Below, one piece after another: positions 1 through 64,000 of a stretch of 64,000 nucleotides of DNA. Position 1 is the first letter of the stretch. Each line of letters opens with the position of its first letter. The DNA lies in assembly GCF_007859655.1 (NCBI RefSeq), contig NZ_CP042304.1:4416315-4480314 (forward strand). Reading direction: 5' to 3'. The stretch comes from Devosia ginsengisoli. Lineage in GTDB: Bacteria > Pseudomonadota > Alphaproteobacteria > Rhizobiales > Devosiaceae. The position numbers were made by a program, and so were the translations under genes. The notes beneath the pieces are model-generated. The model saw only the letters and a program-made list of their open reading frames with translations, was not told the DNA's origin and made no database searches.

Positions 1-317
1 GCGCTATCGAAGAATCCGCCCGAGCCGGCTTGCGCCAGACCGAGCAGCGGCACGGTGCGGTTGGGCAGGTTGTCGTTGAGCTGCAGGAAGGCGCCCGTAC
101 CGGTGAGGAAGGAATCGAAGCTCTCCCCCGTGGCTTCCAGGATTTTGGAAATGCTCTCGGTCGAGGGCCAGCGCTCCCGCCCGTCCTTGCTGACGCGCTT
201 GGAGACGTTGAAGGCAGTGGCGTCGAGCCCGGCGAGTTTCGCCAGCGCCGAGACCGAATGGCCATGGCGGCGCGCGAGGGCGTCGATCCCGTCCCAGATA
301 GCTCTGTGTGACAGCAT
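1..317 (-). CDS. XRE/S24-type transcriptional regulator (partial, C-terminus beyond window)
   Basis: Reading leftwards from an ATG at 315-317, 105 codons stay open to the window edge. The N-terminal 60 residues look like a phage-repressor HTH (ALARRHGHSVSALAKLAGL, then a recognition-like stretch FNVSKRV followed by WPSTESISKIL). Residues 85-105 enter an S24-like region, PLLGLAQAGSGGFF, where the Ala-Gly step sits where LexA/CI-type proteins self-cleave. The family (LexA/CI-like, often stress-responsive) binds DNA as a dimer and is inactivated by autoproteolysis or acts as a plain repressor. The Ser/Lys catalytic dyad would lie outside the window, so whether the peptidase is active cannot be judged. 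It is divergent from the DUF952-pyrD pair and separated by 130 bp. Confidence 0.75.
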   Translation of the reverse strand, partial: MLSHRAIWDGIDALARRHGHSVSALAKLAGLDATAFNVSKRVSKDGRERWPSTESISKILEATGESFDSFLTGTGAFLQLNDNLPNRTVPLLGLAQAGSGGFFDS

Positions 318-447
318 GGCAATAACCTGATAAGGAAATATATCTTATTGATGGAATTAAGTCCTATCTTTTTAACGTCCCAACTTTGTCTTGTAAAGGG
401 CCGCCCTCCGCTTGCGGCCTCCTGCGTGCGCCATTAGGTTCGCGGCC

Positions 448-804
448 ATGAGCACCCCTGAATTCGTCTACAAGATCGCCACCGAAGCGGCCTTCGCGCC
501 TGCACGCAATGGCGCCGGCTTTGCCGGCATGCCCATCGACGCCACGGATGGCTACATGCACTTTTCCACGGCCGACCAACTGGCCGAAACGCTGCGCCTG
601 CATTTCGCCGGGCAAAGCGGATTGGTGCTGCTGGCGGTGCGCAGCGCTGATCTCGGCGCCGATCTGGTCTGGGAGCCCTCGCGCGGCGGCGCGCTCTTCC
701 CTCATCTCTATGGCGGCCCGCTCAAGATAGCGGCCATTGCCTGGGAGGCGCCGCTAAGGGTGACCGCCGATGGTGTCTGCACCCTGCCCGAGGCGGTGCG
801 ATGA
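448..804 (+). CDS. DUF952 family protein
   Basis: A 118-residue cytosolic protein with the DUF952 pattern: VYKIATEAAF near the N-terminus, DGYMHFSTADQL around residues 37-48, and LVWEPSRGGALFPHLYGG around residues 74-91. The function of DUF952 is not established; the fold is thought to be related to ADP-ribosyl-transferase-like proteins. The ATG at 448 is preferred over upstream in-frame codons because the family begins at the VYKI segment. Its stop overlaps the pyrD start (ATGA at 801-804), so the two are translationally coupled. This DUF952-pyrD order is common in Rhizobiales-type genomes, which supports both calls. Confidence 0.85.
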   Translation: MSTPEFVYKIATEAAFAPARNGAGFAGMPIDATDGYMHFSTADQLAETLRLHFAGQSGLVLLAVRSADLGADLVWEPSRGGALFPHLYGGPLKIAAIAWEAPLRVTADGVCTLPEAVR

Positions 805-1917
805 TCCTCTCCGCACTCTCCCCCCTGCTGCGCATTCCGGCCCTGTCGGGCCTCACCCAGCAAACCCTGCTGAAGATGGATCCCGAGACGGCCCATGGCG
901 CGACGATCACCGCCCTGCGCCTCGGCCTGGCGCCCGAGCAGAGCCACCCTGATGGCGCCGAATTGCACACCAGCCTGTGCGGGCTCGAACTCACCAATCC
1001 CTTCGGCATGGCCGCCGGCTTCGACAAGAATGCCGAAGTGCCTCGTCCTCTGGCACTGCTGGGTTTCGGCATGGTCGAGATCGGCACCGTCACCCCCGCG
1101 CCCGCAGGCGGGCAATCCCAAGCCGCGTCTGTTCCGCGTCGGCACGGCAGAGGGCGTGATCAACCGCATGGGCTTCAACAATGAAGGCCACGATGCGGTC
1201 TTTGCGCGGCTCAAGGGCCAGCGCATCCCGGCGGCGCTGGGTGTCAATATCGGCGCCAACAGGGACAGCCAGGATTTCGTGGCTGACTATGTGCTGGGGG
1301 TGAAGCGCTTCGCCGACCTGGCCGACTATCTCACCGTCAACGTCTCCTCGCCCAATACGCCCGGCCTGCGCAACCTGCAGGCCGACGAGGCCCTGCGCCG
1401 CCTGCTCGGTGAAGTGCTGGCCGCCCGCGCCAAGGCGAAAACCCGCGTGCCGGTCTTCCTCAAGATCGCCCCCGATCTCGACGAGGCAGCGCTCGACGCC
1501 ATTGCCTCGGTCGTGCTGGCCACCGATCTCGATGGGTTGATCGTCTCCAACACCACCATCACCCGCGATGCGGTTGCGGGCCTCGAAAATGCCGATGAAA
1601 CCGGCGGCCTTTCCGGCAAGCCGCTGTTCGATCTCTCGACCCAGCGCCTCGCCCAGATACGCCAGCGCGTCGGCACGCTGCCCCTTATCGGCGTCGGCGG
1701 CATCCATTCACCACAATCGGCCCTGGCCAAGATCGAGGCCGGCGCCAATGCCATCCAGCTCTATTCGGCCATGGTCTTCGGCGGCCTCGACCTGCTCGAC
1801 CGCCTCAAGCGCGGGATGGTGGCCGCGGTGCGGGCAGAGGGCAAGACCAATATCGGGGAATTGGTGGGGACGAAGACGGATGACTGGGCTAGGGGCCGGG
1901 CGACGCTGGCTGGGTGA
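801..1917 (+). pseudogene. pyrD: dihydroorotate dehydrogenase (quinone), class 2, frameshifted in this sequence
   Basis: PyrD oxidises dihydroorotate to orotate in pyrimidine synthesis, passing electrons to quinone at the inner membrane. The first part (801 to about 1095) reads in one frame with NPFGMAAGFDKNAEVP. From about 1098 the protein continues in another frame with RMGFNNEG, NVGANR-like NIGANRDSQDF, the catalytic-loop signature NVSSPNTPGLRNLQ, KIAPDLDE, SNTT, and the phosphate-binding GVGGIHSPQSALAKIEAGA. The break lies at a run of five C at 1093-1097; removing one C restores a continuous protein of 371 residues, the normal class 2 length. All active-site motifs are otherwise intact, so this is either a sequencing error or a very recent mutation. 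It is coupled to the upstream DUF952 gene. Confidence 0.9.
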
Positions 1918-1923
1918 GCCGGT

Positions 1924-2107
1924 GCCACGCCCTCGTGGTTCGAGGGTCGCTGCGCTCCCGCCTCACCATGAGGGCTGTTGATACGCCGAGTCTCCCAGTA
2001 GCCCTCATGGTGAGGTGCGAGCCCTTTGCGAGCCTCGAACCACGAGGGCGTGGCGCGACAGCTCCACTCGCTCAACCTCGTGGTTCGACAAGCTTACAAT
2101 GAGGTTT
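1924..2107. repeat. Palindromic intergenic repeat (REP/BIME-like cluster)
   Basis: Contains the unit CCCTCGTGGTTCGA and its partner CACCATGAGGG in both orientations, forming nested hairpins between the convergent ends of pyrD and the response regulator. The same unit recurs at 14,482, 32,189 and 37,106. It probably acts as a transcript-end stabiliser or as a non-autonomous palindromic repeat. Confidence 0.75.
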
Positions 2108-2120
2108 CCGGGAGTCCAGG

Positions 2121-2791
2121 CTAGGCCTTCTCGCCCCCGATCGAGAACAGCGCCTCGAACTGGCCGTCCTCGATGCGGGCCGCCGCGATCACCGCCTGGG
2201 TGCGGCTGTCTACGTCCAGCTTCTGCAGGATCGCCGAGACATGCGCCTTGACGGTGGCTTCCGAGATGGAGAGCTCATAAGCGATCTGCTTGTTCATCAG
2301 CCCGTCGCTGAGCATCATCAGCACACGCACCTGCTGCGGCGTCAGGGTCGAGAGTCGGCGCATCAGCGCGGTGTGATCGTCGTCGCCGCCCAGCGAGGTG
2401 CCTTCCGGCACGAAGACTTCGCCCGACAGCACCGTCTCGATGGCGCGGCGGATTTCGGTCGGCCCCACGGACTTGTGAAGATAGCCCGCGGCGCCCAGTT
2501 CGAACGCGCGGCGCACCACGGTGCCATCCTCGACGGCCGAGATGATCATGACAGGAATATCGGGATATTGTGCCCGCAGCAGCAGCAGCCCGGAAAAGCC
2601 GCGCACGCCGGGCATGTTGAGATCGAGCAGCACGAGGTCGCAGTCGCGGTCGGCATCGAGCGCGGCGCTGAGCCCGTTGAGATCGCCGGCTTCCTCGACG
2701 CTGACCGTGGCGTCGCCCCCGACAGGGTCTGCCGCAGCGCCGCCCGGAACAGCGGATGATCGTCGACGATGATGATGCGGCGGCGGGTCAT
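2121..2791 (-). pseudogene. LuxR/NarL-family response regulator, frameshifted in this sequence
   Basis: The N-terminus reads MTRRRIIIVDDHPLFRAAL (acidic pocket DD), then breaks at a run of five C on the plus strand (2716-2720). In the next frame the receiver continues with LLDLNMPGVRGFSG (phospho-acceptor Asp present), MIISAVEDG and AAGYLHKSVG (conserved Lys), and ends in a LuxR-type HTH, LTPQQVRVLMMLSDGLMNK with SEATVKAHVSAILQKL. Adding one base to the C run gives a continuous 223-residue protein, the usual NarL/FixJ length. It would regulate transcription after phosphorylation by an unlinked kinase. No kinase gene is adjacent. The indel is in a homopolymer, so error and real mutation are both possible. 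Confidence 0.85.
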
Positions 2792-2992
2792 GACGGCAGA
2801 CAGCTCCTCAACGGCATACGCAAAAGTTCCGAATCGCCAGCTTCGTATCACTACGAAATCAGGTCTTTCAGCCTATGGCTCTTGCATATTGCGGCAATAC
2901 TTAACGGGTTCTTTACCATGTTTTCCCAAGAGTGACCGTCATACCTTCGTGTTGAATCGCGAGGGGACCGCCTTTCATGACAGGGACTGACC

Positions 2993-5900
2993 ATGGCCCG
3001 CGCCTACCAATTTCCGGATATGCCCGAGCCCGCAACGGAACCGCAGCCCGGCGAATGGCAGGCTCTGCGTGGCGAACTGGTTGCCCTGCTCGATCAGGTC
3101 GAAGGCCATTACGTCGATGACGACAGGGCCGAGCCGGCTCTGTCCGGCCTGACCCGCCGCGTGCGCAATCTGCGCGATCAGGTCGTCCGGCCCGAACCGG
3201 CCATGCGCCGCCGCGAGGCCTTGCGCACCGTCAAGCGCGCCGTCGACCGCTTCACCGAGCGCGACGATATGGGCGCGATCGGCCATGATCATGACGAGCT
3301 GAGCAGCGCCATTGCCGAAATCCGTGGCCGCCAGATGTCGGCGCCCGCCGCCGCTTTGGGTCGCCGCGCCGCCGATATGCCCGAATTCCGCGAGCTGAGC
3401 GCGCTGGTCGGTGGGCTCTCCGGGCGTCTCGAACGCCTCGAAGGCGATCTCAAGTCGCAGCGCGGCAGTGGCAGCGTGCACGAGGTCGCCGCCCAGGTCG
3501 AGCAGTTGACCCATGTGGTGGAATTGCTGGCTGGCGCCGTCGGCGAAACCGGCCAGGTCAAGCGCCTCGAATCCCAGATCGGTGCACTGGCCGCGCTGAT
3601 CGAAGGCGGGTCGCGTGTGGACCTCTCGGCCATCAACAAGCGGCTCGATGACGTTTCGGCCACGGTCAGCACGCTGGCCGAATTGCAGGCCCGGCAGATG
3701 GAACACGATCTGGCGCGCGAGGCCGGCGAGCCCGAAGGCGGCTCGGCATTGGCCCCGGCCATGCAGTCCATCGAGAAAAGCGTCCGCAACGTCTATGATC
3801 GCATCGACGCCATCGAAAAGAATGTTGCCCTGTCCTCGGGCGATTTCGAGCGGCTGACCAGCGAAATGGCCGCCTTTACCCAGGCGATGAAAGAGGGCGA
3901 AGCCGCGCCCGGCACGCTGGTCGCCAAGGTCGATGCCCTCGCCTCCCGCATCGGCAATTTCGACACTGCCAATGGTGACGTCGCCGGCCTCAAGCAGGAT
4001 ATCGCCTCGCTGCGCGATGCCGTCATGGCCGGCATGGAGCCGCGCTTCCTGCGCATCGAAAGCCAGATCGAGGCTCTGGCCGACCGCATGGCGCCGGCCG
4101 ATACCGCCCAGGTCGAAAGCCAGCTCAAGCTGCTGATGACCCGCATGGACGAGACCGGCAGCCAGCTCAACGACCTCGCCAAGCTCTATTCCAGCCAGGC
4201 TGATGCTACCGATATCGAGGCCATGGCCACCCTGGTGGCCGAGCGCACCAGCGATGCCGTGACCCGCAAGGCACCGGCCCCGGTCGCCATGTTCGGCCCC
4301 GACAGCCTCAAGAGCATCGAGGACCGGCTGACCGGCCTGATCAAATCGGCCGGCAAGACGCCGGATTACGAGACGCTTGCCACCCTGGTGGCCGAACGCG
4401 CTTCCGAGGCAGTGGCCAAGTCTACCCCCGCCGCCGCTGGCGGCATGAGCGAAGAGGGCATGGCGGCGCTGGAACAGCGCATGGCCGCGCTGTTCAATAC
4501 CGCCGGCAAGGATACCGCCGAACGCCTGGCGCGGCTCGAAGCCGCCCTGACGGCGCGCAAGGAGCAGGCCGCTTCCGCGCCTGCGGCCAAGCTGGCCGAA
4601 CCCGTTCGCACCGACGGCGACCAGGCCCGTCTCGACACGATGCTGACGGCATTGGCCGGTCCGAAATCCGCCGCGAGAAGCGATGCCATGCCCGCCAATC
4701 CGGGCGATGAGGCGCCGCTGGTTGATCCCGGCTTCAAGCATGCCGGCCCTGTCCGCGCTGCGCTCGATGCCCAGACCGCCATCGCCCGCAAGGCGGTATC
4801 GGCACCGGCGGATGCGCCGGTCGGCAATCGCCCCGCCTTCGATCCGAGCAGCGTCGAGCGGCCGCCGCGTCCGCAATCGAGCTTTGCCACTACTGGTGCC
4901 GATCCGTTCGCGGCACCGCCCGTGAATGCGGCGCCGCAGGTCGAAACGTCGGTCAGCCAGAGCAGCACCAGCACGTTCGTCGCCGCGGCCCGCCGGGCCC
5001 AGCGCGCGCGGCAGGAAGCGGTCACGCCTGCCGTCTCCAGCAATTCGTTGATCAGCCGCGCTCTGGCCCGGGTAAAGCCCGGTTCCGCCGCTGCGGCGCC
5101 TGCGGGTGACGAGGCCGTTCCGCCTGCGCCCAAGGCCGAAAAACCCGCCAAGCCCGTCAAGCCGGCAAAGCAGAAGAAGGCCAAGGCCGACGAGCTTCCG
5201 CCCGTGGCGCCGACACTGGGCGCCGATAGCGATGCGCTGGCCGAACCGCGGCAGAGCTTCCTGACCCGGCACCGCCGCCCATTGCTGCTGGCGGCGACGC
5301 TGGTGGCCGTATCCATGCTGGCGCTCAACCTGGTCATGCAGCGCACGGCGCCGACCCCCGCGCCCGCGGCCCCGCCCGTCGCCGAGACCGAGCAGCCTTC
5401 GGCTGAGCCGGCGGCGACCGACGATGTGTCCCTGGTCCGGCCCGAGCCGCGCGCCATCGACATGATCGACAGCAACGCCACCGCTTCGATCAATCCCGGC
5501 CAGCCGATGAGCTTCACCAGGCCCGTCGTCGCCACGCCGATGCCCCCTTCGCTCATGGCGCTGACCAGCGGCGGGATAGAGGCCGCGCCGGCCGATATTC
5601 CAACCGATATTGTCCCTGATGTCACCGGCAGCATCGACCGCGATGCGGCTGCCGTCGAGACATTCGAGCTGCCGCCCGAGGGCGTTGGCCCGCTCGAACT
5701 GCGCCAGGCTGCCGCTGATGGTGACGCCCGCGCCCAGTTCGAAATCGGCGCCATCTATACCGAAGGCCGCGCCGTCACCCAGAATTATCCCGAGGCGGCC
5801 AAGTGGTACGAGCGCTCCGCCGCGCAGGGCTTCGTGCCGGCGCAATACCGCATCGGCAATCTCTATGAAGCCGGGCAGGGTGTGGACAAGGATTTCGAGG

Positions 5901-6517
5901 TCGCCAAGCTGTGGTACCAGCGCGGCGCCGAGGCTGGCAACCGCATGGCCATGCACAATCTGGCCGCGCTCTATGCCGGCGGGCAGTTGGGCGACCAGGA
6001 ATTCGAATCGGCGGCCGAATGGTTCGCCCAGGCGGCCGCGCGCGGCATGACCGACAGCCAGTTCAACCTCGGCATGCTCTATGCCCGCGGGCTGGGCGTG
6101 GAGCAGGATTTCGAGCAGTCCTATAAATGGTTCTCGCTGGCCGCCCGCAATGGCGACGGCGATGCGGCCAAGGCCCGCGACGATATCGCCAAGTCGCTGA
6201 CCGCCGAAGCGGTGGACCGTGTCACGGGCGAACTGGCCCAGTGGCAGGCCGAACCGATCGACCTGGCGGCCAATTTCGCGCCTTTGGGCACCTGGTCCAC
6301 CAGCTTCGATCCGGGCGAGACCATCACCACCAAGGATGTGATCTCCAAGGTGCAGATGGTGCTCGACAAGCTCGGCTTCGATGTCGGCACGCCCGATGGC
6401 CTGCCCGGCCCCAAGACAGCCGAGGCCATCAAGGCGTTCGAGCGGGGCACCGGGATGAGCGAAAGCGGCGCCGTCAATCCCCGCCTGCTCGCCGTGCTGG
6501 GCAGCCAGCCCGTCTGA
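2993..6517 (+). CDS. PodJ-like polar organelle/localisation factor (coiled coil, TM, Sel1 repeats, peptidoglycan-binding domain)
   Basis: A 1174-residue single-pass membrane protein. Residues 1 to about 560 are rich in heptad-like Leu/Ala/Glu segments (cytoplasmic coiled coil); 560-750 are Pro/Ala-rich and disordered, with a Lys/Pro tract; about 761-783 (RRPLLLAATLVAVSMLALN) is the only clear membrane segment. After a Pro/Ala linker come about four Sel1-like repeats (about 898-1070: ARAQFEIGAIYTEGRAV, PAQYRIGNLYEAGQGV, AMHNLAALYAGGQLG, SQFNLGMLYARGLGV). A peptidoglycan-binding domain ends the protein (about 1113-1170: VQMVLDKLGFDVGTPDG, GPKTAEAIKAFERGTG). This order matches PodJ of Caulobacter and Agrobacterium, which marks the new or growing pole. 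The assignment rests on architecture, not on alignment. The ATG at 2993 follows an AGGGA ribosome site. Confidence 0.8.
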   Translation: MARAYQFPDMPEPATEPQPGEWQALRGELVALLDQVEGHYVDDDRAEPALSGLTRRVRNLRDQVVRPEPAMRRREALRTVKRAVDRFTERDDMGAIGHDHDELSSAIAEIRGRQMSAPAAALGRRAADMPEFRELSALVGGLSGRLERLEGDLKSQRGSGSVHEVAAQVEQLTHVVELLAGAVGETGQVKRLESQIGALAALIEGGSRVDLSAINKRLDDVSATVSTLAELQARQMEHDLAREAGEPEGGSALAPAMQSIEKSVRNVYDRIDAIEKNVALSSGDFERLTSEMAAFTQAMKEGEAAPGTLVAKVDALASRIGNFDTANGDVAGLKQDIASLRDAVMAGMEPRFLRIESQIEALADRMAPADTAQVESQLKLLMTRMDETGSQLNDLAKLYSSQADATDIEAMATLVAERTSDAVTRKAPAPVAMFGPDSLKSIEDRLTGLIKSAGKTPDYETLATLVAERASEAVAKSTPAAAGGMSEEGMAALEQRMAALFNTAGKDTAERLARLEAALTARKEQAASAPAAKLAEPVRTDGDQARLDTMLTALAGPKSAARSDAMPANPGDEAPLVDPGFKHAGPVRAALDAQTAIARKAVSAPADAPVGNRPAFDPSSVERPPRPQSSFATTGADPFAAPPVNAAPQVETSVSQSSTSTFVAAARRAQRARQEAVTPAVSSNSLISRALARVKPGSAAAAPAGDEAVPPAPKAEKPAKPVKPAKQKKAKADELPPVAPTLGADSDALAEPRQSFLTRHRRPLLLAATLVAVSMLALNLVMQRTAPTPAPAAPPVAETEQPSAEPAATDDVSLVRPEPRAIDMIDSNATASINPGQPMSFTRPVVATPMPPSLMALTSGGIEAAPADIPTDIVPDVTGSIDRDAAAVETFELPPEGVGPLELRQAAADGDARAQFEIGAIYTEGRAVTQNYPEAAKWYERSAAQGFVPAQYRIGNLYEAGQGVDKDFEVAKLWYQRGAEAGNRMAMHNLAALYAGGQLGDQEFESAAEWFAQAAARGMTDSQFNLGMLYARGLGVEQDFEQSYKWFSLAARNGDGDAAKARDDIAKSLTAEAVDRVTGELAQWQAEPIDLAANFAPLGTWSTSFDPGETITTKDVISKVQMVLDKLGFDVGTPDGLPGPKTAEAIKAFERGTGMSESGAVNPRLLAVLGSQPV

Positions 6518-6672
6518 CCATCGTCTGACACCGAACTGTCGTTTGACAGGGCCCGACCCTGGCCCTAATCCCGTGCCGTGATGAGCTTCCGCTGCGCCGG
6601 AAGTCTTGACCTATTGTTGACGGACGGCCTGTAAGGTCGTGCGGCGTAGTCATTTTCAAACGGATCAGGGTC

Positions 6673-7599
6673 TTGCAGGTCTATCTGCCGATCGCCGAGT
6701 TGTCCGTGAACCTCTTCTTTCTCGTGGGGATCGGAGGGGCGGTCGGTTTCCTGTCCGGGCTCTTCGGGGTCGGCGGTGGTTTCCTGCTGACGCCGCTGCT
6801 GATTTTCTCCGGCGTACCGGCCCCGGTAGCGGTGGCTTCGGTCACCGGGCAGGTGGTGGCGGCTTCGACCTCGGGGGCGCTGGCGCATTACCGACGTGGC
6901 GCCATAGACCTTCATCTGGCGCTTTACCTGGTGCTGTCGGGCGTGCTCGGGGCCTTCGGTGGCGTGGCCATGTTTGCGCTACTGCGCGATGCCGGCCAGC
7001 TCGACCTGGTAATTTCGCTGGGCTTCCTGGTGCTGCTCGGCTCGGTCGGCGTGCTGATGCTGGTAGAATCCACCCGCGCCATCCTCAAGCAGCGAAAAGG
7101 CGTGGTGGTGCGCGAGCGCCTGCCCAACCAGCACAACTGGATCCACGGCCTGCCCATGCGGGTGCGGTTCAAGAAATCGCGGCTTTATATCAGCGTCCTG
7201 CCGGTGCTGATCATCGGCCTCTTCATCGGCTTTGTCGGCTCGCTCCTCGGTGTCGGCGGCGGCTTCATCATGGTGCCGGCACTGGTCTATCTGCTGCGTG
7301 TGCCCGGCAATGTTGTCATCGGCACCTCGCTGGCGCAGGTGGTGGCGATGATGGCGGCCACGACGATCCTGCATGCCGTGCAGAGCCAGAGCGTCGATAT
7401 ATTGCTCGCCTTCTGCCTGATGGTCGGCGGCACGGCCGGTGCCCAGTTCGGCGCTTCCGCGGGCAAATATCTGCGCGGCGAACAGTTGCGCGGGCTACTG
7501 GCTCTGCTGGTGCTGGCCGTCGCCATCCGCTTCGGCCTGTCGCTGGTGTTGGCGCCGGCCGATGTGTTCTCCATGGCGGTGACCGGGGGGGCGCAATGA
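6673..7599 (+). CDS. TSUP family anion permease (TauE/SafE type)
   Basis: A 308-residue integral membrane protein with about eight hydrophobic segments and the two repeated TauE motifs: GFLSGLFGVGGGFLLTP near residue 25 and GFVGSLLGVGGGFIMVP near residue 185. The internal repeat with Gly-rich half-helices is diagnostic. TSUP members export sulfite, sulfoacetate or similar small anions; the substrate here is unknown. The start is a TTG at 6673, the codon that opens the first helix region; no better ATG lies upstream. The stop overlaps the next gene (ATGA at 7596-7599). The TauE plus TIGR02186 pairing is conserved in alphaproteobacteria and suggests that the two act together. Confidence 0.88.
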   Translation: MQVYLPIAELSVNLFFLVGIGGAVGFLSGLFGVGGGFLLTPLLIFSGVPAPVAVASVTGQVVAASTSGALAHYRRGAIDLHLALYLVLSGVLGAFGGVAMFALLRDAGQLDLVISLGFLVLLGSVGVLMLVESTRAILKQRKGVVVRERLPNQHNWIHGLPMRVRFKKSRLYISVLPVLIIGLFIGFVGSLLGVGGGFIMVPALVYLLRVPGNVVIGTSLAQVVAMMAATTILHAVQSQSVDILLAFCLMVGGTAGAQFGASAGKYLRGEQLRGLLALLVLAVAIRFGLSLVLAPADVFSMAVTGGAQ

Positions 7600-8357
7600 G
7601 CCGGCTGCTGGCCCTGCTCGTCTGCCTTTTTGTGCTCGCCGCGCCGGCCCAGGCCGAGCGGCTGGTGTCGCAGGTCTCCAACGAGACCATCGAGATCACG
7701 TCGAGCTTTGCCGGCGAGCGCATGAACTTTTTCGGCACCATCATTCCCGATGCCGGCTCGACCGACAAATTCGTCACCGGCCCGTTCCATGTCGTCGTGG
7801 TCGTGCTCGGGCCAACGCAGAACCGCGTTGCCCGCAAGATGAACAATGTGCTGGGCATCTGGCTCAATACCGACCAGGTCGAATTCACCAATTTCCCGAG
7901 CTATTTCCACGTCCTGTCGAGCGGCAGGCTGACTGACATCACCGATGTCACCACGCTGACCACCAACCTCATCCTGCCCGAATCCCATACCCTGGCAGCC
8001 AGCGGCAGCGACTGGTGGAAGGGCGCTATCTTCGGCCGCGAACTGGTGCGGCTGATGACCGAGCAGGGCCTGTTCGGCGTACAGGAAAACGGCGTCAACT
8101 TCCCGGCCGACAATTTCTATTCGGCCCGGCTGACCCTGCCCAGCAACGCGCCGCCGGGGCCCTATATCGCCCTGACCTATGTGTTCAAGAATGGCGAAAT
8201 CGTTGCCCGCAAATCCGAAGGTTTTGCGGTGCGCAAGATCGGTTTCGAGCGGTTTCTGGCGCAATCGGCGGTGCAGCAGCCGTTTTTCTACGGGCTGGTC
8301 TGCGTCATCCTGGCGCTGTTCACCGGCTGGCTCGGTGGCGTGCTGTTCAGGCGCTAG
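7596..8357 (+). CDS. TIGR02186 family membrane-anchored periplasmic protein
   Basis: A 253-residue protein with a signal peptide (MSRLLALLVCLFVLAAPAQA), a soluble periplasmic body rich in beta-like segments (VSNETIEITSSFAGERMNFFG, PFHVVVVVLGP, GIWLNT) and one C-terminal membrane helix (YGLVCVILALFTGWLGGVLFRR) ending three residues from the C-terminus. This is the TIGR02186 conserved-hypothetical architecture. It is translationally coupled to the TauE-like permease, so a role as a periplasmic partner in anion export is a reasonable inference; no biochemical role is established. It ends convergent with, and overlapping by 4 bp, the pdeM gene. Confidence 0.82.
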   Translation: MSRLLALLVCLFVLAAPAQAERLVSQVSNETIEITSSFAGERMNFFGTIIPDAGSTDKFVTGPFHVVVVVLGPTQNRVARKMNNVLGIWLNTDQVEFTNFPSYFHVLSSGRLTDITDVTTLTTNLILPESHTLAASGSDWWKGAIFGRELVRLMTEQGLFGVQENGVNFPADNFYSARLTLPSNAPPGPYIALTYVFKNGEIVARKSEGFAVRKIGFERFLAQSAVQQPFFYGLVCVILALFTGWLGGVLFRR

Positions 8358-9061
8358 CCCCGGACAAGCCGCTTCGGGCTCACCGGATAAGTCCGGTCCT
8401 TCCCCAACATGGTCACCTCGACCGAGGGCCAGTTTAGCAGGCCGAAAAACGCCGGGGATAAAATATTGAGCGACCCCGTGGAGGCCCCGTAGGCCGGGAG
8501 AATCAAGAGCCTGTTATCGTGGACGAAGCAGGGGCGGCGGGTGGAGCGGCCCTGGAAAAAGACATGCGCCGCCGGGTGCAGATGGCCGGCAACAAGGCCG
8601 GTTGTGCCGCGTTCCGGCTCATGGGTGAAGGTCAATCCGGCCAGTTCCAGCCGCGGCAGGCAGGTGCCGCCGATGGCATGCGGGGCCGGATCGTGATTGC
8701 CTGACAGCCAGATGCAATCGACCATTTCGGTGACCGCATCGAGTCTCATTCGGTCCGCTAGTGTTAACAGACTGCTAGCATCGACGCGATGGAACGTGTC
8801 ACCGAGCGAGAGCAGCCGGGCGGCGCCGGTGCGGCGCAGGTCGGCCTCGAGACGAGCCAGAGTGAGGCCGGTATCATAGGGTGGCAGCATCTGCCCGCGA
8901 CGCGCGAAGCTCGCCATTTTTTCGAAATGCAGGTCGGCAACCAAAAGGGTCTGTTGGTTGTGCCAATAGAGCGCGCCCGAGGGCAGGGGTTCGAAATTGT
9001 GGCCGGCAAAGCGCAAGATCGGCGTCTCCGTGACCTCGGCTCTAGAGAGTGCTTGATTCAA
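8354..9061 (-). CDS. pdeM: ligase-associated DNA damage response endonuclease PdeM
   Basis: A 235-residue calcineurin-like metallophosphoesterase. All metal-binding blocks are visible in order: VADLHFEK (Asp-x-His), SLGDTFHR (Gly-Asp), WLSGNHDP (Gly-Asn-His-Asp), FTHEPE, and AGHLHPA (Gly-His-x-His). Its placement directly downstream of the Lhr-like helicase, with ATGA overlap at 9058-9061, identifies the PdeM (TIGR04123) family, which belongs to a four-gene repair set with a DNA ligase and an exonuclease. The ligase and exonuclease are not in this window. PdeM is inferred to cut DNA or RNA in a Mn-dependent manner during repair. Confidence 0.9.
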   Translation of the reverse strand: MNQALSRAEVTETPILRFAGHNFEPLPSGALYWHNQQTLLVADLHFEKMASFARRGQMLPPYDTGLTLARLEADLRRTGAARLLSLGDTFHRVDASSLLTLADRMRLDAVTEMVDCIWLSGNHDPAPHAIGGTCLPRLELAGLTFTHEPERGTTGLVAGHLHPAAHVFFQGRSTRRPCFVHDNRLLILPAYGASTGSLNILSPAFFGLLNWPSVEVTMLGKDRTYPVSPKRLVRG

Positions 9062-11547
9062 CTTTGCCCTAGGGCTTCCCGCATCAGTTCATCTGCGGCA
9101 TCAGCCATAGCCGATTCGCGGCCTTCGCCGAAAATCGGCTCCTTGCCGATATCGAGCATGACTGGGACGGCGAGCGGCGAAATTTGCGCCAGGGGCTGGT
9201 GGACGATGTGGTTGCGGATGCGGCGCAGCATGTCGCCGAGGCGCTCGATATCGAGCAGGCCGCGGGCGGCGTCGCGGCGTGTGGCCTGGATGAGGATGTG
9301 GTCGGGCTCGTGCTGGTAGAGCACGTCATAGATGAGGTCAGAGCTCATGGTGATCTGCCGGCCGGATTTCTCCTTGCCGGGATGGCGGCGCTCGATGAGG
9401 CCGGAGATGATGGCGCAGTTGCGGAAGGTGCGCTTCATCAGGGCGGATTCATCGAGCCAGGCTTCAAGATCGTCGCCCAGCATGTCCTCGGAGAAGAGGT
9501 CGTCGAGCGACAGCCTGTCGGTGCGGATCAGCGCCGAGAGATCGCCCAGGCCCCAGATGGCCAGGGCATATTCCGAAGCCACGAAGCCGAGCGGGCGGGC
9601 GCGGGCGCGCTCCAGCCGGCGGGTGAGCAGCATGCCGAGCGTCTGGTGGGCCAGGCGGCCTTCGAAGGGGTAGCAGACCAGGTAATTGTGGGCGCCGCGC
9701 GGGAAGGTTTCGACCAGCAGGCTGTCGCGTTTGGGCAGGACGGAGACGTCGCGCTGCAGGCGGAGCCACATCTCGACCTGGTCGGGCAGTTTCTTCCATT
9801 CGTCCGGACTATCCATGATGCGACGGACGCGCTCGGCCAGATAGGTCGAGAGCGGGAACTTGCCGCCCATATAGCTCGGAATTTTTGGATTGCTGGCCGG
9901 GGCGCGGGAGACGAAGGCCTCGTTGTCGCGCATGCCCTCGAAGGCGACGATTTCGCCGCCGAACATGAAGGTGTCGCCGGGCAGCAGCGTGCCGAAGAAA
10001 TATTCCTCCATCTCGCCCAGCACGCGCCCGCCGGCCCCGATGGGGCTGTTGCTCTGGCCCTTCTTGAGGCCGCGCTGGCGGATGAGGCGGACGCGTACCA
10101 TGGGTTCTTCGATGATGGTGCCGATATTGAGCCGGTATTGCTGGACCACCTGCGGATTGGCGACGCGCCACTTGCCGTCATCGGTGGGCTTGAGCCGGGC
10201 ATAGCGCTCATAGGCGCGCAGGGCGTAGCCGCCGGTGGCGACGAAATCGAGCACGCGATAGAACTGCCCTCGTGGCAGGTCGCGATAGGGCCAGGCGTGG
10301 CGGATTTCGTCATAGAGGTCGTCGGCGGCAAAGGGGCCGGCACAGGCCATGCCGAGCACGTGCTGGGCGAGAACGTCATAGCCGCCCGAGACCGGGTCTT
10401 CGCTGTCCTGATGGTTTTCGGCGACGGCTTCGAGCGCGGCTTCGCATTCGAGCACTTCGAAACGGTTGGACGGGACCAGCACGGCCTTGGAGGGTTCGTC
10501 GAGCCGGTGATTGGCGCGGCCGATGCGCTGCAGCATGCGCGACGACCCTTTGGGGGCGCCGACCTGCACGACCAGATCGACATCGCCCCAGTCGATGCCG
10601 AGATCGAGCGTCGAGGTGCAGACCACGGCCTTGAGATTGCCGGCCACCATGGCGCTTTCCACCTTGCGGCGCTGCTCGACGGAGAGCGAGCCGTGATGCA
10701 GGGCGATGGGCAGCATGTCGTCATTGACGGCCCACAGGCCCTGAAACAGCATTTCGGCCTGGGATCGTGTGTTGACGAACAAGAGCGTGGTCTTGTGGCG
10801 CTTGATGACCTCGTAGAGGTCGCGATGGGCGTAATTGGCCGAATGCCCGGCCCAGGGCAGGACCTGCTCGGTTTCGAGAATTTCGAGGACGGGCGGGGCG
10901 CCGCCCGAGGCGGTCAGCAGATGGGTGGGCTTGTCCGGCACCGGCCTGGCGATCCAGTCGCGCAGCAGGTCGGGTCGGGCAACGGTGGCGCTGAGGGCGG
11001 TGATCTGGAGGTTTGGGGCAAGGCGGGTGATACGGGCGAGGGCCAGCGACAGAAGTTCGCCGCGCTTGGAGGTGACCAGAGCGTGCAGTTCATCGAGGAC
11101 GATGCGGCGGAGCGAGCCGAAGAACAGGTCGGCATGGGGATGGCTGATGAGCAGGCAGAGCTGCTCGGGCGTGGTGAGCAGGATATTGGGCGGCTTGCTG
11201 CGCTGGCGGGCGCGCTTGGAGGCGGGCGTGTCGCCGGTGCGGGTTTCGGCTGATATCTTCAAACCCATTTCAAGAATGGGCGCGTTGAGATTGCGCTGCA
11301 CGTCCACCGCCAGCGCCTTGAGCGGGGAAATGTAGAGCGTGTGGAGGCCGTCGAACGTGCCGTCGGCGAGGTCGGTGAGGGTAGGCAGAAAGCCGGCCAG
11401 AGTCTTGCCCGCGCCGGTGGGGGCGATGAGCAAAGCCGAGGCGCCGGCATGCCAGGAGGCGAGCACGTCGAGCTGATGCTGGCGGGGGGACCAGTGCTTG
11501 CGAGTGAACCAGTCTGATATGATGGGGTTGAGGGGAGAGTCTTTCAT
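9058..11547 (-). CDS. ligase-associated DNA damage response DEXH-box helicase (Lhr-like)
   Basis: An 829-residue SF2 helicase. Visible motifs: Q-like WSPRQHQLDVL, Walker A IAPTGAGKTLAGFLP near residue 40, motif Ia YISPLKALAVDVQRNL, motif Ib LLTTPEQLCLL, motif II VLDELHALV, motif III ALSATVARP, and motif VI LQRIGRANHRLDEPS. The C-terminal Lhr-type winged-helix and DEAD_assoc region follows (LPGDTFMFGGEIVAFEGMRD). The length fits the short ligase-associated Lhr subfamily rather than full-length Lhr of about 1500 residues. It is coupled to pdeM by a 4-bp overlap. The family translocates 3'-5' on single-stranded DNA and is thought to act in end repair. Confidence 0.9.
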   Translation of the reverse strand: MKDSPLNPIISDWFTRKHWSPRQHQLDVLASWHAGASALLIAPTGAGKTLAGFLPTLTDLADGTFDGLHTLYISPLKALAVDVQRNLNAPILEMGLKISAETRTGDTPASKRARQRSKPPNILLTTPEQLCLLISHPHADLFFGSLRRIVLDELHALVTSKRGELLSLALARITRLAPNLQITALSATVARPDLLRDWIARPVPDKPTHLLTASGGAPPVLEILETEQVLPWAGHSANYAHRDLYEVIKRHKTTLLFVNTRSQAEMLFQGLWAVNDDMLPIALHHGSLSVEQRRKVESAMVAGNLKAVVCTSTLDLGIDWGDVDLVVQVGAPKGSSRMLQRIGRANHRLDEPSKAVLVPSNRFEVLECEAALEAVAENHQDSEDPVSGGYDVLAQHVLGMACAGPFAADDLYDEIRHAWPYRDLPRGQFYRVLDFVATGGYALRAYERYARLKPTDDGKWRVANPQVVQQYRLNIGTIIEEPMVRVRLIRQRGLKKGQSNSPIGAGGRVLGEMEEYFFGTLLPGDTFMFGGEIVAFEGMRDNEAFVSRAPASNPKIPSYMGGKFPLSTYLAERVRRIMDSPDEWKKLPDQVEMWLRLQRDVSVLPKRDSLLVETFPRGAHNYLVCYPFEGRLAHQTLGMLLTRRLERARARPLGFVASEYALAIWGLGDLSALIRTDRLSLDDLFSEDMLGDDLEAWLDESALMKRTFRNCAIISGLIERRHPGKEKSGRQITMSSDLIYDVLYQHEPDHILIQATRRDAARGLLDIERLGDMLRRIRNHIVHQPLAQISPLAVPVMLDIGKEPIFGEGRESAMADAADELMREALGQS

Positions 11548-11670
11548 GGATACCCCCTCCTAGCCTCCCCCTGATAGGGGGAGGAATCCGGCCGGTGATT
11601 GGGGCAAGATGGTGCCAAAGCCCCGATGCGGCTCCTCCCCCTATCAGGGGGAGGTTGGGAGGGGGTATCC
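11548..11670. repeat. Long inverted repeat with GATACCCCCTCC ends
   Basis: The arm GGATACCCCCTCCTAGCCTC is matched by the inverse arm ending GGGAGGGGGTATCC. Each arm contains its own smaller hairpin (CCTCCCCCTGATAGGGGGAGG). A half copy recurs at 12,721. It sits just upstream of the helicase start on the minus strand and just before the DUF6460 gene. It is probably a dispersed palindromic element. Confidence 0.75.
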
Positions 11671-11755
11671 GCAAACCTAAAAACCACCAGCCGCACCTTC
11701 TGCAAATCGCCAAACACCCTATATGATCCCCCAGGACCACAACAGGGAGGCCTCT

Positions 11756-12046
11756 ATGGCCGATCAACACCAGACCGAGACGCGGCGTTCCGGTATCGAG
11801 CGCTTCTTTGGCGGTCACCCGATCAATGTCATCATCAAGCTGGCCTTCATTTCGCTGCTGGTCGGCGTTTTCATGAGCGTTTTCGGGCTCGATGTGCAGG
11901 GGCTGGTGCGCGGCACGGTTATTCTGTTCCGTGAAGCCCTGCGCGACGGGTTCGGCGTGTTCCGCGACATTGGCGGCTATATCCTCACCGGGGCGGCCCT
12001 GGTCGTGCCGATCTGGCTGCTCATTCGCGTCAGCAAGAGAAGCTGA
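11756..12046 (+). CDS. DUF6460-type small membrane protein
   Basis: A 96-residue protein with a short polar N-terminus followed by RFFGGHPINVIIKLAFISLL and two hydrophobic segments (about residues 26-45 and 72-90, ILTGAALVVPIWLLIRV). This matches the alphaproteobacterial DUF6460 small inner-membrane proteins, whose function is unknown. The ATG at 11,756 is preferred because GGGAGG lies 6 bp before it. Its stop overlaps the next start by one base (TGATG at 12,044-12,048), so it is co-expressed with the kinase gene. Confidence 0.75.
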   Translation: MADQHQTETRRSGIERFFGGHPINVIIKLAFISLLVGVFMSVFGLDVQGLVRGTVILFREALRDGFGVFRDIGGYILTGAALVVPIWLLIRVSKRS

Positions 12047-12717
12047 TGGCGCCCGAGCGGCTGCATCTGACGCCGCAACAGGCGCTGTCGCGGCTGGTGC
12101 CGCATATTCTCGACATGGAGAGCCGGGCGCAGCATCGCATCGCCATTGGTCTGGCGGGCGGGCCGGGCGCCGGCAAGTCGACACTGGCGGCGGAGATGGT
12201 GACCATGCTCAATGCCGTTCATCCGGGCAGTGCGGCTCTGGTGCCGATGGATGGCTTCCATATGCGCCATGCCAAGCTCGAAGCCCTGGGGCAGGTGGAC
12301 TACAAGGGCGCGCCGCATACATTCGAGGGCGCCGAATTCGTCAATTTCCTGCATCACCTCAAGGTGGCGACGTCTGCGGTCAGCGGGCCGGGATATTCGC
12401 GCAAGATCGAGGATGTGGTGGAGGACGATTTCACCGTCGGCCCGGAAGTGCGCGTGCTGGTGGTCGAGGGGAATTACCTGCTGCTGACCGAGGGGCCATG
12501 GGCGGGGGTGAAGCCGCTGCTGGATTATGCGGTGTTCGTGGATGTGCCGCGGGAAGTGGTGAAGGCGCGGCTGCTGAAGCGCCATGGCGAGGAAGGGTTG
12601 TTCACCGAGGAGCGTAACCGGGCGCATATCGAGCGGAATGATTTGCCGAATTATGATCTCGTGTGCCTGTCGCAGGATCGGGCGGATGTGGTGATTGCCA
12701 TGGATGTGGAGGGGTAG
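12046..12717 (+). CDS. P-loop nucleoside/nucleotide kinase-family protein (PRK/uridine-kinase-like)
   Basis: A 223-residue cytosolic P-loop kinase. Walker A is GLAGGPGAGKSTLAAEM (about residues 34-50); the substrate-site segment LVPMDGFHMRHAKLEALG follows, then YKGAPHTFEGAEF, the strand VLVVEGNYLLLTEGPW, and a lid region VKARLLKRHGEEG. These are the features of the phosphoribulokinase/uridine kinase/pantothenate kinase superfamily, and of the sugar or nucleoside kinases seen as stand-alone genes in rhizobia. The exact substrate cannot be read from the sequence. It overlaps the DUF6460 gene by one base, and the two are probably one transcript. Confidence 0.8.
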   Translation: MAPERLHLTPQQALSRLVPHILDMESRAQHRIAIGLAGGPGAGKSTLAAEMVTMLNAVHPGSAALVPMDGFHMRHAKLEALGQVDYKGAPHTFEGAEFVNFLHHLKVATSAVSGPGYSRKIEDVVEDDFTVGPEVRVLVVEGNYLLLTEGPWAGVKPLLDYAVFVDVPREVVKARLLKRHGEEGLFTEERNRAHIERNDLPNYDLVCLSQDRADVVIAMDVEG

Positions 12718-12720
12718 GAA

Positions 12721-12770
12721 GGATACCCCCTCCTGACCTCCCCCTGAAAAGGGGGGAGGAATCCGCGCGG
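12721..12770. repeat. Half copy of the GATACCCCCTCC repeat
   Basis: GGATACCCCCTCCTGACCTC followed by a CCCCTGAAAAGGGG hairpin and GGAGGAATCCG. It is the same family as one arm of the 11,548-11,670 repeat, directly after the kinase stop codon. Confidence 0.7.
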
Positions 12771-12800
12771 TGGGTGTTGCAGGATGGTGCCCCACGCGCC

Positions 12801-12957
12801 GCTCTCCCTTCTCCCCTTGTGGGAGAAGGTGCCCGAAGGGCGGATGAGGGGGCTGCGAGGCATCCGCAGATATTGAAGCATGGGCGAGCTCAGCCCCCTC
12901 ACCCGCAATTTCCTCTGAACGAGGAAATTGCCCCGTCTCCCACAAGGGGCGAGGGGT
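12801..12957. repeat. Large imperfect inverted repeat (TCTCCC...GGGAGA family)
   Basis: The arm TCTCCCTTCTCCCCTTGTGG, with GGTGCCCGAAGGGCGGATGA, is mirrored by CCCCCTCACCCG and GTCTCCCACAAGGGGCGAGG at the right end; a further hairpin, AATTTCCTC...GAGGAAATT, lies inside. The same family is at 35,208-35,359. It fills most of the 405-bp gap before the MATE gene; no gene is seen in that gap. Confidence 0.75.
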
Positions 12958-12999
12958 GGTCCGGTGGGTGGGGTGAGCTATTGTGCCCAACAACCACCG

Positions 13000-13076
13000 C
13001 TCATTCCCGCGAAAGCGGGAACCTCCGTTTCCTTTCGCCGCATTGCCAACAGAGGTTCCCGCTTTCGCGGGAATGA
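13000..13076. repeat. TCATTCCCGCGAAAGCGGGA inverted-repeat pair
   Basis: Two copies of a short hairpin unit, TCATTCCCGCGAAAGCGGGA, in opposite orientation, forming a 77-bp palindrome. A variant with a GCGCAGGCGGG core is at 17,739. It belongs to the widespread ATTCCCGC-type intergenic palindromes of alphaproteobacteria. Confidence 0.75.
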
Positions 13077-13122
13077 CCGCGTGGATAGGGTCAGGTTCCT
13101 CCCTGGTCCCGAGTCGCCTCCC

Positions 13123-14490
13123 ATGTCTCCCCGTCCGCAATATCCCTTTACCGTGCGTCATGCCGATGTGTGGAAAATCGCTCTGCCCGCGTCGGTGGCT
13201 TTCATCACCGAGCCGCTGGTGGGCATTGTCGATATCACCGTCATCGGCAGGCTGGGCGATGCCGGGTTGCTGGGCGGGCTGGTGCTTGGCGCGCTGCTGT
13301 TCGATATCATCTTCTCGCTGGCCTATTTCCTGCGCATCGGCACGGCGGGTCTGACGGCGCAATCGGTGGGTGCGCGCGACAGCCGCGACGGCTTGCTGCA
13401 TGTGAGCCGGGCCATCCTGCTCGGCGTGGGTATCGGCGGGCTGATGATTGCGCTGGGCGGGCCGATCCTGTTTCTGGCGACCTGGTTCCTGGCGCCGGAA
13501 TCCGGGGCCTCGGCGGCTTTGGCGGACTATTTCCACTATCGCATCTGGTCGGCGCCATTCTCGCTGATCAACTACGCCTTGCTCGGCTGGTTCTATGGCA
13601 GGGCGGCGGCCAAGACCGGCATGATGCTGCAATTGCTGCTGCATGGCTGCGATATCGTGCTGTCGATCTGGTTCGTGCATGGGCTGGGCTGGGGCGTGCC
13701 GGGCGCGGCTGTTGGCACAGTGATCGGGCAGGCGGTGGCGGCGGCGGTGGGTCTGGGCCTGCTGCTGCGCCACTATGGCGGCCTGGGCGCCGTGCTGCGT
13801 CATATCGCGCCGGGCGAACTGATGGATGCGGTGGCGCTCAAGCGCATGTTCGGGCTGAGCCGCGACCTGATGATCCGTTCGGCCGCCTTGATGGGCGCCT
13901 ATGCCTGGTTCGCCGCGCAGGGCTCGCGCATGGGCGAGGTGGCGCTGTCGGCCAATGCCGTGCTGCTGAACCTGTTGATGATCGTCGCCTATTTCCTCGA
14001 TGGTATCGCCCAGGCGGCCGAGCAATTGACCGGCAAGGCGGTGGGCGCCAATTGGCGGCCGGCCTTCGACCAGGCCTATGGGCTGTCCATGCTGTGGGGG
14101 CTGGTCATTACCCTGACTCTGGGCCTGGCCTGGTATTTCGGCGGGCCCTGGGTCATCGGGCTGATGACCACCAATGCCGAAGTGCAGGCCTATGCGCTGA
14201 CCTACCTGCCGATTGCGGCGCTCTGCACCGTCACCTTCATGCCGGCCTTCGTCTATGACGGCATTCTGGTCGGCACCACGCTCAACACCACGATGCGCAA
14301 CGGCATGGTCGTGTCGCTGGTGGTGTTCCTGGTGGCGGCGCTGGCGCTGGAGCCGGTTTGGGGCAATTGGGGCCTGTGGGCCGCGATGCATTGCTGGTTC
14401 GTGGCGCGCGGCGGGATCTACTGGTGGGCCCTGGAACGGCGCAAGGCCGGGCTGTTCGCCTCTCCCATGGCTCAACAGACCTCATCCTGA
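13123..14490 (+). CDS. MATE family efflux transporter (DinF-like)
   Basis: A 455-residue membrane protein with about twelve hydrophobic helices in two similar halves. The N-terminus has the MATE pattern KIALPASVAFITEPLVGIVDITVIG (shown here in part: ALPASVAFITEPLVGIVD), and the first half ends near GWGVPGAAVGTVIGQ, a typical MATE loop. The second half has FFLDGIAQAAEQ-like YFLDGIAQAAEQLTGKAVGA, the DinF-subgroup signature. MATE proteins export cationic drugs or metabolites by Na+ or H+ antiport. The ATG at 13,123 is chosen because the family begins about 15 residues before the first helix; upstream in-frame codons lie within the repeats. Confidence 0.88.
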   Translation: MSPRPQYPFTVRHADVWKIALPASVAFITEPLVGIVDITVIGRLGDAGLLGGLVLGALLFDIIFSLAYFLRIGTAGLTAQSVGARDSRDGLLHVSRAILLGVGIGGLMIALGGPILFLATWFLAPESGASAALADYFHYRIWSAPFSLINYALLGWFYGRAAAKTGMMLQLLLHGCDIVLSIWFVHGLGWGVPGAAVGTVIGQAVAAAVGLGLLLRHYGGLGAVLRHIAPGELMDAVALKRMFGLSRDLMIRSAALMGAYAWFAAQGSRMGEVALSANAVLLNLLMIVAYFLDGIAQAAEQLTGKAVGANWRPAFDQAYGLSMLWGLVITLTLGLAWYFGGPWVIGLMTTNAEVQAYALTYLPIAALCTVTFMPAFVYDGILVGTTLNTTMRNGMVVSLVVFLVAALALEPVWGNWGLWAAMHCWFVARGGIYWWALERRKAGLFASPMAQQTSS

Positions 14491-14573
14491 GCTTGTCGAA
14501 AGACGAGGTCGTGGCACGATCTCGCCACGCCCTCGTGGTTCGACAGGCTCACCATGAGGGCTACGGATTCAAC
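14482..14573. repeat. Palindromic intergenic repeat (CCTCGTGGTTCGACA unit)
   Basis: CTTGTCGAAAGACGAGGTCG and GCCCTCGTGGTTCGACAGGC followed by TCACCATGAGGG. The unit is the same as at 1,924, 32,189 and 37,106. It lies between the convergent ends of the MATE gene and the histidine kinase gene and reaches the last codons of the kinase gene. Confidence 0.7.
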
Positions 14574-16191
14574 CCGCCCGCATGGCGGGGCTGCGGCTCT
14601 GGTTGGCGAGGCCGCTGATGGCGGCGCGCAGGGCGGCGGGCTTGACCGGCTTGGTGACGACGGCAATGCCGCGCTCCTCGGCGAGCGCGCGCACGGCGGG
14701 GCTGCGATCGGCGGTGACCAGGGCGGCGGGCAGGTGGCCGCCGACATTGTGGCGCAACCACTCGATGGCATCGAGTCCCGATGTCTGGTCGAGGTGGTAA
14801 TCCATCAGCACGAGATCGGGATACCAGCCTTCGAGCAGGCGTTCGCGGTCGATCTGTTTCAGCGAGAGGGCGGAGCGCACATCGCAGCCCCAATGGCGTA
14901 GCAGGCCCTCCATGGCCTCGATGATGGCGCGCTCATTGTCGACGCAGAGCACCTTGAGATCGAGCGTGCCGAAACTGGTTTCGGCCGGGGCGGGGTTGGC
15001 CTCCGGCGTGGCGCGGACGGTGCGGGTGGCGGGCAGGAACAGCGAAAACCGCGAGCCGCTGCCCTCGCGGCTGTCGAGCTCGAGCGTGAGGCCCAGCGCG
15101 GTCACCAGGCGCTGTACGATGGAAAGGCCCAGGCCCAGGCCCTGCGCCATGCGGGCGCCGCGTTCGAGCCGGGAGAATTCGGCGAAGAGCAGCCGGTGCT
15201 GGTCCTTGTTGAAGCCGATGCCGGTATCGATCACGTCAAGCCTGATGCGGTTGCCGCGATGGCGCAGGCCCACCAGCACCTTGCCGCCGGGCTGGGTATA
15301 TTTGATGGCGTTGGAGACCAGGTTCTGCACGATGCGGCCGACCAGCATGCGGTCCACCAATACGGTGGCGTCGGTGGCCACGATGCGCAGCGAAATGTTG
15401 CGCTCGCGCGCCATGGGGCCGAATTCGACCTCGATCTTCTTGAGCAGGTCACGCCCGGCCACCGCCGCTGGCGCCGGCTTGAGCGCGCCGCTGTCGATGC
15501 GCGAAATATCGAGCAGGGCGCCCATAATGTCTTCGACGGCGGTGAGCGAGGCTTCGATGGAATTGGCCAGATCGGCCAGCCCGGTGGATTTGGCGCGCTC
15601 GATCAGCGTCGAGGTATAGAGGCGCGCGGCGTTGAGCGGCTGCAGCAGGTCGTGGCTGGCGGCGGCGAGGAACCGCGTCTTGTCGTGATTGGAGGCGTCG
15701 GCCTTGGCGCGGGCGCTTTCGAGCTCGGCATTGACCCGGGTCAGCGCCGCGGTGCGTTCCTCCACCCGCTCTTCCAGCGACTGGTTCATGCCGGCCAGTT
15801 CGCCCTCGGCCCGCACCCGCGCGGTGACATCGGAAAAGCTGATGACGAGACCCCCGTCGGGCAGGCGGCTCGAATGGAATTCCAGCACCTGCCCGCCACT
15901 GCCCAGCCGCTGGGTCACCGTGGTCGGCGCCGCCGTGAGCAGGTTGATGCGTTCGATGGCCAGCCGCGCCGCGTCGCCCTCGCCCAGATCGCCCCGATCT
16001 CCCAGGAACAGCGCGATATCGAACAGCGGCGTGCCCGGCCGGGTCAGCGGCATGGGCAAAGCCAGCAGCGTGTTGTAGCGGCTGTTTGATGTGACCAGGT
16101 GCAGCCTGGCATCGAACACGGCAATGCCCTGCGGAATGTGGTCTATCGCCTGCCTGAGGCTGCTGGCGCTGTCATGTCGGTGGGCGGACAT
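14569..16191 (-). CDS. Hybrid sensor histidine kinase/response regulator with PAS domain
   Basis: A 540-residue protein without obvious membrane helices, so a cytosolic sensor. Domains in order: PAS-7-like (about 10-130, IPQGIAVFDARLHLVTSN), a coiled linker (EERVEERTAALTRVNAEL), HisKA with the H box FLAAASHDLLQPLNAARLY, HATPase with N box LVSNAIKYTQPGGK, G1 box VIDTGIGFN and G2-like AQGLGLGLSIVQRL, then a C-terminal receiver (about 415-530) with VLCVDNE, phospho-acceptor Asp in LVLMDYHLDQ and conserved Lys in VVTKPVKPAAL. No DNA-binding output is present, so it probably hands phosphate to a separate regulator. The LuxR and FixJ-like regulators in this window are possible partners, but nothing proves it. 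Confidence 0.9.
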   Translation of the reverse strand: MSAHRHDSASSLRQAIDHIPQGIAVFDARLHLVTSNSRYNTLLALPMPLTRPGTPLFDIALFLGDRGDLGEGDAARLAIERINLLTAAPTTVTQRLGSGGQVLEFHSSRLPDGGLVISFSDVTARVRAEGELAGMNQSLEERVEERTAALTRVNAELESARAKADASNHDKTRFLAAASHDLLQPLNAARLYTSTLIERAKSTGLADLANSIEASLTAVEDIMGALLDISRIDSGALKPAPAAVAGRDLLKKIEVEFGPMARERNISLRIVATDATVLVDRMLVGRIVQNLVSNAIKYTQPGGKVLVGLRHRGNRIRLDVIDTGIGFNKDQHRLLFAEFSRLERGARMAQGLGLGLSIVQRLVTALGLTLELDSREGSGSRFSLFLPATRTVRATPEANPAPAETSFGTLDLKVLCVDNERAIIEAMEGLLRHWGCDVRSALSLKQIDRERLLEGWYPDLVLMDYHLDQTSGLDAIEWLRHNVGGHLPAALVTADRSPAVRALAEERGIAVVTKPVKPAALRAAISGLANQSRSPAMRAG

Positions 16192-16364
16192 ATCGATTGC
16201 GATCCTGGGGCTTGGGGGCGCGCGGGAACTATCGGCTCGCCATCAAACCTGCGCAAGACCGACTCTGGACCCATTGCATTTACTTGCAAGCTAAGGAATT
16301 CTCGACACCCGCCGGTCGCGCGGGCCGTCTTGGGAAGGGCGGATCACCAGAAGAGGGTTAGGCC

Positions 16365-16799
16365 ATGTTCAAGGAATTTCGTGATTTCGCCATCAAGGGC
16401 AACATGATCGATCTCGCCATCGGCGTGATCATCGGCGCTGCCTTCGGGGCCATCGTCTCCTCCATCGTCGATGATATCTTCATGCCGATCATCGGGCTCA
16501 TCATCGGCGGCATCGATTTTTCCAACCTGTTCGTCGTGCTGTCCAATCCCGGCGAAGTGCCGGTGCCCTCGCTCGCCGCTGCCAAGGCCGCTGGTGTGGC
16601 CACGCTCAATATCGGCCTGTTCATCAATGCCGTGGTCAAGTTCACCATCATCGCCTTCGTGCTGTTCATGGTGGTCAAGGCCATCAACAGCATGAAGCGC
16701 CAGGCCGCCACCGAGCCGGTCGCCGAAACCCCGGCCCCGAGCAAGGAAGAAGTCCTGCTCACCGAAATCCGCGACGCACTGCGCGCCAATCCGCGCTGA
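16365..16799 (+). CDS. mscL: Large-conductance mechanosensitive channel MscL
   Basis: A 144-residue inner-membrane channel subunit that opens under membrane tension on hypo-osmotic shock, as a homopentamer. The N-terminal amphipathic helix [17 protein letters not shown] is followed by TM1 ([20 protein letters not shown]), a short periplasmic loop, and TM2 ([22 protein letters not shown]), ending in a charged cytoplasmic helix with [15 protein letters not shown]. All of these match the family and its usual length. AGAAGAGGG lies 10 bp before the ATG. A strong intrinsic terminator follows 12 bp after the stop, so the gene is monocistronic. Confidence 0.96.
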
Positions 16800-16811
16800 T
16801 CGCTCGAAAAG

Positions 16812-16834
16812 CCGGCCTTGCAGGGCCGGTTTTT
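16812..16834 (+). terminator. Rho-independent terminator of mscL
   Basis: Stem CCGGCC/GGCCGG around a loop of six bases, followed by TTTTT at 16,830-16,834, 12 bp after the mscL stop codon. Confidence 0.85.
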
Positions 16835-16890
16835 CTTTGTCGGAGATATAGGATAAAAGTCCGTTGACAAAGCAGAGATAGGCAAATAGA

Positions 16891-16903
16891 CCTAGTATCT
16901 AGG
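16891..16903. promoter_or_regulatory. 13-bp perfect palindrome upstream of the FixJ-like regulator
   Basis: CCTAG-TAT-CTAGG, inside a wider pair TAGGATA (16,849-16,855) and TATCCTA (16,909-16,915), in an AT-rich stretch. A TTGACA (16,864-16,869) lies just upstream. It is a candidate operator and promoter region for the regulator starting at 17,074; which protein binds it is unknown. Confidence 0.35.
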
Positions 16904-17073
16904 TGCTATATCCTACGTGTTGTCCATGTCGGACGGCGCGAACACTTAGCGCAAACTACCGCTGCGATTCACCGAGGGGGCGTGTCGCGGGCCTGTCACA
17001 TGCGGGCCGGCGATGGCGAAGGCTTGCCGCCCGATGGTCGCGCTTGAGCGAAACTTGTCAGGGCAGAGGCAAT

Positions 17074-17709
17074 ATGAGCGACCAGATTTACTATCATTCC
17101 TTCCTCAACCGCGACCGGCTGATCCATGTCGTGGATGCCGACCCGGCCACCTGCGAGGCACTGAGCGTGCTGTTCCGCCTCGAAGGGTTCCAGACCACTT
17201 TCTCGCTGGAAGCGGCCCATTTCATCGTCAGCCTCGAGCGACGGCGGCCCGATATCGTCGTGCTCAACCTGCGCGTGGGCGAGGAAAGCGGGCTGACGCT
17301 GCTGCGCCGCGTCAAGGCGCTCCGCACCGGCACGCCGGTCTTCATGCTGGCCGATACGCCCCAGCTCGAAGCGGCGGTGACGGCCATGAAGCTGGGCGCT
17401 TCCGACGTCATCTCCAAGCCCATCGATACCGAGCATCTGCTGACCGTGATCCGCGACGCCCTGCGCCGCGACATCCATTTAGGCGCCATGCAGGGCGGCA
17501 GCCGACCGGTGGAAGTGCGTGGCTTTTCCCAGCTTACCCCGCGCGAGCGCGAAGTGCTGCAGCTCATCACCAACGGCCAATCCAACAAGGAAGCCGGCCG
17601 CGAACTGGGCATTTCCCCGCGCACGATAGAAGTGCATCGGGCACGGGTGATGGAAAAGCTGGGGGCCAGGAATACCGCGGACCTGATGCGGATCGTGCTG
17701 ACGAGCTGA
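17074..17709 (+). CDS. FixJ/NarL-like regulator with degenerate receiver domain
   Basis: A 211-residue protein with a receiver-like N-terminal domain (about residues 15-130) and a LuxR-type HTH (about 145-205: LTPREREVLQLITNGQSNK, then SPRTIEVHRARVMEKLGA). In FixJ-type receivers the phospho-acceptor Asp sits in a motif like VSDxRMPGxDG; here the matching segment is IVVLNLRVGEESGL, so Asp is replaced by Asn. The first acidic pocket has one Asp (HVVDADPA) and the Lys-Pro pair is kept (VISKPIDTEH). It therefore probably works without phosphorylation, or is controlled by ligand or partner. The ATG at 17,074 is chosen because the receiver begins soon after it. Confidence 0.85.
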   Translation: MSDQIYYHSFLNRDRLIHVVDADPATCEALSVLFRLEGFQTTFSLEAAHFIVSLERRRPDIVVLNLRVGEESGLTLLRRVKALRTGTPVFMLADTPQLEAAVTAMKLGASDVISKPIDTEHLLTVIRDALRRDIHLGAMQGGSRPVEVRGFSQLTPREREVLQLITNGQSNKEAGRELGISPRTIEVHRARVMEKLGARNTADLMRIVLTS

Positions 17710-17738
17710 GCGGGGTAGGGGTGGCCTTGTCCACGAGG

Positions 17739-17812
17739 TCATTCCCGCGCAGGCGGGAATCCACGCTATGGAGAGCCCTGTAAGAATGGATTCCCGCCTG
17801 CGCAGGAATGAC
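17739..17812. repeat. TCATTCCCGCGCAGGCGGGA inverted-repeat pair
   Basis: Two hairpin units (TCATTCCCGCGCAGGCGGGA and the inverse ending CCTGCGCAGGAATGA) separated by about 25 bp. It is a variant of the repeat at 13,000-13,076. Confidence 0.75.
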
Positions 17813-17907
17813 GCTGCCAAGCCAAAGCGTCCGGAATGAACGGGAATGGTGCGGGTACACCTCAATCTCCGCATGCCCTAGGATAGTGCCAGTCGGCTTG
17901 ATTGGAG

Positions 17908-18651
17908 ATGGCGCCAGTGGGGTGGGAAACGCTCGGGCTTTGGGGCGAGGACGCGGTTCGTATCGAGCCGCTGACCGGTGGATCGTCCAGCGACGTGTGG
18001 AGCCTGCGCGTGCAGGGCAGGCGCGCGGTTGGCCGCCTCGGAACCAGAAGCGATGCCGACCTCGCCTGGGAAGCCGGGTTGATGCAATATCTCGACCGGG
18101 CGGGCCTCAGCGTACCGATGCCGATCCCGACAAGGGATGGAAGGCTGTTCGCCGACGGCCTGACTGTGATGACCTATATGGAGGGCGGGCCGCCCCGAAC
18201 GGCAGGTGAATGGCGCCGCGTGGCCGATGTGCTGCGCCAGGTGCACCGGCTGACACAGGACTGGCCGCAGCGTCCCGGCTGGCGCTCGTCGACCGAATTG
18301 CTGCATGAGGAAACCGGGACGCGGATCGACCTCGGGGCAATGCCGCCGGGGGCCGCCGAGCGATGCCGGGCAGCCTGGGCGCGGCTCGCCGGGCGCCCGA
18401 CCTGCGTCGTCCACGGCAATCCGGACAATCCCGGCAATATCCGCATGACGGCAGAGCGGGTCGCGCTGATCGACTGGGACGAGTCCCACCGCGACGTGCC
18501 CGACCTCGACCTGGTGCTGCCCCACAACGCCGCCGGTCTTGAGGGAGAGGCGCATGACATCGCCGCCCAAGCCTCGGCCGCCTGGGAAGCCGCGGTTTGC
18601 TGGGGCGACGACTACGCCATCAAGCGCCTCGCCGAAGTTCGGGCCGTGTGA
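17908..18651 (+). CDS. Aminoglycoside phosphotransferase-like (APH family) kinase
   Basis: A 247-residue protein with an APH-like fold: an N-lobe with LTGGSSSDVWSLRVQGRRAVGRLG, AGLMQYLDRAGLSVPMPI and VMTYMEGG (hinge), and a C-lobe with CVVHGNPDNPGNIRM and ALIDWDES. The Brenner-type motif normally reads HGDxxxxN; here the catalytic Asp is Asn (HGNPDNPGN), though a following Asp two residues on could shift the alignment. The metal-binding DxD-like Asp in LIDWDES is kept. The substrate is unknown; such chromosomal genes are usually metabolic kinases and not resistance genes. An in-frame TTG lies at 17,902; ATG 17,908 is preferred. Confidence 0.75.
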   Translation: MAPVGWETLGLWGEDAVRIEPLTGGSSSDVWSLRVQGRRAVGRLGTRSDADLAWEAGLMQYLDRAGLSVPMPIPTRDGRLFADGLTVMTYMEGGPPRTAGEWRRVADVLRQVHRLTQDWPQRPGWRSSTELLHEETGTRIDLGAMPPGAAERCRAAWARLAGRPTCVVHGNPDNPGNIRMTAERVALIDWDESHRDVPDLDLVLPHNAAGLEGEAHDIAAQASAAWEAAVCWGDDYAIKRLAEVRAV

Positions 18652-18848
18652 GGGTAGGGGGTGCAGCGCTCTGCGGTGTGCGAGGGGCTGCAGGCCCGAA
18701 AGCTGGCATCCCGTTCGCTCAATCGCACATGGCACGCGCCGACGCCGAACCCGGCGTATATGGCCGCCAGCTGAGCCAGATCGTCATCCGTGCGAAAGAT
18801 GAAATTATGAGGCTTGAAAGCAAGCTCGCTAGTTGCATGAGGAATATC

Positions 18849-19010
18849 TTACCCCCATCCCATCAGGCGCGGGCCATACATAAGCATGAATATGACGATC
18901 AGCGCGGCGATCGCAATCGGGCCACGTGCAGTTGCCTTGAAGATTTTCCCAAGCTCAACGCTCAGGTGATCACGATTATCTGGGGGAGGGGGCAACTGCG
19001 GGACCGTCAT
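18849..19010 (-). CDS. Small single-pass membrane protein, unknown
   Basis: A 53-residue protein: a Pro-rich start (MTVPQLPPPPDNRDHLSV), an amphipathic stretch, and one hydrophobic helix (PIAIAALIVIFMLMYGPRLMGWG) at the C-terminus. AAGG lies 8 bp before the ATG. No family is recognised. It stands alone between the phosphotransferase gene and the CGNR gene. Coding potential is supported mainly by the clean membrane helix and the ribosome site, so confidence is moderate. Confidence 0.5.
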   Translation of the reverse strand: MTVPQLPPPPDNRDHLSVELGKIFKATARGPIAIAALIVIFMLMYGPRLMGWG

Positions 19011-19308
19011 GGCACACCTTTTCATTAAGAAAAAGATGCGCTGCTCGCTGCTCCGCATTGCTCCATGATTCGGTCGGGGACGCAAGTAGGTGTGCTGCGA
19101 AAAACTCGTAATCTAGGGGCTCGACTCGGAGGATGTCATTTTTGTCTCCCCTCTATTTTGAAGGTTGTCTAATATAAGTTTTTGATGTTGTTGAGGTTTT
19201 CTGTTCTGAGGGGGCAGAGAATATTATTTTGAACCCAAGTAGATAGCCTTTGTAGCGCGAACAGCGAGCCGTCCGAGCCACAAGATGTTCGTGTGTGCCT
19301 GCTGATCG
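19011..19308. other. AT-richer gap without a recognisable gene
   Basis: About 298 bp, visibly lower in GC than its surroundings around 19,140-19,260. No ORF with a ribosome site, no RNA gene and no strong hairpin were found by eye. Confidence 0.4.
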
Positions 19309-19905
19309 TCAGATTTTTTCCTTGTGGCGCGATGCTTTTTCGCGATTGCCGCAAGTCTGCATGCTGCACCAACGCCGCTTTCCGCCTCGTGACGTGTCGA
19401 GGAAAAGCCAGCCGCACCGAGGGCACGCATGCAGCCTCTCGCGAGGGAGAACGAAGTACGCCTCGATCGAGATGCTGGCCAGAGAAGCGACAATGGCCTG
19501 GGCGTCGTCGAAGCGCACGATTTGCGGTGGGCGCTCGCTTTGGGTCAGCTTGAGTCGGCCTCCTTTCAAAAGCCCTTTCGACGCCCGCTCGAACAGCAGG
19601 CCCAGTCCTTCCGTTGACGGCGGTTTTCCGGCAGCGAGTGCATTGAAAACCGAAAAGGATGCCTCTCGCAGTTCCCGGACGCTTCCCAGAAAATCAGGGG
19701 CAGGGATGTCCGAAACCGCTTTCGCCTGAACCCCCGTGGCCAGTCCGGCGAAATGAAGCCAGTGTCCGATATCCCGTGGGGAGTTCAACAAATCATTGTC
19801 GGCATGGGGCGCGTGCCGGGTGAAGACGGTGTTGGTGAGGTCGATCCCCGGATGGCCGCCGATGAAATGTTCGGGCGTCCAGATGGTATCCAGTCTATTC
19901 GACAT
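19309..19905 (-). CDS. CGNR zinc-finger (ABATE-domain) putative transcriptional regulator
   Basis: A 198-residue protein. The N-terminal ABATE-like region begins with FIGGHPGIDLTNTV and contains LREASFSVFNALAAG. The C-terminal zinc finger has the full signature: CPRCGWLFLDTSRGGKRRWC, then a CGNR motif in MQTCGNREKASRHKEK. Such proteins are stand-alone stress-linked DNA-binding regulators and often control a divergent gene. Here the divergent neighbour is the alpha/beta hydrolase at 20,008, with inverted repeats in the 102-bp gap, so control of that hydrolase and of itself is likely. Confidence 0.85.
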   Translation of the reverse strand: MSNRLDTIWTPEHFIGGHPGIDLTNTVFTRHAPHADNDLLNSPRDIGHWLHFAGLATGVQAKAVSDIPAPDFLGSVRELREASFSVFNALAAGKPPSTEGLGLLFERASKGLLKGGRLKLTQSERPPQIVRFDDAQAIVASLASISIEAYFVLPRERLHACPRCGWLFLDTSRGGKRRWCSMQTCGNREKASRHKEKI

Positions 19906-19907
19906 CG

Positions 19908-19966
19908 AACCTAACCATATAAAGGCAGTTATCCGGTTGCCTAAAGGCTAACCGCTATATTAGGTT
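19908..19966. promoter_or_regulatory. Divergent promoter region with inverted repeats (candidate CGNR-regulator operator)
   Basis: AACCTAACC at 19,908-19,916 is mirrored by TTAGGTT at 19,960-19,966, and GGTTGCCTAAAGGCTAACC (19,935-19,953) is itself an imperfect palindrome between them. It sits between divergently transcribed genes. Confidence 0.4.
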
Positions 19967-20007
19967 TAACCGGTTTTTATGGCCAGGGATAGCAGTCGAG
20001 GAGGCCC

Positions 20008-20883
20008 ATGCAGACCGTGGAGAAGCCCAGACATCACACGATCGATATCGATGGCGTCGATCTGTTTTACCGAACAGCGGGGCAGCGTGGCGCACCGGGA
20101 CTGCTGCTTCTGCATGGCCAGCCGTGCTCGTCGTTCTATTTCCGTAACGTGATCGGCCCGCTATCGGACGTCGCGCACGTCGTCGCCCCGGACCTGCCGG
20201 GCTTCGGCTTTACGGAAGCGCCCGAGGACTATCCGTACACCTTCGACGCCATGGCCGAGACCATAGACGCGTTGTTGGCCGAAATTGGCATGGATCGGTT
20301 CTTTCTCTACGTGCATGACTTCGGTTCTGCCGTCGCCTACGCCCTGGCGAGGAAATATCCCGACCGTGTGCTCGGGCTGATCATTCAGAACGGAAACGCC
20401 CATGACGAGGGCCTTGGCGAGCCCTGGAACCTCGTGAAGTCCTATTGGGCCGACCCTTCGCCCGAAAACCTGGCGAAAATGCCTGAATGGCTGAATTACG
20501 AAGGTGTCAAGCACACCTATGTCGGCGATATTCCGGAACGCTTGGTGCCGCTTGTGGCGCCGGACGGTTGGCATCTCGACTGGGAACGCATGAGCCAACC
20601 GGGACGCATTGATATGCAGCTCCGCATTTTTTCCGATTACGGCTCTCACGCTGCCAGTTTCCCCGCTTGCGCAGTCTACCATCGCGACCATCAACCCCGC
20701 GCGCTGCTTCTTTGGGGCCGCCATGACCCCTACTATAATATTGCTGAAGCGGATGCCTATGCCCGGGATATTGACCGGATCGACATGCACTTCTTCGACG
20801 GCACTCATCTGCTGCTGGAGACGCATCACGAGGAATGCGCGCGCATGATGCGCAATTTCATTGTGGAGGTAGGGATGTCCTGA
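20008..20883 (+). CDS. Alpha/beta hydrolase, epoxide hydrolase/haloalkane dehalogenase-like
   Basis: A 291-residue cytosolic hydrolase. The oxyanion loop is LLLHGQPCSSFYFR, the nucleophile elbow is LYVHDFGSAVAYALA, with Asp instead of Ser as the nucleophile, as in epoxide hydrolases and haloalkane dehalogenases. DLPGFGFTEAP precedes it. An acid-region candidate is LLLWGRHDPYY (Asp) and the His is in FFDGTHLLLETHHEE. The cap domain lies at about 140-220. The actual substrate is unknown. It faces a CGNR regulator across a short gap with inverted repeats, which suggests an inducible detoxification function. AGGAGG lies about 8 bp before the ATG. Confidence 0.85.
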   Translation: MQTVEKPRHHTIDIDGVDLFYRTAGQRGAPGLLLLHGQPCSSFYFRNVIGPLSDVAHVVAPDLPGFGFTEAPEDYPYTFDAMAETIDALLAEIGMDRFFLYVHDFGSAVAYALARKYPDRVLGLIIQNGNAHDEGLGEPWNLVKSYWADPSPENLAKMPEWLNYEGVKHTYVGDIPERLVPLVAPDGWHLDWERMSQPGRIDMQLRIFSDYGSHAASFPACAVYHRDHQPRALLLWGRHDPYYNIAEADAYARDIDRIDMHFFDGTHLLLETHHEECARMMRNFIVEVGMS

Positions 20884-21055
20884 CGTCCGCTTCTCATAAG
20901 TTTCTGCGCAAAGACGACATCCCGTTTTCCACCTCACAGGCGCCGGTCAGGCGACCCATCGCGTCGTTGGACAGTTGCCAACCATAGGCGGACGTGAATA
21001 GTCAGGTACATTAGACTGTCCGATCATTCGCTAACCTGTGGAGCGCGCCACGAAT

Positions 21056-21613
21056 ATGCAGCAGTCGGAGTTCAATATCGCCGAACTCACCGCATTGTTG
21101 CCTTGGCAGGAATACAATTTCCCGGCCCGGAACATATTGGTCGTGAGCGGCATTCTGGGCGCATTCGTCGTCGTGGCCTGGCTCATTGAGCGTGGATCGG
21201 TCTCGAATTACGCCTTTGGCTTCCTGGCGATAGTAATTCTTGTGCCGGCAGCCCTGTTTTATGTCCAGGGTTCCACGCGGGGAAACTGGTTGATCTATCC
21301 CGTGGGCATGGATCGCGACGGTATCGTCGGGCCTGGAATGTGGGGCACGACGTATATCCCTTGGTCCCAAGTAATAGCTGTCGCGCATGTGTCTGGAATT
21401 GTTGGGGGAGCAATCAGGCCCATTCAACCTCAACTGGTCATTTACAAGCGCCGAGGATTTGCCTCGCGACTGTCTCTCCCGCATTTGAGCGACGAAGAGC
21501 AAGAACAGTTGTTCTCGGTGTTGGCGGGACTTTCCGTTCTTCGCGGCTTCAGGCTGGTCCTCAGCCACACGCCCGAGGGGCAGCGCTGGCTCAAGCAGGC
21601 ACCTTGGCTTTGA
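21056..21613 (+). CDS. Hypothetical membrane protein with two TM helices
   Basis: A 185-residue protein: a short N-terminus (MQQSEFNIAELTALLPWQEY), two hydrophobic helices (ILVVSGILGAFVVVAWLIE and AFGFLAIVILVPAALFYVQG) and a soluble C-terminal domain of about 110 residues ending LRGFRLVLSHTPEGQRWLKQ. The C-terminal part could be a PH-like (YcxB/bPH) domain because it follows the pattern TM pair, then strand-rich segment (IDRDGIVGPGMWGTTYIPWS-like), but this is only an impression. A GTG at 21,038 is an alternative start. No operon partner. Confidence 0.6.
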   Translation: MQQSEFNIAELTALLPWQEYNFPARNILVVSGILGAFVVVAWLIERGSVSNYAFGFLAIVILVPAALFYVQGSTRGNWLIYPVGMDRDGIVGPGMWGTTYIPWSQVIAVAHVSGIVGGAIRPIQPQLVIYKRRGFASRLSLPHLSDEEQEQLFSVLAGLSVLRGFRLVLSHTPEGQRWLKQAPWL

Positions 21614-21667
21614 TCTGATTGGCTGCTGTGCGTCGTGCGCCAATTGGTGCTTTGCCGAGGACCGGCG

Positions 21668-22021
21668 CTAGAGCCCGTTTTTGCTGCGTGAACTGACTGC
21701 CAGTTTCTCCACCAGTTCAGCAGGAATGGGCTTGCTTGCCGAGAATGTAATGCCGGTCTTGCTTGCCTTGAGTGTCAAGGACGCAATCTCGTCGGCATGG
21801 GCGGCAATGGCGCCCGGATCGACATATAGGCCGCATTGTTTGCTGAAGGCGGCATAGCCCGCGATGATCGTTTCGCCGATCTGAAATCCGGGCATGTCGT
21901 ATTTGATGACTTCCCTGGCGTCCGGGAGTGCGCGGGAAAGCTGCGCACGAAGTTGACCCAACACGGCGCGAAACTGCTCGGGTGCGGCGGCTATATAGGC
22001 GTCATGACTGGCTTTCGACAT
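21668..22021 (-). CDS. DUF1801 (YdhG-like) domain protein
   Basis: A 117-residue protein with the DUF1801 pattern: LGQLRAQLSRALPDAREVIKY, then DMPGFQIGETIIAGYAAFSK, YVDPGAIAAH and SASKPIPAELVEKLA near the C-terminus. The family has an iron-chaperone/frataxin-like fold and an unclear role. It is divergent from the cupin gene, with a 155-bp gap. The length is normal and the gene is intact. Confidence 0.85.
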   Translation of the reverse strand: MSKASHDAYIAAAPEQFRAVLGQLRAQLSRALPDAREVIKYDMPGFQIGETIIAGYAAFSKQCGLYVDPGAIAAHADEIASLTLKASKTGITFSASKPIPAELVEKLAVSSRSKNGL

Positions 22022-22176
22022 GTCGTGAGTATGGCCTTCGGCGTGGTCCGGCTCAAGGGCGGGTTAGCGCTCTCCCGCACTCCGCGGGCGTGGTCGGCAA
22101 TCGACCCCATTGTGGACATCAGCCGGTTGTCTGATGCTCCCGAAGCTGCTGCGGGTGATTGGAAGGAGTCGTGCTT

Positions 22177-22683
22177 ATGACTGAAGCTGTGGTCAATCTT
22201 GATGCACTGTCCCTCAAACCCGACACCATTGGCACGCGCTTCGCCAACGAATACGCGGAGATTGGGACGGCTCTCGGCCTCAAGGCGCTGGGGGCGAATT
22301 ATCTCGTCGTTCCGCCCGGCAAGACCTCCATGCCGTTCCATCGGCACCACATCTCCGACGAGATGTTCTTCATTCTTTCGGGGAGTGGCGTGTATCGCTT
22401 CGGCGAGGAACGCATTCCGGTGCGGGCAGGCGATTGCCTCGGGGCGCCTGCCGCCGGGGCGGCCCATCAGCTCATCAATACGGGCAGCGAGCCGCTGCGC
22501 TACCTGGCGCTGTCCAACAATACCAATGCCGAGGTGATCGAATATCCGGATAGCGGCCGCGTCCGCGTGGATGTCGGTCTGTCGGGGTTTCACCGTTATG
22601 ATGGCACTTTCAAGCAAGGCGGCAAGCTGTCGCCGCTCGGCTATTGGGAAGGCGAGGATATCGACGGCGCGGATGACGTCTGA
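22177..22683 (+). CDS. Cupin domain-containing protein
   Basis: A 168-residue single-domain cupin. Motif 1 is PFHRHHISDEMFFILSGSGVYRFG (metal ligands His, His and Glu visible as HRHHISDE), and motif 2 is GDCLGAPAAGAAHQLINTG (last His ligand). A conserved C-terminal tail follows (IEYPDSGRVRV, SPLGYWEGEDIDG). Such proteins bind a metal and often act on small sugars or acids; no substrate can be named. GGAAGGAG lies 8 bp before the ATG, which fixes the start. Confidence 0.85.
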   Translation: MTEAVVNLDALSLKPDTIGTRFANEYAEIGTALGLKALGANYLVVPPGKTSMPFHRHHISDEMFFILSGSGVYRFGEERIPVRAGDCLGAPAAGAAHQLINTGSEPLRYLALSNNTNAEVIEYPDSGRVRVDVGLSGFHRYDGTFKQGGKLSPLGYWEGEDIDGADDV

Positions 22684-22805
22684 GGCCGGCGCCGTTTAGC
22701 GGGATAGATCGCGAACCGGGCGAACGTGATCCTCAAACGGCACGTGTCGTCGCTGGAAGGTGGCGCCTTCCTTGACCGCCGGCCGGCTGACAGGGGTGGA
22801 CTGCG

Positions 22806-23378
22806 CTATCGTCTCGGCTCGTACCGTAGCGCTATGGCGCCCGAGCTGAGTTCCTTGCGATCGACGAGCTTCAGCTCGACATATTTGGAGAGCCCGGCGA
22901 ACGGGGTAGGCCCGTGGCCGGCAAGTCTGGGCTGCACCACGAATTCGTACTCGTCGATCAGGCCCAGCTCCGCCAGCGCCAGCGGGAGCTGCACGCCGCC
23001 GGTGAACAGCGCCTTGCCGGGCTGCTGCTTGAGCTTCTGTACCGCCTCGCCCAGGTCGCCGCGCACGAGTTCGGCGTTCCAGTCGACCCGGTCGAGCGTG
23101 CTTGAAACGACGTGTTTCTCCATCGCGTCGATGGTGCGGGCGAACGGCTCGGTCCAGTCGGGCGGTGTCATGGTCCGCGTTTCCAGCCGCCATGCAGCTT
23201 CCATCATCTGGTAGGTGACGCGACCAAAGAGCAGGGCGTCGGCCCGGGCGATGGTCTCGGTGGCGTGGCGATGCGTGGCGCGCAGTTGCTCCTGCAGCAG
23301 GGCCGCGTCGGCTGGTCCGGCATTGTGGTCGACGCAGCCGTCGAGCGTGACATTGATGGAGTAGAGGAGGGGGCGCAT
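22806..23378 (-). CDS. Dihydrofolate reductase-fold (RibD C-terminal-like) protein
   Basis: A 190-residue protein of the RibD_C/DHFR superfamily: LLYSINVTLDGCVDH at the N-terminus, ADALLFGRVTYQMMEAAW, VVSSTLDRVDWN, ALFTGGVQLPLALAELGLIDEY and a short C-terminal strand region. Members bind NADPH; reaction unknown. Its start overlaps the stop of the SRPBCC gene (ATTA region at 23,378), and both follow an ArsR gene in one operon, an arrangement seen widely in soil alphaproteobacteria. The three are likely co-regulated by the ArsR protein. Another DHFR-fold gene is at 25,190. Confidence 0.85.
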   Translation of the reverse strand: MRPLLYSINVTLDGCVDHNAGPADAALLQEQLRATHRHATETIARADALLFGRVTYQMMEAAWRLETRTMTPPDWTEPFARTIDAMEKHVVSSTLDRVDWNAELVRGDLGEAVQKLKQQPGKALFTGGVQLPLALAELGLIDEYEFVVQPRLAGHGPTPFAGLSKYVELKLVDRKELSSGAIALRYEPRR

Positions 23379-23896
23379 TAGGGTTGTTGCTCCTGTGTTG
23401 CGCGGGCCGCTATGGCCAGCTCGAAGCGTTGTAGCTGGCTGGTCAGTCCGGCGATGGCGCCGCGTGTCATTTCGGGATCCGGGTGACGATCGGCGGTGAG
23501 GATCATGCGCACGCGCCCGGCCTCGGCATGCAGCTCGACCAGCATGTCGTAGGGATAGGACTCGACGCCGGGGACGAAGTCGATGTCGAAGCGAATCCGC
23601 AGGCGCCGATGAGGCACGATCTCGATGAATCGAGCGCTCACCCACGCCGTCGGCGGCCTGTTGAGTTTCGCCATATAGGCGATCTCCTCGGCGCCCACCG
23701 CGGTCATCACGTGATCGAAGGCACCGCCGACCCGCAGCTCGAGGACCGAGACCTCGAAGCGCATGCCCTCGGGCGCGAACCATGCCTCGAGCCCTTCCCT
23801 GGTGGTCCACAGCGCCCAGACATCCTCGATCGAGGCGTCATAGACGCGCTCGAAGCTGATACTATCAGCCCCTGTCCCGCTGGCCTGTACCATCAT
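23378..23896 (-). CDS. SRPBCC (AHSA1-like) family protein
   Basis: A 172-residue START/AHSA1-type protein: FERVYDASIEDVWALWTTRE, LEAWFAPEG, FEVSVLELRVGGAFDHVM, RRLRIRFDIDFVP and a C-terminal helix GAIAGLTSQLQRFELAIAA. These are the hallmark elements of the helix-grip ligand-binding family. It probably binds a hydrophobic small ligand. It overlaps the upstream ArsR stop (start 23,896; ArsR stop at 23,893-23,895) and the downstream DHFR-like gene, so all three are translated in a coupled way. Confidence 0.85.
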   Translation of the reverse strand: MMVQASGTGADSISFERVYDASIEDVWALWTTREGLEAWFAPEGMRFEVSVLELRVGGAFDHVMTAVGAEEIAYMAKLNRPPTAWVSARFIEIVPHRRLRIRFDIDFVPGVESYPYDMLVELHAEAGRVRMILTADRHPDPEMTRGAIAGLTSQLQRFELAIAARATQEQQP

Positions 23897-24222
23897 TTCT
23901 TCCTCTCGCTCTGCCGTCGCGCCAGGGCGGCGTCGAAGCGATCGAGCCGGCCCTCCCAAAGCCTGCGATAGCCCTGAACCCAGTCGTCGACCGCCCGGAA
24001 CGGCTCGGGCCGGAGCGAATAGAGGCGCCTCGCCCCATCCGGCCGCATGGTGACGAAGCCGGCTTCGCCCAGGATACGCAGGTGGCGCGAAACGCCGGAC
24101 TGATCGATATCGACAGCGCGAACCAGGTCGCCCACGGCCTGCTCGCCTTCTGCCAGCGCCGCGACGATGCGGAACCGCGTCGGGTCGGCCAATGTCTGGA
24201 ATACGTTTTGTTGCATCATCAT
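23893..24222 (-). CDS. ArsR-family transcriptional regulator
   Basis: A 109-residue winged-helix protein: FQTLADPTRFRIVAALAEGE, the recognition helix region AVDIDQSGVSRHLRILGEAG, and the wing FVTMRPDGARRLYSLRPEPF. There is no ELCVCDL Cys metal motif, so this is the non-metal ArsR group that partners with AHSA1 proteins. It is the first gene of the ArsR-SRPBCC-DHFR operon and probably represses it by binding the AT-rich palindrome at its own start. Confidence 0.9.
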   Translation of the reverse strand: MMMQQNVFQTLADPTRFRIVAALAEGEQAVGDLVRAVDIDQSGVSRHLRILGEAGFVTMRPDGARRLYSLRPEPFRAVDDWVQGYRRLWEGRLDRFDAALARRQSERKK

Positions 24223-24244
24223 GCATATGTATATAGATGCATAT
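24221..24244 (-). promoter_or_regulatory. AT-rich imperfect palindrome at the ArsR start (candidate autoregulatory operator)
   Basis: TGCAT-N10-ATGCA, made of two ATGCATAT units at 24,221-24,228 and 24,237-24,244, overlapping the ArsR start codon. A TTGACC on the minus strand lies just upstream. Placement fits ArsR autoregulation. Confidence 0.4.
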
Positions 24245-24384
24245 TCAAGGTCAAGCCGGTTCCGCGCCGGGGCGCCGCGCTATCGCTGGGCCCGATGGTT
24301 TGCGACGGTAGCGACAGGCCCTATGGTCGCTCTTCCCGGCTGCCGATAAAGCCATTAATGTTCCCCCGCTGGATGGGGGATTCC

Positions 24385-25074
24385 ATGTCGAAAATCTTGA
24401 TCATCGCGCCGCTGCTTGCGGTGCTGAGTGGCGGTGCCGTGCTGGCGCAGGATAGGCCGGCCGCGCCGGCTTTCGACTGGACCGGCTTCTACCTGGGCAT
24501 TCAGGGCGGCTATCAGGGCGGAGAGACCCGTGTTACCGAATTCTTTTCGGCAACGGGACTGCCGACGGGCTATACCCCCCACGCCGATATGGATGGGTTC
24601 ACCGGCGGCGGCCATATCGGCTATATCTACCAGACCGGCTTCGTGGTGCTCGGCGTAGAGGCCGATGCCGAACTCACCAATATTACCGGCAGGCACACAA
24701 CCGCTTCGAGTATTTTCGAGACCACCCAGCAGTGGCAAGCCTCATTGCGGGCGCGGCTGGGCCTGACGGCAGCCGACAGGCTGTTGATCTATGCCACCGG
24801 GGGCCTGGCGGTAACCGGGTTCGACAATGCCGGCAATTATTTGCCGGGTCCCTTTACAAAGGAATGGAACGGTATCGCCGCCGGCGGAACGATCGGCCTT
24901 GGGGCCGAATATGCCATTACAGATCATGTGAGCCTGCGCGGCGAATATCGTTATAGCGATTTCGGCAGCTTCGATTTCGACTGGCTCAATATCGGCGGCT
25001 TCGGCATAGACGCGCATTATGAGCAGACGCTCAGGACGCATTCGGTCAGGGCGGGGCTGAGCTACCGGTTCTGA
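24385..25074 (+). CDS. Outer-membrane beta-barrel protein (Omp25/OmpA-barrel-like)
   Basis: A 229-residue protein with a signal peptide (MSKILIIAPLLAVLSGGAVL, cleaved after AQ) and an eight-stranded barrel. Typical strand segments: FDWTGFYLGIQGGYQGGE, GGHIGYIYQTGFVVLGVEAD, QASLRARLGLTAADRLLIYA, GGTIGLGAEYAITDHVSLRG, ending in the outer-membrane signature VRAGLSYRF with terminal Phe. This matches the Omp25/Omp31 porin-like family common in Rhizobiales. GGGGA lies 6 bp before the ATG at 24,385. Upstream in-frame ATGs (24,358) would lengthen the signal region and are less likely. Confidence 0.88.
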   Translation: MSKILIIAPLLAVLSGGAVLAQDRPAAPAFDWTGFYLGIQGGYQGGETRVTEFFSATGLPTGYTPHADMDGFTGGGHIGYIYQTGFVVLGVEADAELTNITGRHTTASSIFETTQQWQASLRARLGLTAADRLLIYATGGLAVTGFDNAGNYLPGPFTKEWNGIAAGGTIGLGAEYAITDHVSLRGEYRYSDFGSFDFDWLNIGGFGIDAHYEQTLRTHSVRAGLSYRF

Positions 25075-25189
25075 AGGGGAGCACGCGGCGCGGGGCTGCG
25101 CTCCCCACGCAACCCCACCCGCCCCCTGTCTTTCATGTCGGAACACGTCTCCCTCGTTCGTCGTAGAGATGAATGTGAGGAGAACCACC

Positions 25190-25768
25190 ATGACTGTTAC
25201 CTACACTTTCGACGTCTTCATGAGCCTCGATGGCTTCGGCTCCGTCAGTCGCGGTTGGGGCGGGTATTGGGGCAAGCAGGGGCCTGAACTGCTCGCGCAC
25301 CGGCTTGCTTTGTACAATCAGGAGCAGTGGATGGTGCTGGGTGCCCATACCTATCGGGCCTTTGCGCAAATGCTGGCCGAGAGCAGCGGGGAATCAGAGG
25401 TGCACGACGCCTGGGTGACGCGGATGCGGCACCTGCCGGCAATAGTGGTGTCGAACACGCTGGACGAGCCGCTCGACTGGCCGGATGCGACCCTCGCCAG
25501 GGGCGACGCAGTCGAGGTTGTTGCCCGCCTCAAGGAAGAATCCAGTGTGCCGTTGCGCTCGCATGGCAGCCTGTCGATGAACCGGGCGCTGATGAAAGCA
25601 GGGCTGGTGGATCGGGTTCAGGTGACGCTGTTTCCGGTGATTACCGGCGAGACCGGAACGGAGCCAATTTTCGGCGGCGCTGCCGACTTCGACCTCGAAC
25701 TGCTCGAGCAGCGGACGCTCGACGGCCGCACGCAGCAGTTGATCTACCGACCCAGCCTGCATGCCTGA
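25190..25768 (+). CDS. Dihydrofolate reductase-fold (RibD C-terminal-like) protein
   Basis: A 192-residue RibD_C-type protein: YTFDVFMSLDGFGSVSRGWG, WMVLGAHTYRAFAQML, PAIVVSNTLDEPLDWPDATL, RSHGSLSMNRALMKAGLVDR, TLFPVITGETGTEPIF. It is a distinct subgroup from the protein at 22,806 (different length and N-terminus). Function unknown; NADPH binding is expected from the fold. GAGGAG lies 8 bp before the ATG at 25,190. It stands alone between a porin gene and the large autotransporter gene. Confidence 0.85.
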   Translation: MTVTYTFDVFMSLDGFGSVSRGWGGYWGKQGPELLAHRLALYNQEQWMVLGAHTYRAFAQMLAESSGESEVHDAWVTRMRHLPAIVVSNTLDEPLDWPDATLARGDAVEVVARLKEESSVPLRSHGSLSMNRALMKAGLVDRVQVTLFPVITGETGTEPIFGGAADFDLELLEQRTLDGRTQQLIYRPSLHA

Positions 25769-25916
25769 TTTGCGGATGGCCTGACACCGGGCAGTCCGTC
25801 TCGCACAGCAAGAACGGTCAAAGGCGAACACTGAATCTCCGATAGGCTTTTGGCGATCGTATCGTTTGCCACAGGGGGCCTTGCGGCATTGCGCTGTGCT
25901 GGCTGGGGATTTTTGC

Positions 25917-28900
25917 ATGATTAACTGCTCATCCGCTGTTTTCGCCGCGACCGGGGCCGCCTCGTCCCGTCGCGTATTGCTCTGCGGCATTTCTGCGCTG
26001 GCACTGGCGCTGGTTTGCATAGCGCCGACCCCGGTTCTGGCACAGATGATCACCCAGGGTGGGGGTAATGGTGGTGACCCTGGCAACCTAGGTAAATCTG
26101 GCCCAGGAGGTATTGCAGGCGGCGGCGGTGGCGGCGGCGGTTATGGGGGGGCCGGGGGCTCGGCCGCAACTGTTCCTGGTGGCTCGGCATTGGCAGGTGG
26201 TACAGCAATAGGCGCCGGCGGCGCGCCAGGCTCTCCCAATGGCCTTGCCGCAGGCGGCGGCGGCGGTGGCGCCGGCCGCTTGGGCGGCGTCAACACCCCG
26301 GGAGATGGCGGAAACGGTGGCGGAAATCCATCTGATCCCGGACTGAACGGAATCCCCGGTGCTGGCGCAGCCAACGTCGGTGGCGGCGGCGGTGGCGGTG
26401 GCGCAGGCGGGACGATCATCGACGGAATGAGCGCCGTTCTGGCACCGGCGGCGGGTGGCAATGGCGGCAATGGCGGTGCCGGCAGCATGACCGGCGGTGG
26501 CGGTGGCGGCGGCGTGGGGGTGGTACTGCTCAACGGCGCCGGCTTCACACTCTCTACCACAACGCTCGGTGCCGGGATCATCTCGGGCGGCGATGGCGGT
26601 GACGGCTACACCGGCGGCGGTAGCGGCGCCGGCATGTTCCTTTATGATGGCGGCACCCTGTCTCACGAGGCCGGCACCATCACCGGTGGTTCTGGCGGAG
26701 ATGCACCAGGCACGATAGCCGGCGGTGGCGGCACTGGCGTCCTCAGCAATAACGGTGTCATCGACAATCAAGCGACTATCACCGGCGGACAGGGTGGTGC
26801 CGGCAGCAGTGGAGGTGCGGGCGGCGCCGGCATCGAGGCCTGGGGTGGCAGCATCATCAATGCCACCACCATTGTCGGCGGCAATGGCGGTGCTAGTTCC
26901 TATGGTGGTGGTTTTGGCTATGGCGGTGCGGGCATTGTCTTCAGGGACGGTCAAACCGCGATCGTGACCAATAGCGGCACCATAAGCGGCGGTAATGGCG
27001 GCGGCGGTGGCGCCGGTATTTTCGGCGCTACGACGGGCGGCATCACTATCGTCAATGGCGGTGTCATCAATGGCGGCCTGGCAGACAGCGGCAACCAAGC
27101 TGAAGCCGTTATCTTCGGCGGGAATGACAACCGGCTGGAACTGCTCAGTGGTTACAGTTTCGTTGGCAATGTCGTGGCGGGCGGCGGCACGGGCAATGTG
27201 CTGGCGCTGGGCGGCGCGGTGAATGCCGGTTTCGACCTTTCGCAGATTGGCGCTGCGGCGCTGTTCCAGGGCTTTACCGAGTTCGAGAAGGCTGGCACCG
27301 GCACCTGGACGCTGACCGGCACCAGCGCCTTTACCGGTCCGACCAGCGTCAATGAAGGCACATTGCTGGTCAACGGCGACCTCTCATTGTCGGCGGTGAC
27401 GGTCAATAGCGGCGGCATTCTGGGTGGCAATGGCGTGCTGGGAGATGTGACGATCGCCTCGGGTGGGACCCTGGCGCCGGGCAATTCCATCGACACCATC
27501 CATGCCGGTGCGCTGCGCTATGGCGCCGGCGCCATCCACGAGGTGGAACTGGCCGATAGCGGCAACACGGCCGGCACCGACAGTGACCTGACCATTGCCA
27601 GCGGCGTGGTCAATATCGACATCGGCGCCATCCTGCATGTCACGCCGGAAAACGGCACCGATGACGGCAAGACCTATACGCCCGGCCTCACCTATACGAT
27701 CATCACCTCGACGAGCGGTGCCGCCACCGGGGTCGCCGGCACGTTCGGAACGGTGGCGGACGACTATCTCTATCTCGATTTCACCGACAGCTACGATAGC
27801 CACAACGTCTATCTGACCAGCCATATTCCCGGCGCGACGACCTTCTGTCTGGCCGGCTTCACCGTCAACCAGTGTGCGGCGGCCGAGGGGACGCAATCCG
27901 TGGGGTCAGGAGCTTTGTTCAACGCCATCGTCAACCTGACTGACAAGGATGTGGCCGGCGCCGCCTTCGACGCGCTTTCGGGCGAAATCCATGCCTCGGG
28001 CCAGGCGGTGCTGATCGATGGCAGCCACTTCGTTTCCGACGCGGTAAACGATCGTATCAGGGCCAGCTTCGCGGCCCTGGGGCAGCAGGATGCGCCTGTT
28101 CTGGCCTATGCCGGCACGGGCGGCAATATGGCGAGCTCGGCCATTGGCGGGGCGCTGGTCCCCACGCCGGCCGAGCGCTTCGCGGCCTGGGGCTCCGCTT
28201 TCGGGGGCTGGGGCCATCGCAATAGCGATGGCAATGCCGCCGGACTGGACAGCGCCACCGGCGGCATGGTGGCCGGCATTGACGGCCTGGTCACCGACAC
28301 CGCGCTTCTGGGTGTAGTGGCTGGCTATACCCGTTCCGGCTTCGACGCCGCCGACCGGGCGTCATCGGGCCATGCCGACACCTATTATCTGGGCGCCTAT
28401 GGCGGCACCGAGATCGGCGCGCTCGGTATCAGGGGCGGGGCGAGCTATGGCTGGAGCCATATCGACACGACGCGCAATGTCGCCTTCCCCGGCTTTACCG
28501 ACACGTTGACTGCCGGCTACGGCGCCGGCCTGTTCCAGGCCTTCGGCGAAGTGAGCTATCGCTTCGACACCCCGGCCGCCAGCTTCGAGCCCTTCGCCAA
28601 CCTCACCCATGTGAGCCTGCATACCGACGGCTATACCGAAACAGGCGGCGCCGCGGCCCTGACGAGCGCCGGCCAGACCACCAATACCACATTCGCGACA
28701 TTGGGCCTGCGGGCCTCGACGGCGTTCGAACTCGGCGACATCGCGGCGAAGGCGCATGGCACGCTGGGCTGGCAACATGCTTTCGGCGATACCGTGCCGA
28801 CCGCGACCCATGCGCTGGCCGGCGGCGACGCGTTTTCGGTCGCGGGTTCGCCCATCGCCCGGGACGCCGCCATGGTCGAAGCCGGTCTCGATTTCACCCT

Positions 28901-28997
28901 GGCGCCCAATGCCACGCTGGGATTTTCGTATAATGGCCGGTTCGGTGGCGGCGCTTACGAGAACGGCGCAAGGGCCAGTCTCAGCGTCAAGTTCTGA
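25917..28997 (+). CDS. Type V autotransporter with PE_PGRS-like glycine-rich passenger
   Basis: A 1026-residue secreted/outer-membrane protein. A long signal region (VLLCGISALALALVCIAPTP, then VLAQ) precedes a passenger in which residues about 45-390 are dominated by Gly-Gly-X repeats with Asn and Ala (for example GGNGGDPGNLGKSGPGGIAG). Autotransporter-associated beta-helix repeats follow (GTWTLTGTSAFTGPTSVNEG, then GGILGGNGVLGDVTIASGG and LAPGNSI). The C-terminal beta-domain starts near residue 755 (FAAWGSAFGGWGHRNSDGNA) and ends in SLSVKF with a terminal Phe. The passenger probably forms a surface beta-helix or collagen-like sheath; a target is unknown. It is a single gene with no partner. 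ATG 25,917 is preferred over TTG 25,866. Confidence 0.9.
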   Translation: MINCSSAVFAATGAASSRRVLLCGISALALALVCIAPTPVLAQMITQGGGNGGDPGNLGKSGPGGIAGGGGGGGGYGGAGGSAATVPGGSALAGGTAIGAGGAPGSPNGLAAGGGGGGAGRLGGVNTPGDGGNGGGNPSDPGLNGIPGAGAANVGGGGGGGGAGGTIIDGMSAVLAPAAGGNGGNGGAGSMTGGGGGGGVGVVLLNGAGFTLSTTTLGAGIISGGDGGDGYTGGGSGAGMFLYDGGTLSHEAGTITGGSGGDAPGTIAGGGGTGVLSNNGVIDNQATITGGQGGAGSSGGAGGAGIEAWGGSIINATTIVGGNGGASSYGGGFGYGGAGIVFRDGQTAIVTNSGTISGGNGGGGGAGIFGATTGGITIVNGGVINGGLADSGNQAEAVIFGGNDNRLELLSGYSFVGNVVAGGGTGNVLALGGAVNAGFDLSQIGAAALFQGFTEFEKAGTGTWTLTGTSAFTGPTSVNEGTLLVNGDLSLSAVTVNSGGILGGNGVLGDVTIASGGTLAPGNSIDTIHAGALRYGAGAIHEVELADSGNTAGTDSDLTIASGVVNIDIGAILHVTPENGTDDGKTYTPGLTYTIITSTSGAATGVAGTFGTVADDYLYLDFTDSYDSHNVYLTSHIPGATTFCLAGFTVNQCAAAEGTQSVGSGALFNAIVNLTDKDVAGAAFDALSGEIHASGQAVLIDGSHFVSDAVNDRIRASFAALGQQDAPVLAYAGTGGNMASSAIGGALVPTPAERFAAWGSAFGGWGHRNSDGNAAGLDSATGGMVAGIDGLVTDTALLGVVAGYTRSGFDAADRASSGHADTYYLGAYGGTEIGALGIRGGASYGWSHIDTTRNVAFPGFTDTLTAGYGAGLFQAFGEVSYRFDTPAASFEPFANLTHVSLHTDGYTETGGAAALTSAGQTTNTTFATLGLRASTAFELGDIAAKAHGTLGWQHAFGDTVPTATHALAGGDAFSVAGSPIARDAAMVEAGLDFTLAPNATLGFSYNGRFGGGAYENGARASLSVKF

Positions 28998-29012
28998 GCC
29001 ACCTGGTGCGGC

Positions 29013-29474
29013 TTACAGGCGTTCGAAGGTCTGGGACAGGTCAGGCTCCCAGCCGGCGCCCTCGCGCGACATCTCGCCCGTGCTGACCATTCTTGCGCCA
29101 TGGGGCTCAATGGCGAAGGTCATGCGCTGCGAGAATTTGGGGTCCATGCGCTGCATGGCAAAGCCGTTTTCGCCAAGGGTGACGTCATACTTGCGGGAGA
29201 CACCGCGCTCGTCGAAATAGCTGATGAAGAGGGTGCCGGCCGCGTCATCGCTGCCGATAATGGCAATGCCGTCGGGAAACCGCAGGTCATCGACCTCGGA
29301 TCGCCAGACGACAAATGCGCCGCCGTCCTGCCACGCGAATGAAATCCGGCCGTGCAAGGTGACGCCGGGCATGGCCGGATGCGTTCCCGTGGTGCGCCAT
29401 TGCCCGATGATCCGCTCGAAGAATTTGAGCTGCGGATTGGCGATATTGGCCTTGGCGCCGATGTCATCTGCCAT
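29013..29474 (-). CDS. Conserved hypothetical protein (DUF1579-like beta-barrel)
   Basis: A 153-residue cytosolic protein: FFERIIGQWRTTGTHPAMPG near the N-terminus, FAWQDGGAFVVWRSE, IIGSDDAAGTLFISYFDERG, and RKYDVTLGENGFAMQ. The pattern (short helix, then IGxWxxxG and many strands) is like lipocalin/DUF1579-type ligand-binding barrels; I cannot name the family with certainty. It lies 17 bp downstream of lysA on the same strand and probably shares its transcript. Confidence 0.65.
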   Translation of the reverse strand: MADDIGAKANIANPQLKFFERIIGQWRTTGTHPAMPGVTLHGRISFAWQDGGAFVVWRSEVDDLRFPDGIAIIGSDDAAGTLFISYFDERGVSRKYDVTLGENGFAMQRMDPKFSQRMTFAIEPHGARMVSTGEMSREGAGWEPDLSQTFERL

Positions 29475-29491
29475 GATGCGTCCTTCCAGGC

Positions 29492-30757
29492 TCAGAGCGT
29501 GCCGCCGCCCTCTTCGAGGTCGAGCAATTGTTCGAGCGGCTGGCGCTTGCGGATGAGCGTGAGTGCGCCGCCATCGAGCATGACTTCGGGGGCGAGGGGG
29601 CGCGTATTGTAGTTCGAGGACATGGCGGCGCCATAGGCGCCGGTGTCGCGCAGGATGGCCAGGTCGCCAACTGCGGGCAGCGGCAGGTCGCGGAATTCGA
29701 CATAGCCGCCATCCTTCTGGGTGAAGACGTCGCCGGATTCGCAGAGCGGGCCGGCCACGGCCAGGGGATGGGTGGGGCCGGCCACCGGCACGCCGGATGG
29801 CGTGACGAAGCAGATATCGTGGTGGCTGCCATAGATGATGGGGCGGGCGAGGTCGCTGAAGCCGGCATCGATGAGCACGAAATGCTTGTCGGCCACCTGC
29901 TTGACCGCGCGGACTTCGGCCACCAGCAGGCCGGCATTGCCCACGAGATAGCGCCCGGGCTCCAGTTCGAGCCGGATCGGGCCGCCGGTGATGCGCTCGG
30001 CTTCGCGCCGCGTCTCGTTCCAGGCCGCGTGATATTCGGCAATGTCGATCTCGGGTTCGCCGTCGCGGTAGGGCACCGAAAGGCCGCCGCCCGCCGAAAT
30101 GGCTTCGAGCGGCCGATTGGCGCGCCGCACCATGTCCAGCATGCTGTCGCAGACGCGATGCAGGTGACCATAGTCGACGCCCGAGCCGATATGCATGTGC
30201 AGGCCGACCAAGGTGAGGCCGAATTCATCGACCAGCCGCAGGCTGTCCTCGAATTCCTCGTGCCAGATGCCATGCTTGCTCGAGGGCCCGCCGGTATTGG
30301 TCTTGCGGTTGTGGCCATGGCCGAAACCCGGATTGAGCCTGAGCCAGACCGGGTGGCCCCTTTTGGCGTGGCCGACCTGGCGCACCATGTCGGGCGAGCC
30401 GCAATTGACCGGAATGCCCAATTCGACCACGCGGGCCAGCGTCGCTTCGTCGATGATATCGGCGGTGAAGACGATCTCGTTCCTGTCAGTGCCCGGCTCA
30501 TAGCCGGCGCGCAGAGCGCGTTCGATCTCGCCGAGCGAGACGGCGTCGACCATGACGCCCATGGCGCGCAGCAGGCGCAGGATATGTGTATTGCTGTTGG
30601 CCTTCTGCGCATAGCGAACGCAATCGAAGGCCGACACCTGTGCCACCCGCTGGCGGATCGGTTCGGCCTCGTAGAGCCAGAGCGGCGTGCCGACGCCCTG
30701 GGCGGATTTCAGCGCGGCCTGGATCAGGTCCGGCCGCAAGGATTGGGGTCTGGTCAC
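29492..30757 (-). CDS. lysA: Diaminopimelate decarboxylase
   Basis: A 421-residue fold-III PLP enzyme that decarboxylates meso-diaminopimelate to L-lysine. Visible landmarks: PLP Lys in RYAQKANSNTHILR, VDAVSLGEIERALRAGY, LRLNPGFGHGH with KTNTGG and SKHGIW, LHMHIGSGVDY, the phosphate loop AISAGGGLSVPY, LELEPGRYLVGNAG, the active-site Cys in GPLCESGDVFTQ and GAYGAAMSSNYNTRPLAPEV. The sequence closely follows the E. coli-type LysA. The length is normal. It is upstream of a small conserved gene on the same strand. Confidence 0.93.
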   Translation of the reverse strand: MTRPQSLRPDLIQAALKSAQGVGTPLWLYEAEPIRQRVAQVSAFDCVRYAQKANSNTHILRLLRAMGVMVDAVSLGEIERALRAGYEPGTDRNEIVFTADIIDEATLARVVELGIPVNCGSPDMVRQVGHAKRGHPVWLRLNPGFGHGHNRKTNTGGPSSKHGIWHEEFEDSLRLVDEFGLTLVGLHMHIGSGVDYGHLHRVCDSMLDMVRRANRPLEAISAGGGLSVPYRDGEPEIDIAEYHAAWNETRREAERITGGPIRLELEPGRYLVGNAGLLVAEVRAVKQVADKHFVLIDAGFSDLARPIIYGSHHDICFVTPSGVPVAGPTHPLAVAGPLCESGDVFTQKDGGYVEFRDLPLPAVGDLAILRDTGAYGAAMSSNYNTRPLAPEVMLDGGALTLIRKRQPLEQLLDLEEGGGTL

Positions 30758-30831
30758 GAACAGTCTTCCGTCGGGTAATGGCCGAAGGTGTTTAGGCTAT
30801 TCCCGGCGGGAGGGGAACCGGGCGGAGGGCG

Positions 30832-31617
30832 TCAACGCGCGGGCACCTCCAGTAAAGGCAGCAGCAGCTCGGGCATGCCGACTATTGTCGTCTCCGGCGG
30901 CTGGTCAGCGCGCAATTCAAGATAGAGCCGCATCGCATGGGTGAGGCCCGCCGCCACCGATTGCGTGCCATGGGTGGCCACGGTGGGCAGGAGCGCCTGG
31001 GCAATGCCGGCCTGTTCGAGCTTGCGCACGCCGCGCTGCGGCCGTCCGGCGCGCCGATGCAGCATGGGGCCGAGGACCGCGTCGCGGAAGAAGGCGATCG
31101 TGCCGATGGCCTCGAACAACTCACCCCGCTGCAGCTTCACGGCGGCATAATGCAGCCAGGTCCAGGCGCGATCCTCGAACCATTGGGGCGCCCTGTCCGG
31201 CCAGGCGATGCGGGCCCTGTCGAGGGCGCCGGAAACCGCCGCCGCGTCCCGCGCCCACAGGATCAGCGGGCGTTCGACGAGCCTGGTCAGGTCGGACAGG
31301 ATGACGAATTTCAGGTCGACATGCAGCAGCTCAGGCCCATAGAGGCAGATGAGCAGGCGAGGCTCGCCCACATGTTCGCCGGTGAAGGCGGCGAGCAGGC
31401 CGCCCTGGTCACGGGCGATGTCGCCCCGTTCGGCCATGACCTGGGCATAGACGTCGTCCCTTACGACGAGCACCAGGTCGATGTCGGAAAAGGCGTCGAA
31501 GCCGCCATGCACCATCGATCCGCCGGCAAGGACGGCATCGAAGCGTGGGTCCTTGGCGAGCTTTTTAATCAGCGCATCGAGGAAGGTGGCATGCAGGGAA
31601 GGCAGGTTGCTGGTCAT
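30832..31617 (-). CDS. Nucleotidyltransferase (aminoglycoside adenylyltransferase-like)
   Basis: A 261-residue protein with the polymerase-beta-type nucleotidyltransferase signature AGGSMVHGGFDAFSDIDLVL (Gly-Ser, then Asp-x-Asp) in the first 60 residues and a helical C-terminal domain of about 120 residues. The third Asp candidate is in ELLHVDLKFV. It could be a lincosamide or aminoglycoside-type adenylyltransferase or a housekeeping relative; the substrate is not visible. The ATG at 31,617 has GGAG 5 bp before it. It is divergent from nothing and 140 bp from the VOC gene. Confidence 0.78.
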   Translation of the reverse strand: MTSNLPSLHATFLDALIKKLAKDPRFDAVLAGGSMVHGGFDAFSDIDLVLVVRDDVYAQVMAERGDIARDQGGLLAAFTGEHVGEPRLLICLYGPELLHVDLKFVILSDLTRLVERPLILWARDAAAVSGALDRARIAWPDRAPQWFEDRAWTWLHYAAVKLQRGELFEAIGTIAFFRDAVLGPMLHRRAGRPQRGVRKLEQAGIAQALLPTVATHGTQSVAAGLTHAMRLYLELRADQPPETTIVGMPELLLPLLEVPAR

Positions 31618-31756
31618 TCGATTCTCCAAGCCAGCAGTTCAGGTTATGGCGAACCCACCATTCGTGCAACTTACCCCCGATGGTGTGCCGCGCAGGGGCG
31701 CAATTGGCGATCCTGGCCGCTGGCGCCGATGTCCTGTGCCATGCTGTGCCCGCAGG

Positions 31757-32131
31757 CTACTCGGACGGGATGCGGCCGAGGCCGATTTCGTTGCCGTCGG
31801 GGTCGTAATACATGACCTTGCGCACGCCTTCGGCCGGGATTTCCTCCTGGCCGAAGCTGAGGCCGCGCTCGGAAATCTGCTCAATGACAGCTTCGAGGTC
31901 GCTGCTCATGATGGTCTGGATCGCGCCGCCGGCCCGCTCCACATCCACGATGATGTAGATCCAGCGATGCTCGGCAATGGCCCAGACCGCCTCGGTCTCA
32001 TTGGGAAAGAAGCTGGGCTTGGCGCCGAACAGGCGCTGATACCAGTCAAGGGACGTCTGGAAGTTGCTGACGGGAATGCCCGAAAACATCTCCGTTCCCG
32101 TACCGCCAAGGATGAATTGATCGTCCGCCAT
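31757..32131 (-). CDS. VOC family (glyoxalase/bleomycin-resistance-like) protein
   Basis: A 124-residue single VOC module: GIPVSNFQTSLDWYQRLFG at the N-terminus, a middle strand region (WIYIIVDVERAGG), LEAVIEQISERGL, and the C-terminal metal-site segment VMYYDPDGNEIGLG (Glu near the end). The first His of many VOC enzymes is absent (SGIPV), so it may be a binding protein and not a metal enzyme. It stands alone; a palindromic repeat follows upstream. Confidence 0.82.
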   Translation of the reverse strand: MADDQFILGGTGTEMFSGIPVSNFQTSLDWYQRLFGAKPSFFPNETEAVWAIAEHRWIYIIVDVERAGGAIQTIMSSDLEAVIEQISERGLSFGQEEIPAEGVRKVMYYDPDGNEIGLGRIPSE

Positions 32132-32188
32132 GGGTCACACTCCGTCTGCTGTGATCAGAATGACGGATGAACCCGGCCTGTTCCGACA

Positions 32189-32254
32189 GTAGCCCTTATG
32201 GTGACCATAGCTCCACTCACGCGACCTCGTGGTTCGACAAGCTCACCATGAGGT
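32189..32254. repeat. Palindromic intergenic repeat (CCTCGTGGTTCGACA unit)
   Basis: GCCCTTATGGTGACC and ACCTCGTGGTTCGACAAGCT followed by CACCATGAGG, the same family as at 1,924, 14,482 and 37,106. It lies between the 3' end of hemA and the VOC gene start. Confidence 0.7.
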
Positions 32255-32268
32255 CTCTGAGGTGTTGG

Positions 32269-33549
32269 CTAGCCGCCGATGGTCGGCAGGGTCAGGTCGC
32301 CGGAGGTCAGCTTGCTGGCCGTGATCTTGGCATCGGCCGGCTCGCGCGGCAGCTCGAGGCTGGTCCAGACGCTAACCAAAGCATGGCGCAGGGCGAAGAT
32401 CATCTCGTCGGTATGGAGCGGCGTCGGCGTGATGCGCAGGCGCTCGGTACCCTTGGGGACGGTCGGGTAGTTGATGGGCTGGATATAGATATTGTGCTTG
32501 TCGAGCAGCATGTCGCTGGCCGCCTTGACGGCGCGGGCATCGCCCACGATCAGCGGCACGATATGGGTCTCGGTCTCCATGACCGGCAGGCCGGCATCGG
32601 CCAGGATCGCCTTGGTGAGACGGGCCTGGCGCTGGTGCATCATGCGCTCGTGGCTCGAGCCCTTGAGATGCTCGATCGAGGCGCGGGCTGCCGCGCAGAG
32701 GGCCGGGGGCAGGGAGGTGGTGAAGATGAATTCGGGCGCATAGGAGCGCACGGCATCGACAATGGCCCGGTTGGCGGTGATGTAGCCGCCCATCGTGCCG
32801 AAGCCCTTGGCCAGGGTCCCCTCGATGATGTCGATCCGGTCCATCAGGCCTTCGCGCTCGGCAATACCGCCGCCGCGCTCGCCATACATGCCCACGGCAT
32901 GGACTTCGTCGATATAGGTCAGCGCGCCGAATTCCTCGGCCAGGTCGCAGATTTCCTTGATGGGGGCGACGTCGCCATCCATGGAATAGACCGATTCAAA
33001 GCAGATCAGCTTGGGGCGCTTGCGGTCGGTCGCGGCGAGCAGGTCGCGCAGATGGGCCACGTCATTGTGGCGGAAGATGACCTTCTGCATGCCCGACTGG
33101 CGCACGCCCTGGATCATCGAAGCGTGGTTGAGCTGGTCGGAGAAGATGATGCCATCGGGCAGCAGGCGGCCAATGGTGGAAATGGCCGCTTCGTTGGAAA
33201 CGAAGCCCGAGGTGAAGACCAGGGCCGCTTCCTTGCGGTGCAGGTCGGCAAGCGAACGCTCGAGCTCGACCAGCGGGCGATTGGTGCCCGAAATATTGCG
33301 GGTGCCGCCCGAGCCGACACCCAGCTTGCTGGCGGTGTCCTGCATGGCACCGATCACCTTGGCGTGTTGGCCCATGCCGAGATAATCGTTGGAGCACCAG
33401 ATGGTGATGTCGCGCATATTGTCGGCATCGTCGCGATAGATGGCGCGGGGAAACTGGCCCGCCACCCGCTCGAGATCGGCAAAGACGCGATAGCGCTTTT
33501 CTGCCCGCAGCGTATCCACTGCATCTTCGAATATGCCGCGATAGTCCAT
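32269..33549 (-). CDS. hemA: 5-aminolevulinate synthase
   Basis: A 426-residue PLP enzyme (ALA synthase) that condenses glycine and succinyl-CoA, the first step of tetrapyrrole synthesis in alphaproteobacteria. Landmarks: [100 protein letters not shown], and the PLP Lys in [19 protein letters not shown] lies 8 bp before the ATG at 33,549. A 14-bp FNR/FixK-like palindrome lies 80 bp upstream, which fits oxygen control of heme synthesis. The presence of this C4-pathway enzyme also supports the alphaproteobacterial assignment. Confidence 0.95.
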
Positions 33550-33628
33550 CGAAACGTCCTTTTGTCCTGCCGTCGGCGGGTAAGGTCGCGCCGGCGAACA
33601 AGTCATAACTAGGTTGGAGCCATCTGCA

Positions 33629-33642
33629 TTGACATAGGTCAA
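33629..33642 (-). promoter_or_regulatory. FNR/FixK-type box upstream of hemA
   Basis: TTGACATAGGTCAA, a perfect TTGAC-N4-GTCAA dyad, 80 bp before the hemA start. FnrL/FixK-type regulators bind TTGAT/C-N4-G/ATCAA sites and are known to control hemA in alphaproteobacteria. The site is in the gap between hemA and the divergent acyltransferase-like gene and could act on either. Confidence 0.6.
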
Positions 33643-33885
33643 TTCGACGCGCGCCACGCCCCCGCCAACCCCTTCCGGCACAAGGGTCGGGGCGGCGAAC
33701 ATGAGAGTCATTCTAAAGTGTGAAGGGCCTTCTGCCAATGCGGCAATCGCGCCGGATGGCGCTCAATATCGCTGGCGCGGTTGCTTTCATTCATAAATCG
33801 AGACTGTCGCGCGACTGTTGAAGCAAGTTCACTCTCAGATTACCATCGTGGAAAGCCCGCATGGGCTCGCGAGGGGGTGAGTTCA

Positions 33886-35199
33886 GTGAAGAGTTTTTCG
33901 TCTTCCAGTTTCGCCGGGCAACATGCCGAAGTGCTCGACCTGGCGCAGGCGGCGGTGCGCCGCAATCCGCAGGCTCTGTTCACCGATTTCCAGTGGTTTC
34001 TCTACCAGGGCCAGGACACCGTCTTCTTCACCGCCTTTTCCACCAACAGCTTCGATCAGGATGGCCTGGGAAACCTGGTGGCCGAAATGGTGGCGCTGGC
34101 GCCGCAGCTGACGCATGGCTTCGAGGGCGCACGGCCGGGGCACCCATTCCCCAAGCATATGCTCGACGCCATTACTTCGGTGGAGCTGGTCGATGAACTC
34201 GACGGCTATCCCGATAAATGGCTCGGCAAGTCGACCGATATTTTCGATGCGCCCGACCTGCCGCTGTTCCGCGTCATGGCGGCAGTGCGGCGCGGTGGCC
34301 CGGATGCGGCGGGGCGGACCTCGGTCATCCAGGTGCGGTCGAGCCATGCCCTGCTGGAAGGCTCCGATTCGGCGCTGCTGACGCGATCGCAATCGGCGAG
34401 CCACGGCACCATGTCGGACCAGTCCAACAAGGTGGGCTGGCGCTCGCGGCTCAAGGGCGTGTTGCGCGGTGGCTTTACCGCCGTGCTCTATATGGCCATC
34501 GCCAATATCATGGCCCCGGCGGAAAAGCCCTGGGGCTTCCGCACGCTGGCGCTCAGGCGCCACCGGCTGCGCCTGCTCGCCAACAAGCTCGGCGTGCGTC
34601 AGCGCTCGCTGCTGTTCGCGCTGGTGACCCACGCCCTCAATGGAGAGGGCGAGGACAAGACGATGAGCAAGAAGGTGATCGGCGCCGCCTATACGATGCT
34701 CGACACCAGGCGGAACGATGCCGACGACGACTTCTTCCGCGTGCGGGCACTGGAGGCCAAATTCGCCGTGCTGGAGGATTTCGTCGACTATGTGCGGGCG
34801 GTGGACGACACGGTGGCGGCCATCGAGCAGAAGGATATCACCAAGTTCCAGGTGATGATGCTGGCCATGTTCGGCGCGCTGCGCGCCATCAACCGCGTGC
34901 TGCCTTTCCTGCCCGGCAAGCGCTTCTGGCGCTTCAATGGCGGCATTCATGTCGTGCTGACTTTGGTGCCGCCGCACCGCACCTATGGCCCCATGACCCA
35001 TGGCGTGGTCGAGCCGATCTATTGCGGCGCCTGGCACCCGGCCACCAATATCGTCACCTTCTGCCCCGGCCGCGAATATGTGACGCTGAATTTTTCGATG
35101 GAGCAGCGGCACCTGGCCAATGTGGAGAAGGTGATGGCACTGCTCGAGCAGGTGGAGCGGCGGGAGGTGAGCCCGCGGAAGGTGATGGCGGACGCATGA
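33886..35199 (+). CDS. WS/DGAT-like acyltransferase (condensation-domain superfamily), unknown
   Basis: A 437-residue protein, no signal peptide. VRSSHALLEGSDSALLTRS (about residues 148-166) resembles the HHxxxDG catalytic box of wax ester synthase/diacylglycerol acyltransferases, but the first His is Ser and the Asp is Glu. A hydrophobic Gly/Ala-rich part follows (GGFTAVLYMAIANIMAP). The C-terminus (HVVLTLVPPHRTYGPMTHGV, YCGAWHPATNIVTFCPGREY) has the second-half WS/DGAT-like strand pattern. An inactive or divergent member is possible. GTG 33,886 is chosen because GAGGGGG lies 8 bp before it; other in-frame starts (33,781, 33,877) exist. It is divergent from hemA. Confidence 0.6.
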   Translation: MKSFSSSSFAGQHAEVLDLAQAAVRRNPQALFTDFQWFLYQGQDTVFFTAFSTNSFDQDGLGNLVAEMVALAPQLTHGFEGARPGHPFPKHMLDAITSVELVDELDGYPDKWLGKSTDIFDAPDLPLFRVMAAVRRGGPDAAGRTSVIQVRSSHALLEGSDSALLTRSQSASHGTMSDQSNKVGWRSRLKGVLRGGFTAVLYMAIANIMAPAEKPWGFRTLALRRHRLRLLANKLGVRQRSLLFALVTHALNGEGEDKTMSKKVIGAAYTMLDTRRNDADDDFFRVRALEAKFAVLEDFVDYVRAVDDTVAAIEQKDITKFQVMMLAMFGALRAINRVLPFLPGKRFWRFNGGIHVVLTLVPPHRTYGPMTHGVVEPIYCGAWHPATNIVTFCPGREYVTLNFSMEQRHLANVEKVMALLEQVERREVSPRKVMADA

Positions 35200-35207
35200 G
35201 GCGGGCT

Positions 35208-35359
35208 TCCCCTCTCCCCTTGAGGGAGAGGGCGGTTTTCCGCGTTCAGCGGAAAACCGGGTGAGGGGTCCTGCGCCATCCCATGCGTCAATGCTTGCGG
35301 ATAGCTCGACACCCCTCATCCGCCCTTCGGGCACCTTCTCCCTCAAGGGGAGAAGGGAA
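35208..35359. repeat. Large imperfect inverted repeat (CCTCTCCC...GGGAGA family)
   Basis: The left arm CCCTCTCCCCTTGAGGGAGA and the right arm CTCCCTCAAGGGGAGAAGGG are mirror copies; inner hairpins GGTTTTCCGCG...CGGAAAACC and CATCCGCCCTTCGGGCACC are also present. The family is the same as at 12,801-12,957. It fills half of a 305-bp gap that has no gene. Confidence 0.75.
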
Positions 35360-35504
35360 GCGCCCAGACATCGAGGAACACGCCGCCCGCAAACGAAGGG
35401 CGACCAACTACATCGGAGATTGATGTACGTACCTCAATGCGCTTGCATGGCCGGTGCGAGGGCGGTATCTGAGAGGGACCGTCCTCACCCCTCCCGGATT
35501 TCTC

Positions 35505-36275
35505 ATGAGCCAGTTCGCCACCTATCCCAGCCTTGCCGGTGTGCCGGTGATCATTTCAGGCGGTGCTTCCGGCATCGGGGAGAGCATGGTGCGCCATTTT
35601 GCCGGGCAGGGCAGCAAGGTCGGCTTTGTCGATATCGCTGACGCGGCGGGTGAAAAGCTGGCCGCCGAACTGACCTCGGCGGGGCAGGCGGTGCGGTTTG
35701 CCCATTGCGATGTCACCGATGTGGCGGCCTATCGCGCGGCCATTGCCGGCTTTGCCGCTGTTCATGGCGATGCGCTGGTGCTGGTGAACAATGCCGCCCA
35801 CGACCAGCGGCATGATTGGCGCGAGGTGACGCCGGACTATTGGGACGACCGCATGGCGGTCAATCTCAAGCACGCTTTCTTCGCCATGCAGGCCGTGGCG
35901 CCGGGCATGATCGCGGCGGGGCGCGGTTCGATCATCAATCTGGGTTCGATCAGCTGGATGATCATGACGCCCCGCATCCCGCTCTACGAAACCGCCAAGG
36001 CCGCCATCCATGGCCTGACGCGCTCCATGGCGCGCGAACTGGGCCAGTCCGGCATCCGCGTCAATTCGCTGGTGCCCGGCGCGGTGATTACCCCGCGCCA
36101 GATGGAACTATGGCTCGACGAAGCCTCGCTCAAGGGAATCGCGGCCGAACAGGCGCTGGCAGGGATGGTCTATCCCGATGACGTGTCGCGCATGGCCTTG
36201 TTCCTGGCCGCCGAGGACAGCGCCATGATTTCGGCACAACAATTCCTCGTCGATGGCGGCTGGGCCAATGGGTGA
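35505..36275 (+). CDS. SDR-family oxidoreductase
   Basis: A 256-residue classical short-chain dehydrogenase. The cofactor loop is IISGGASGIGESMV, the acidic residue VDIADAAG suggests NAD(H) preference, the structural NNAAHDQ is a NNAG variant, the catalytic Ser is in NLGSISWMIM, and Tyr-x-x-x-Lys is LYETAKAAIHG. The C-terminal ends with QQFLVDGGWANG, as usual. The substrate is unknown. It stands alone after a large repeat; a TTCTC-rich upstream gives no clear ribosome site. Confidence 0.9.
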   Translation: MSQFATYPSLAGVPVIISGGASGIGESMVRHFAGQGSKVGFVDIADAAGEKLAAELTSAGQAVRFAHCDVTDVAAYRAAIAGFAAVHGDALVLVNNAAHDQRHDWREVTPDYWDDRMAVNLKHAFFAMQAVAPGMIAAGRGSIINLGSISWMIMTPRIPLYETAKAAIHGLTRSMARELGQSGIRVNSLVPGAVITPRQMELWLDEASLKGIAAEQALAGMVYPDDVSRMALFLAAEDSAMISAQQFLVDGGWANG

Positions 36276-36384
36276 TGGGCGCTATCCCGTTCATTCCGGG
36301 TTCAGGCTCTTTGCTTCACCACCATCCTGCCGTATTCAGTGGTCACCAACAGGCCACTGTCATGATCCTTCAGGGGGATAATCT

Positions 36385-37050
36385 ATGAAGTCGAAGATTC
36401 TGGTCGCGTTCGCCGCGACGCTGGCGCTCACCGCCTGCACCACCACCAATCCCTATACGGGCCAGTCCCAGATTTCCAACACTGCCGGCGGCGCGCTGAT
36501 CGGTACGGGCGGTGGCGCCGTTGCCGGCGCGCTGGTGGGTGCTGCCGTGGGCGGTGACCCGCGCGTGGGTGCACTGATCGGCGCCGGTGTCGGCGGCCTG
36601 ACCGGCGCGGCCATCGGCAATTACATGGACCAGCAGGAAGCCGAGCTGCGCGCGCAACTGCAGGGCACCGGCGTTTCGGTGACTCGTGTCGGCCAGAACA
36701 TCATCCTCAACATGCCGTCCAACATCACCTTCGCCACCGACCAGTCGACGGTGAACCCGGCCTTCAATTCGACGCTGGTTTCGGTCGCGCTCGTGCTCAA
36801 GAAGTTCGACAAGTCGATCGTCGACGTCTACGGCCACACCGACAGCCAGGGCGACGACGCCTACAATCTGAGCCTCAGCCAGCGCCGCGCCGTTTCGGTC
36901 GCCACCATCCTGGCCAACCAGGGCATCGACCAGCGCCGCTTCTATATCGAAGGCAAGGGCGAAACCTCCCCGATCGCGTCGAACGCCACCGAAGCCGGCC
37001 GCGCGCAGAACCGCCGCGTGGAAATCCAGATCGCGCCGATCAACGGCTGA
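36385..37050 (+). CDS. OmpA-family lipoprotein (YiaD-like)
   Basis: A 221-residue outer-membrane lipoprotein: a signal with lipobox (TLALTACTTTNPY), a Gly-rich glycine-zipper-like segment (GGALIGTGGGAVAGALVGAA, then GALIGAGVGGLTGAAIG), and a C-terminal OmpA domain with ITFATDQSTVNP, VDVYGHTDSQGDDAYN (Asp for DAP binding), LSQRRAVSVATIL and NRRVEIQIAP. It anchors the outer membrane to peptidoglycan. A strong terminator follows 21 bp after the stop, so it is monocistronic. Confidence 0.93.
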   Translation: MKSKILVAFAATLALTACTTTNPYTGQSQISNTAGGALIGTGGGAVAGALVGAAVGGDPRVGALIGAGVGGLTGAAIGNYMDQQEAELRAQLQGTGVSVTRVGQNIILNMPSNITFATDQSTVNPAFNSTLVSVALVLKKFDKSIVDVYGHTDSQGDDAYNLSLSQRRAVSVATILANQGIDQRRFYIEGKGETSPIASNATEAGRAQNRRVEIQIAPING

Positions 37051-37071
37051 TTTGTTGGAAGAATGCGGAAG

Positions 37072-37097
37072 GCGCGGCCCATTGGGCCGCGCTTTTT
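37072..37097 (+). terminator. Rho-independent terminator after the OmpA lipoprotein gene
   Basis: Stem GCGCGGCCC/GGGCCGCGC with an ATT loop, followed by TTTTT. Very strong hairpin. Confidence 0.9.
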
Positions 37098-37105
37098 CTA
37101 TTCAA

Positions 37106-37197
37106 GACCTCATGGTGAGCTTGTCGAACCACGAGGTCGAGCGAGTGGAGGCCTGTGTGCCACGCCCTCGTGGTTCGACAAGCTCACCATGAGGTCT
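37106..37197. repeat. Palindromic intergenic repeat pair
   Basis: GACCTCATGGTGAGCTTGTC with GAACCACGAGG on the left and GCCCTCGTGGTTCGACAAGC with TCACCATGAGGTC on the right: two units in inverted orientation, each a hairpin. It sits between convergent genes. Confidence 0.8.
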
Positions 37198-37219
37198 ACT
37201 GGGCTGAGGGCGCTTGGGC

Positions 37220-37552
37220 CTACTGCGCCGGAACCGCCGGTTCCTGCACCGGTACGGTCGGGTCGGTTGCCGGCGCTACCACGCTTTCCGAGGTTGGGGT
37301 GCCGGGCTGTACATCGGTCGCGGGGGCGCCCTGGAACATCTGCATCAGGAACAGGACGGCGATGACGATGGCCAGTCCGATAACGCCGTAAAGCCACCAA
37401 TTGGTGGGGCCGGTGGCGCCGACCGTGGCTTCATGCTCGCCGGCGACCTTGATCGGCGAGCCATCGGGCACGTCGATGCGCGAGCCGTTTTCGTCGACCA
37501 GCACATCGACCTCGGCAACGGTCGGGGCGGGCTGCTTGGGTGCTGTGGCCAT
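37220..37552 (-). CDS. Hypothetical single-pass membrane protein
   Basis: A 110-residue protein: a polar N-terminus (about 50 residues, VDVLVDENGSRIDVPDG), one helix (WWLYGVIGLAIVIAVLFLMQM) and a Pro/Thr/Val-rich tail of about 35 residues. No family recognised. AGGGAGG lies 8 bp before the ATG, so it is probably expressed. It is convergent with the OmpA lipoprotein gene and divergent from the PRC-barrel gene. Confidence 0.65.
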   Translation of the reverse strand: MATAPKQPAPTVAEVDVLVDENGSRIDVPDGSPIKVAGEHEATVGATGPTNWWLYGVIGLAIVIAVLFLMQMFQGAPATDVQPGTPTSESVVAPATDPTVPVQEPAVPAQ

Positions 37553-37722
37553 AAAAACCTCCCTTTGTCACGGGCCGGAGGGCCCTCGGGAGACTCAATG
37601 CGTGGTGTGCGGGGGAGTTCCCGCCGCCATCCGTTGCCAATGCGCGATCACATTTTTTCAGGTCGGAACCGCTGCCGCCCCGGTGACGTTGACCCCCCAC
37701 ACGCAACCAAGAGGAGTTCGAG

Positions 37723-38109
37723 ATGGCTTATGAAGACATTCGCAACCGCGACGCCAACGTCAAGGAAACGCACGACCTCATTGCTTCCGACAAGGTCGAG
37801 GGCACCAAGGTCTACGATCCCAATGGCGAACATATCGGTTCGATCGAGCGCATTCTGGTCGAAAAGCGCAGCGGCAAGGTTTCCTATGCCGTGCTGAGCT
37901 TCGGCGGTTTCCTCGGCATGGGGCACGATCACTATCCGCTGCCCTGGTCCAAGCTCAACTATGACGAAAGCCTGGGCGGTTATCGGGTCGACGTGACCAA
38001 GGACCAGCTCGAAGGCGCGCCGAAATACGACAATGACGACGATTTCTGGACGGCCGAGAACGGGCGCCGCGTCTACGACTATTATGGTGTGACCCCGTAT
38101 TGGATCTAG
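37723..38109 (+). CDS. PRC-barrel domain protein
   Basis: A 128-residue soluble protein with a PRC-barrel core: LIASDKVEGTKVYDPNGEHI, GSIERILVEKRSGKVSYAVL, SFGGFLGMGHDHYPLPWSKL, YDESLGGYRVDVTKDQL. It resembles the stress-induced PRC-barrel proteins of Rhizobiales. The role is unknown. AGGAG lies 9 bp before the ATG. A terminator follows 42 bp after its stop. Confidence 0.88.
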   Translation: MAYEDIRNRDANVKETHDLIASDKVEGTKVYDPNGEHIGSIERILVEKRSGKVSYAVLSFGGFLGMGHDHYPLPWSKLNYDESLGGYRVDVTKDQLEGAPKYDNDDDFWTAENGRRVYDYYGVTPYWI

Positions 38110-38150
38110 CCGTACCGGAGCGACATTTCAGCACCAGATGATACTGCCGG

Positions 38151-38180
38151 CCGGCGCTCCACAACGGGGCGTCGGTTTTT
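38151..38180 (+). terminator. Intrinsic terminator of the PRC-barrel gene
   Basis: Ten-base stem CCGGCGCTCC/GGGGCGTCGG (two G-U pairs) with a five-base loop and TTTTT. Confidence 0.7.
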
Positions 38181-38188
38181 GTTGCGGC

Positions 38189-38635
38189 TCAGGCCGCGCC
38201 GTCGCGGCGCTTGATGAGGGCGGTCTTGTCCATCTGGAACACCAGGACATTGTCCTGGTTGAAGACCTCGTCGCGGAAGACGACGATGCCGCGATCGGGC
38301 TTGGATGTCTCCTTCCGGCTGACAATGGTCACCACAGTGCGGATCGTATCGCCCGGACGGACCGGGGCGAAGAAGCGCCCGCCATCGAGACCCAGCATGC
38401 CCATGATGCCGTCGCGAAACAGCGACTCCGTCATGCCGGTCGAAATCGACATGATGAGATGGCTCGGACAAATCCGCCCGCCGAAGGACGTGGTGCGCGC
38501 ATAATGCTCATCGATGAACAGGGGGACGTGATACCCCACCAGGGCGCAGAACAGGGATAGATCGGACTCCGTGATGGTCCGCGCATAGCTTTCGAAGCGA
38601 AAGTCCTCGCGAAAATCCTCGTAGAGATAACCCAT
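38189..38635 (-). CDS. MaoC-like hot-dog-fold protein lacking the hydratase dyad
   Basis: A 148-residue hot-dog protein: ITESDLSLFCALVGYHVPLF, YARTTSFGGRICPSHLIMS, GGRFFAPVRPGDTIRTVV, VFNQDNVLVFQMDKTALIK. In hydratase-2 enzymes the loop is GDxNPxH; here it reads GYHVPLFID, so both the catalytic Asp and His are missing in that position. The protein may be a thioesterase-like or non-catalytic subunit of another enzyme. It is divergent from the TetR gene and is probably part of the same regulon as the cluster that follows. The start ATG is at 38,635. Confidence 0.8.
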   Translation of the reverse strand: MGYLYEDFREDFRFESYARTITESDLSLFCALVGYHVPLFIDEHYARTTSFGGRICPSHLIMSISTGMTESLFRDGIMGMLGLDGGRFFAPVRPGDTIRTVVTIVSRKETSKPDRGIVVFRDEVFNQDNVLVFQMDKTALIKRRDGAA

Positions 38636-38843
38636 TCCCTCTCCCAATCTTCAAACCCGCCGAAGCGGTCATCCGGTTGCCGGAGCGCCTGCATTCTCCC
38701 GAATCCAGGCCACTCTATCCCTTTGTCACGGCATCATTTTTCGCAGAGTGCCTTCTGCGCGATGCCCTCGGTGTCCGCTCGGATTGTAGTGCCAAAATTC
38801 TCGGCGAAAACCGGTTGACGCCCAATATTTATGCTGTTAGCTG

Positions 38844-38871
38844 TTTTTGAACTTGAAGTCAAAGTCAAAAA
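38844..38871. promoter_or_regulatory. 28-bp imperfect palindrome before the TetR gene (candidate operator)
   Basis: TTTTTGA-N2-TTGA-AG-TCAA-N2-TCAAAAA, placed 15 bp before the TetR start and in the gap shared with the divergent MaoC-like gene. TetR-family regulators usually bind such dyads at their own promoter; binding is inferred. Confidence 0.55.
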
Positions 38872-38885
38872 CTGGAGCGGCCAGC

Positions 38886-39560
38886 TTGGCAACGGAATCG
38901 ACAGAAGACGGATGGATTGGCAGGCAGGGCTCTCCCGATGAGCGCCGGCTTTCGGTGATGCGCAGCATCGGGCGGGTCTTGCGGCAGTCCAGGTTCAGCA
39001 CCCTGACCATGCAGGCCATCGCCGAGCAGCTCGGCGTCACCAAGGGCAATCTCTACTATTACTTTTCCGACAAGCAGGACCTGCTGCTGCAGTTCCACGT
39101 CTTCTGCGTGGATATCAGTCTCAACATCCTGAGCGAGGAGCGGGCCCGGGCCGGCTCGTCAGCCGACAAGCTCCAGGCCGTGTTGCGCCGGCATATCCTC
39201 GTGCTGCTTGAGGAAGGCCTCGGCAGCGTCATGGTGGCCGATCTCGAAAATGCCCCGGCCGAGCGGCTGGGTGCCTATATCAGCAAGCGCGACGAATTCG
39301 AGCACGGGGTACGCGACCTCATCCAGCTCGGCGTTGAAGAGGGCAGTTTCGAATGCCCCGACCCGCGCATCGCCGGCTTTGCCATCCTGGGTTCCATCAA
39401 CTGGATCCCGCGCTGGTATCACGCCGATGGCGAACTCACCCCCTCCCAGATTGCCGACGACATGGTGACGTTTTTCCTCGCGGGCCTGTGGACCCGGGGC
39501 TCCGACGTTCTCACCACGGGCGAGGCACCCTCCCTTGCCCTTCGGCAACCAAATTCGTGA
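38886..39560 (+). CDS. TetR-family transcriptional regulator of the catabolic cluster
   Basis: A 224-residue TetR regulator. The HTH is LTMQAIAEQLGVTKGNLYYY, followed by FSDKQDLLLQFH and a C-terminal ligand domain with YISKRDEFEHGVRDLIQLG. The start is a TTG at 38,886 with GGAG 8 bp before it; a second TTG at 38,847 lies inside the palindrome. It is 8 bp upstream of the FAD monooxygenase gene on the same strand, so it is the first gene of the operon and likely responds to the substrate or a CoA ester of it. Confidence 0.88.
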   Translation: MATESTEDGWIGRQGSPDERRLSVMRSIGRVLRQSRFSTLTMQAIAEQLGVTKGNLYYYFSDKQDLLLQFHVFCVDISLNILSEERARAGSSADKLQAVLRRHILVLLEEGLGSVMVADLENAPAERLGAYISKRDEFEHGVRDLIQLGVEEGSFECPDPRIAGFAILGSINWIPRWYHADGELTPSQIADDMVTFFLAGLWTRGSDVLTTGEAPSLALRQPNS

Positions 39561-39568
39561 GCAGCCCA

Positions 39569-40717
39569 ATGAGCAAACCTAAATCCATCGCCATTATCGG
39601 CGCCGGCATTGGCGGGCTGACCGCAGCCGCCGCCATGCTCAAGCTGGGCATGGAGGTGACCGTCTACGAGCAGGCGCCCCAATTCGCCAGGGTGGGCGCC
39701 GGCATCCAGATGAGCCCCAATGCCATGAAGAGCCTGCGCGGCATCGGGCTGGAGGATCGCCTGGTCGAGACGGGCCTGCAGCCGCTGACCAGCCTCAACG
39801 TGGCCCATGATACGGGCGAAGTGACCAATGAGCTGCCGTTGCGCGCCGAAATGTTCGACCGCTATGGCGCGCCGTTCCTGTGCCTGCACCGCGCCGATCT
39901 CCACGATGCGCTGCATAGCGCCGTGCCCGATCATCATATCCATCGCGGCGCCCGCCTGAGCGGCCTTGTGCAGCATGATGACGGGGTCGAGCTCAGCTTT
40001 GCCGACGGGCGGACCGCCCGGGCCGACCTGGTCATCGGCGCCGATGGCGTGCATTCGCGGGTGCAGGACGAGGTGATCGGTCCGGTCAATCCGGTCAAGA
40101 CCGGCCGCGTGGCCTATCGGGCCACCTATCCGGCGGCGCTGCTGGGTGATCTTCGCCTCAATCAGTCGCGCACCAAGTGGTGGGGCCCTGACCGCCATAT
40201 CGTCATCTATTATACGACCAAGGCGCTGGACGAGGTCTATTTCTGCACCAACCAGCCCGAGGATGTGAGCTGGTCGACACCCGAATCCTGGTCGGCCGAA
40301 GGCGATCTCGACTATCTCAAGGCCGAGTTCGCCCATTTCCATCCCGAGGTTCGCGCCGTGATCGCCGCGGCGCCGAAGGTCCACAAATGGGCCATGCTGG
40401 TGCGCGATCCGCTGCCGACCTGGCATGCCGGAAGGCTGGTGCTGCTCGGCGATGCCTGCCACCCCATGCTGCCGCATATGGCGCAGGGCGCCAGTTGCAC
40501 CATCGAGGATGCGGTGGTGCTGGCCCGCGCACTGGCGGCCTTCAGCGATCATCGCGAGGCCTTCGCGCATTACGAAGCGGTGCGCAAACCGCGTGCCTCC
40601 GAAATGCAGCTCGAAGCCAGCCAGAACAAATGGATGCGTCGCCGGACCGACCCGAGCTGGGTCTACGGCTACGACGCCTGGTCCACCCCACTCGAGCCCG
40701 AAACCGAGCTCGCATAA
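39569..40717 (+). CDS. FAD-dependent aromatic-ring monooxygenase (NicC/salicylate-hydroxylase-like)
   Basis: A 382-residue group A flavoprotein hydroxylase. FAD-binding GxGxxG is AIIGAGIGGLTAAAAM, GAGIQMSPNAMKSLRGIG is the typical substrate-domain start, DG motif is IGADGVHSRV, and GD motif is LVLLGDACHPMLPHMAQGA. The sequence style is closest to 6-hydroxynicotinate 3-monooxygenase and salicylate 1-hydroxylase, which hydroxylate and sometimes decarboxylate an aromatic acid with NAD(P)H. The dihydroxypyridine dioxygenase (NicX) and maleamate genes of the nicotinate pathway are absent here, so the substrate may be something else. It is the first enzyme gene of the operon. Confidence 0.88.
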   Translation: MSKPKSIAIIGAGIGGLTAAAAMLKLGMEVTVYEQAPQFARVGAGIQMSPNAMKSLRGIGLEDRLVETGLQPLTSLNVAHDTGEVTNELPLRAEMFDRYGAPFLCLHRADLHDALHSAVPDHHIHRGARLSGLVQHDDGVELSFADGRTARADLVIGADGVHSRVQDEVIGPVNPVKTGRVAYRATYPAALLGDLRLNQSRTKWWGPDRHIVIYYTTKALDEVYFCTNQPEDVSWSTPESWSAEGDLDYLKAEFAHFHPEVRAVIAAAPKVHKWAMLVRDPLPTWHAGRLVLLGDACHPMLPHMAQGASCTIEDAVVLARALAAFSDHREAFAHYEAVRKPRASEMQLEASQNKWMRRRTDPSWVYGYDAWSTPLEPETELA

Positions 40718-40765
40718 CGCCTCCTCCCGCCCTCTCCTAGCGATACCTGATTTGAAAGGACGTGC

Positions 40766-41740
40766 ATGATGACGAAGATGAGCCGACGCAGTTTTGTCGC
40801 CGGTACGATGGCCCTGGCCGCCGCACCTCTGCCTGCTTTCGGGCAGAGTTTCCCGTCCCGCGCCATCACCATCGTCTGCCCCCAGGCGGCGGGTGGTGGC
40901 GCCGATACCTGGTCGCGGCTGGCCGCGGAGCGCCTGCAGACCTATCTGGATTCACCGGTGGTGGTCGAAAACCGGGTGGGCGCCAGCACGATGATCGGCG
41001 CCGAGCATGTGTCGCAGTCCCGCCCCGACGGGCACACGCTGCTCATGGGCTCGGTGACCACGCTGGCCATCAATGTCGGCCTGTTTCCCGACATCCGTTA
41101 TGACCCGCGCACCGACTTCATCCCGCTGACCATCGTCACCAGCTTCCCGCTCTACATGACTGTCACGCCCAAGCTGGACGTGCACAGCGTCCCCGAGCTG
41201 ATCGCCTATGCCAAGGAGCATCCGGGCGAGTTGAACTATGGTGCACCGGGCGCCGGCACCTCGCCGCACCTGACCGCGGCGCTGTTTGCCTCGGTCGCCG
41301 ATATCGATGTGATGGCCGTGCCCTATGCCGGTGCGCCGGACGTGTCGCTGGCGCTCAAGCGCGGCGACATCCACTTCGCCTTCTCGTCCTCGGCACTGCC
41401 CGATATCGAATCCGGCGAACTCCGCGGCATCGGTGTGTCGAGCCTGGAGCGCACGGCGCAGGCGCCGGATATCCCGACGATCGACGAGCAGGGCCTGACT
41501 GGCTTTGAATCCTCGGTCTGGAACGGCCTGGTCGCGCCGGCCGGCACGCCGGCCGACATCGTCGCGCAGCTCGAAGAGCTCTGCATCCGCGCCGCAACCG
41601 ACCCCGTACTGGTCGACCGCGTGCGCGACCTGGGCGGCGACACCGTTGGCAACACCTCCGAAGAGTTCGCGGAAGTCATCCGCAACGACATCGAGAAGTG
41701 GTCCGCAATCATCGAGGAAGCCGACGTAAAGGTCGGTTGA
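40766..41740 (+). CDS. tctC: Tripartite tricarboxylate transporter substrate-binding protein (TctC/Bug)
   Basis: A 324-residue periplasmic binding protein with a Tat-like signal (MSRRSFVAGTMALAAAPLPA, then FGQ). Bug-family landmarks: SRAITIVCPQAAGGGADTWS, RPDGHTLLMGSVTTLAINVG, PGELNYGAPGAGTSPHL, VPYAGAPDVSLALKRGDIHF, and SVWNGLVAPAGTPADIV. It delivers carboxylated substrates (citrate, terephthalate, nicotinate and others in this family) to TctAB, encoded 2.5 kb downstream in the same operon. The Tat-type signal is seen in many Bug proteins. Confidence 0.9.
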   Translation: MMTKMSRRSFVAGTMALAAAPLPAFGQSFPSRAITIVCPQAAGGGADTWSRLAAERLQTYLDSPVVVENRVGASTMIGAEHVSQSRPDGHTLLMGSVTTLAINVGLFPDIRYDPRTDFIPLTIVTSFPLYMTVTPKLDVHSVPELIAYAKEHPGELNYGAPGAGTSPHLTAALFASVADIDVMAVPYAGAPDVSLALKRGDIHFAFSSSALPDIESGELRGIGVSSLERTAQAPDIPTIDEQGLTGFESSVWNGLVAPAGTPADIVAQLEELCIRAATDPVLVDRVRDLGGDTVGNTSEEFAEVIRNDIEKWSAIIEEADVKVG

Positions 41741-41747
41741 GACACAA

Positions 41748-42944
41748 ATGACGATACCATCCCCATTGCCGCCCGGCGCGCTCGACGGCGTTACGATCAT
41801 CGACCTGACGACGGCCGTGCTCGGACCGCTTGCCACGCAACACCTTGGCGACATGGGGGCGGATGTCATCAAGGTCGAATCCCCCGGGGGCGATCTCAAT
41901 CGCCAGATCGGCATTGGCCCCCGGGAGGCCATGGGCGCCTTCTATGTGACGATGAACCGGAACAAGCGCAGCCTCGTGCTCAACCTGCGCGACCCCGGGG
42001 CCAAGGAAGCCCTGTTCCGTCTCATCGAGCAGGCCGATGTCGTGGTGCACAATATGCGCTCGGCCTCCACCGAGCGGCTGGGCATCGACTATGCCGCGGT
42101 GGCCGCGCGCAATCCGCGCATCATCTATGCCTCGGCCCAGGGCTATCGCTGGGACGGCCCCTACAGCAATCGCCCGGCCTATGACGACATCATCCAGGGC
42201 GAGAGCGGCTTGGCCGATCTCGGCGCCGGTGGCAATGGCGCCCCGCGCTTCGTCCCGACCGTGCTGGCCGACAAGCTGGCCGGCCTGTCACTGGCCAGCG
42301 CCATCGGCTTTGCCCTCTATGCGCGCGAGAAAACCGGCCTCGGCCAGGAAATCCAGGTCCCGATGCTCGAGACGCTGCTGTCCTTCCTGATGGTCGAGCA
42401 TATGTGGAAGGCCGCCTTCGACGGCGACAAGACCCAGCTCGGTTACCAGCGGCTGACCACGCCCAACCGGCGGCCGCTGCCGACCAGCGATGGCTTCGTC
42501 TGCATCATGGCCAATTCGAACGGCCACTGGCGCGCGCTGTTCGACGTGCTCGGCTGTCCCGAGGCGATGGACGATCCCCGTTTCGCCACGTTGTCGGCCC
42601 GGTCGCGCAATTTCCACGATCTCTACGGCTTCATCGGCGAGCGGACCGGCGCTTTCAGCTCGGATTATCTCATCGAGAACCTGCAGAGCCGCGACGTGCC
42701 CTGCGGCCGCGTCAAGCGCCTGGCCGACATGTTCGAGGACCCGTATCTCACCGAAACGAACTTCTTCCAGCACATCGAGCATCCCACGCTCGGCAAGATC
42801 CTCACTACCGCCATCCCGACCTATCTCTCCGAAACGCCCGGTAGCATTCGCACGCCGCCGCCGGAGCTGGGCGAGCATACCGCCGACATTCTCGGCAAGC
42901 TCGGCTACAGCGCCGACCAGATCGCCAAAATGGCCGCCGCTTAG
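41748..42944 (+). CDS. CaiB/BaiF family CoA-transferase
   Basis: A 398-residue family III CoA-transferase. Landmarks: LDGVTIIDLTTAVLGPLATQ, HLGDMGADVIKVESPGGDLN, MNRNKRSLVLNLRDPGAKE, the Asp-region RPAYDDIIQGESGLADLGAG, and DVPCGRVKRLADMFEDP. These enzymes move CoA between acids (for example formyl-CoA to oxalate, succinyl-CoA to mesaconate) through an active-site Asp. Inference: it activates an acid product of the upstream hydroxylase. It starts 7 bp after tctC, so one operon. Confidence 0.9.
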   Translation: MTIPSPLPPGALDGVTIIDLTTAVLGPLATQHLGDMGADVIKVESPGGDLNRQIGIGPREAMGAFYVTMNRNKRSLVLNLRDPGAKEALFRLIEQADVVVHNMRSASTERLGIDYAAVAARNPRIIYASAQGYRWDGPYSNRPAYDDIIQGESGLADLGAGGNGAPRFVPTVLADKLAGLSLASAIGFALYAREKTGLGQEIQVPMLETLLSFLMVEHMWKAAFDGDKTQLGYQRLTTPNRRPLPTSDGFVCIMANSNGHWRALFDVLGCPEAMDDPRFATLSARSRNFHDLYGFIGERTGAFSSDYLIENLQSRDVPCGRVKRLADMFEDPYLTETNFFQHIEHPTLGKILTTAIPTYLSETPGSIRTPPPELGEHTADILGKLGYSADQIAKMAAA

Positions 42945-42967
42945 TGCCACCAACCCGATAGTAAGAC

Positions 42968-43438
42968 ATGACCGTAACGACTTTGCCGGACAACGATATT
43001 GAAATTCCCGAACTCGCCATCAAAGCCGGCGATGTGTTTCTCGGGCCATCCAAGACACTGACAGACACCCATTTCACGCTGTTTTCGGCGATCACCAATG
43101 ACATGCATCCGATCCATTACGATCTGGAATATGCGCGGGCCACCCAGTTCGGCCGGCCGCTGGCGCATGGCCTGCTGCTCAATGGCCTGACCGCGCTCGG
43201 CGCCACCGCCGCGGTGGGGCTGATCCATGGTTTCGTCATCGTCGAGCAGGGCTCGCGCTTCCTGGCCCCGGCCATGGTCGGCGATACGCTGCAGCCCAAG
43301 CTCACCATCGAGCGCATCTGGCGCGATGGCGCCCGGATATTCTGCCGGATCAGGACCGAGCTGACCAACCAGCGCGAGGAAACCGTGCTGGAAGGCTTTC
43401 ACCTCTATCGCGTGTTCGACACGCCCGCAGTGCCATGA
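42968..43438 (+). CDS. MaoC-family acyl-CoA hydratase
   Basis: A 156-residue hot-dog hydratase with an intact active site: ITNDMHPIHYDLEYARATQF, GRPLAHGLLLNGLTALGA (Asp and His of the hydratase-2 loop are in NDMHPIH). FLAPAMVGDTLQPKLTIERI follows. It should hydrate an enoyl-CoA made from the CoA ester of the ring-cleavage product. Its stop overlaps the Rid-YciI start (ATGA at 43,435-43,438), so it is translationally coupled. It differs from the MaoC-like gene at 38,189, which lacks these residues. Confidence 0.88.
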   Translation: MTVTTLPDNDIEIPELAIKAGDVFLGPSKTLTDTHFTLFSAITNDMHPIHYDLEYARATQFGRPLAHGLLLNGLTALGATAAVGLIHGFVIVEQGSRFLAPAMVGDTLQPKLTIERIWRDGARIFCRIRTELTNQREETVLEGFHLYRVFDTPAVP

Positions 43439-44160
43439 GCGGATCACCCGAAGAAATTCTCGGTCCGCATGGCTGGACCGACAAATTGACCTATGTGCCC
43501 GCCGTGCGGGTGGGCGACATGGTGCATATCTCGGGCACGACGGCCACCGATGCGCAGCATCAACTGGTGGCGCCGGGCGATATCGTCGGCCAGACACGCC
43601 GCATCTTCGAGAAATTCGAAGAGCTGCTGCAGAGCCTGGGCGCGAGCTGCAAGGATATCGTCGCCACCACCGACTATTACGTTACGGCCGAGAACTATCC
43701 CGGCACCGCCGCGGTGCGCCGGGAATTCCTCGGCAGCCGGCGGCCCATTTCAACCGGCGTGCAGGTGGCGGGACTGTTGCGCCCCGGCGCGCTCATCGAA
43801 ATATCGGCCATTGCCCATGTGCCGCCCCGGCCCGCGCCCAGGCCGGCCGTCTCTGCCAGTCGCCAGCTCTACGCCATCATCCGCTTCGACCGGCCCGATG
43901 CGCCGGCGGACCTGCGGGCGCGGCTCGAGGTCGAGCATCGCCAATATGTCGCGAGCCTCGCGCCGGCGGTAAAGGGCGGCGGGCCGCTGGTCGCCGATGA
44001 CGGCACGACCCCGATCGGCGGCATGATGCTGATCGAAGCGGCCAGCCGGACCGAAATCGAAGCCCTTGTCGCCAGCGATCCCTACCAGCGCGGCGGGCTC
44101 TTTGCCGAGCCCCAGATACTGGCCTGGAACCGCATCCGGTCCGCCCCGCAAGCGGGATAA
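43435..44160 (+). CDS. Rid-family/YciI-like domain fusion protein
   Basis: A 241-residue fusion. N-terminal about 130 residues are a YjgF/YER057c/UK114 (Rid) domain: VRVGDMVHISGTTATDAQHQ, GQTRRIFEKFEELLQSLGAS, TDYYVTAENYPGTAAVRREF, ALIEISAIAHV. The Rid Arg that in RidA lies in PAR(S/T)xV is replaced (RPISTGVQVAG), so it is not a typical imine deaminase. Residues about 142-235 look like a YCII domain (EHRQYVASLAP, GPLVADDGTTPIGGMMLIEA, SDPYQRGGLFAEPQILAW). The fusion suggests a two-step or ring-intermediate handling enzyme. It is coupled to maoC by 4-bp overlap. Confidence 0.75.
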   Translation: MSGSPEEILGPHGWTDKLTYVPAVRVGDMVHISGTTATDAQHQLVAPGDIVGQTRRIFEKFEELLQSLGASCKDIVATTDYYVTAENYPGTAAVRREFLGSRRPISTGVQVAGLLRPGALIEISAIAHVPPRPAPRPAVSASRQLYAIIRFDRPDAPADLRARLEVEHRQYVASLAPAVKGGGPLVADDGTTPIGGMMLIEAASRTEIEALVASDPYQRGGLFAEPQILAWNRIRSAPQAG

Positions 44161-44194
44161 TTCGAGCAAGCCCATGATCCAGGAGGATGGAACC

Positions 44195-44641
44195 ATGACC
44201 CTGCCCAAATACATAATCAGTGCGGCACTCCTCGCGCTGCTCGGCCTCGGCGCCGCTGCCATGGCCACCAATTATCGCCTCGGTTCGCTGCACGACATGG
44301 GGCCGGGCATGTTCCCCATGGTGCTGGGGATCGGCATGGCCGTGCTGGCCGTGCTCTACCTGGTGCTGGCCCGACGTGGCGGCCAGGAGGCCGAGGACAA
44401 GGTGACCTTCAATGATGGACGGCCGCTGGTCGTGATCCTTGGCTCGGTCGTCGCCTTCGGTGTGCTGCTCGATCCGCTGGGGCTGGTGGTCGCGCTTTCG
44501 GTGCTGATCACCGGCTGCTGGATCGCCAATACCGACCGCAAGCTGATCGAGCTGCCCATGATGCTGGGGCTCTACAACGCGATGGCGATTGTCATCTTTG
44601 TGCACTTCCTGAACATTCCAATTCGCCTGGGGCCACTGTGA
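44195..44641 (+). CDS. tctB: Tripartite tricarboxylate transporter small membrane subunit (TctB)
   Basis: A 148-residue protein with four hydrophobic helices (YIISAALLALLGLGAAAM, GPGMFPMVLGIGMAVLAVLY, LVVILGSVVAFGVLLDP, LPMMLGLYNAMAIVIFVHF). The pattern MGPGMFPMVLG is the TctB signature. AGGAGG lies 8 bp before the ATG at 44,195. Its stop overlaps the TctA start (TGATG at 44,639-44,643). It forms the inner-membrane complex with TctA and receives substrate from TctC. Confidence 0.9.
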   Translation: MTLPKYIISAALLALLGLGAAAMATNYRLGSLHDMGPGMFPMVLGIGMAVLAVLYLVLARRGGQEAEDKVTFNDGRPLVVILGSVVAFGVLLDPLGLVVALSVLITGCWIANTDRKLIELPMMLGLYNAMAIVIFVHFLNIPIRLGPL

Positions 44642-46155
44642 TGGAAGGCTTTCAGAACATAGCGCTCGGCTTTGCCACCGCCCTGCAGCCGGAGAACCTG
44701 CTGCTCTGCCTGTGTGGCGTATTGTTAGGCACCTTTATCGGCATCCTGCCCGGCGTGGGGCCGCTGATCACCATCGCGGTGCTGCTGCCGGTGACCTTCG
44801 GCCTGCCGCCGGAAGGCGCAATCATCATGCTGGCGGGCATCTATTACGGCGCCCAGTATGGCGGTTCGACCACGGCCATCCTCGTCAACCTGCCGGGCGA
44901 AGCCTCCTCCGTCGTCACCATGATGGATGGCCATGCCATGGCCAAGCGCGGCCGGGCCGGCGCGGCGCTGGCCATTGCTGCCATTGGCTCGTTCATTGCC
45001 GGTGTCATCGGCACGATCCTGATCGCCGTCTTCTCGCCGGCGCTCGCCTCGGTCGCCATGCAATTCGGGCCGGCCGAATATTTTGCGCTGATGGCCTTTG
45101 CCCTGTGCTGCACCAGCGCATTGGTGCAGGGATCGGTGCTCAAGGGCGTGGTCATGGCCATGCTGGGCGCACTGGTCGGCCTGATCGGCACCGATATCAA
45201 TTCGGGGGTGTCCCGCCTCGATTTCGGCTTCCGCGAACTGTCGAACGGTATCGAATTCTCGGCGCTCGCCATCGGCCTGTTCGGCATTGCCGAAATGGTG
45301 CGGCATCTCGGCGACCCCGAGCCCAAGGGGCAGGTCACCGTCAAGACCGGCCGCATCCTGCCGACGCTGGAGGACCTCAAGGTTTCGATCGGCCCGATCC
45401 TGCGTGGAACCGGGCTTGGCACGCTGATCGGCATCCTGCCGGGGGCAGGGCTCTCCATCAGCAGCTTCGCCGCCTATATCCTGGAAAAGAAGGTGGCCAA
45501 GGACCCCAGCCAGTTCGGCAAGGGCGCCATCCAGGGCGTCGCCGCCCCGGAGGCCGCCAACAATGCGGCGGCGCAGACCTCGTTCATCCCGACACTGACG
45601 CTGGGCATTCCGGGCAGCGCCACCATGGCGCTGATGCTGGGCGCGCTGCTGATCCAGGGCATCACGCCGGGACCGCGCATCATGCAGGAGCAGCCGACGC
45701 TGTTCTGGGGCCTGATCGCCAGCATGGTCATCGGCAACCTGCTGCTGCTGGTGCTCAACCTGCCGCTCGTCCGCCTGTGGGTGAAGCTGCTCGACGTGCC
45801 CTATCGCTGGCTCTGCCCCGCCATCCTGACCTTTGGCTGCGTCGGCATCTATTCCATCGGCTTCGCTGCCAGCGACATCTATATCGCCGCCGCGTTCGGC
45901 CTGGCCGGCTACCTGTTCCTCAAGCTCGACCTCGAACTGGCCCCGTTCATCCTCGGCTTCATCCTGGCCCCGATGCTCGAAGAGCATTTCCGGCGCGCCA
46001 TGCTGCTGTCCCGCGGCGACCTGACGGTCTTCGTGACGCATCCGCTGAGCGCCACCTTCCTTGGCCTCATCGTCGTCCTGATCGGGCTGATCGGCGTGCA
46101 TAAATACCGCTCCTACCTGGCTGACCGGGCGGCTGCGGCGGAGGCGCGGGGATGA
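44641..46155 (+). CDS. tctA: Tripartite tricarboxylate transporter large membrane subunit (TctA)
   Basis: A 504-residue integral membrane protein with about twelve helices. TctA landmarks: LLGTFIGILPGVGPLITIAV, YYGAQYGGSTTAILVNLPGE, LGTLIGILPGAGLSISSFAA, and AAPEAANNAAAQTSFIPTLT with LGIPGSATMALMLGAL. The two repeated GxLPGxG and PGE/PEAANNA motifs identify the family. It carries the sodium- or proton-coupled translocation step. GTG 44,638 is an alternative start. Confidence 0.93.
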   Translation: MEGFQNIALGFATALQPENLLLCLCGVLLGTFIGILPGVGPLITIAVLLPVTFGLPPEGAIIMLAGIYYGAQYGGSTTAILVNLPGEASSVVTMMDGHAMAKRGRAGAALAIAAIGSFIAGVIGTILIAVFSPALASVAMQFGPAEYFALMAFALCCTSALVQGSVLKGVVMAMLGALVGLIGTDINSGVSRLDFGFRELSNGIEFSALAIGLFGIAEMVRHLGDPEPKGQVTVKTGRILPTLEDLKVSIGPILRGTGLGTLIGILPGAGLSISSFAAYILEKKVAKDPSQFGKGAIQGVAAPEAANNAAAQTSFIPTLTLGIPGSATMALMLGALLIQGITPGPRIMQEQPTLFWGLIASMVIGNLLLLVLNLPLVRLWVKLLDVPYRWLCPAILTFGCVGIYSIGFAASDIYIAAAFGLAGYLFLKLDLELAPFILGFILAPMLEEHFRRAMLLSRGDLTVFVTHPLSATFLGLIVVLIGLIGVHKYRSYLADRAAAAEARG

Positions 46156-46232
46156 TCCCCTGACGCCTAGCCGCCCGGCCGACACCCCATCCTGGCTCCA
46201 GGTCGAGCCCCGTTACAGACGAGAACATCTCC

Positions 46233-47888
46233 ATGTCCGAAAAGATCTACACCATGCTGGCCCGTGCCTTCGCCGCCGAGGGCGTCGATGTGTGCTTCGG
46301 CCTGATGGGCGATGGCAACATGCACTTCATGACCACCCTGGCCGGATTGCCTGATGTGCGGGCCTATTTCGTCCGGCATGAGCATTGCGCCTGCACCATG
46401 GCCGCCGGCTTCTCCCGCGCCCGCGATACGGTGGGCGTCGCCTCGGTCACCTGCGGGCCGGGGCTGACCCAGATCACCACGGCCCTGGCCAGCGCCAGCG
46501 CCTCGAATATTCCCATGGTGATCTTTGCCGGCGAAAGCCCGCTGGGCGCGGCCTGGTATGGCCAGCGCATCGAGCAGGCGCCCATCGTCGTGGCCACGGG
46601 CGCGCATTACATTGCCTGCCACAGCGCCAAACTCATGGCGAAATATGTGAGCGAGGCCTTCTTCATCGCGCGGACGCAGAACCGGCCGGTCGTGCTGGGT
46701 GTGCCCTATGATCTGCAGCAGCTCATGGTGGAAGACGACCAGCCCTATCAGCCATCAACCGATTTCATTCCCACGCTGGCGCCCCTACAGCCGCCGCCGA
46801 CCGATGTCGCCGCGGCCAGGGTCATGATCGAAGCGGCCCAGCGCATCGTCGTGCTGGGTGGCCGTGGTGCCCGGCTGGCCGGCGCCGCCGACGCCTGCCG
46901 CGCACTGGCCGCCAGGACCGGCGCGCTACTGGCCACGACCCTGCCGGCGCGCGGCTTGTTCTGCCCAGATCCGTTCGAACTGGGCGTGGCGGGCGGCTAT
47001 TCCAGCGCCGTCACGCGCGACATGATGGCCAAGGCAGACCTGATCATCGCCGTGGGCGCCAGCCTCACCAGCTATACCGCCGATAGCGGCAAGCTCTTTC
47101 CCGGCGCGCGCGTGATCCAGATCGACGAGCACCCTGTTGGCGTCAAGCATGCCCGGCGCACCGCCGACCACTATCTGCGGGCCGATGCACGGCTCGGCGT
47201 CGAGGCACTGATCGAGGCCGTGGGCACCCGCGCCCCGCAGGCCGGATGGCGGGATGCCGAAACCGCCCGCCGCATCGCGCAGGAACCCGCCGATACCCAT
47301 GATTTCCCGGTGCCAGCCGATACGATCGACCCGCGCCGGGCGGTGGCCGCCCTGGATGCGGCCCTGCCAAAGGACTGGGTGCTGGTCAACGGCACCGGGC
47401 ACAACGCGCATTTCTCGGTGCATATGCGCGGGCGCAAGGCCGACGATTTCATCACCATCCGGGAATTCGGCGCCATCGGCAATGCGCTCAGCCAGTCCAT
47501 CGGCGTGGCCGCGGCGCGCCCCGATGCCACCGTGGTGGTGATCGACGGGGATGGCAGCGTGCTCATGCATATGCAGGAGATGGAGACTATCCGGCGCTAC
47601 AATCTGCGCATCCTGGTCTGCATTCTCAACGACGGCGCCTATGGCCCGGAAATCCACCGGCTGCGCGCCCAGGGCCTGAGCGACGCCGGGGCGGTCTTCG
47701 GGCGCGGCGACATGGGCAGGATGGCCGAAGGCTATGGCATTCGCGGCCGGGTGGTCACTGCGGAAGAGCAGATTGCCACCCTGACACAGGCCTTTACCGC
47801 CAGCGAAGGCCCCGAAGTCTGGGACATCCACATCGCCGACACGGTGATCTCCCCCATGACCCGGCGGTCGCTGGTAAAGCACGGCTAG
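46233..47888 (+). CDS. Thiamine-diphosphate-dependent enzyme (acetolactate synthase/benzoylformate-decarboxylase-like)
   Basis: A 551-residue ThDP enzyme. The N-terminal PYR domain has FVRHEHCACTMAAGFSRARD (catalytic Glu) and the ThDP/Mg motif is VVVIDGDGSVLMHMQEMETI followed by ILNDGAYG; the middle domain has IVVLGGRGARLAGAADACRA. Members decarboxylate or ligate 2-oxo acids or cleave 2-hydroxyacyl-CoAs (as oxalyl-CoA decarboxylase does). With a CoA-transferase and MaoC hydratase in the same operon, cleavage of a 2-hydroxyacyl-CoA or decarboxylation of a 2-oxo acid is plausible; the specific reaction is not visible. It ends the catabolic operon. Confidence 0.85.
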   Translation: MSEKIYTMLARAFAAEGVDVCFGLMGDGNMHFMTTLAGLPDVRAYFVRHEHCACTMAAGFSRARDTVGVASVTCGPGLTQITTALASASASNIPMVIFAGESPLGAAWYGQRIEQAPIVVATGAHYIACHSAKLMAKYVSEAFFIARTQNRPVVLGVPYDLQQLMVEDDQPYQPSTDFIPTLAPLQPPPTDVAAARVMIEAAQRIVVLGGRGARLAGAADACRALAARTGALLATTLPARGLFCPDPFELGVAGGYSSAVTRDMMAKADLIIAVGASLTSYTADSGKLFPGARVIQIDEHPVGVKHARRTADHYLRADARLGVEALIEAVGTRAPQAGWRDAETARRIAQEPADTHDFPVPADTIDPRRAVAALDAALPKDWVLVNGTGHNAHFSVHMRGRKADDFITIREFGAIGNALSQSIGVAAARPDATVVVIDGDGSVLMHMQEMETIRRYNLRILVCILNDGAYGPEIHRLRAQGLSDAGAVFGRGDMGRMAEGYGIRGRVVTAEEQIATLTQAFTASEGPEVWDIHIADTVISPMTRRSLVKHG

Positions 47889-48049
47889 CCCGTGCCCGGA
47901 TCGCCCTGATCCGGACGGACAATCTCTGGATGAGCGATGAGGGCGCGGTTCACCTGCCGCGCCTTCACCAATGGCATATTGCAACCAGCGCGGAGGGTGT
48001 TAGGGTCGGGACCAGCGATTTATTTTAGCAATTTTTCATTGTTCATAGG

Positions 48050-51000
48050 GTGTTGCGCGTGCGATTCGATTGTATCCGGCATGCGCCCCTGGTTCGGTCG
48101 CTGAGCAAAGCCGCTTCCATTCTGCTCCTTGGTGCCCTGCTGCCGGTGCTGGCTGTGTCCCAGGCTGCGGCCGCTGCCACCAACGGCTTCCTGACCACAA
48201 GTTTCGTGACGGACGACCTGTGCCTGGCCGGCCCCTACAAGAACAGCGAAACTGCCGATCTGAGCGTCACCTATGGGGCAAATACGGCGGACGACCTGCA
48301 AAGTGTTTCCCTGGGAGTCTGGAACACGCTCGGCGGCATCGGCGGCATTGACGCCGTGTTCCCGCCACCCGGCTCCACCGCGGCGACAGAGACCGTTCAG
48401 CGCAGCTTTTCCACCAACCATATCGTGGGAACGGCGCTGTATCTCTATCTCTATCAGTCGTTTACCGATGCCGGCGATGGACGCTCCTACGATACGCCCC
48501 CAACCGATCCGACCAATGTCCCCTCCGGTTTCGAGGGCTATTATCATCAGACGCTCATCGACATGGCCCTCGACCCGGACTGCATTCCCCGGCCCGATGT
48601 GCAACTGGAATATAGTGGCGCCGTGTCCTCCGGCCCTGCCACCGCGCTCAATGGCCGCGACTTCGGGGATGTGGGACCCGGTGATGTGCCGGCCGTCCGC
48701 AACTTCACCTTGCGCTCGATCGGAATTTCATCGGTCAACGTTACCGAACTCAGGATCAACGGCAGCACCGACTTTGCCGTGAGCCCTTCCGCGCCCGGAC
48801 CGATTTCCACCACCTCGCCCTTTGCGATCATCTTCAATCCATTGACGATGGGGACAAAGACGGCGCAGCTCGAAATCATCAGCGATGCCGTTTCGGGCAC
48901 GATATCCGTGCCGCTGACGGGCAACAGCCTGACGGATACGACAGCGCCGTTGCCGCCGGTCATAACCACGCCCGTGCATGGCTCGACGATCCCGGGGCTT
49001 ACGCCGACTATTGGCGGCACGGCCGAAGCCGGCTCGACGGTAACTGTCGAGATCGATGGCTCGCCGGTGGCTACGGACATACCCGTTGTGGGCACTGACT
49101 GGACCTATACCAGTTCCACGCTCACCGCCGGTCCCCACGGCGCGCGCGCCAGGGCAACCGACGCCTCCGGCAATAGTTCGGCGCTGTCGCCGGAGACGGA
49201 ATTCACCCTCACCCCCTTCGTCTCGACCGTGACGCTCGCCGCTTCGGCGCCGAACTCGACCTTCGGCACACCGGTTACGTTTACCGCCACGGTGGGCGGC
49301 GGTGGCAGCCCGACGGGCAGCGTGCATTTTTTCGACGGCGCGACCGCGCTGGACACCGTCGTGCTATCCGGCAACGAGGCGGCGCTTTCCATTGCCACGC
49401 TGGGCGTCGGTCCGCACAGCATCATTGCCGTCTATGCGGGGGATAGCGGCAACCTGCCCGGCACCTCCGCGCCCGTCACGCATCTGGTCGGGCAGGTCGC
49501 CACCACTGTGGGGATCGCCGCATCCAGCCCCACTTCCGCGCCGGGGCAGGAGGTGACATTCACCGCCACCGTATCGCCGGCCACGGCGTCCGGCACAGTC
49601 ACCTTCCTGATCGACAGCGTCCCGCAAACGCCAGTGGCCGTAGCAGGCGGTATTGCGACATTGCGGACCAGCCTGCTCTCCGACGGCAGCCACGCGATCA
49701 TTTCCCGCTATGACGGCGATACGAACCATGCCGGCTCGGTCACGCCGCCGCTCGCCCATACCGTGCTGGCGCAGGGCTCGGTGATCATCCGGCAGCAGAC
49801 CGAAGGCGGCGACGCCGTGTTCGGCTTCTCGTCACCCACAACGGAACTCAACCTGTCCATTCCCACCTCGGGCGGGCGCGGGGAGAGCCCCGCCGTCGCG
49901 CTGGCGGCCGGAACCTATACCATCACCGCCGATGACATGAGCGGCGCCGGCTTCGGGCTGACATCGCTGGCCTGTTCCGACGCGGACAGCATCATCGACA
50001 TCGCCAATCGCTCGGCCCGGATCGTGCTCGATGCCGGCGAGGCCCTGATCTGCACCTTCATCTCGGTCCAGTCCCGCGACCGCACGGTTCAGCTCATCGA
50101 GGATTTCCTCACCACCCGCGCCGGGCTGATCCTCTCCAATCAGCCCGATATCCAGCGTCGCATCGACCGGCTGAATGGGGTCGTCTCGTCGGGCGGCAAT
50201 CCGGTCTCGTCGCTGATGGGCTATCTGCCCGGCGTCGCCTCGGGCAGCCCGCTCGCCGTCTCCACCTCGCTCGGCGCCATCGACCGGCTGGCCGGCAATG
50301 AAGCCCCCAACGCCCTCGATATCTGGCTCGAAGGCACCTTCGCCATCGTCGATACCGGCCGCCCCGACGGCAATTTCAGCGCCGCCAGCTTCGGCGCGGA
50401 TTACCTGGTCACGCCGGACCTGCTGATCGGCGGCTTCGTGCAACTGGATCACCTGGCGCAGGGCACGGTGCCGGGCGCCGCGAGCATATCCGGAACCGGC
50501 TGGCTGGCCGGGCCCTATGTCACCGCGCTGCTGAACGAGAACCTTTACCTCGACCTTGTGGCGGCCGCCGGCACCTCGCAGAACCGGGTCAGCCCCCTCG
50601 GCACCTATGAGGACGGGTTCGACGCCACCCGCTGGCTGGTCAGCGCCTCCCTGCAGGGGCAATGGCAGTGGGACAACTGGACCTTCAGCCCGCGCGGCCG
50701 GCTCAGCTATTTCGAGGAAACCACCCAAGCCTATACCGACAGCCTGGGCGTGGGCATTCCCTCGATCACCGCCGGCCTCGGCCAGGTCGCAGTAGGTCCC
50801 GCCATCTCCTATCGCTACACGACCGGCGGCGATGTGGTCATCGACACCGGCCTGCGCTTCGAAGGCGTGGCGGAGCTGACCAGGACCATTGCAGGCTTCG
50901 GCTTCGACAACCTGCACGGCCGCATCGAAGGCACCATCGACCTGTCCCTGCCATCAGGCGCCAGATTCGGCCTCTCCACCGCCCTCGACGGCATAGGCGG

Positions 51001-51055
51001 CAACACCGACAACGCGACCAGCGCAAAAGTCCGGCTCAGCCTGCCGATGCAATAA
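48050..51055 (+). CDS. Autotransporter with bacterial Ig-like repeats
   Basis: A roughly 1001-residue protein with a signal peptide (ASILLLGALLPVLAVSQAAA). Passenger: an N-terminal domain of about 150 residues; a choice-of-anchor D-like region (LNGRDFGDVGPGDVPAVRNF, PLTMGTKTAQLEI); a Big-type Ig domain (STIPGLTPTIGGTAEAGSTV); then two Ig-like Big_3_5 repeats (TFGTPVTFTATVGGGGSPTG; SAPGQEVTFTATVSPATASG), at about residues 390-480 and 484-570. After a linker the barrel begins near residue 757 (ALDIWLEGTFAIVDTGRPDG) and ends ATSAKVRLSLPMQ. It is probably an adhesin. The start is uncertain (GTG 48,050, TTG 48,053 or GTG 48,059). It ends 57 bp before the integrative-element att site. Confidence 0.87.
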   Translation: MLRVRFDCIRHAPLVRSLSKAASILLLGALLPVLAVSQAAAAATNGFLTTSFVTDDLCLAGPYKNSETADLSVTYGANTADDLQSVSLGVWNTLGGIGGIDAVFPPPGSTAATETVQRSFSTNHIVGTALYLYLYQSFTDAGDGRSYDTPPTDPTNVPSGFEGYYHQTLIDMALDPDCIPRPDVQLEYSGAVSSGPATALNGRDFGDVGPGDVPAVRNFTLRSIGISSVNVTELRINGSTDFAVSPSAPGPISTTSPFAIIFNPLTMGTKTAQLEIISDAVSGTISVPLTGNSLTDTTAPLPPVITTPVHGSTIPGLTPTIGGTAEAGSTVTVEIDGSPVATDIPVVGTDWTYTSSTLTAGPHGARARATDASGNSSALSPETEFTLTPFVSTVTLAASAPNSTFGTPVTFTATVGGGGSPTGSVHFFDGATALDTVVLSGNEAALSIATLGVGPHSIIAVYAGDSGNLPGTSAPVTHLVGQVATTVGIAASSPTSAPGQEVTFTATVSPATASGTVTFLIDSVPQTPVAVAGGIATLRTSLLSDGSHAIISRYDGDTNHAGSVTPPLAHTVLAQGSVIIRQQTEGGDAVFGFSSPTTELNLSIPTSGGRGESPAVALAAGTYTITADDMSGAGFGLTSLACSDADSIIDIANRSARIVLDAGEALICTFISVQSRDRTVQLIEDFLTTRAGLILSNQPDIQRRIDRLNGVVSSGGNPVSSLMGYLPGVASGSPLAVSTSLGAIDRLAGNEAPNALDIWLEGTFAIVDTGRPDGNFSAASFGADYLVTPDLLIGGFVQLDHLAQGTVPGAASISGTGWLAGPYVTALLNENLYLDLVAAAGTSQNRVSPLGTYEDGFDATRWLVSASLQGQWQWDNWTFSPRGRLSYFEETTQAYTDSLGVGIPSITAGLGQVAVGPAISYRYTTGGDVVIDTGLRFEGVAELTRTIAGFGFDNLHGRIEGTIDLSLPSGARFGLSTALDGIGGNTDNATSAKVRLSLPMQ

Positions 51056-51112
51056 GGGTGAGCTTTCGCGATGATTCTCGCGCGGGCGTCGGTCCATAAT
51101 GCGGGAAGAAAA

Positions 51113-51136
51113 TGGTGCTGCCGGACAGGATTGAAC
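51113..51136. repeat. attL (24-bp direct repeat, left end of element)
   Basis: 24 bp identical to the tRNA-Thr 3' end at 62,319-62,342. It lies 57 bp after the stop of the Ig autotransporter. Confidence 0.9.
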
Positions 51137-51550
51137 GCCGTCCACACCGCCTAAAATCCAGGATTTCCGGGCTTTTTGGAAGTCGCTTTGTAGCTCTGAT
51201 CTGTAGCTGCCGCAAGTAGCGACTGAGAATGCATGGTTCGCCAAGTCGAGACCAAAGACCCTTCTGGTTGCTCCGTTGATCAAGTGGATGAGAGGCGTCT
51301 ACGGCCACCAGAGGCAGAGAGCCTGGCTCCGAAGCGATGGTAGTCCTTCACAGATGAGTGGCTCCAATTGAGTGCCAACCGGAGAGCTGGCGAGGGGAGC
51401 CGTGTCAGTCCTCAAGTCTATGTTCTTACTTGTCTTTTTCAATAGTGGCTCTTTCCAGTGTGTCGAATTTTACGATAGCCAGAGAGTTGAACCCCGCTGC
51501 CTATGTCCCATTTGGATGTTCGGCAACGCTGCGCAACTAGGAGCCTAAGA
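51137..51550. other. Left end of the element, no gene recognised
   Basis: About 414 bp between attL and the next ORF. No ORF with a ribosome site and no RNA gene was seen; the reading frames here are short and unconvincing. Confidence 0.4.
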
Positions 51551-51909
51551 ATGCCAAAAATACCGTGGGAGTTTTCATCGCTCCCCGCCTTTCCATCACA
51601 GCCGTCCTACGATGGTTTTCTAGAGTGGTGTGCCAATCATATGGCCCGCTGTTCCAACCCCCGGTCCGCCCGAGACTTAGGTGTCCTCTGGGTGGATCAC
51701 TGGCGGGGCAAAAGGAGGCGGACGGGCGACCGTCTTCATCTTGGAAGAAGCACCTGGGGAAGCTCACTGACAGGGCCGCGAAGTGGCTTGAACGACAGGT
51801 CGCAGCGGGCCGGATTGCCCCTGTTGACCAAGCTGGGAAGTGGTCTGCCAAGCGTTACGCCAAGGTGGATGGTCAGCGTCTGACCTACAACAGACGAAAG
51901 AACGTCTGA
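51551..51909 (+). pseudogene. Small unknown element gene, probably read through a -1 frameshift
   Basis: ATG at 51,551 has AGGAG 7 bp before it. The first frame reads MPKIPWEFSSLPAFPSQPSY and continues to ARDLGVLWVDHWRGK. The second frame (-1) reads on with GKLTDRAAKWLERQVAAGRI and KWSAKRYAKVDGQRLTYN to a stop at 51,909. Joined, they would give about 119 residues. The change lies near GGGGCAAAAGGAGG (about 51,707-51,720). It could be a real frameshift site (a CAAAAGG stretch with a Shine-Dalgarno-like AGGAGG), a sequencing indel, or two unrelated ORFs. The family is unknown. Confidence 0.4.
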
Positions 51910-52094
51910 GAAATTCTCGGACATGAACCTGAAAAAAGAACAGCGAAATCAGTTGGTTGGAATTACGCTGGCAATAGACTTTAAGTGTTGCTTTTGGCTC
52001 ATAACGCTTAGATGCCTGCAAGCAACTGATGGTGCGCCATTTTGAGGATGAGGGAGAAGTAGAGCCACATCCTCACAACACTAGGAGTTTGCCT

Positions 52095-52472
52095 TTGAGC
52101 AAAACGAAACAATGGTCCTTCGGCAAGGTGCCTGGAGGATACGGAAACACGGAACCACCAAAGCCTCCAAAGTCGGTTAAACTAGATGACGACCTCAAAG
52201 CTCAATATCCACATGAGCTCACCTTCTTCCTAGAAGATCGGCTTCGTGATGCCACCGCAAAGGACACCTACGTCATAGCGGGCGAGATGGCAGACGCCTG
52301 GATAGCATCCCGCCAGCTCCAGCGCGATGTGGACCCCAAGCAGCGGCGTCGAGTGGCAGAAAGCGTTAAGGCCCGCATTCGCAACTTCCTCCGCCAGGGC
52401 AAGATTCATGAGCTTGGTGGGTTTGACTTTCAGTACGGCCAGGACATCTCCGGCTATCGGTGGGCCTACTAG
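52095..52472 (+). CDS. Hypothetical element protein
   Basis: A 125-residue protein starting at TTG 52,095, with AGGAG 7 bp upstream: LSKTKQWSFGKVPGGYGNTE, a Pro/Lys-rich linker, then a helical C-terminal part (ELTFFLEDRLRDAT, AWIASRQLQRDVDPKQRRRV, SVKARIRNFLRQGKIHEL). In-frame upstream ATGs (52,029) exist but have no ribosome site. No family recognised; the basic helical C-terminus might bind nucleic acid. Confidence 0.55.
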   Translation: MSKTKQWSFGKVPGGYGNTEPPKPPKSVKLDDDLKAQYPHELTFFLEDRLRDATAKDTYVIAGEMADAWIASRQLQRDVDPKQRRRVAESVKARIRNFLRQGKIHELGGFDFQYGQDISGYRWAY

Positions 52473-53005
52473 CACACTTAAAGGATGGAGGGGTGGTCCA
52501 GACCACCTCTTCTTCCTCCTCCTTGAGCAGCGTCTAACGGCGATCCTGATGTAGGTGCATAGAGTGACTACCTTGAGCACCTACCTCATGCCGCCTCTTT
52601 GTATCCTTTGGAGATGAAGAGGGTGTCTCTGACAACCTACCCGGCCTTGAGTATACGTAGCGGCTGCATCATGCCCTCCCTCGGCCCACGGTATCAGTGT
52701 CGTTTTGCAATCGGGCTGCGTACTTCGGTGCTCAAACTGATTGGATGCACCGGACATCTCCACCGCAAGCCAGCTTCTCCGGAAAGCTTTTTTGGGGTCG
52801 CTCACGGAACACCTCCAGTATACGTGGCGGCGGAACAAATTCCCCCTCCGGGTACCCTCGGAAACGGTGCATCACTTGATCATGCATGGCGAACTACGCC
52901 AACAGGGGGTGCCGTTGTTGTTATTTTGTCAGGCACAACGAACGTTGACATTAGACAAACAGCCTCGCTAGAACTCCTCCTCGTTAACTAAGAGGAGCAG
53001 CCGTC
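52473..53005. other. 533 bp without a confident gene (possible gene remnant)
   Basis: Several overlapping short ORFs. One frame (about 52,741-52,971) has a helix-like, protein-like stretch (LRKAFLGSLTEHLQYTW, VHHLIMHGELRQQG) that could be the end of a broken gene, but no intact reading frame or ribosome site supports it. Confidence 0.3.
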
Positions 53006-53671
53006 GTGCGTAAGTACGTTACCTACACTCGCGTCAGCACCAAGGATCAAGGCCGTAGTGGACTCGGCCTGGAGGCCCAACAGCGTGATATCCAACTCTT
53101 CCTCGACAACTACTCTGAGGTGCCTTGGGAGATAGTCGGTGAATTTCAGGATGTGCAGTCTGGCGGCGATGATGACCGCCCGCAGCTTCGCGCCGCCTTG
53201 GAGCAGTGCCGCCGCATCGGGGCAGAGCTGCTGGTAGCAAAGTTAGACCGCCTCAGTCGCAAGGTATCATTCATTGCCCAGCTCATGGACGACCCAAAGT
53301 TACGACTTCGGGTCGCCACCATGCCTCAAGCCGACAAGTTTCAGCTTCATATCTATGCCGCTCTGGCCGAACAGGAGCGCGACTTCATTTCCGCCCGCAC
53401 AAAGGCCGCTCTAAAGGCCGCTAAGGCTCGTGGCAGGGCATTGGGCGGGCTTCGCGATACCACGATGAAGCGGAACGCCGCTATCCAACAGAAAGCGGTC
53501 ACAGAGGCTAAGACTCTTCTCCACATCATTGCGCCCATGCGCGACGCTGGAAAGACACTAGCCGCTATTGCTGATGCCCTGGACAAAATGCAGGTTTCAA
53601 CCTCAAGGGGCGGCAAGTGGACGGCGAAGCAAGTCTCTAGGGTCATTGGTAGGGCAGGTCAGTTGGAGTAG
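53006..53671 (+). CDS. Serine recombinase (resolvase/invertase family)
   Basis: A 221-residue small serine recombinase. The catalytic Ser is in YTRVSTKDQGRSGLGLEAQQ, the Arg/Asp region in LLVAKLDRLSRKVSFIAQLM, and the E-helix in QLHIYAALAEQERDFISART. The C-terminus has a helix-turn-helix-like end (LAAIADALDKMQVSTSRGGK, WTAKQVSRVIGR), as in resolvases. The start is GTG 53,006, with AGAGGAG 8 bp before it. It is distinct from the tyrosine integrase and may resolve or invert a segment of the element. Confidence 0.88.
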   Translation: MRKYVTYTRVSTKDQGRSGLGLEAQQRDIQLFLDNYSEVPWEIVGEFQDVQSGGDDDRPQLRAALEQCRRIGAELLVAKLDRLSRKVSFIAQLMDDPKLRLRVATMPQADKFQLHIYAALAEQERDFISARTKAALKAAKARGRALGGLRDTTMKRNAAIQQKAVTEAKTLLHIIAPMRDAGKTLAAIADALDKMQVSTSRGGKWTAKQVSRVIGRAGQLE

Positions 53672-53713
53672 AAAACGCGCTCCTAACCACCAGCTCTGGC
53701 AGCAAATATCAGG

Positions 53714-54148
53714 TTAGCGGTAGAGTGTGCCAACCTTACTCACGAGCCCCAACAAGGTCTTGTACTCACTGTTGAACACCGGCTGCCCACCGTGCCCTAC
53801 CATGTAGAGATGGTATGACTTCTTGTCGCCAAACAAGCCCCGGCCCTTCGACACCTTGAAGATCAAAAACTCTGATGCCTGATCGACTAGCCAAAGCGGC
53901 ATCCAGCCACCGGACATGGCAGCTCTAAGCAGCTTCAGCTTCTCCTCCGGGCTTGACTCCGCCATTGGCTTCGCCGCTTCCCAAGGTGCACACCACAACA
54001 CCGCTCCACGGCCATCTTGCTCACGCCAGCCCTTGATGGCTTTGAGCATGAATGATGCTTCGTCGTCATCAAACGGCATGATCGGCAGCATTCCGATGAT
54101 GCTGTCCATCGCCTGAAGTTGGTGCTCAGCGTTGGCGAGGGAAGTCAT
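53714..54148 (-). CDS. Hypothetical element protein
   Basis: A 144-residue protein: a helical N-terminus (NAEHQLQAMDSIIGMLPIMP), acidic FDDDEASFMLKAIKGWREQD, and a C-terminal part with MPLWLVDQASEFLIFKVSKG and SYHLYMVGHGGQPVFNSEYK. No family recognised. AGGATC precedes the ATG by about 5 bp, within a 12-bp sequence that is repeated inverted 84 bp upstream. It is on the same strand as the ATPase gene, 235 bp after its end. Confidence 0.55.
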   Translation of the reverse strand: MTSLANAEHQLQAMDSIIGMLPIMPFDDDEASFMLKAIKGWREQDGRGAVLWCAPWEAAKPMAESSPEEKLKLLRAAMSGGWMPLWLVDQASEFLIFKVSKGRGLFGDKKSYHLYMVGHGGQPVFNSEYKTLLGLVSKVGTLYR

Positions 54149-54150
54149 GT

Positions 54151-54258
54151 TGATCCTACAGTCAGCTTTTTGCTGCCTGTAGCAGAGCCAAGAGATGGAT
54201 GGTCAATTATCTCCCACTCAAGGATGCGGCCTCCACAACTAATCGCACTGTAGGATCA
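54151..54258. repeat. 12-bp perfect inverted repeat flanking the leader of a small element gene
   Basis: TGATCCTACAGT at 54,151-54,162 and ACTGTAGGATCA at 54,247-54,258. The left arm covers the ribosome-site region of the gene starting at 54,148. Confidence 0.45.
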
Positions 54259-54382
54259 GGGCTTTACGGAATGCCCACTCCTGAAAGTTGTAAAGGTTTA
54301 ATGATCGCCGAAGGCCGTTCTATCGGTTCAAGGCATTGGCTATGAACAAATGCTGCGAACGAGATGACCTGAAGATCACTTG

Positions 54383-56199
54383 CTAGACATCCTCGTCTAC
54401 AAGCACGTCCTGTTTCACGGTTCTAAGAGCCATACCCATACGGCGCCGTGCGTTTTGCAATGCGTCGAGATAATCGTCTGCTGCAAGACTCAAACTCTCG
54501 GAAGTATGTGCCTTTGCGACATCCTCGGGCTGCCATTCCCTGTTCAGCTGTTTTGCCAAAGCATACACCACCGCACGCCCGACGCGCCCGACGATTGTGC
54601 GTTCGGCCAACTCCTTCGCAAGATTGCGAGTGATTTCTGGGTCTGGATGTGAAGCGTATTCCAGCTCAAGTTGCTCTTGCATAGCGTGGATGGCGGGATA
54701 GTTCATGTTCACGAAAAGCTGGCCTGCCTCTCTATAGAACTTGGCGGCCCGTCCCTTCAGACCCTTCTCCTGGATGTCGGCTTCGTCGCGTAGCAGTGTA
54801 ATTTCGGGCGCTCGCTCAGCGTTGAGTGACATGGACGCACGTTTGGCACCCGAGGGCACCGCCAGCAGATCGTTGAAGTCAAACCGCGTTTCAGAGGTCT
54901 CTTTTTCTCCTCCCGACCCGTCTGAGCGCTCTGGGGCCATCGCCGTCCCCTGACCCCGATCAACCGCCAGGTCTCCGTTTTGCGCCAATGAAGGGCTTTC
55001 TGAGCGGACCCGAAGACTGTTGAGCAGCTTCTGCAATTCGTCCCGAATTTCATCCGTGCCGCCAGAATCTGATGGAGCGAAGGAGTTAATAGCATCTAGC
55101 AGCCACTGAGGCCGGTGGTCGCGAACTAGGTCGGCGAAGTCTCTAACGTCAACCTGACGCTGGTCTCCGTCCCTATATCGAAGGAACTGGCGGTATGCTT
55201 CAGGAAGAACGAGCGCACCATCGGGAAGCTCGACGTGAACGGAGATATGCTTTGCACCAAAGGGGATGCCGTACAAAGGTGCGTCGAGTGTCCACTGACG
55301 TCCACGCTTTAGAGAATAAAGCTCGTCACGATGCACTACAGCGCAGGTGCTGACATCCGTCGTTATGGCTCCGGTGACAGAGCGATTGTGGCCGCTGTTC
55401 TCACGGGGAGGATCGAGGAAATAGTGAACAATGATTCCGTTCTCGCATAGAACGCTTTCGGACTGTCCTATCGGATATGCCCGATCAGGGATGGTCCTGA
55501 AGAGCCGGTTGCCATCGAGCTTATGCGTGCCAGGCTGGAACTTAACCTGGATGCCGGGCGGCAGTCGGTAGAAGCGATGATAGAGGTAATCCGCCAGCCA
55601 TTGTCCGTTTTGCGCCGGATTGCCATCGTATGGGTCACGCACCGTATTCTGATCGGGGCGATTGCCGAAAAGCACCACTTCTGTCCAATCGCTACTGAGG
55701 TCGTCGCCATCAGCTAGCGCGGCCTCTGTGACGTCAAAGACCTCTTCTAGTTCGCCTTGTTCATTAAGCCGTCGAATACGCCCATAAACACCGTCTCGTT
55801 GACCCAACAGCACCTCGCTGACCACGCCGCCACGGTTTGATCGGTAACGAAGTCCATATTTGTTAGATGGCAATGACGCTACCTTGGCCCCCATACCGAA
55901 GTTTCGATCCAAACCCATGTCTTTTCCGATTGACGCCGCAATGTCGCACATGGAGTGGAGCTGTTCGCTGGTCATCCCCGGCCCGGTGTTTCGAATTGCC
56001 AGCTTTTGAACGTTGCCCAATTCCGAGAGCGCGGATGTCGATAGATTGGGCGCCGTCTGGCGCTTGGACAGCCGCCTCGACCGCGTTCATGAACAATTCT
56101 CGGATCATCATCGTCTTTGGACAACGATCAATGGTCGTAGTCACCAAAAATGCTTCGTCTGCTACACGTAGGGCACTAACTGTGTTGGAGTTCGGTCAT
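54383..56199 (-). pseudogene. MORC/Hsp90-like GHKL ATPase of the candidate defence module, frameshifted
   Basis: An ATPase of the GHKL (gyrase/Hsp90/MutL) superfamily. One frame (about 56,187-56,035) reads ALRVADEAFLVTTTIDRCPK and MIRELFMNAVEAAVQAP, which contains the N box (Glu-x3-Asn). The other (56,020-54,383, 545 residues) carries the G1 box RNTGPGMTSEQLHS and the G2-like NFGMGAKVASL, then an S5-like region and a long helical tail (KELAERTIVGRVGRAVVYAL). Joined, the ATP site is complete. The break lies near 56,030, between N and G1 boxes. A second break near the start (ATG 56,199, TGA/TAG in frame) makes the exact start unsure. It follows the DGQHR gene by about 60 bp. Confidence 0.7.
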
Positions 56200-56259
56200 G
56201 GCAATTCAACCCTGAGAGGAGAACTAGGGGCCAGCCTGAAAGCCAGCCCCAACTGACTA

Positions 56260-57735
56260 TTATGCAACCGCCAAGAGATCGGACGGCCTACGAGATGGGA
56301 GGTTCAATTTCCAACGGATCATGTCGGCAAGTATGGGGTAAATATCGTTATGCTTCGCACCAAAGCGCATCACATCGCCCTGATAGGAGCCGACGTCTCG
56401 ATTTGCATCGGTGGTGACCGCTCCTCCATCGGGCAAGTAGTCAGACAGCCCCTCTAGTATGGGCGCGTCCCGCTCTTCGTCGCTCATCTCGTAGTACTGC
56501 CACATCGGATTGGCATGGCTGAAATCGGCGTCATTAAGATTGTCCAAAAATTTGGAGAAGAGCTCATCTCCATTATCCGGACGACGATTTGAGTAAAGCA
56601 GATCGAAAGTGATCTTGGCCAGCGCCTTTAGGACGACTGGTTGAGCCGCAACGGTTTTGTTCCGCGCCTGATTGTCGCCGAAGCCAGGAATCTTAGTGAT
56701 TGCTACCCAAAGGCTTTCGATGTGAGCTTCCCGCTCATCAACGATTGCAGGCGTTGCAGATTTAACATTCGTCTTGTTGAGGAAGGCGATGGCACAAATG
56801 TTTGCCAAATCCTTGGTGTTTAAAGAGCCATCGTCAGCCGACCAGTCCTTGATCTCTTTGTCAGTGGAGCGCACCACGTTCTCTGCGATGAGGCGAGACT
56901 TTATGAAGTTGTTGATTGGGTTTCCCAGATCAAACTCTGTGGCCTGCGAGACATTGACCTTCTTTCCGAGATTGTTGAGATCGTGGAAAAGCTGTCGTTC
57001 CTGGTCGATGTCCAGCCCGAGATGAATCTCGATCTTCACGGTGGCAAAGGAGCGGGCGCAATCTAGCGCATCCTGCCAAACCACCATCTCTTCGTTCGTG
57101 ACGTCCCCTTTGATGTCAACGACTCCGCCACGTGCCGGATACTTCCCGCTGCGTGTAATTTCCTTAAGCCACTCCATGACCATCTCTCCGCCGTACCGCC
57201 GATGCTGGCCATCAATGACCCACCAGCGAAATGACCTGGGCATAAAGATGCGGAATCCAACGGTGACTCCTCGCTCGGTAGTTGCACGATCAGCCCGGAC
57301 AGAGGGTTTCGCTGGATCAATGTCGCGGATGTTGGCGACTACCGGCTGGATGGCGCAGTAAGGTTTAGCTCCAAGCATCTTTTGCACTTGAGCGAACGCC
57401 GCTGGGACATCCTGTCCTTTGAGAGTGCGTCTAGTGATAGCGGCATTCACAAGGCCCTTGAGCATGAAATGGCCCAGAGCTTTCGCGTGAGCAGTGTCGA
57501 GCTTCCGCTGTGCGACTTCGCCCTTCTCTATGTCGTTGGCAATTTCGGAAAGCTCAACGAACTTGGCCAAAGGCAGGTCGGTGGACCATGTGACATTGCC
57601 CAGGTTGTAACCCATCAACACATTGATCTCTTCTTCGTCGCTGCCGAAGCCGATCATTTCGGAAAGGCTGACAGATTCATTGGCCGTTTTGGCTGAAACC
57701 ATCGCCTTGGGCATACCGTCGTTATTTCCAAACAT
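56260..57735 (-). CDS. DGQHR-domain protein (DndB-like)
   Basis: A 491-residue protein with the diagnostic core WWVIDGQHRRYGGEM at about residue 173-187, then QERQLFHDLNNLGKKVNVSQ and TEFDLGNPINNFIKSRLIAE, as in DndB and other DGQHR/ParB-like defence proteins. DndB is a repressor and helper in phosphorothioate DNA modification. No DndC, D or E homologue is in the window, so it is an isolated DGQHR protein. The ATG at 57,735 has AGGAG 6 bp before it. It heads an operon with the GHKL ATPase and is divergent from the helicase-nuclease gene. Confidence 0.82.
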   Translation of the reverse strand: MFGNNDGMPKAMVSAKTANESVSLSEMIGFGSDEEEINVLMGYNLGNVTWSTDLPLAKFVELSEIANDIEKGEVAQRKLDTAHAKALGHFMLKGLVNAAITRRTLKGQDVPAAFAQVQKMLGAKPYCAIQPVVANIRDIDPAKPSVRADRATTERGVTVGFRIFMPRSFRWWVIDGQHRRYGGEMVMEWLKEITRSGKYPARGGVVDIKGDVTNEEMVVWQDALDCARSFATVKIEIHLGLDIDQERQLFHDLNNLGKKVNVSQATEFDLGNPINNFIKSRLIAENVVRSTDKEIKDWSADDGSLNTKDLANICAIAFLNKTNVKSATPAIVDEREAHIESLWVAITKIPGFGDNQARNKTVAAQPVVLKALAKITFDLLYSNRRPDNGDELFSKFLDNLNDADFSHANPMWQYYEMSDEERDAPILEGLSDYLPDGGAVTTDANRDVGSYQGDVMRFGAKHNDIYPILADMIRWKLNLPSRRPSDLLAVA

Positions 57736-57833
57736 AGCAATCTCCTGTTCCTGGATTGAGGATTGCAGCATAAATTACGCCTGTCAAGCTGCATCAAAAC
57801 ATCCCTGGGATATTTAATTGTGACTCCTGGCTA

Positions 57834-57861
57834 TTGACGGCAATTTCCTGGAGGCTATCTT
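57834..57861 (+). promoter_or_regulatory. Sigma70-type promoter for the helicase-nuclease gene
   Basis: TTGACG (57,834-57,839), 16-bp spacer, TATCTT (57,856-57,861), about 75 bp before the ATG at 57,936, in the divergent gap with the DGQHR gene. Confidence 0.45.
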
Positions 57862-57935
57862 GCAGCCAGGCCGTTGGGTCCGGACTGGGCTTTGTGGCGA
57901 ATGAATTTGAAGAATGAATATGTGAGGAGGCGCCA

Positions 57936-60409
57936 ATGGCCCTGGATTTCGGAAAACTAAACGCGGGAACAACCGTCAAGCAGACCGACCCTCGAAAGAT
58001 TTTCACTACTCTAAAACGGGATGCAAAATTCAAGCGCCCGTTGGACGAACAGGCCGACGTGCTTGATGCTTGGTATGGTCGGCGAAGTGCCTCAGACCTG
58101 ACGATCAAGATGAACACAGGCGGAGGTAAGACCACCGTCGGCCTTCTATGCCTTCAAAGTTCTCTGAACGAAAATGTTAAGCCCGCTGTCTACATCACTC
58201 CTGATAACTTTCTAGTTCGGCAAGTTCTGGATGAGGCAGTTCTTTTGGGAATTGCGGCGACGGACAACGAGAAGGACCCTGATTTTTTAGCCGGTCGCTC
58301 TATTTTGGTGGCAAACGTTCACAAGCTCATCAACGGAAGGTCAGTCTTTGGCGTCGGGGAACGAAAGATTCCAATCGGGGCGATAGTGATTGACGATGCC
58401 CATGCGTGTCTTTCGGTCGTTTCTGACCAGTTTTCTCTTCGCTCATCTGAGGGGAGTCCTGTCTACGACGGCCTGCTGGAAATGTTCTCCGGGGATCTGG
58501 AAAACCAATCACCAGCCGGGCTGCTGGACGTTCGCGAGTCGGACCCCAATGCGGTCTTGGCGGTTCCGTATTGGGCCTGGCAGGCGAAGGGTGGCGATGT
58601 CCTGGCTTTGCTTCACGCAAATCGCGCAGGAAAAGACCTTGAGTGGCGCTGGCCCCTGCTTAGCGACTGTATCCCGCTCTGCACCTGCATTTTCGGGGCA
58701 GGTCGAGTTGAGGTGGCACCTAGATTCATACCGATTGACCGAATACCGTCCTTCGCTGGCGCCAATCGACGTATCTATATGACGGCAACGCTGGCCGATG
58801 ATACAATTCTGGTCAGTCACTTTCAGGCTGATGGCGCCGAGGTCTCTAAGCCAATCAGACCAAAGGGCGGCGGCGACATAGGTGACCGTATGATACTCTC
58901 ACCTCAGGAGATCAATCCGGAATACACTGTAGACGAAGTCAAGGGGCTTGTTGCTCGAATTGCAGATGATCTCAATGTTGTAGTTATTGTTCCGTCAAAG
59001 TCACGAAGCGAGTACTGGAGTGATGTTTCCGATCAGACTCTGGACAAGGATAGCATTCACGATGGTGTCGCCAAACTGCGCGGTGATCACGTCGGGCTCA
59101 CGGTGCTGATCAACAAGTACGACGGCATTGACCTCCCAGGTGAGGCTTGCGAGCTGCTGGTCATCGACGGCCTGCCAGAAGTTCATGGCTTGGCCGAGCG
59201 CCTTGAAATGCTACTTATGGACGGCACCAAGCGGCAACTTGTTAGGCAAGTGCAGCGCATCGAGCAGGGGATGGGGCGTGGGGTGCGGTCAAGCGATGAT
59301 CATTGTGTAGTTTTGCTCTTGGGGGGAAACTTACGCAGCGTCTTCATGACCCCGAGGCAGAAGAAATGTTCTCCTCAGCTACTCGCGCTCAGATTAGCTT
59401 GGGCAAAGAAGTTGCGGCCCAGGCCAGGGGTAAGCCCTTGAAAGAATTGGAGCCGATACTCGATCTCTGTCTTGAGCAGGACGATCAGTGGGTTGAGGCC
59501 GGACGAAACGCGGTTGTAAATGCACCAGCAATGGTCGGGGGCCATATTGACCCAAATGTTGTGCTGTTACGAGAAGCTTTCGACGCCGCTCGTATCGGTC
59601 GATATGACGTTGCTGTAACTAAGGTACAGGATGCAGTAGCAGCTACCACTGAGCGTTTGGCCAAAGGTTATCTCAAGCAACAGCTTGGTGAGTACACCAA
59701 TTTTAGCAATGCGGCGTCGGCTCAGGAAATCCAACTGTCGGCTCTATCTCTGAACCCGAGATTGCTAAAGCCTCTCGCTGGTGTGACCTACAGTAAGCTG
59801 AGCGCTCCAGCGTCGGGTCAGGCAGGGTCTTCTGCGCAATTTATGACACGCTTCCTGGAGGGCAATGACCTTGTGATTTGGGTCAATGGCCTGTTGGATG
59901 ACCTTCGGTGGGGGGAAGAGGTTACGAATCGTTTTGAGGCAGCGGTCCGTGATCTCGGCTCATTTCTGGGTTTTGGCTCCCAGCGACCGGAAGATGAAGT
60001 TGGGCGAGGTCCGGACAATCTGTGGGCACTGGGCGAGCTTCGCTACCTCGTGATCGAGTGCAAGAGCGGTGCGACTGGAGCCGATAAGATCTCGAAAAAA
60101 GATACCAATCAGTTGAACGGTTCCATTGTCTGGTTTTCGAAAGAGTATGACAGTTCCTGTACGGCGATCCCATTGATGGTTCATCCCAAGACCGTATTCG
60201 AGAACGCTGCGTCTCCTCATGAAGACATTCGAATTGTCCAGGACAGTGGTTTACAGGCCCTAAGAAGTGCGGTGCGAGCCTTTTCCGTGGCTCTTGCCAC
60301 TTCAGGCGGATTTAGAGACGCGAAGGAAGTGGAGCGACAACTAGACCATCACAGACTCTCTGCTGAGGCTATCGTGGGGCTTTGCACTGTGGCGCAGGGC
60401 GCGAAGTAG
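57936..60409 (+). pseudogene. SF2 helicase with C-terminal PD-(D/E)xK nuclease domain, frameshifted
   Basis: The helicase frame (57,936 to about 59,320) has Walker A NTGGGKTTVGLL near residue 58, Walker B VIDDAHACLS near residue 153, a motif III-like YMTATLADD, and motif VI RIEQGMGRGVRSSDD near residue 445. It breaks at a run of six G (59,316-59,321). The next frame (to 60,409) continues smoothly (GGKLTQRLHDPEAEEMFSS) and ends in a nuclease-like domain: EDEVGRGPDNLWAL and LGELRYLVIECKSGATG, the Asp and Glu-x-Lys pattern of PD-(D/E)xK enzymes. Adding one G gives a continuous protein of about 824 residues. GAGGAGG lies 5-6 bp before the ATG. An effector role is likely. Confidence 0.8.
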
Positions 60410-60462
60410 CGTTCGATGGTGGGGCGTGTGCAATACCTTAGCACATGCCCCTCCAGTCGTGG

Positions 60463-62239
60463 CTATGGCCTCCATCCCTCATCTTCGACTTCAAGTCGTG
60501 GCAGCTTGTTGATCTCGCGATCTAGAACCGCTGGAGGCCAGTCACCGTACCCCTCGCGGGCGTCAGCGGTGTTCCGGCTACCCATCATGTAGTCACGGGC
60601 TTCCTTGTCCATTCGGCAGTCGCGGCTTCTCGTGGTGAACAGATGACGCCAAGCATGATTGGGCCGCCCGAGGGGGCGCGACAAGGCCAACTTCCTCCCT
60701 AACCCACTCGGACACGCGTTCGGCGGCATCCTTGGCTCTATGCCTACCGTCGAGCTTCGTAAGGTCGGTGTCATCCTCGTATGGCTCGTAAAACAGCGGC
60801 CCATCACCAACCTGCGTTATGAGATCAAGAAATCCCATTTCGATGAGGTGCTGATGAATGCCGACAGCCCACGCCTTCCCGCTCTTTGTGTTGCCGTCCA
60901 GCGGGGTGATAATGAGATGGGGAACGCCACCCTCTTTGCTCAGATGTCTTCCCCGAAACTGGGTAACCTCAGAAGCCCGCAAGCCGGTGTAAGCCAATAT
61001 CCATGGCACCCAAAAGAGCGCCCGCTTGTGCGGTGTCGAGAGCGCCTTGGAGGAGCCGTCAAAGGTCGCCTTCAGAATCTGCACAGCCTCTGCCTCGCTC
61101 CATCCCTTCGACCTCATAGGTGCCGGAGAAGGGCGTGTGTCACGGATGTTGGAGGCCGCGTTACTGGGTAGGTCAAACTCTTTCACGCCGTGAGCCAACA
61201 CCGATTTGACCGCAGAGATGTATGAGTCATCTATGGTCTTCGGCAGCAAGGTAGGCGCGGTCTGCTCCATCAAACTGTCGCGCCATCTGCGCACATCCGA
61301 CTTGGTGACCCGCGCAGCATCATCGTGACCCAGGAATGCAATGAACTTTCCGAGGTAGCTGCGGGTCGTTGAGACCGTCTTGGGCCTTATGCTCGTGGTG
61401 CGGGCCTTGTGGTTGAGTAGTTCCGTCAGTGAGAGATAGTCGCCCTGTGCGGGAGCAGGTGAGGAGGTAGCTGCAAACGAGGGAGCGCGGTCCAGCGCCT
61501 CGATTGGCCCATAGTCGCCTCCTTGCCTTGCCTCGATGCCCCGCCTGGCGTTGACCATATGGTTTGCCATAGCGAAATTCACCAGACGCCGTGTTGCGGG
61601 ATCAGTATGGACGCTCCGAGTCTTCATTGCTGCGTCAGTGTCGGCACCGTGTATAGCTTCGAGCGCCGTGGCGAAATCGACCCCAATGATCGACGCGTAT
61701 TCAGGATGCTGCCGAAGAAGCTGCACGCCTAGCACCCGTCGCTGAGCGGGTGTTGCTTTCAGGTGCGCTTTAAGGTTGGCCTTCAATGACTCCAGCTGCT
61801 CGGTGGACATTCCCGACACCATCTTCTGCAATGGGGCTTCATCAAGGTCATCGAGCGATGGAATAGGAAGAGGCGGGGACACCTCGAACGGATCATCTTC
61901 ATGCTGAGCCAAAAATGCCCGAGCATGATCTGCTGCCAGCCCATTAATTTGCTTATTGTCGAGCGGCTGGGGGCCTTGACGCAGGACATCTCGCCACCGC
62001 TGCCATTTCGTCTCCTGCTCGGAGGCGAACTTCAGGTAAAGCTGTTCAGCTGGCCGCTGGTCTTTGGTGCCAAGCGACCTATGGACTTCCCTGGTGACCT
62101 TGATGCCAAATTCTTTCAGGCGGTCTCGCGCTGCCCAGAGATCAGGCGGCGTCGCTTTCCGGTAATAGAGGATGCCAGTCTTCGGATGTGCCCACGGTCC
62201 CGCCATCAGCCACCTTTTACGTGCTGTGAATCGTGACAT
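60463..62239 (-). pseudogene. Tyrosine recombinase/integrase (DUF6538 N-terminus), frameshifted
   Basis: The first frame (62,239 to about 60,690) has a DUF6538-like N-terminus (KTGILYYRKATPPDLWAARD), a SAM-like core-binding domain, and the catalytic Arg in WILAYTGLRASEVTQFRGRH. The second frame (to 60,463) carries the H-x-x-R box NHAWRHLFTTRSRD and the tyrosine region TADAREGYGDWPPAVLDRE. The break lies near 60,685 (CGACAAGGCC on the plus strand), and one base less gives about 591 residues. It lies beside tRNA-Thr, 80 bp from attR, which is the normal place for the integrase of such elements. Confidence 0.85.
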
Positions 62240-62318
62240 GCTTTGTAGCTCCGTTGTTAGCGGAAGCCACGGAAAACACTAAGTATTTGGAGTTTCAGGC
62301 GATATTTCCAGAGGAAAC

Positions 62319-62342
62319 TGGTGCTGCCGGACAGGATTGAAC
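62319..62342. repeat. attR (24-bp direct repeat inside tRNA-Thr)
   Basis: Identical to 51,113-51,136; it is the 3' part (T arm and acceptor end, with CCA) of the tRNA-Thr gene, read on the plus strand. Confidence 0.9.
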
Positions 62343-62393
62343 TGTCGGCCTCCCCCTTACCAAGGGGGTGCTCTACCACTGAGCTACGGCAGC
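62319..62393 (-). tRNA. tRNA-Thr (GGT anticodon), CCA encoded
   Basis: On the minus strand it begins GCTGCCGTAGCTCAGTGGTA; the anticodon arm is CCCCC-TTGGTAA-GGGGG with anticodon GGT (reads ACC/ACU), the T arm contains GTTCAATCC and the acceptor is GCTGCCG/CGGCAGC, followed by A and an encoded CCA. All four arms pair. It is the target of the integrative element, which is inserted at its 3' end. Confidence 0.95.
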
Positions 62394-62519
62394 ATCGTGT
62401 TTCGTCGCGGGCCAGATGTCCGGCGCGACGGGGGCTCCTTTGCCATAGGGGCAACCTCGACGCAAGGCTAAAAAACGCCTATTAACCGGCCGAGGGCCAA
62501 CACGATTCTCCGGCTGACC

Positions 62520-62684
62520 ATGAGCAAATCCGAACAGGCCGCTCTGCGTGAGCAAAGATTGGCCGCAAAGCTGCGTGAGAACCTCAAGCGCCGCAAGGGG
62601 CAGGCCAAGGCGCGCGCCGATTCGGAGCGCCAGGCGCCGGAGCCCCAACCGGAACCCGGAGCCGATACGGTCAATAAACCGTAA
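62520..62684 (+). CDS. Small conserved charged protein upstream of murA
   Basis: A 54-residue basic protein: MSKSEQAALREQRLAAKLRE, NLKRRKGQAKARADSERQAP, and an acidic-Pro tail. It is similar in style to the short protein usually found just before murA in Rhizobiales. Function unknown. No ribosome site is strong, but the Lys/Arg-rich pattern, the position and the intact frame support it. Confidence 0.7.
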   Translation: MSKSEQAALREQRLAAKLRENLKRRKGQAKARADSERQAPEPQPEPGADTVNKP

Positions 62685-62832
62685 ACCAGTTTCGGGCGAC
62701 TATCCAAGACTTCAGGCATGCATCAGGCATGCCTTCACGAGAACGGCGAGTCTGGCTTACGTGGCAACTAGGACTTGGCCTACCTCCAATCCAGGTAGAT
62801 GGGCTTTTGCGCCCGCCATATAGGACATGACT

Positions 62833-64000
62833 ATGGACCGTATCCGTTTGATCGGTGGCAATGAACTCAACGGCGAAATCCCGATTTCGGGTGCCAAGAA
62901 CGCCGCCCTGCCGCTGATGATCGCTTCCCTGCTGACCGACGAGCCCCTGGTGCTGCAGAATGTGCCGCGCCTGGCCGACGTCAAGCAGCTTGAGCGCATC
63001 CTCGAAAACCATGGCGTCGACATCGCCGTGCATGGCCGCCGCCGCGGCGAGGCGGAAGGGGAGGGGCAGCGCATGACCTTCCTTGCCGCCGACATCGTCG
63101 ACACCACCGCGCCCTATGACCTCGTCTCCAAGATGCGCGCCAGCTTCTGGGTCATCGGGCCGCTGCTGGCCCGCTGCCACGAGGCGCGCGTCTCCCTGCC
63201 GGGGGGCTGCGCCATCGGCACGCGGCCGGTCGACCTGTTCCTGTTCGGCCTCAAGGAACTGGGCGCCGAGATCGATATCGACGAAGGCTATGTCGTTGCC
63301 AAGGCGCCCAAGGGCGGGCTGGTCGGCGCGCATATTGCTTTCCCCAAGGTTTCGGTGGGCGCCACCCACACCATCCTGATGGCAGCGACGCTCGCCCGCG
63401 GCACGACCGTGATCGAGAATGCCGCCCAGGAACCCGAAATCACCAATGTCGCCGAATGCCTCGTCGCCATGGGCGCGAAGATATCAGGCATCGGCACGCG
63501 CACGCTGACTGTCGAGGGCGTGGAAAAGCTGCATGGCGCCACGGTCGACGTGATCCCCGATCGCATCGAGACCGGCACTTTCGCCATGGCGGCTGCTATG
63601 ACGGGCGGCAATGTGCTGCTCAAGGGCGCACGCCCCGAGCATCTGCAGGCCGCGCTCGATATCCTGGCGCGCACCGGCGTCGAGCTGACCGTGGAGCCCG
63701 AGGGCCTGCGCGTTCATCGCAACAGCAATGGCATCCAGTCCGTCGATGTCGAAACCGACCCGTTCCCCGGCTTCCCGACCGACCTGCAGGCCCAGTTCAT
63801 GGCGCTGATGACCATGGCCAATGGCAGCAGCCAGATTCGCGAAACCATTTTCGAGAACCGCTACATGCATGTGGCCGAACTGGTGCGCTTCGGCGCAGAT
63901 ATTTCGGTCGATGGGCAATTGGCCACCGTGCATGGCAAGTCCCAGCTCAAGGGCGCCCAGGTCATGGCGACCGACCTGCGCGCCTCGGTGTCACTGGTCA
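62833..64000 (+). CDS. murA: UDP-N-acetylglucosamine 1-carboxyvinyltransferase (partial, 3' end beyond window)
   Basis: MurA adds enolpyruvyl from PEP to UDP-GlcNAc, the first committed step of peptidoglycan synthesis. The visible part (about 390 residues) starts [20 protein letters not shown] with [14 protein letters not shown], and has the catalytic Cys in [18 protein letters not shown] (Cys present, so fosfomycin-type inhibition is expected), [32 protein letters not shown], and [18 protein letters not shown]. The ATG at 62,833 has AGGA 7 bp before it; ATG 62,827 is an alternative. It is cut by the window end. Confidence 0.95.

Follow-up and report, generated by a model that had tools for sequence, protein, structure and literature searches.

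An 11.2-kb integrative element in a tRNA-Thr gene of Devosia ginsengisoli carries all genes under study and likely hosts two independent defence-type cargoes, a helicase-nuclease of the Hna family and a module of a DGQHR protein and a GHKL ATPase. Within this account, gene content, the island repeat, homology to the Hna family, recurrence and re-pairing of the DGQHR-GHKL pair, its alternative partner and the (predicted) folds were observed or computed, and we infer a defence role, sensing and clamping for the second cargo. The original prediction had read the three genes as one candidate undescribed system. Its interpretation is supported in part, as the genes are indeed of defence-linked kinds, the nuclease is present and the pair recurs, but on the evidence examined the trio did not hold as a unit and the MORC label proved too narrow.

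The window, i.e., the whole analyzed stretch of 64,000 nucleotides whose numbering is used throughout, contains the tRNA-Thr (GGT) gene at 62319-62393 on the minus strand (ARAGORN), representing the integration site. Its 3' end is copied at the other border, giving an exact 24-bp direct repeat at 51113-51136 (left) and, within the tRNA gene, at 62319-62342 (right). A tyrosine recombinase (integrase; 60463-62239, minus strand) adjoins the tRNA gene, and the GC content is 51-59% within the island vs. 61-68% in the flanks, bearing out the proposed tRNA-Thr island. The three genes of the prediction are all present where it placed them: the helicase-nuclease at 57936-60409 on the plus strand, head to head with the DGQHR gene at 56260-57771 on the minus strand, and the GHKL ATPase at 54383-56196 (upper end approximate), likewise on the minus strand. 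Further island genes are a serine resolvase (53006-53671, plus strand; PF00239, E 5e-27), sharing 68% identity with one in a related island of the relative G771, and a 144-aa hypothetical protein (53714-54148, minus strand) downstream of the GHKL gene. For the latter, tblastn (E 1e-5) returned no homologue in 21 loci, all eight loci with the DGQHR-GHKL pair among them, and judging by this comparison it is island cargo outside the pair.

A split across two frames affects three of the island's four largest genes, namely the integrase (C-terminus, 60463-60810, in another frame), the GHKL gene and the hna gene (57936-59441 and 59303-60409), and because of these breaks the copy is probably non-functional as read; it may be decaying. 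A reading of the island as a mere decaying graveyard, whose fragments were inserted by chance and serve no function, draws on the same breaks. We regard it as improbable, considering that the DGQHR gene is whole, that the pair recurs elsewhere with open frames and that the breaks could be assembly errors, since two of 16 compared frames of the relative G757 outside the island (shadow frames included) likewise match in two frames. The integrase homologue of G771 also matches the island integrase spread over two frames.

The proposal that the three genes form one system, with the DGQHR protein sensing or marking DNA, the GHKL ATPase clamping it and the helicase-nuclease cutting, is favored by the head-to-head arrangement and by a 2008 study in which about 70% of prokaryotic MORC neighbourhoods were reported to contain a gene for an SF2 helicase (PMC2292703). 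Against it, Hna was absent from all 79 GHKL-anchored loci (within flanks of at most 10 kb, less where contigs were short), neither DGQHR nor GHKL was found near Hna in 22 Hna-anchored loci (12 sequence clusters), and Hna of Sinorhizobium meliloti is described as acting as a single effector (PMC13381803). Searched with the three profiles, 385 genomes of the class included none with matches to two of them apart from the window's own; each family is rare (about 1% of genomes), which limits the power of such negative co-occurrence results. The trio was thus rejected on the neighbourhood counts, with weak support from the genome samples. Co-occurrence elsewhere had been named beforehand as the test: outside the window, the helicase-nuclease never stood beside DGQHR or GHKL in the loci and genomes examined, while the pair does recur. 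We consider the one-system reading largely refuted and very unlikely, and continue with the two cargoes separately.

Sequence comparison places the helicase-nuclease in the Hna family, a known single-gene kind of system. The PADLOC model PDC-S28, presumably equivalent to Hna, matches its two pieces with E 1.6e-200 and 2.6e-109. A homologue profile (A1), built without the window pieces, which are 77% identical to its first member, matched Hna chain 10uj_A with E 8e-158 over full length (positions 3-815 of 824), the catalytic lysine of the family aligning with Hna Lys729. The SF2 core lies in the first window piece with NTGGGKT (Walker A) and DDAH (DExH-type box), found in all 111 long homologues, and the second piece (59303-60409) carries the nuclease motif PDN...ECKSG (conserved PD...ExK). 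The predicted C-terminal PD-(D/E)XK nuclease is thereby corroborated, the structure of this domain being solved in the S. meliloti relative (PMC13381803). The same report describes S. meliloti Hna as a single-gene abortive-infection system with solved structures, the Sinorhizobium enzyme being an ATP-restrained 3'-5' ssDNA exonuclease that is stimulated by phage SSB and causes abortive infection (PMC13381803). The window protein shares with it the full-length similarity, the SF2 helicase motifs and PD-(D/E)XK with the catalytic lysine. No constant partner was seen for the family, whose neighbours were variable in three plasmid regions and included neither DGQHR nor GHKL, the partners sought, in the 22 loci. 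The window protein differs in its split over two frames and in being a distant relative: P0002, one of its close homologues, shares 33% identity with a putative hna on megaplasmid records of S. meliloti. The first cargo joins a DinG/XPD-like SF2 helicase to a PD-(D/E)XK nuclease and, by analogy with Sinorhizobium, would act as an abortive-infection exonuclease. The supposed novelty of the module is lost for the helicase-nuclease, which matches the described Hna; for the pair, no description was found in the open-licence literature searched on DGQHR or GHKL.

The GHKL gene consists of a main piece (54383-56020) and an N-terminal piece in another frame, matched up to 56186; a whole 604-aa homologue aligned to it in two frames with residues 5-65 and 50-603. 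HATPase_c matched all 20 homologues tested with E values of at most 0.01, staying under the curated cut-off in the single example displayed, and did not match the window piece itself. An AF2 model and fold search of the homologue P0122 revealed a GHKL and S5 fold (residues 12-375), from which the window ATPase is predicted to be of the GHKL-S5 fold; the GHKL profile matched no PDB chain at E 0.01. Hsp90 and gyrase carry an adenine-binding Asp in motif II (DxGxG). This residue is replaced by Asn in all 48 aligned GHKL sequences, with E34, N38, G101, and G103 of the other GHKL motifs being invariant. The S5 motif GhXhhpXXRhl described for MORC proteins (PMC2292703) was found by regular expression in one of 120 homologues; of the MORC/GHKL label, the GHKL-S5 part thus stands as a predicted fold and the MORC part does not. 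PADLOC gave a weak match in one of 20 homologues, and no recognised nuclease was found in the pair, the C-terminal part of the ATPase included. With MORC/paraMORC proteins as described in PMC2292703, the family shares the (predicted) GHKL and S5 module and a sporadic, mobile occurrence, sometimes near defence genes. It differs in the S5 motif and the altered motif II, and it pairs with DGQHR or a ~70-aa protein, not with a constant helicase or methylase. In the Shedu nuclease VcSduA, a GHKL domain is N-terminal (PMC12137116). A GHKL ATPase proposed to control defence output is common to both, yet there the nuclease is fused to it, whereas here the partner is DGQHR and the C-terminal part holds no recognised nuclease.

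The DGQHR gene was assigned to the DndB family by Pfam PF14072 (E 8e-22; 78.1 bits vs. a cut-off of 29.1), with NCBIfam TIGR03187 scoring 41.3 bits, under its cut-off of 58.85, and PADLOC reporting it as DndB only. Homologues suggest a start near 57735, and the DGQHR motif was present in 120 out of 120 of them. Foldseek with the AF2 model of the homologue P0242 found nothing at E under 0.001, and the DGQHR profile no PDB chain at E 0.01; a second-look fold comparison indicated a ParB/Srx-like core in this model. Because of this second alignment and the motif, we read DGQHR as probably a ParB/Srx-fold protein. No other Pfam domain, e.g., a fused HNH nuclease, was detected. The DndC and DndD models matched nothing in the whole genome (G000) at E 0.001, with no match over the cut-off in the control genomes either, so the claimed absence of Dnd modification genes holds as regards DndC and DndD. 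DGQHR is the only DndB-family gene of the genome at E 0.001, and a role as part of a Dnd system was rejected since the genome lacks a DndC or DndD match. On a Polymorphobacter plasmid, DGQHR adjoins Cap15. DUF262 DGQQR sensors are described in GmrSD, SspE, BrxU, and GrwAB (PMC4619093, PMC12137116). The window protein has the DGQHR motif, and probably the ParB/Srx-like core, in common with the DndB/DGQHR family and these sensors, and is set apart by the missing DndC/DndD matches, the lack of a fused HNH and the GHKL ATPase as partner.

The proposed operon-like unit of DGQHR and GHKL recurs in eight of the 79 GHKL-anchored loci and is thus a recurrent, though minority, state; 48 loci have neither partner. 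According to the gene trees, DGQHR and GHKL exchange partners with adjacency being kept. In a GHKL clade of 32 rows, the window among them, the position next to the ATPase gene is taken by DGQHR in nine cases (window counted) and by the ~70-aa protein in 22, never by both. Intact pairs include those of Bradyrhizobium sp. dw_411 (L072) and Mesorhizobium ventifaucium (L066), and an intact GHKL gene with the ~70-aa partner is present in Sphingobium sp. OAS761 (L075). Among the 385 genomes, none of three other DGQHR or three other GHKL genomes held both; likewise, GHKL was absent from 16 further DGQHR-anchored loci, and none of seven plasmid records with GHKL was among 13 with DGQHR. All-against-all comparison of the eight pair loci and part of the window yielded no general third gene, the exceptions being a ~120-aa protein encoded directly downstream of GHKL in L014 and L022, both from Bradyrhizobium (85%), and a match of 34% that links L022 to L072.

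In total 122 neighbour proteins were scanned in bulk for tallies and 20 from the eight pair loci then singly, 13 of the latter being without a PADLOC match. Specific matches near the pair were confined to L014 (PD-T7-1) and L019 (type I restriction-modification and DarTG-like genes), L015 giving a broad AAA-ATPase match. These neighbours, the occurrence of the ~70-aa partner close to restriction genes of Planococcus and Priestia, and the record of MORC/paraMORC relatives in restriction-modification settings (PMC2292703; PMC8011034) speak against an unlikely alternative, in which the pair serves a mobile element (regulation, maintenance, entry exclusion) and not anti-phage defence, with DGQHR as a nucleotide-tuned DndB-like repressor and GHKL as a remodeller. 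It gains from lone DGQHR relatives in phage contigs and on a 5.8-kb plasmid, from one pair situated on a viral contig (L081), a second close to a phage-type integrase (L072) and a third close to a weak Mob_Pre match below its cut-off (L027), and from the claim that DndB is an ATP-dependent negative regulator (PMC10853773).

Our best reading of the second cargo is an undescribed variant of paraMORC-type modules, in which a ParB/DndB-fold sensor controls a GHKL-S5 clamp. Here DGQHR, a ParB/Srx-like and probably nucleotide-binding protein resembling the DGQQR/DUF262 sensors of SspE, BrxU, and GrwAB, would recognize a DNA feature of the invader and control the dimeric GHKL-S5 ATPase, which in turn would clamp DNA or remodel a protein-DNA complex. 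Because the ~70-aa protein replaces DGQHR in related ATPases, the module probably keeps the ATPase constant and exchanges the upstream gene as an adaptor. Only tentatively do we extend this to a recurrent two-gene defence module built around a GHKL-S5 family with an Asn-altered nucleotide pocket as its constant core; its adaptors, a DGQHR ParB-fold sensor or the ~70-aa protein depending on the lineage, might direct the clamp to different invader-DNA signals.

As a consequence, one candidate three-part system is removed and the helicase-nuclease is placed in a known family, leaving the recurrent DGQHR-GHKL pair with its interchangeable small partner as the remaining finding. This pair could tie prokaryotic MORC-like ATPases to ParB/DndB-type DNA sensors and could offer a simple two-gene model for the bacterial role of such ATPases.

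The original prediction took three genes of a tRNA-Thr island for one undescribed three-part defence system: a DGQHR and a GHKL ATPase gene sharing an operon and, head to head with this operon, a gene for an SF2 helicase whose C-terminus is nuclease-like. The open reading frames named there were all found at their positions. The DGQHR gene (56260-57771, minus strand; Pfam DndB, 78.1 bits at a cut-off of 29.1) is uninterrupted along its full length. The helicase-nuclease gene covers two plus-strand frames (57936-59441 and 59303-60409), matching the PADLOC model PDC-S28 with E 1.6e-200 and 2.6e-109, respectively. The GHKL ATPase gene, also in two frames (main piece 54383-56020, minus strand), was recognized by comparison with whole homologues; the window pieces by themselves gave no GHKL match in Pfam, and HATPase_c matched 20/20 whole homologues (E ≤0.01), the displayed one lying under the curated cut-off. 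Compared with whole homologues, the island's integrase is split into two frames as well. As a rough control, window sequence beyond the island was compared with 16 mechanically called frames of the related genome G757, shadow frames among them; 14 matched in one frame and two in two. We prefer to read the split genes as decay of the island rather than as errors of the assembly.

The 11.2-kb island is delimited by an exact 24-bp repeat (51113-51136 and 62319-62342) representing the 3' end of tRNA-Thr, and its GC content is about 51-59% compared with 61-68% in the surroundings. In G757, the match to window position 38180 sits 46 bp from tRNA-Thr, and window positions 38181-62318 are missing at this site; therefore, the window probably holds two inserts, one after the other, at tRNA-Thr. 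The stretch 38181-51112, missing in G757 together with the island, is probably the second tandem insert of ~13 kb and would include a large frame (48050-51055). Of seven relatives compared, G771 alone has at tRNA-Thr an integrase (37% for the main part and 62-67% for the C-terminus) and a resolvase (68%) related to those of the window, and the cargo lying between these two genes is different. Thus, the island scaffold seems able to exchange cargo. The G771 cargo (locus L152, 2254-11326) includes a 549-aa protein, PD-(D/E)XK nuclease-like by eye, and an RNase H-like protein.

A helicase-nuclease profile of 16 homologues, built excluding the window pieces (77% identical to its first member), had a single match among PDB sequences, 10uj_A, over positions 3-815 (E 8e-158). 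This is Hna, for which the data statement gives PDB 10UJ and 9YKJ and which is described as a single-effector abortive-infection system with 3'-5' ssDNA exonuclease activity, restrained by ATP, stimulated by a phage SSB and requiring Lys729 for cleavage (PMC13381803). The lysine of the family motif ECKSGA aligns with Hna Lys729 and is present in the window. Among the 120 homologues listed out of 3420 matches, 111 comprised at least 800 aa, and all four tested motifs were present in each of these 111. Judged by these alignments, the window helicase-nuclease belongs to the Hna family, and we infer PDC-S28 and Hna to be one family. A passage of PMC11811056 names PDC-S28 among PADLOC candidates coinciding with another program's named systems in Bacillus cereus and does not state with which of them.

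Hna was absent from the flanks (≤10 kb, some contigs being short) of all 79 GHKL-anchored loci, 78 from genome contigs and one viral. Neither DGQHR nor GHKL was detected in 22 Hna-anchored loci (15 viral, three of 250 matching plasmid records, four genome stretches), a redundant set with 12 helicase clusters at 90% and nine at 70% identity and with the close Hna subfamily represented only by L123, L124, and L131. Sixteen DGQHR-anchored loci without GHKL also lacked Hna. On genome level, each of the three profiles matched four of 385 genomes of the class (E 1e-40), none but the window's own being matched by more than one; within 189 genomes of the order, Hna was found in two (E 1e-100) and GHKL in four (E 1e-60), overlapping in the window's own genome only. 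Because all three families are rare, these genome counts have little power, and the case against the trio is carried by the neighbourhood counts. The proposal of one undescribed three-part system was consequently rejected, its helicase-nuclease matching a described family and lying beside neither DGQHR nor GHKL in these neighbourhoods.

Of the 79 GHKL-anchored loci, eight have DGQHR next to GHKL: three are from Bradyrhizobium, two each from Mesorhizobium and Rhizobium, and one from a viral contig. DGQHR lies upstream of GHKL on the same strand in seven of them and is divergent in L019; its frame is short in L015, at 323 aa. No third gene common to all eight was found, with two partial exceptions, a ~120-aa protein after GHKL in L014 and L022 (85%) and an L022-L072 match (34%). 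In the DGQHR tree, L015 and L019 group with L027, L066, and L081 (support 100/99), whereas in the GHKL tree L015 groups with L014 and L022 (100/100) and L019, a long branch of uncertain placement, lies far from all others. This conflict therefore points to partner exchange with retained adjacency, which in turn argues for DGQHR-GHKL working as a functional pair. GHKL was found in none of 16 further DGQHR-anchored loci, both occur together in no genome of the class sample except the window's own, and none of seven GHKL-bearing plasmid records was among the 13 bearing DGQHR; the pairing is genuine, yet only a minority of loci show it. Its neighbourhood contains type I R-M and DarT- and DarG-like genes in L019, PD-T7-1 in L014, and a broad AAA-ATPase match in L015, while 13 of 20 individually scanned pair neighbours had no PADLOC match. 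In the GHKL alignment, all 48 sequences carry Asn at the motif II column (residue 70 of homologue P0122), where the adenine-binding Asp is usual.

DGQHR also occurs in other settings. On the Polymorphobacter plasmid p29334-4 (L125, 10001-13228), it lies immediately upstream of a gene for Cap15 (PF18153, E 1.2e-35), a cyclic-dinucleotide receptor, accompanied by a 375-aa protein without Pfam match, and probably forms part of another defence-type operon. DGQHR relatives on phage contigs (L109-L116) lack GHKL and lie downstream of a ~95-133-aa protein that is similar-looking across these loci.

At 23 of the 79 loci, GHKL is preceded on its own strand by a ~70-aa protein whose end adjoins the ATPase start; two members of this protein family had no match in Pfam or NCBIfam. 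The family sequence RTNKALEAI..IGNLSNRQ is found upstream of the ATPase in, e.g., L003, L008, and L075. DGQHR and this protein share none of the 79 loci, and 48, labelled mostly Acetobacteraceae or Roseomonadaceae, have neither; GHKL may have a different role there. Within the 32-row clade of the window's GHKL (tree built without three loci whose matches were short or broken), the partner slot holds DGQHR in nine rows including the window, the ~70-aa protein in 22 and neither in one (L025), the DGQHR label requiring four changes, at least three of them forced by starred branches. The small protein also accompanies more distant GHKL genes (L139, L158, L162) and is present at L160 and L161. On Priestia, Planococcus, and Ensifer plasmids, it precedes proteins of 619-800 aa with GHKL-like motifs by eye only, which had no Pfam match and were not matched by our GHKL profiles; restriction genes are nearby in the Bacillota plasmids, those of Priestia and Planococcus.

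DUF262/DGQQR domains of GmrSD, SspE, BrxU, and GrwAB are considered NTP-dependent modified-DNA sensors (PMC12137116, PMC4619093), and MORC and paraMORC ATPases are assigned to R-M gene neighbourhoods that also contain helicases and nucleases (PMC2292703). The simplest model for DGQHR-GHKL would be a sensor plus clamp: DGQHR would bind a DNA feature and nucleotide and license the GHKL-S5 dimer to close on DNA or to remodel a bound complex. No nuclease was recognized in the pair.

Hna is already known, and a description of the DGQHR-GHKL pair was not found in the open-licence literature searched. We consider it likely, with confidence slightly lowered by the redundancy of the Hna loci and the minority state of the pair, that the mobile island carries two independent defence-type cargoes, the Hna relative and the DGQHR-GHKL module. 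By homology, the former would act as published for S. meliloti Hna, and the latter may block the invader's transcription or replication or exert ParB/Srx-type nuclease activity.
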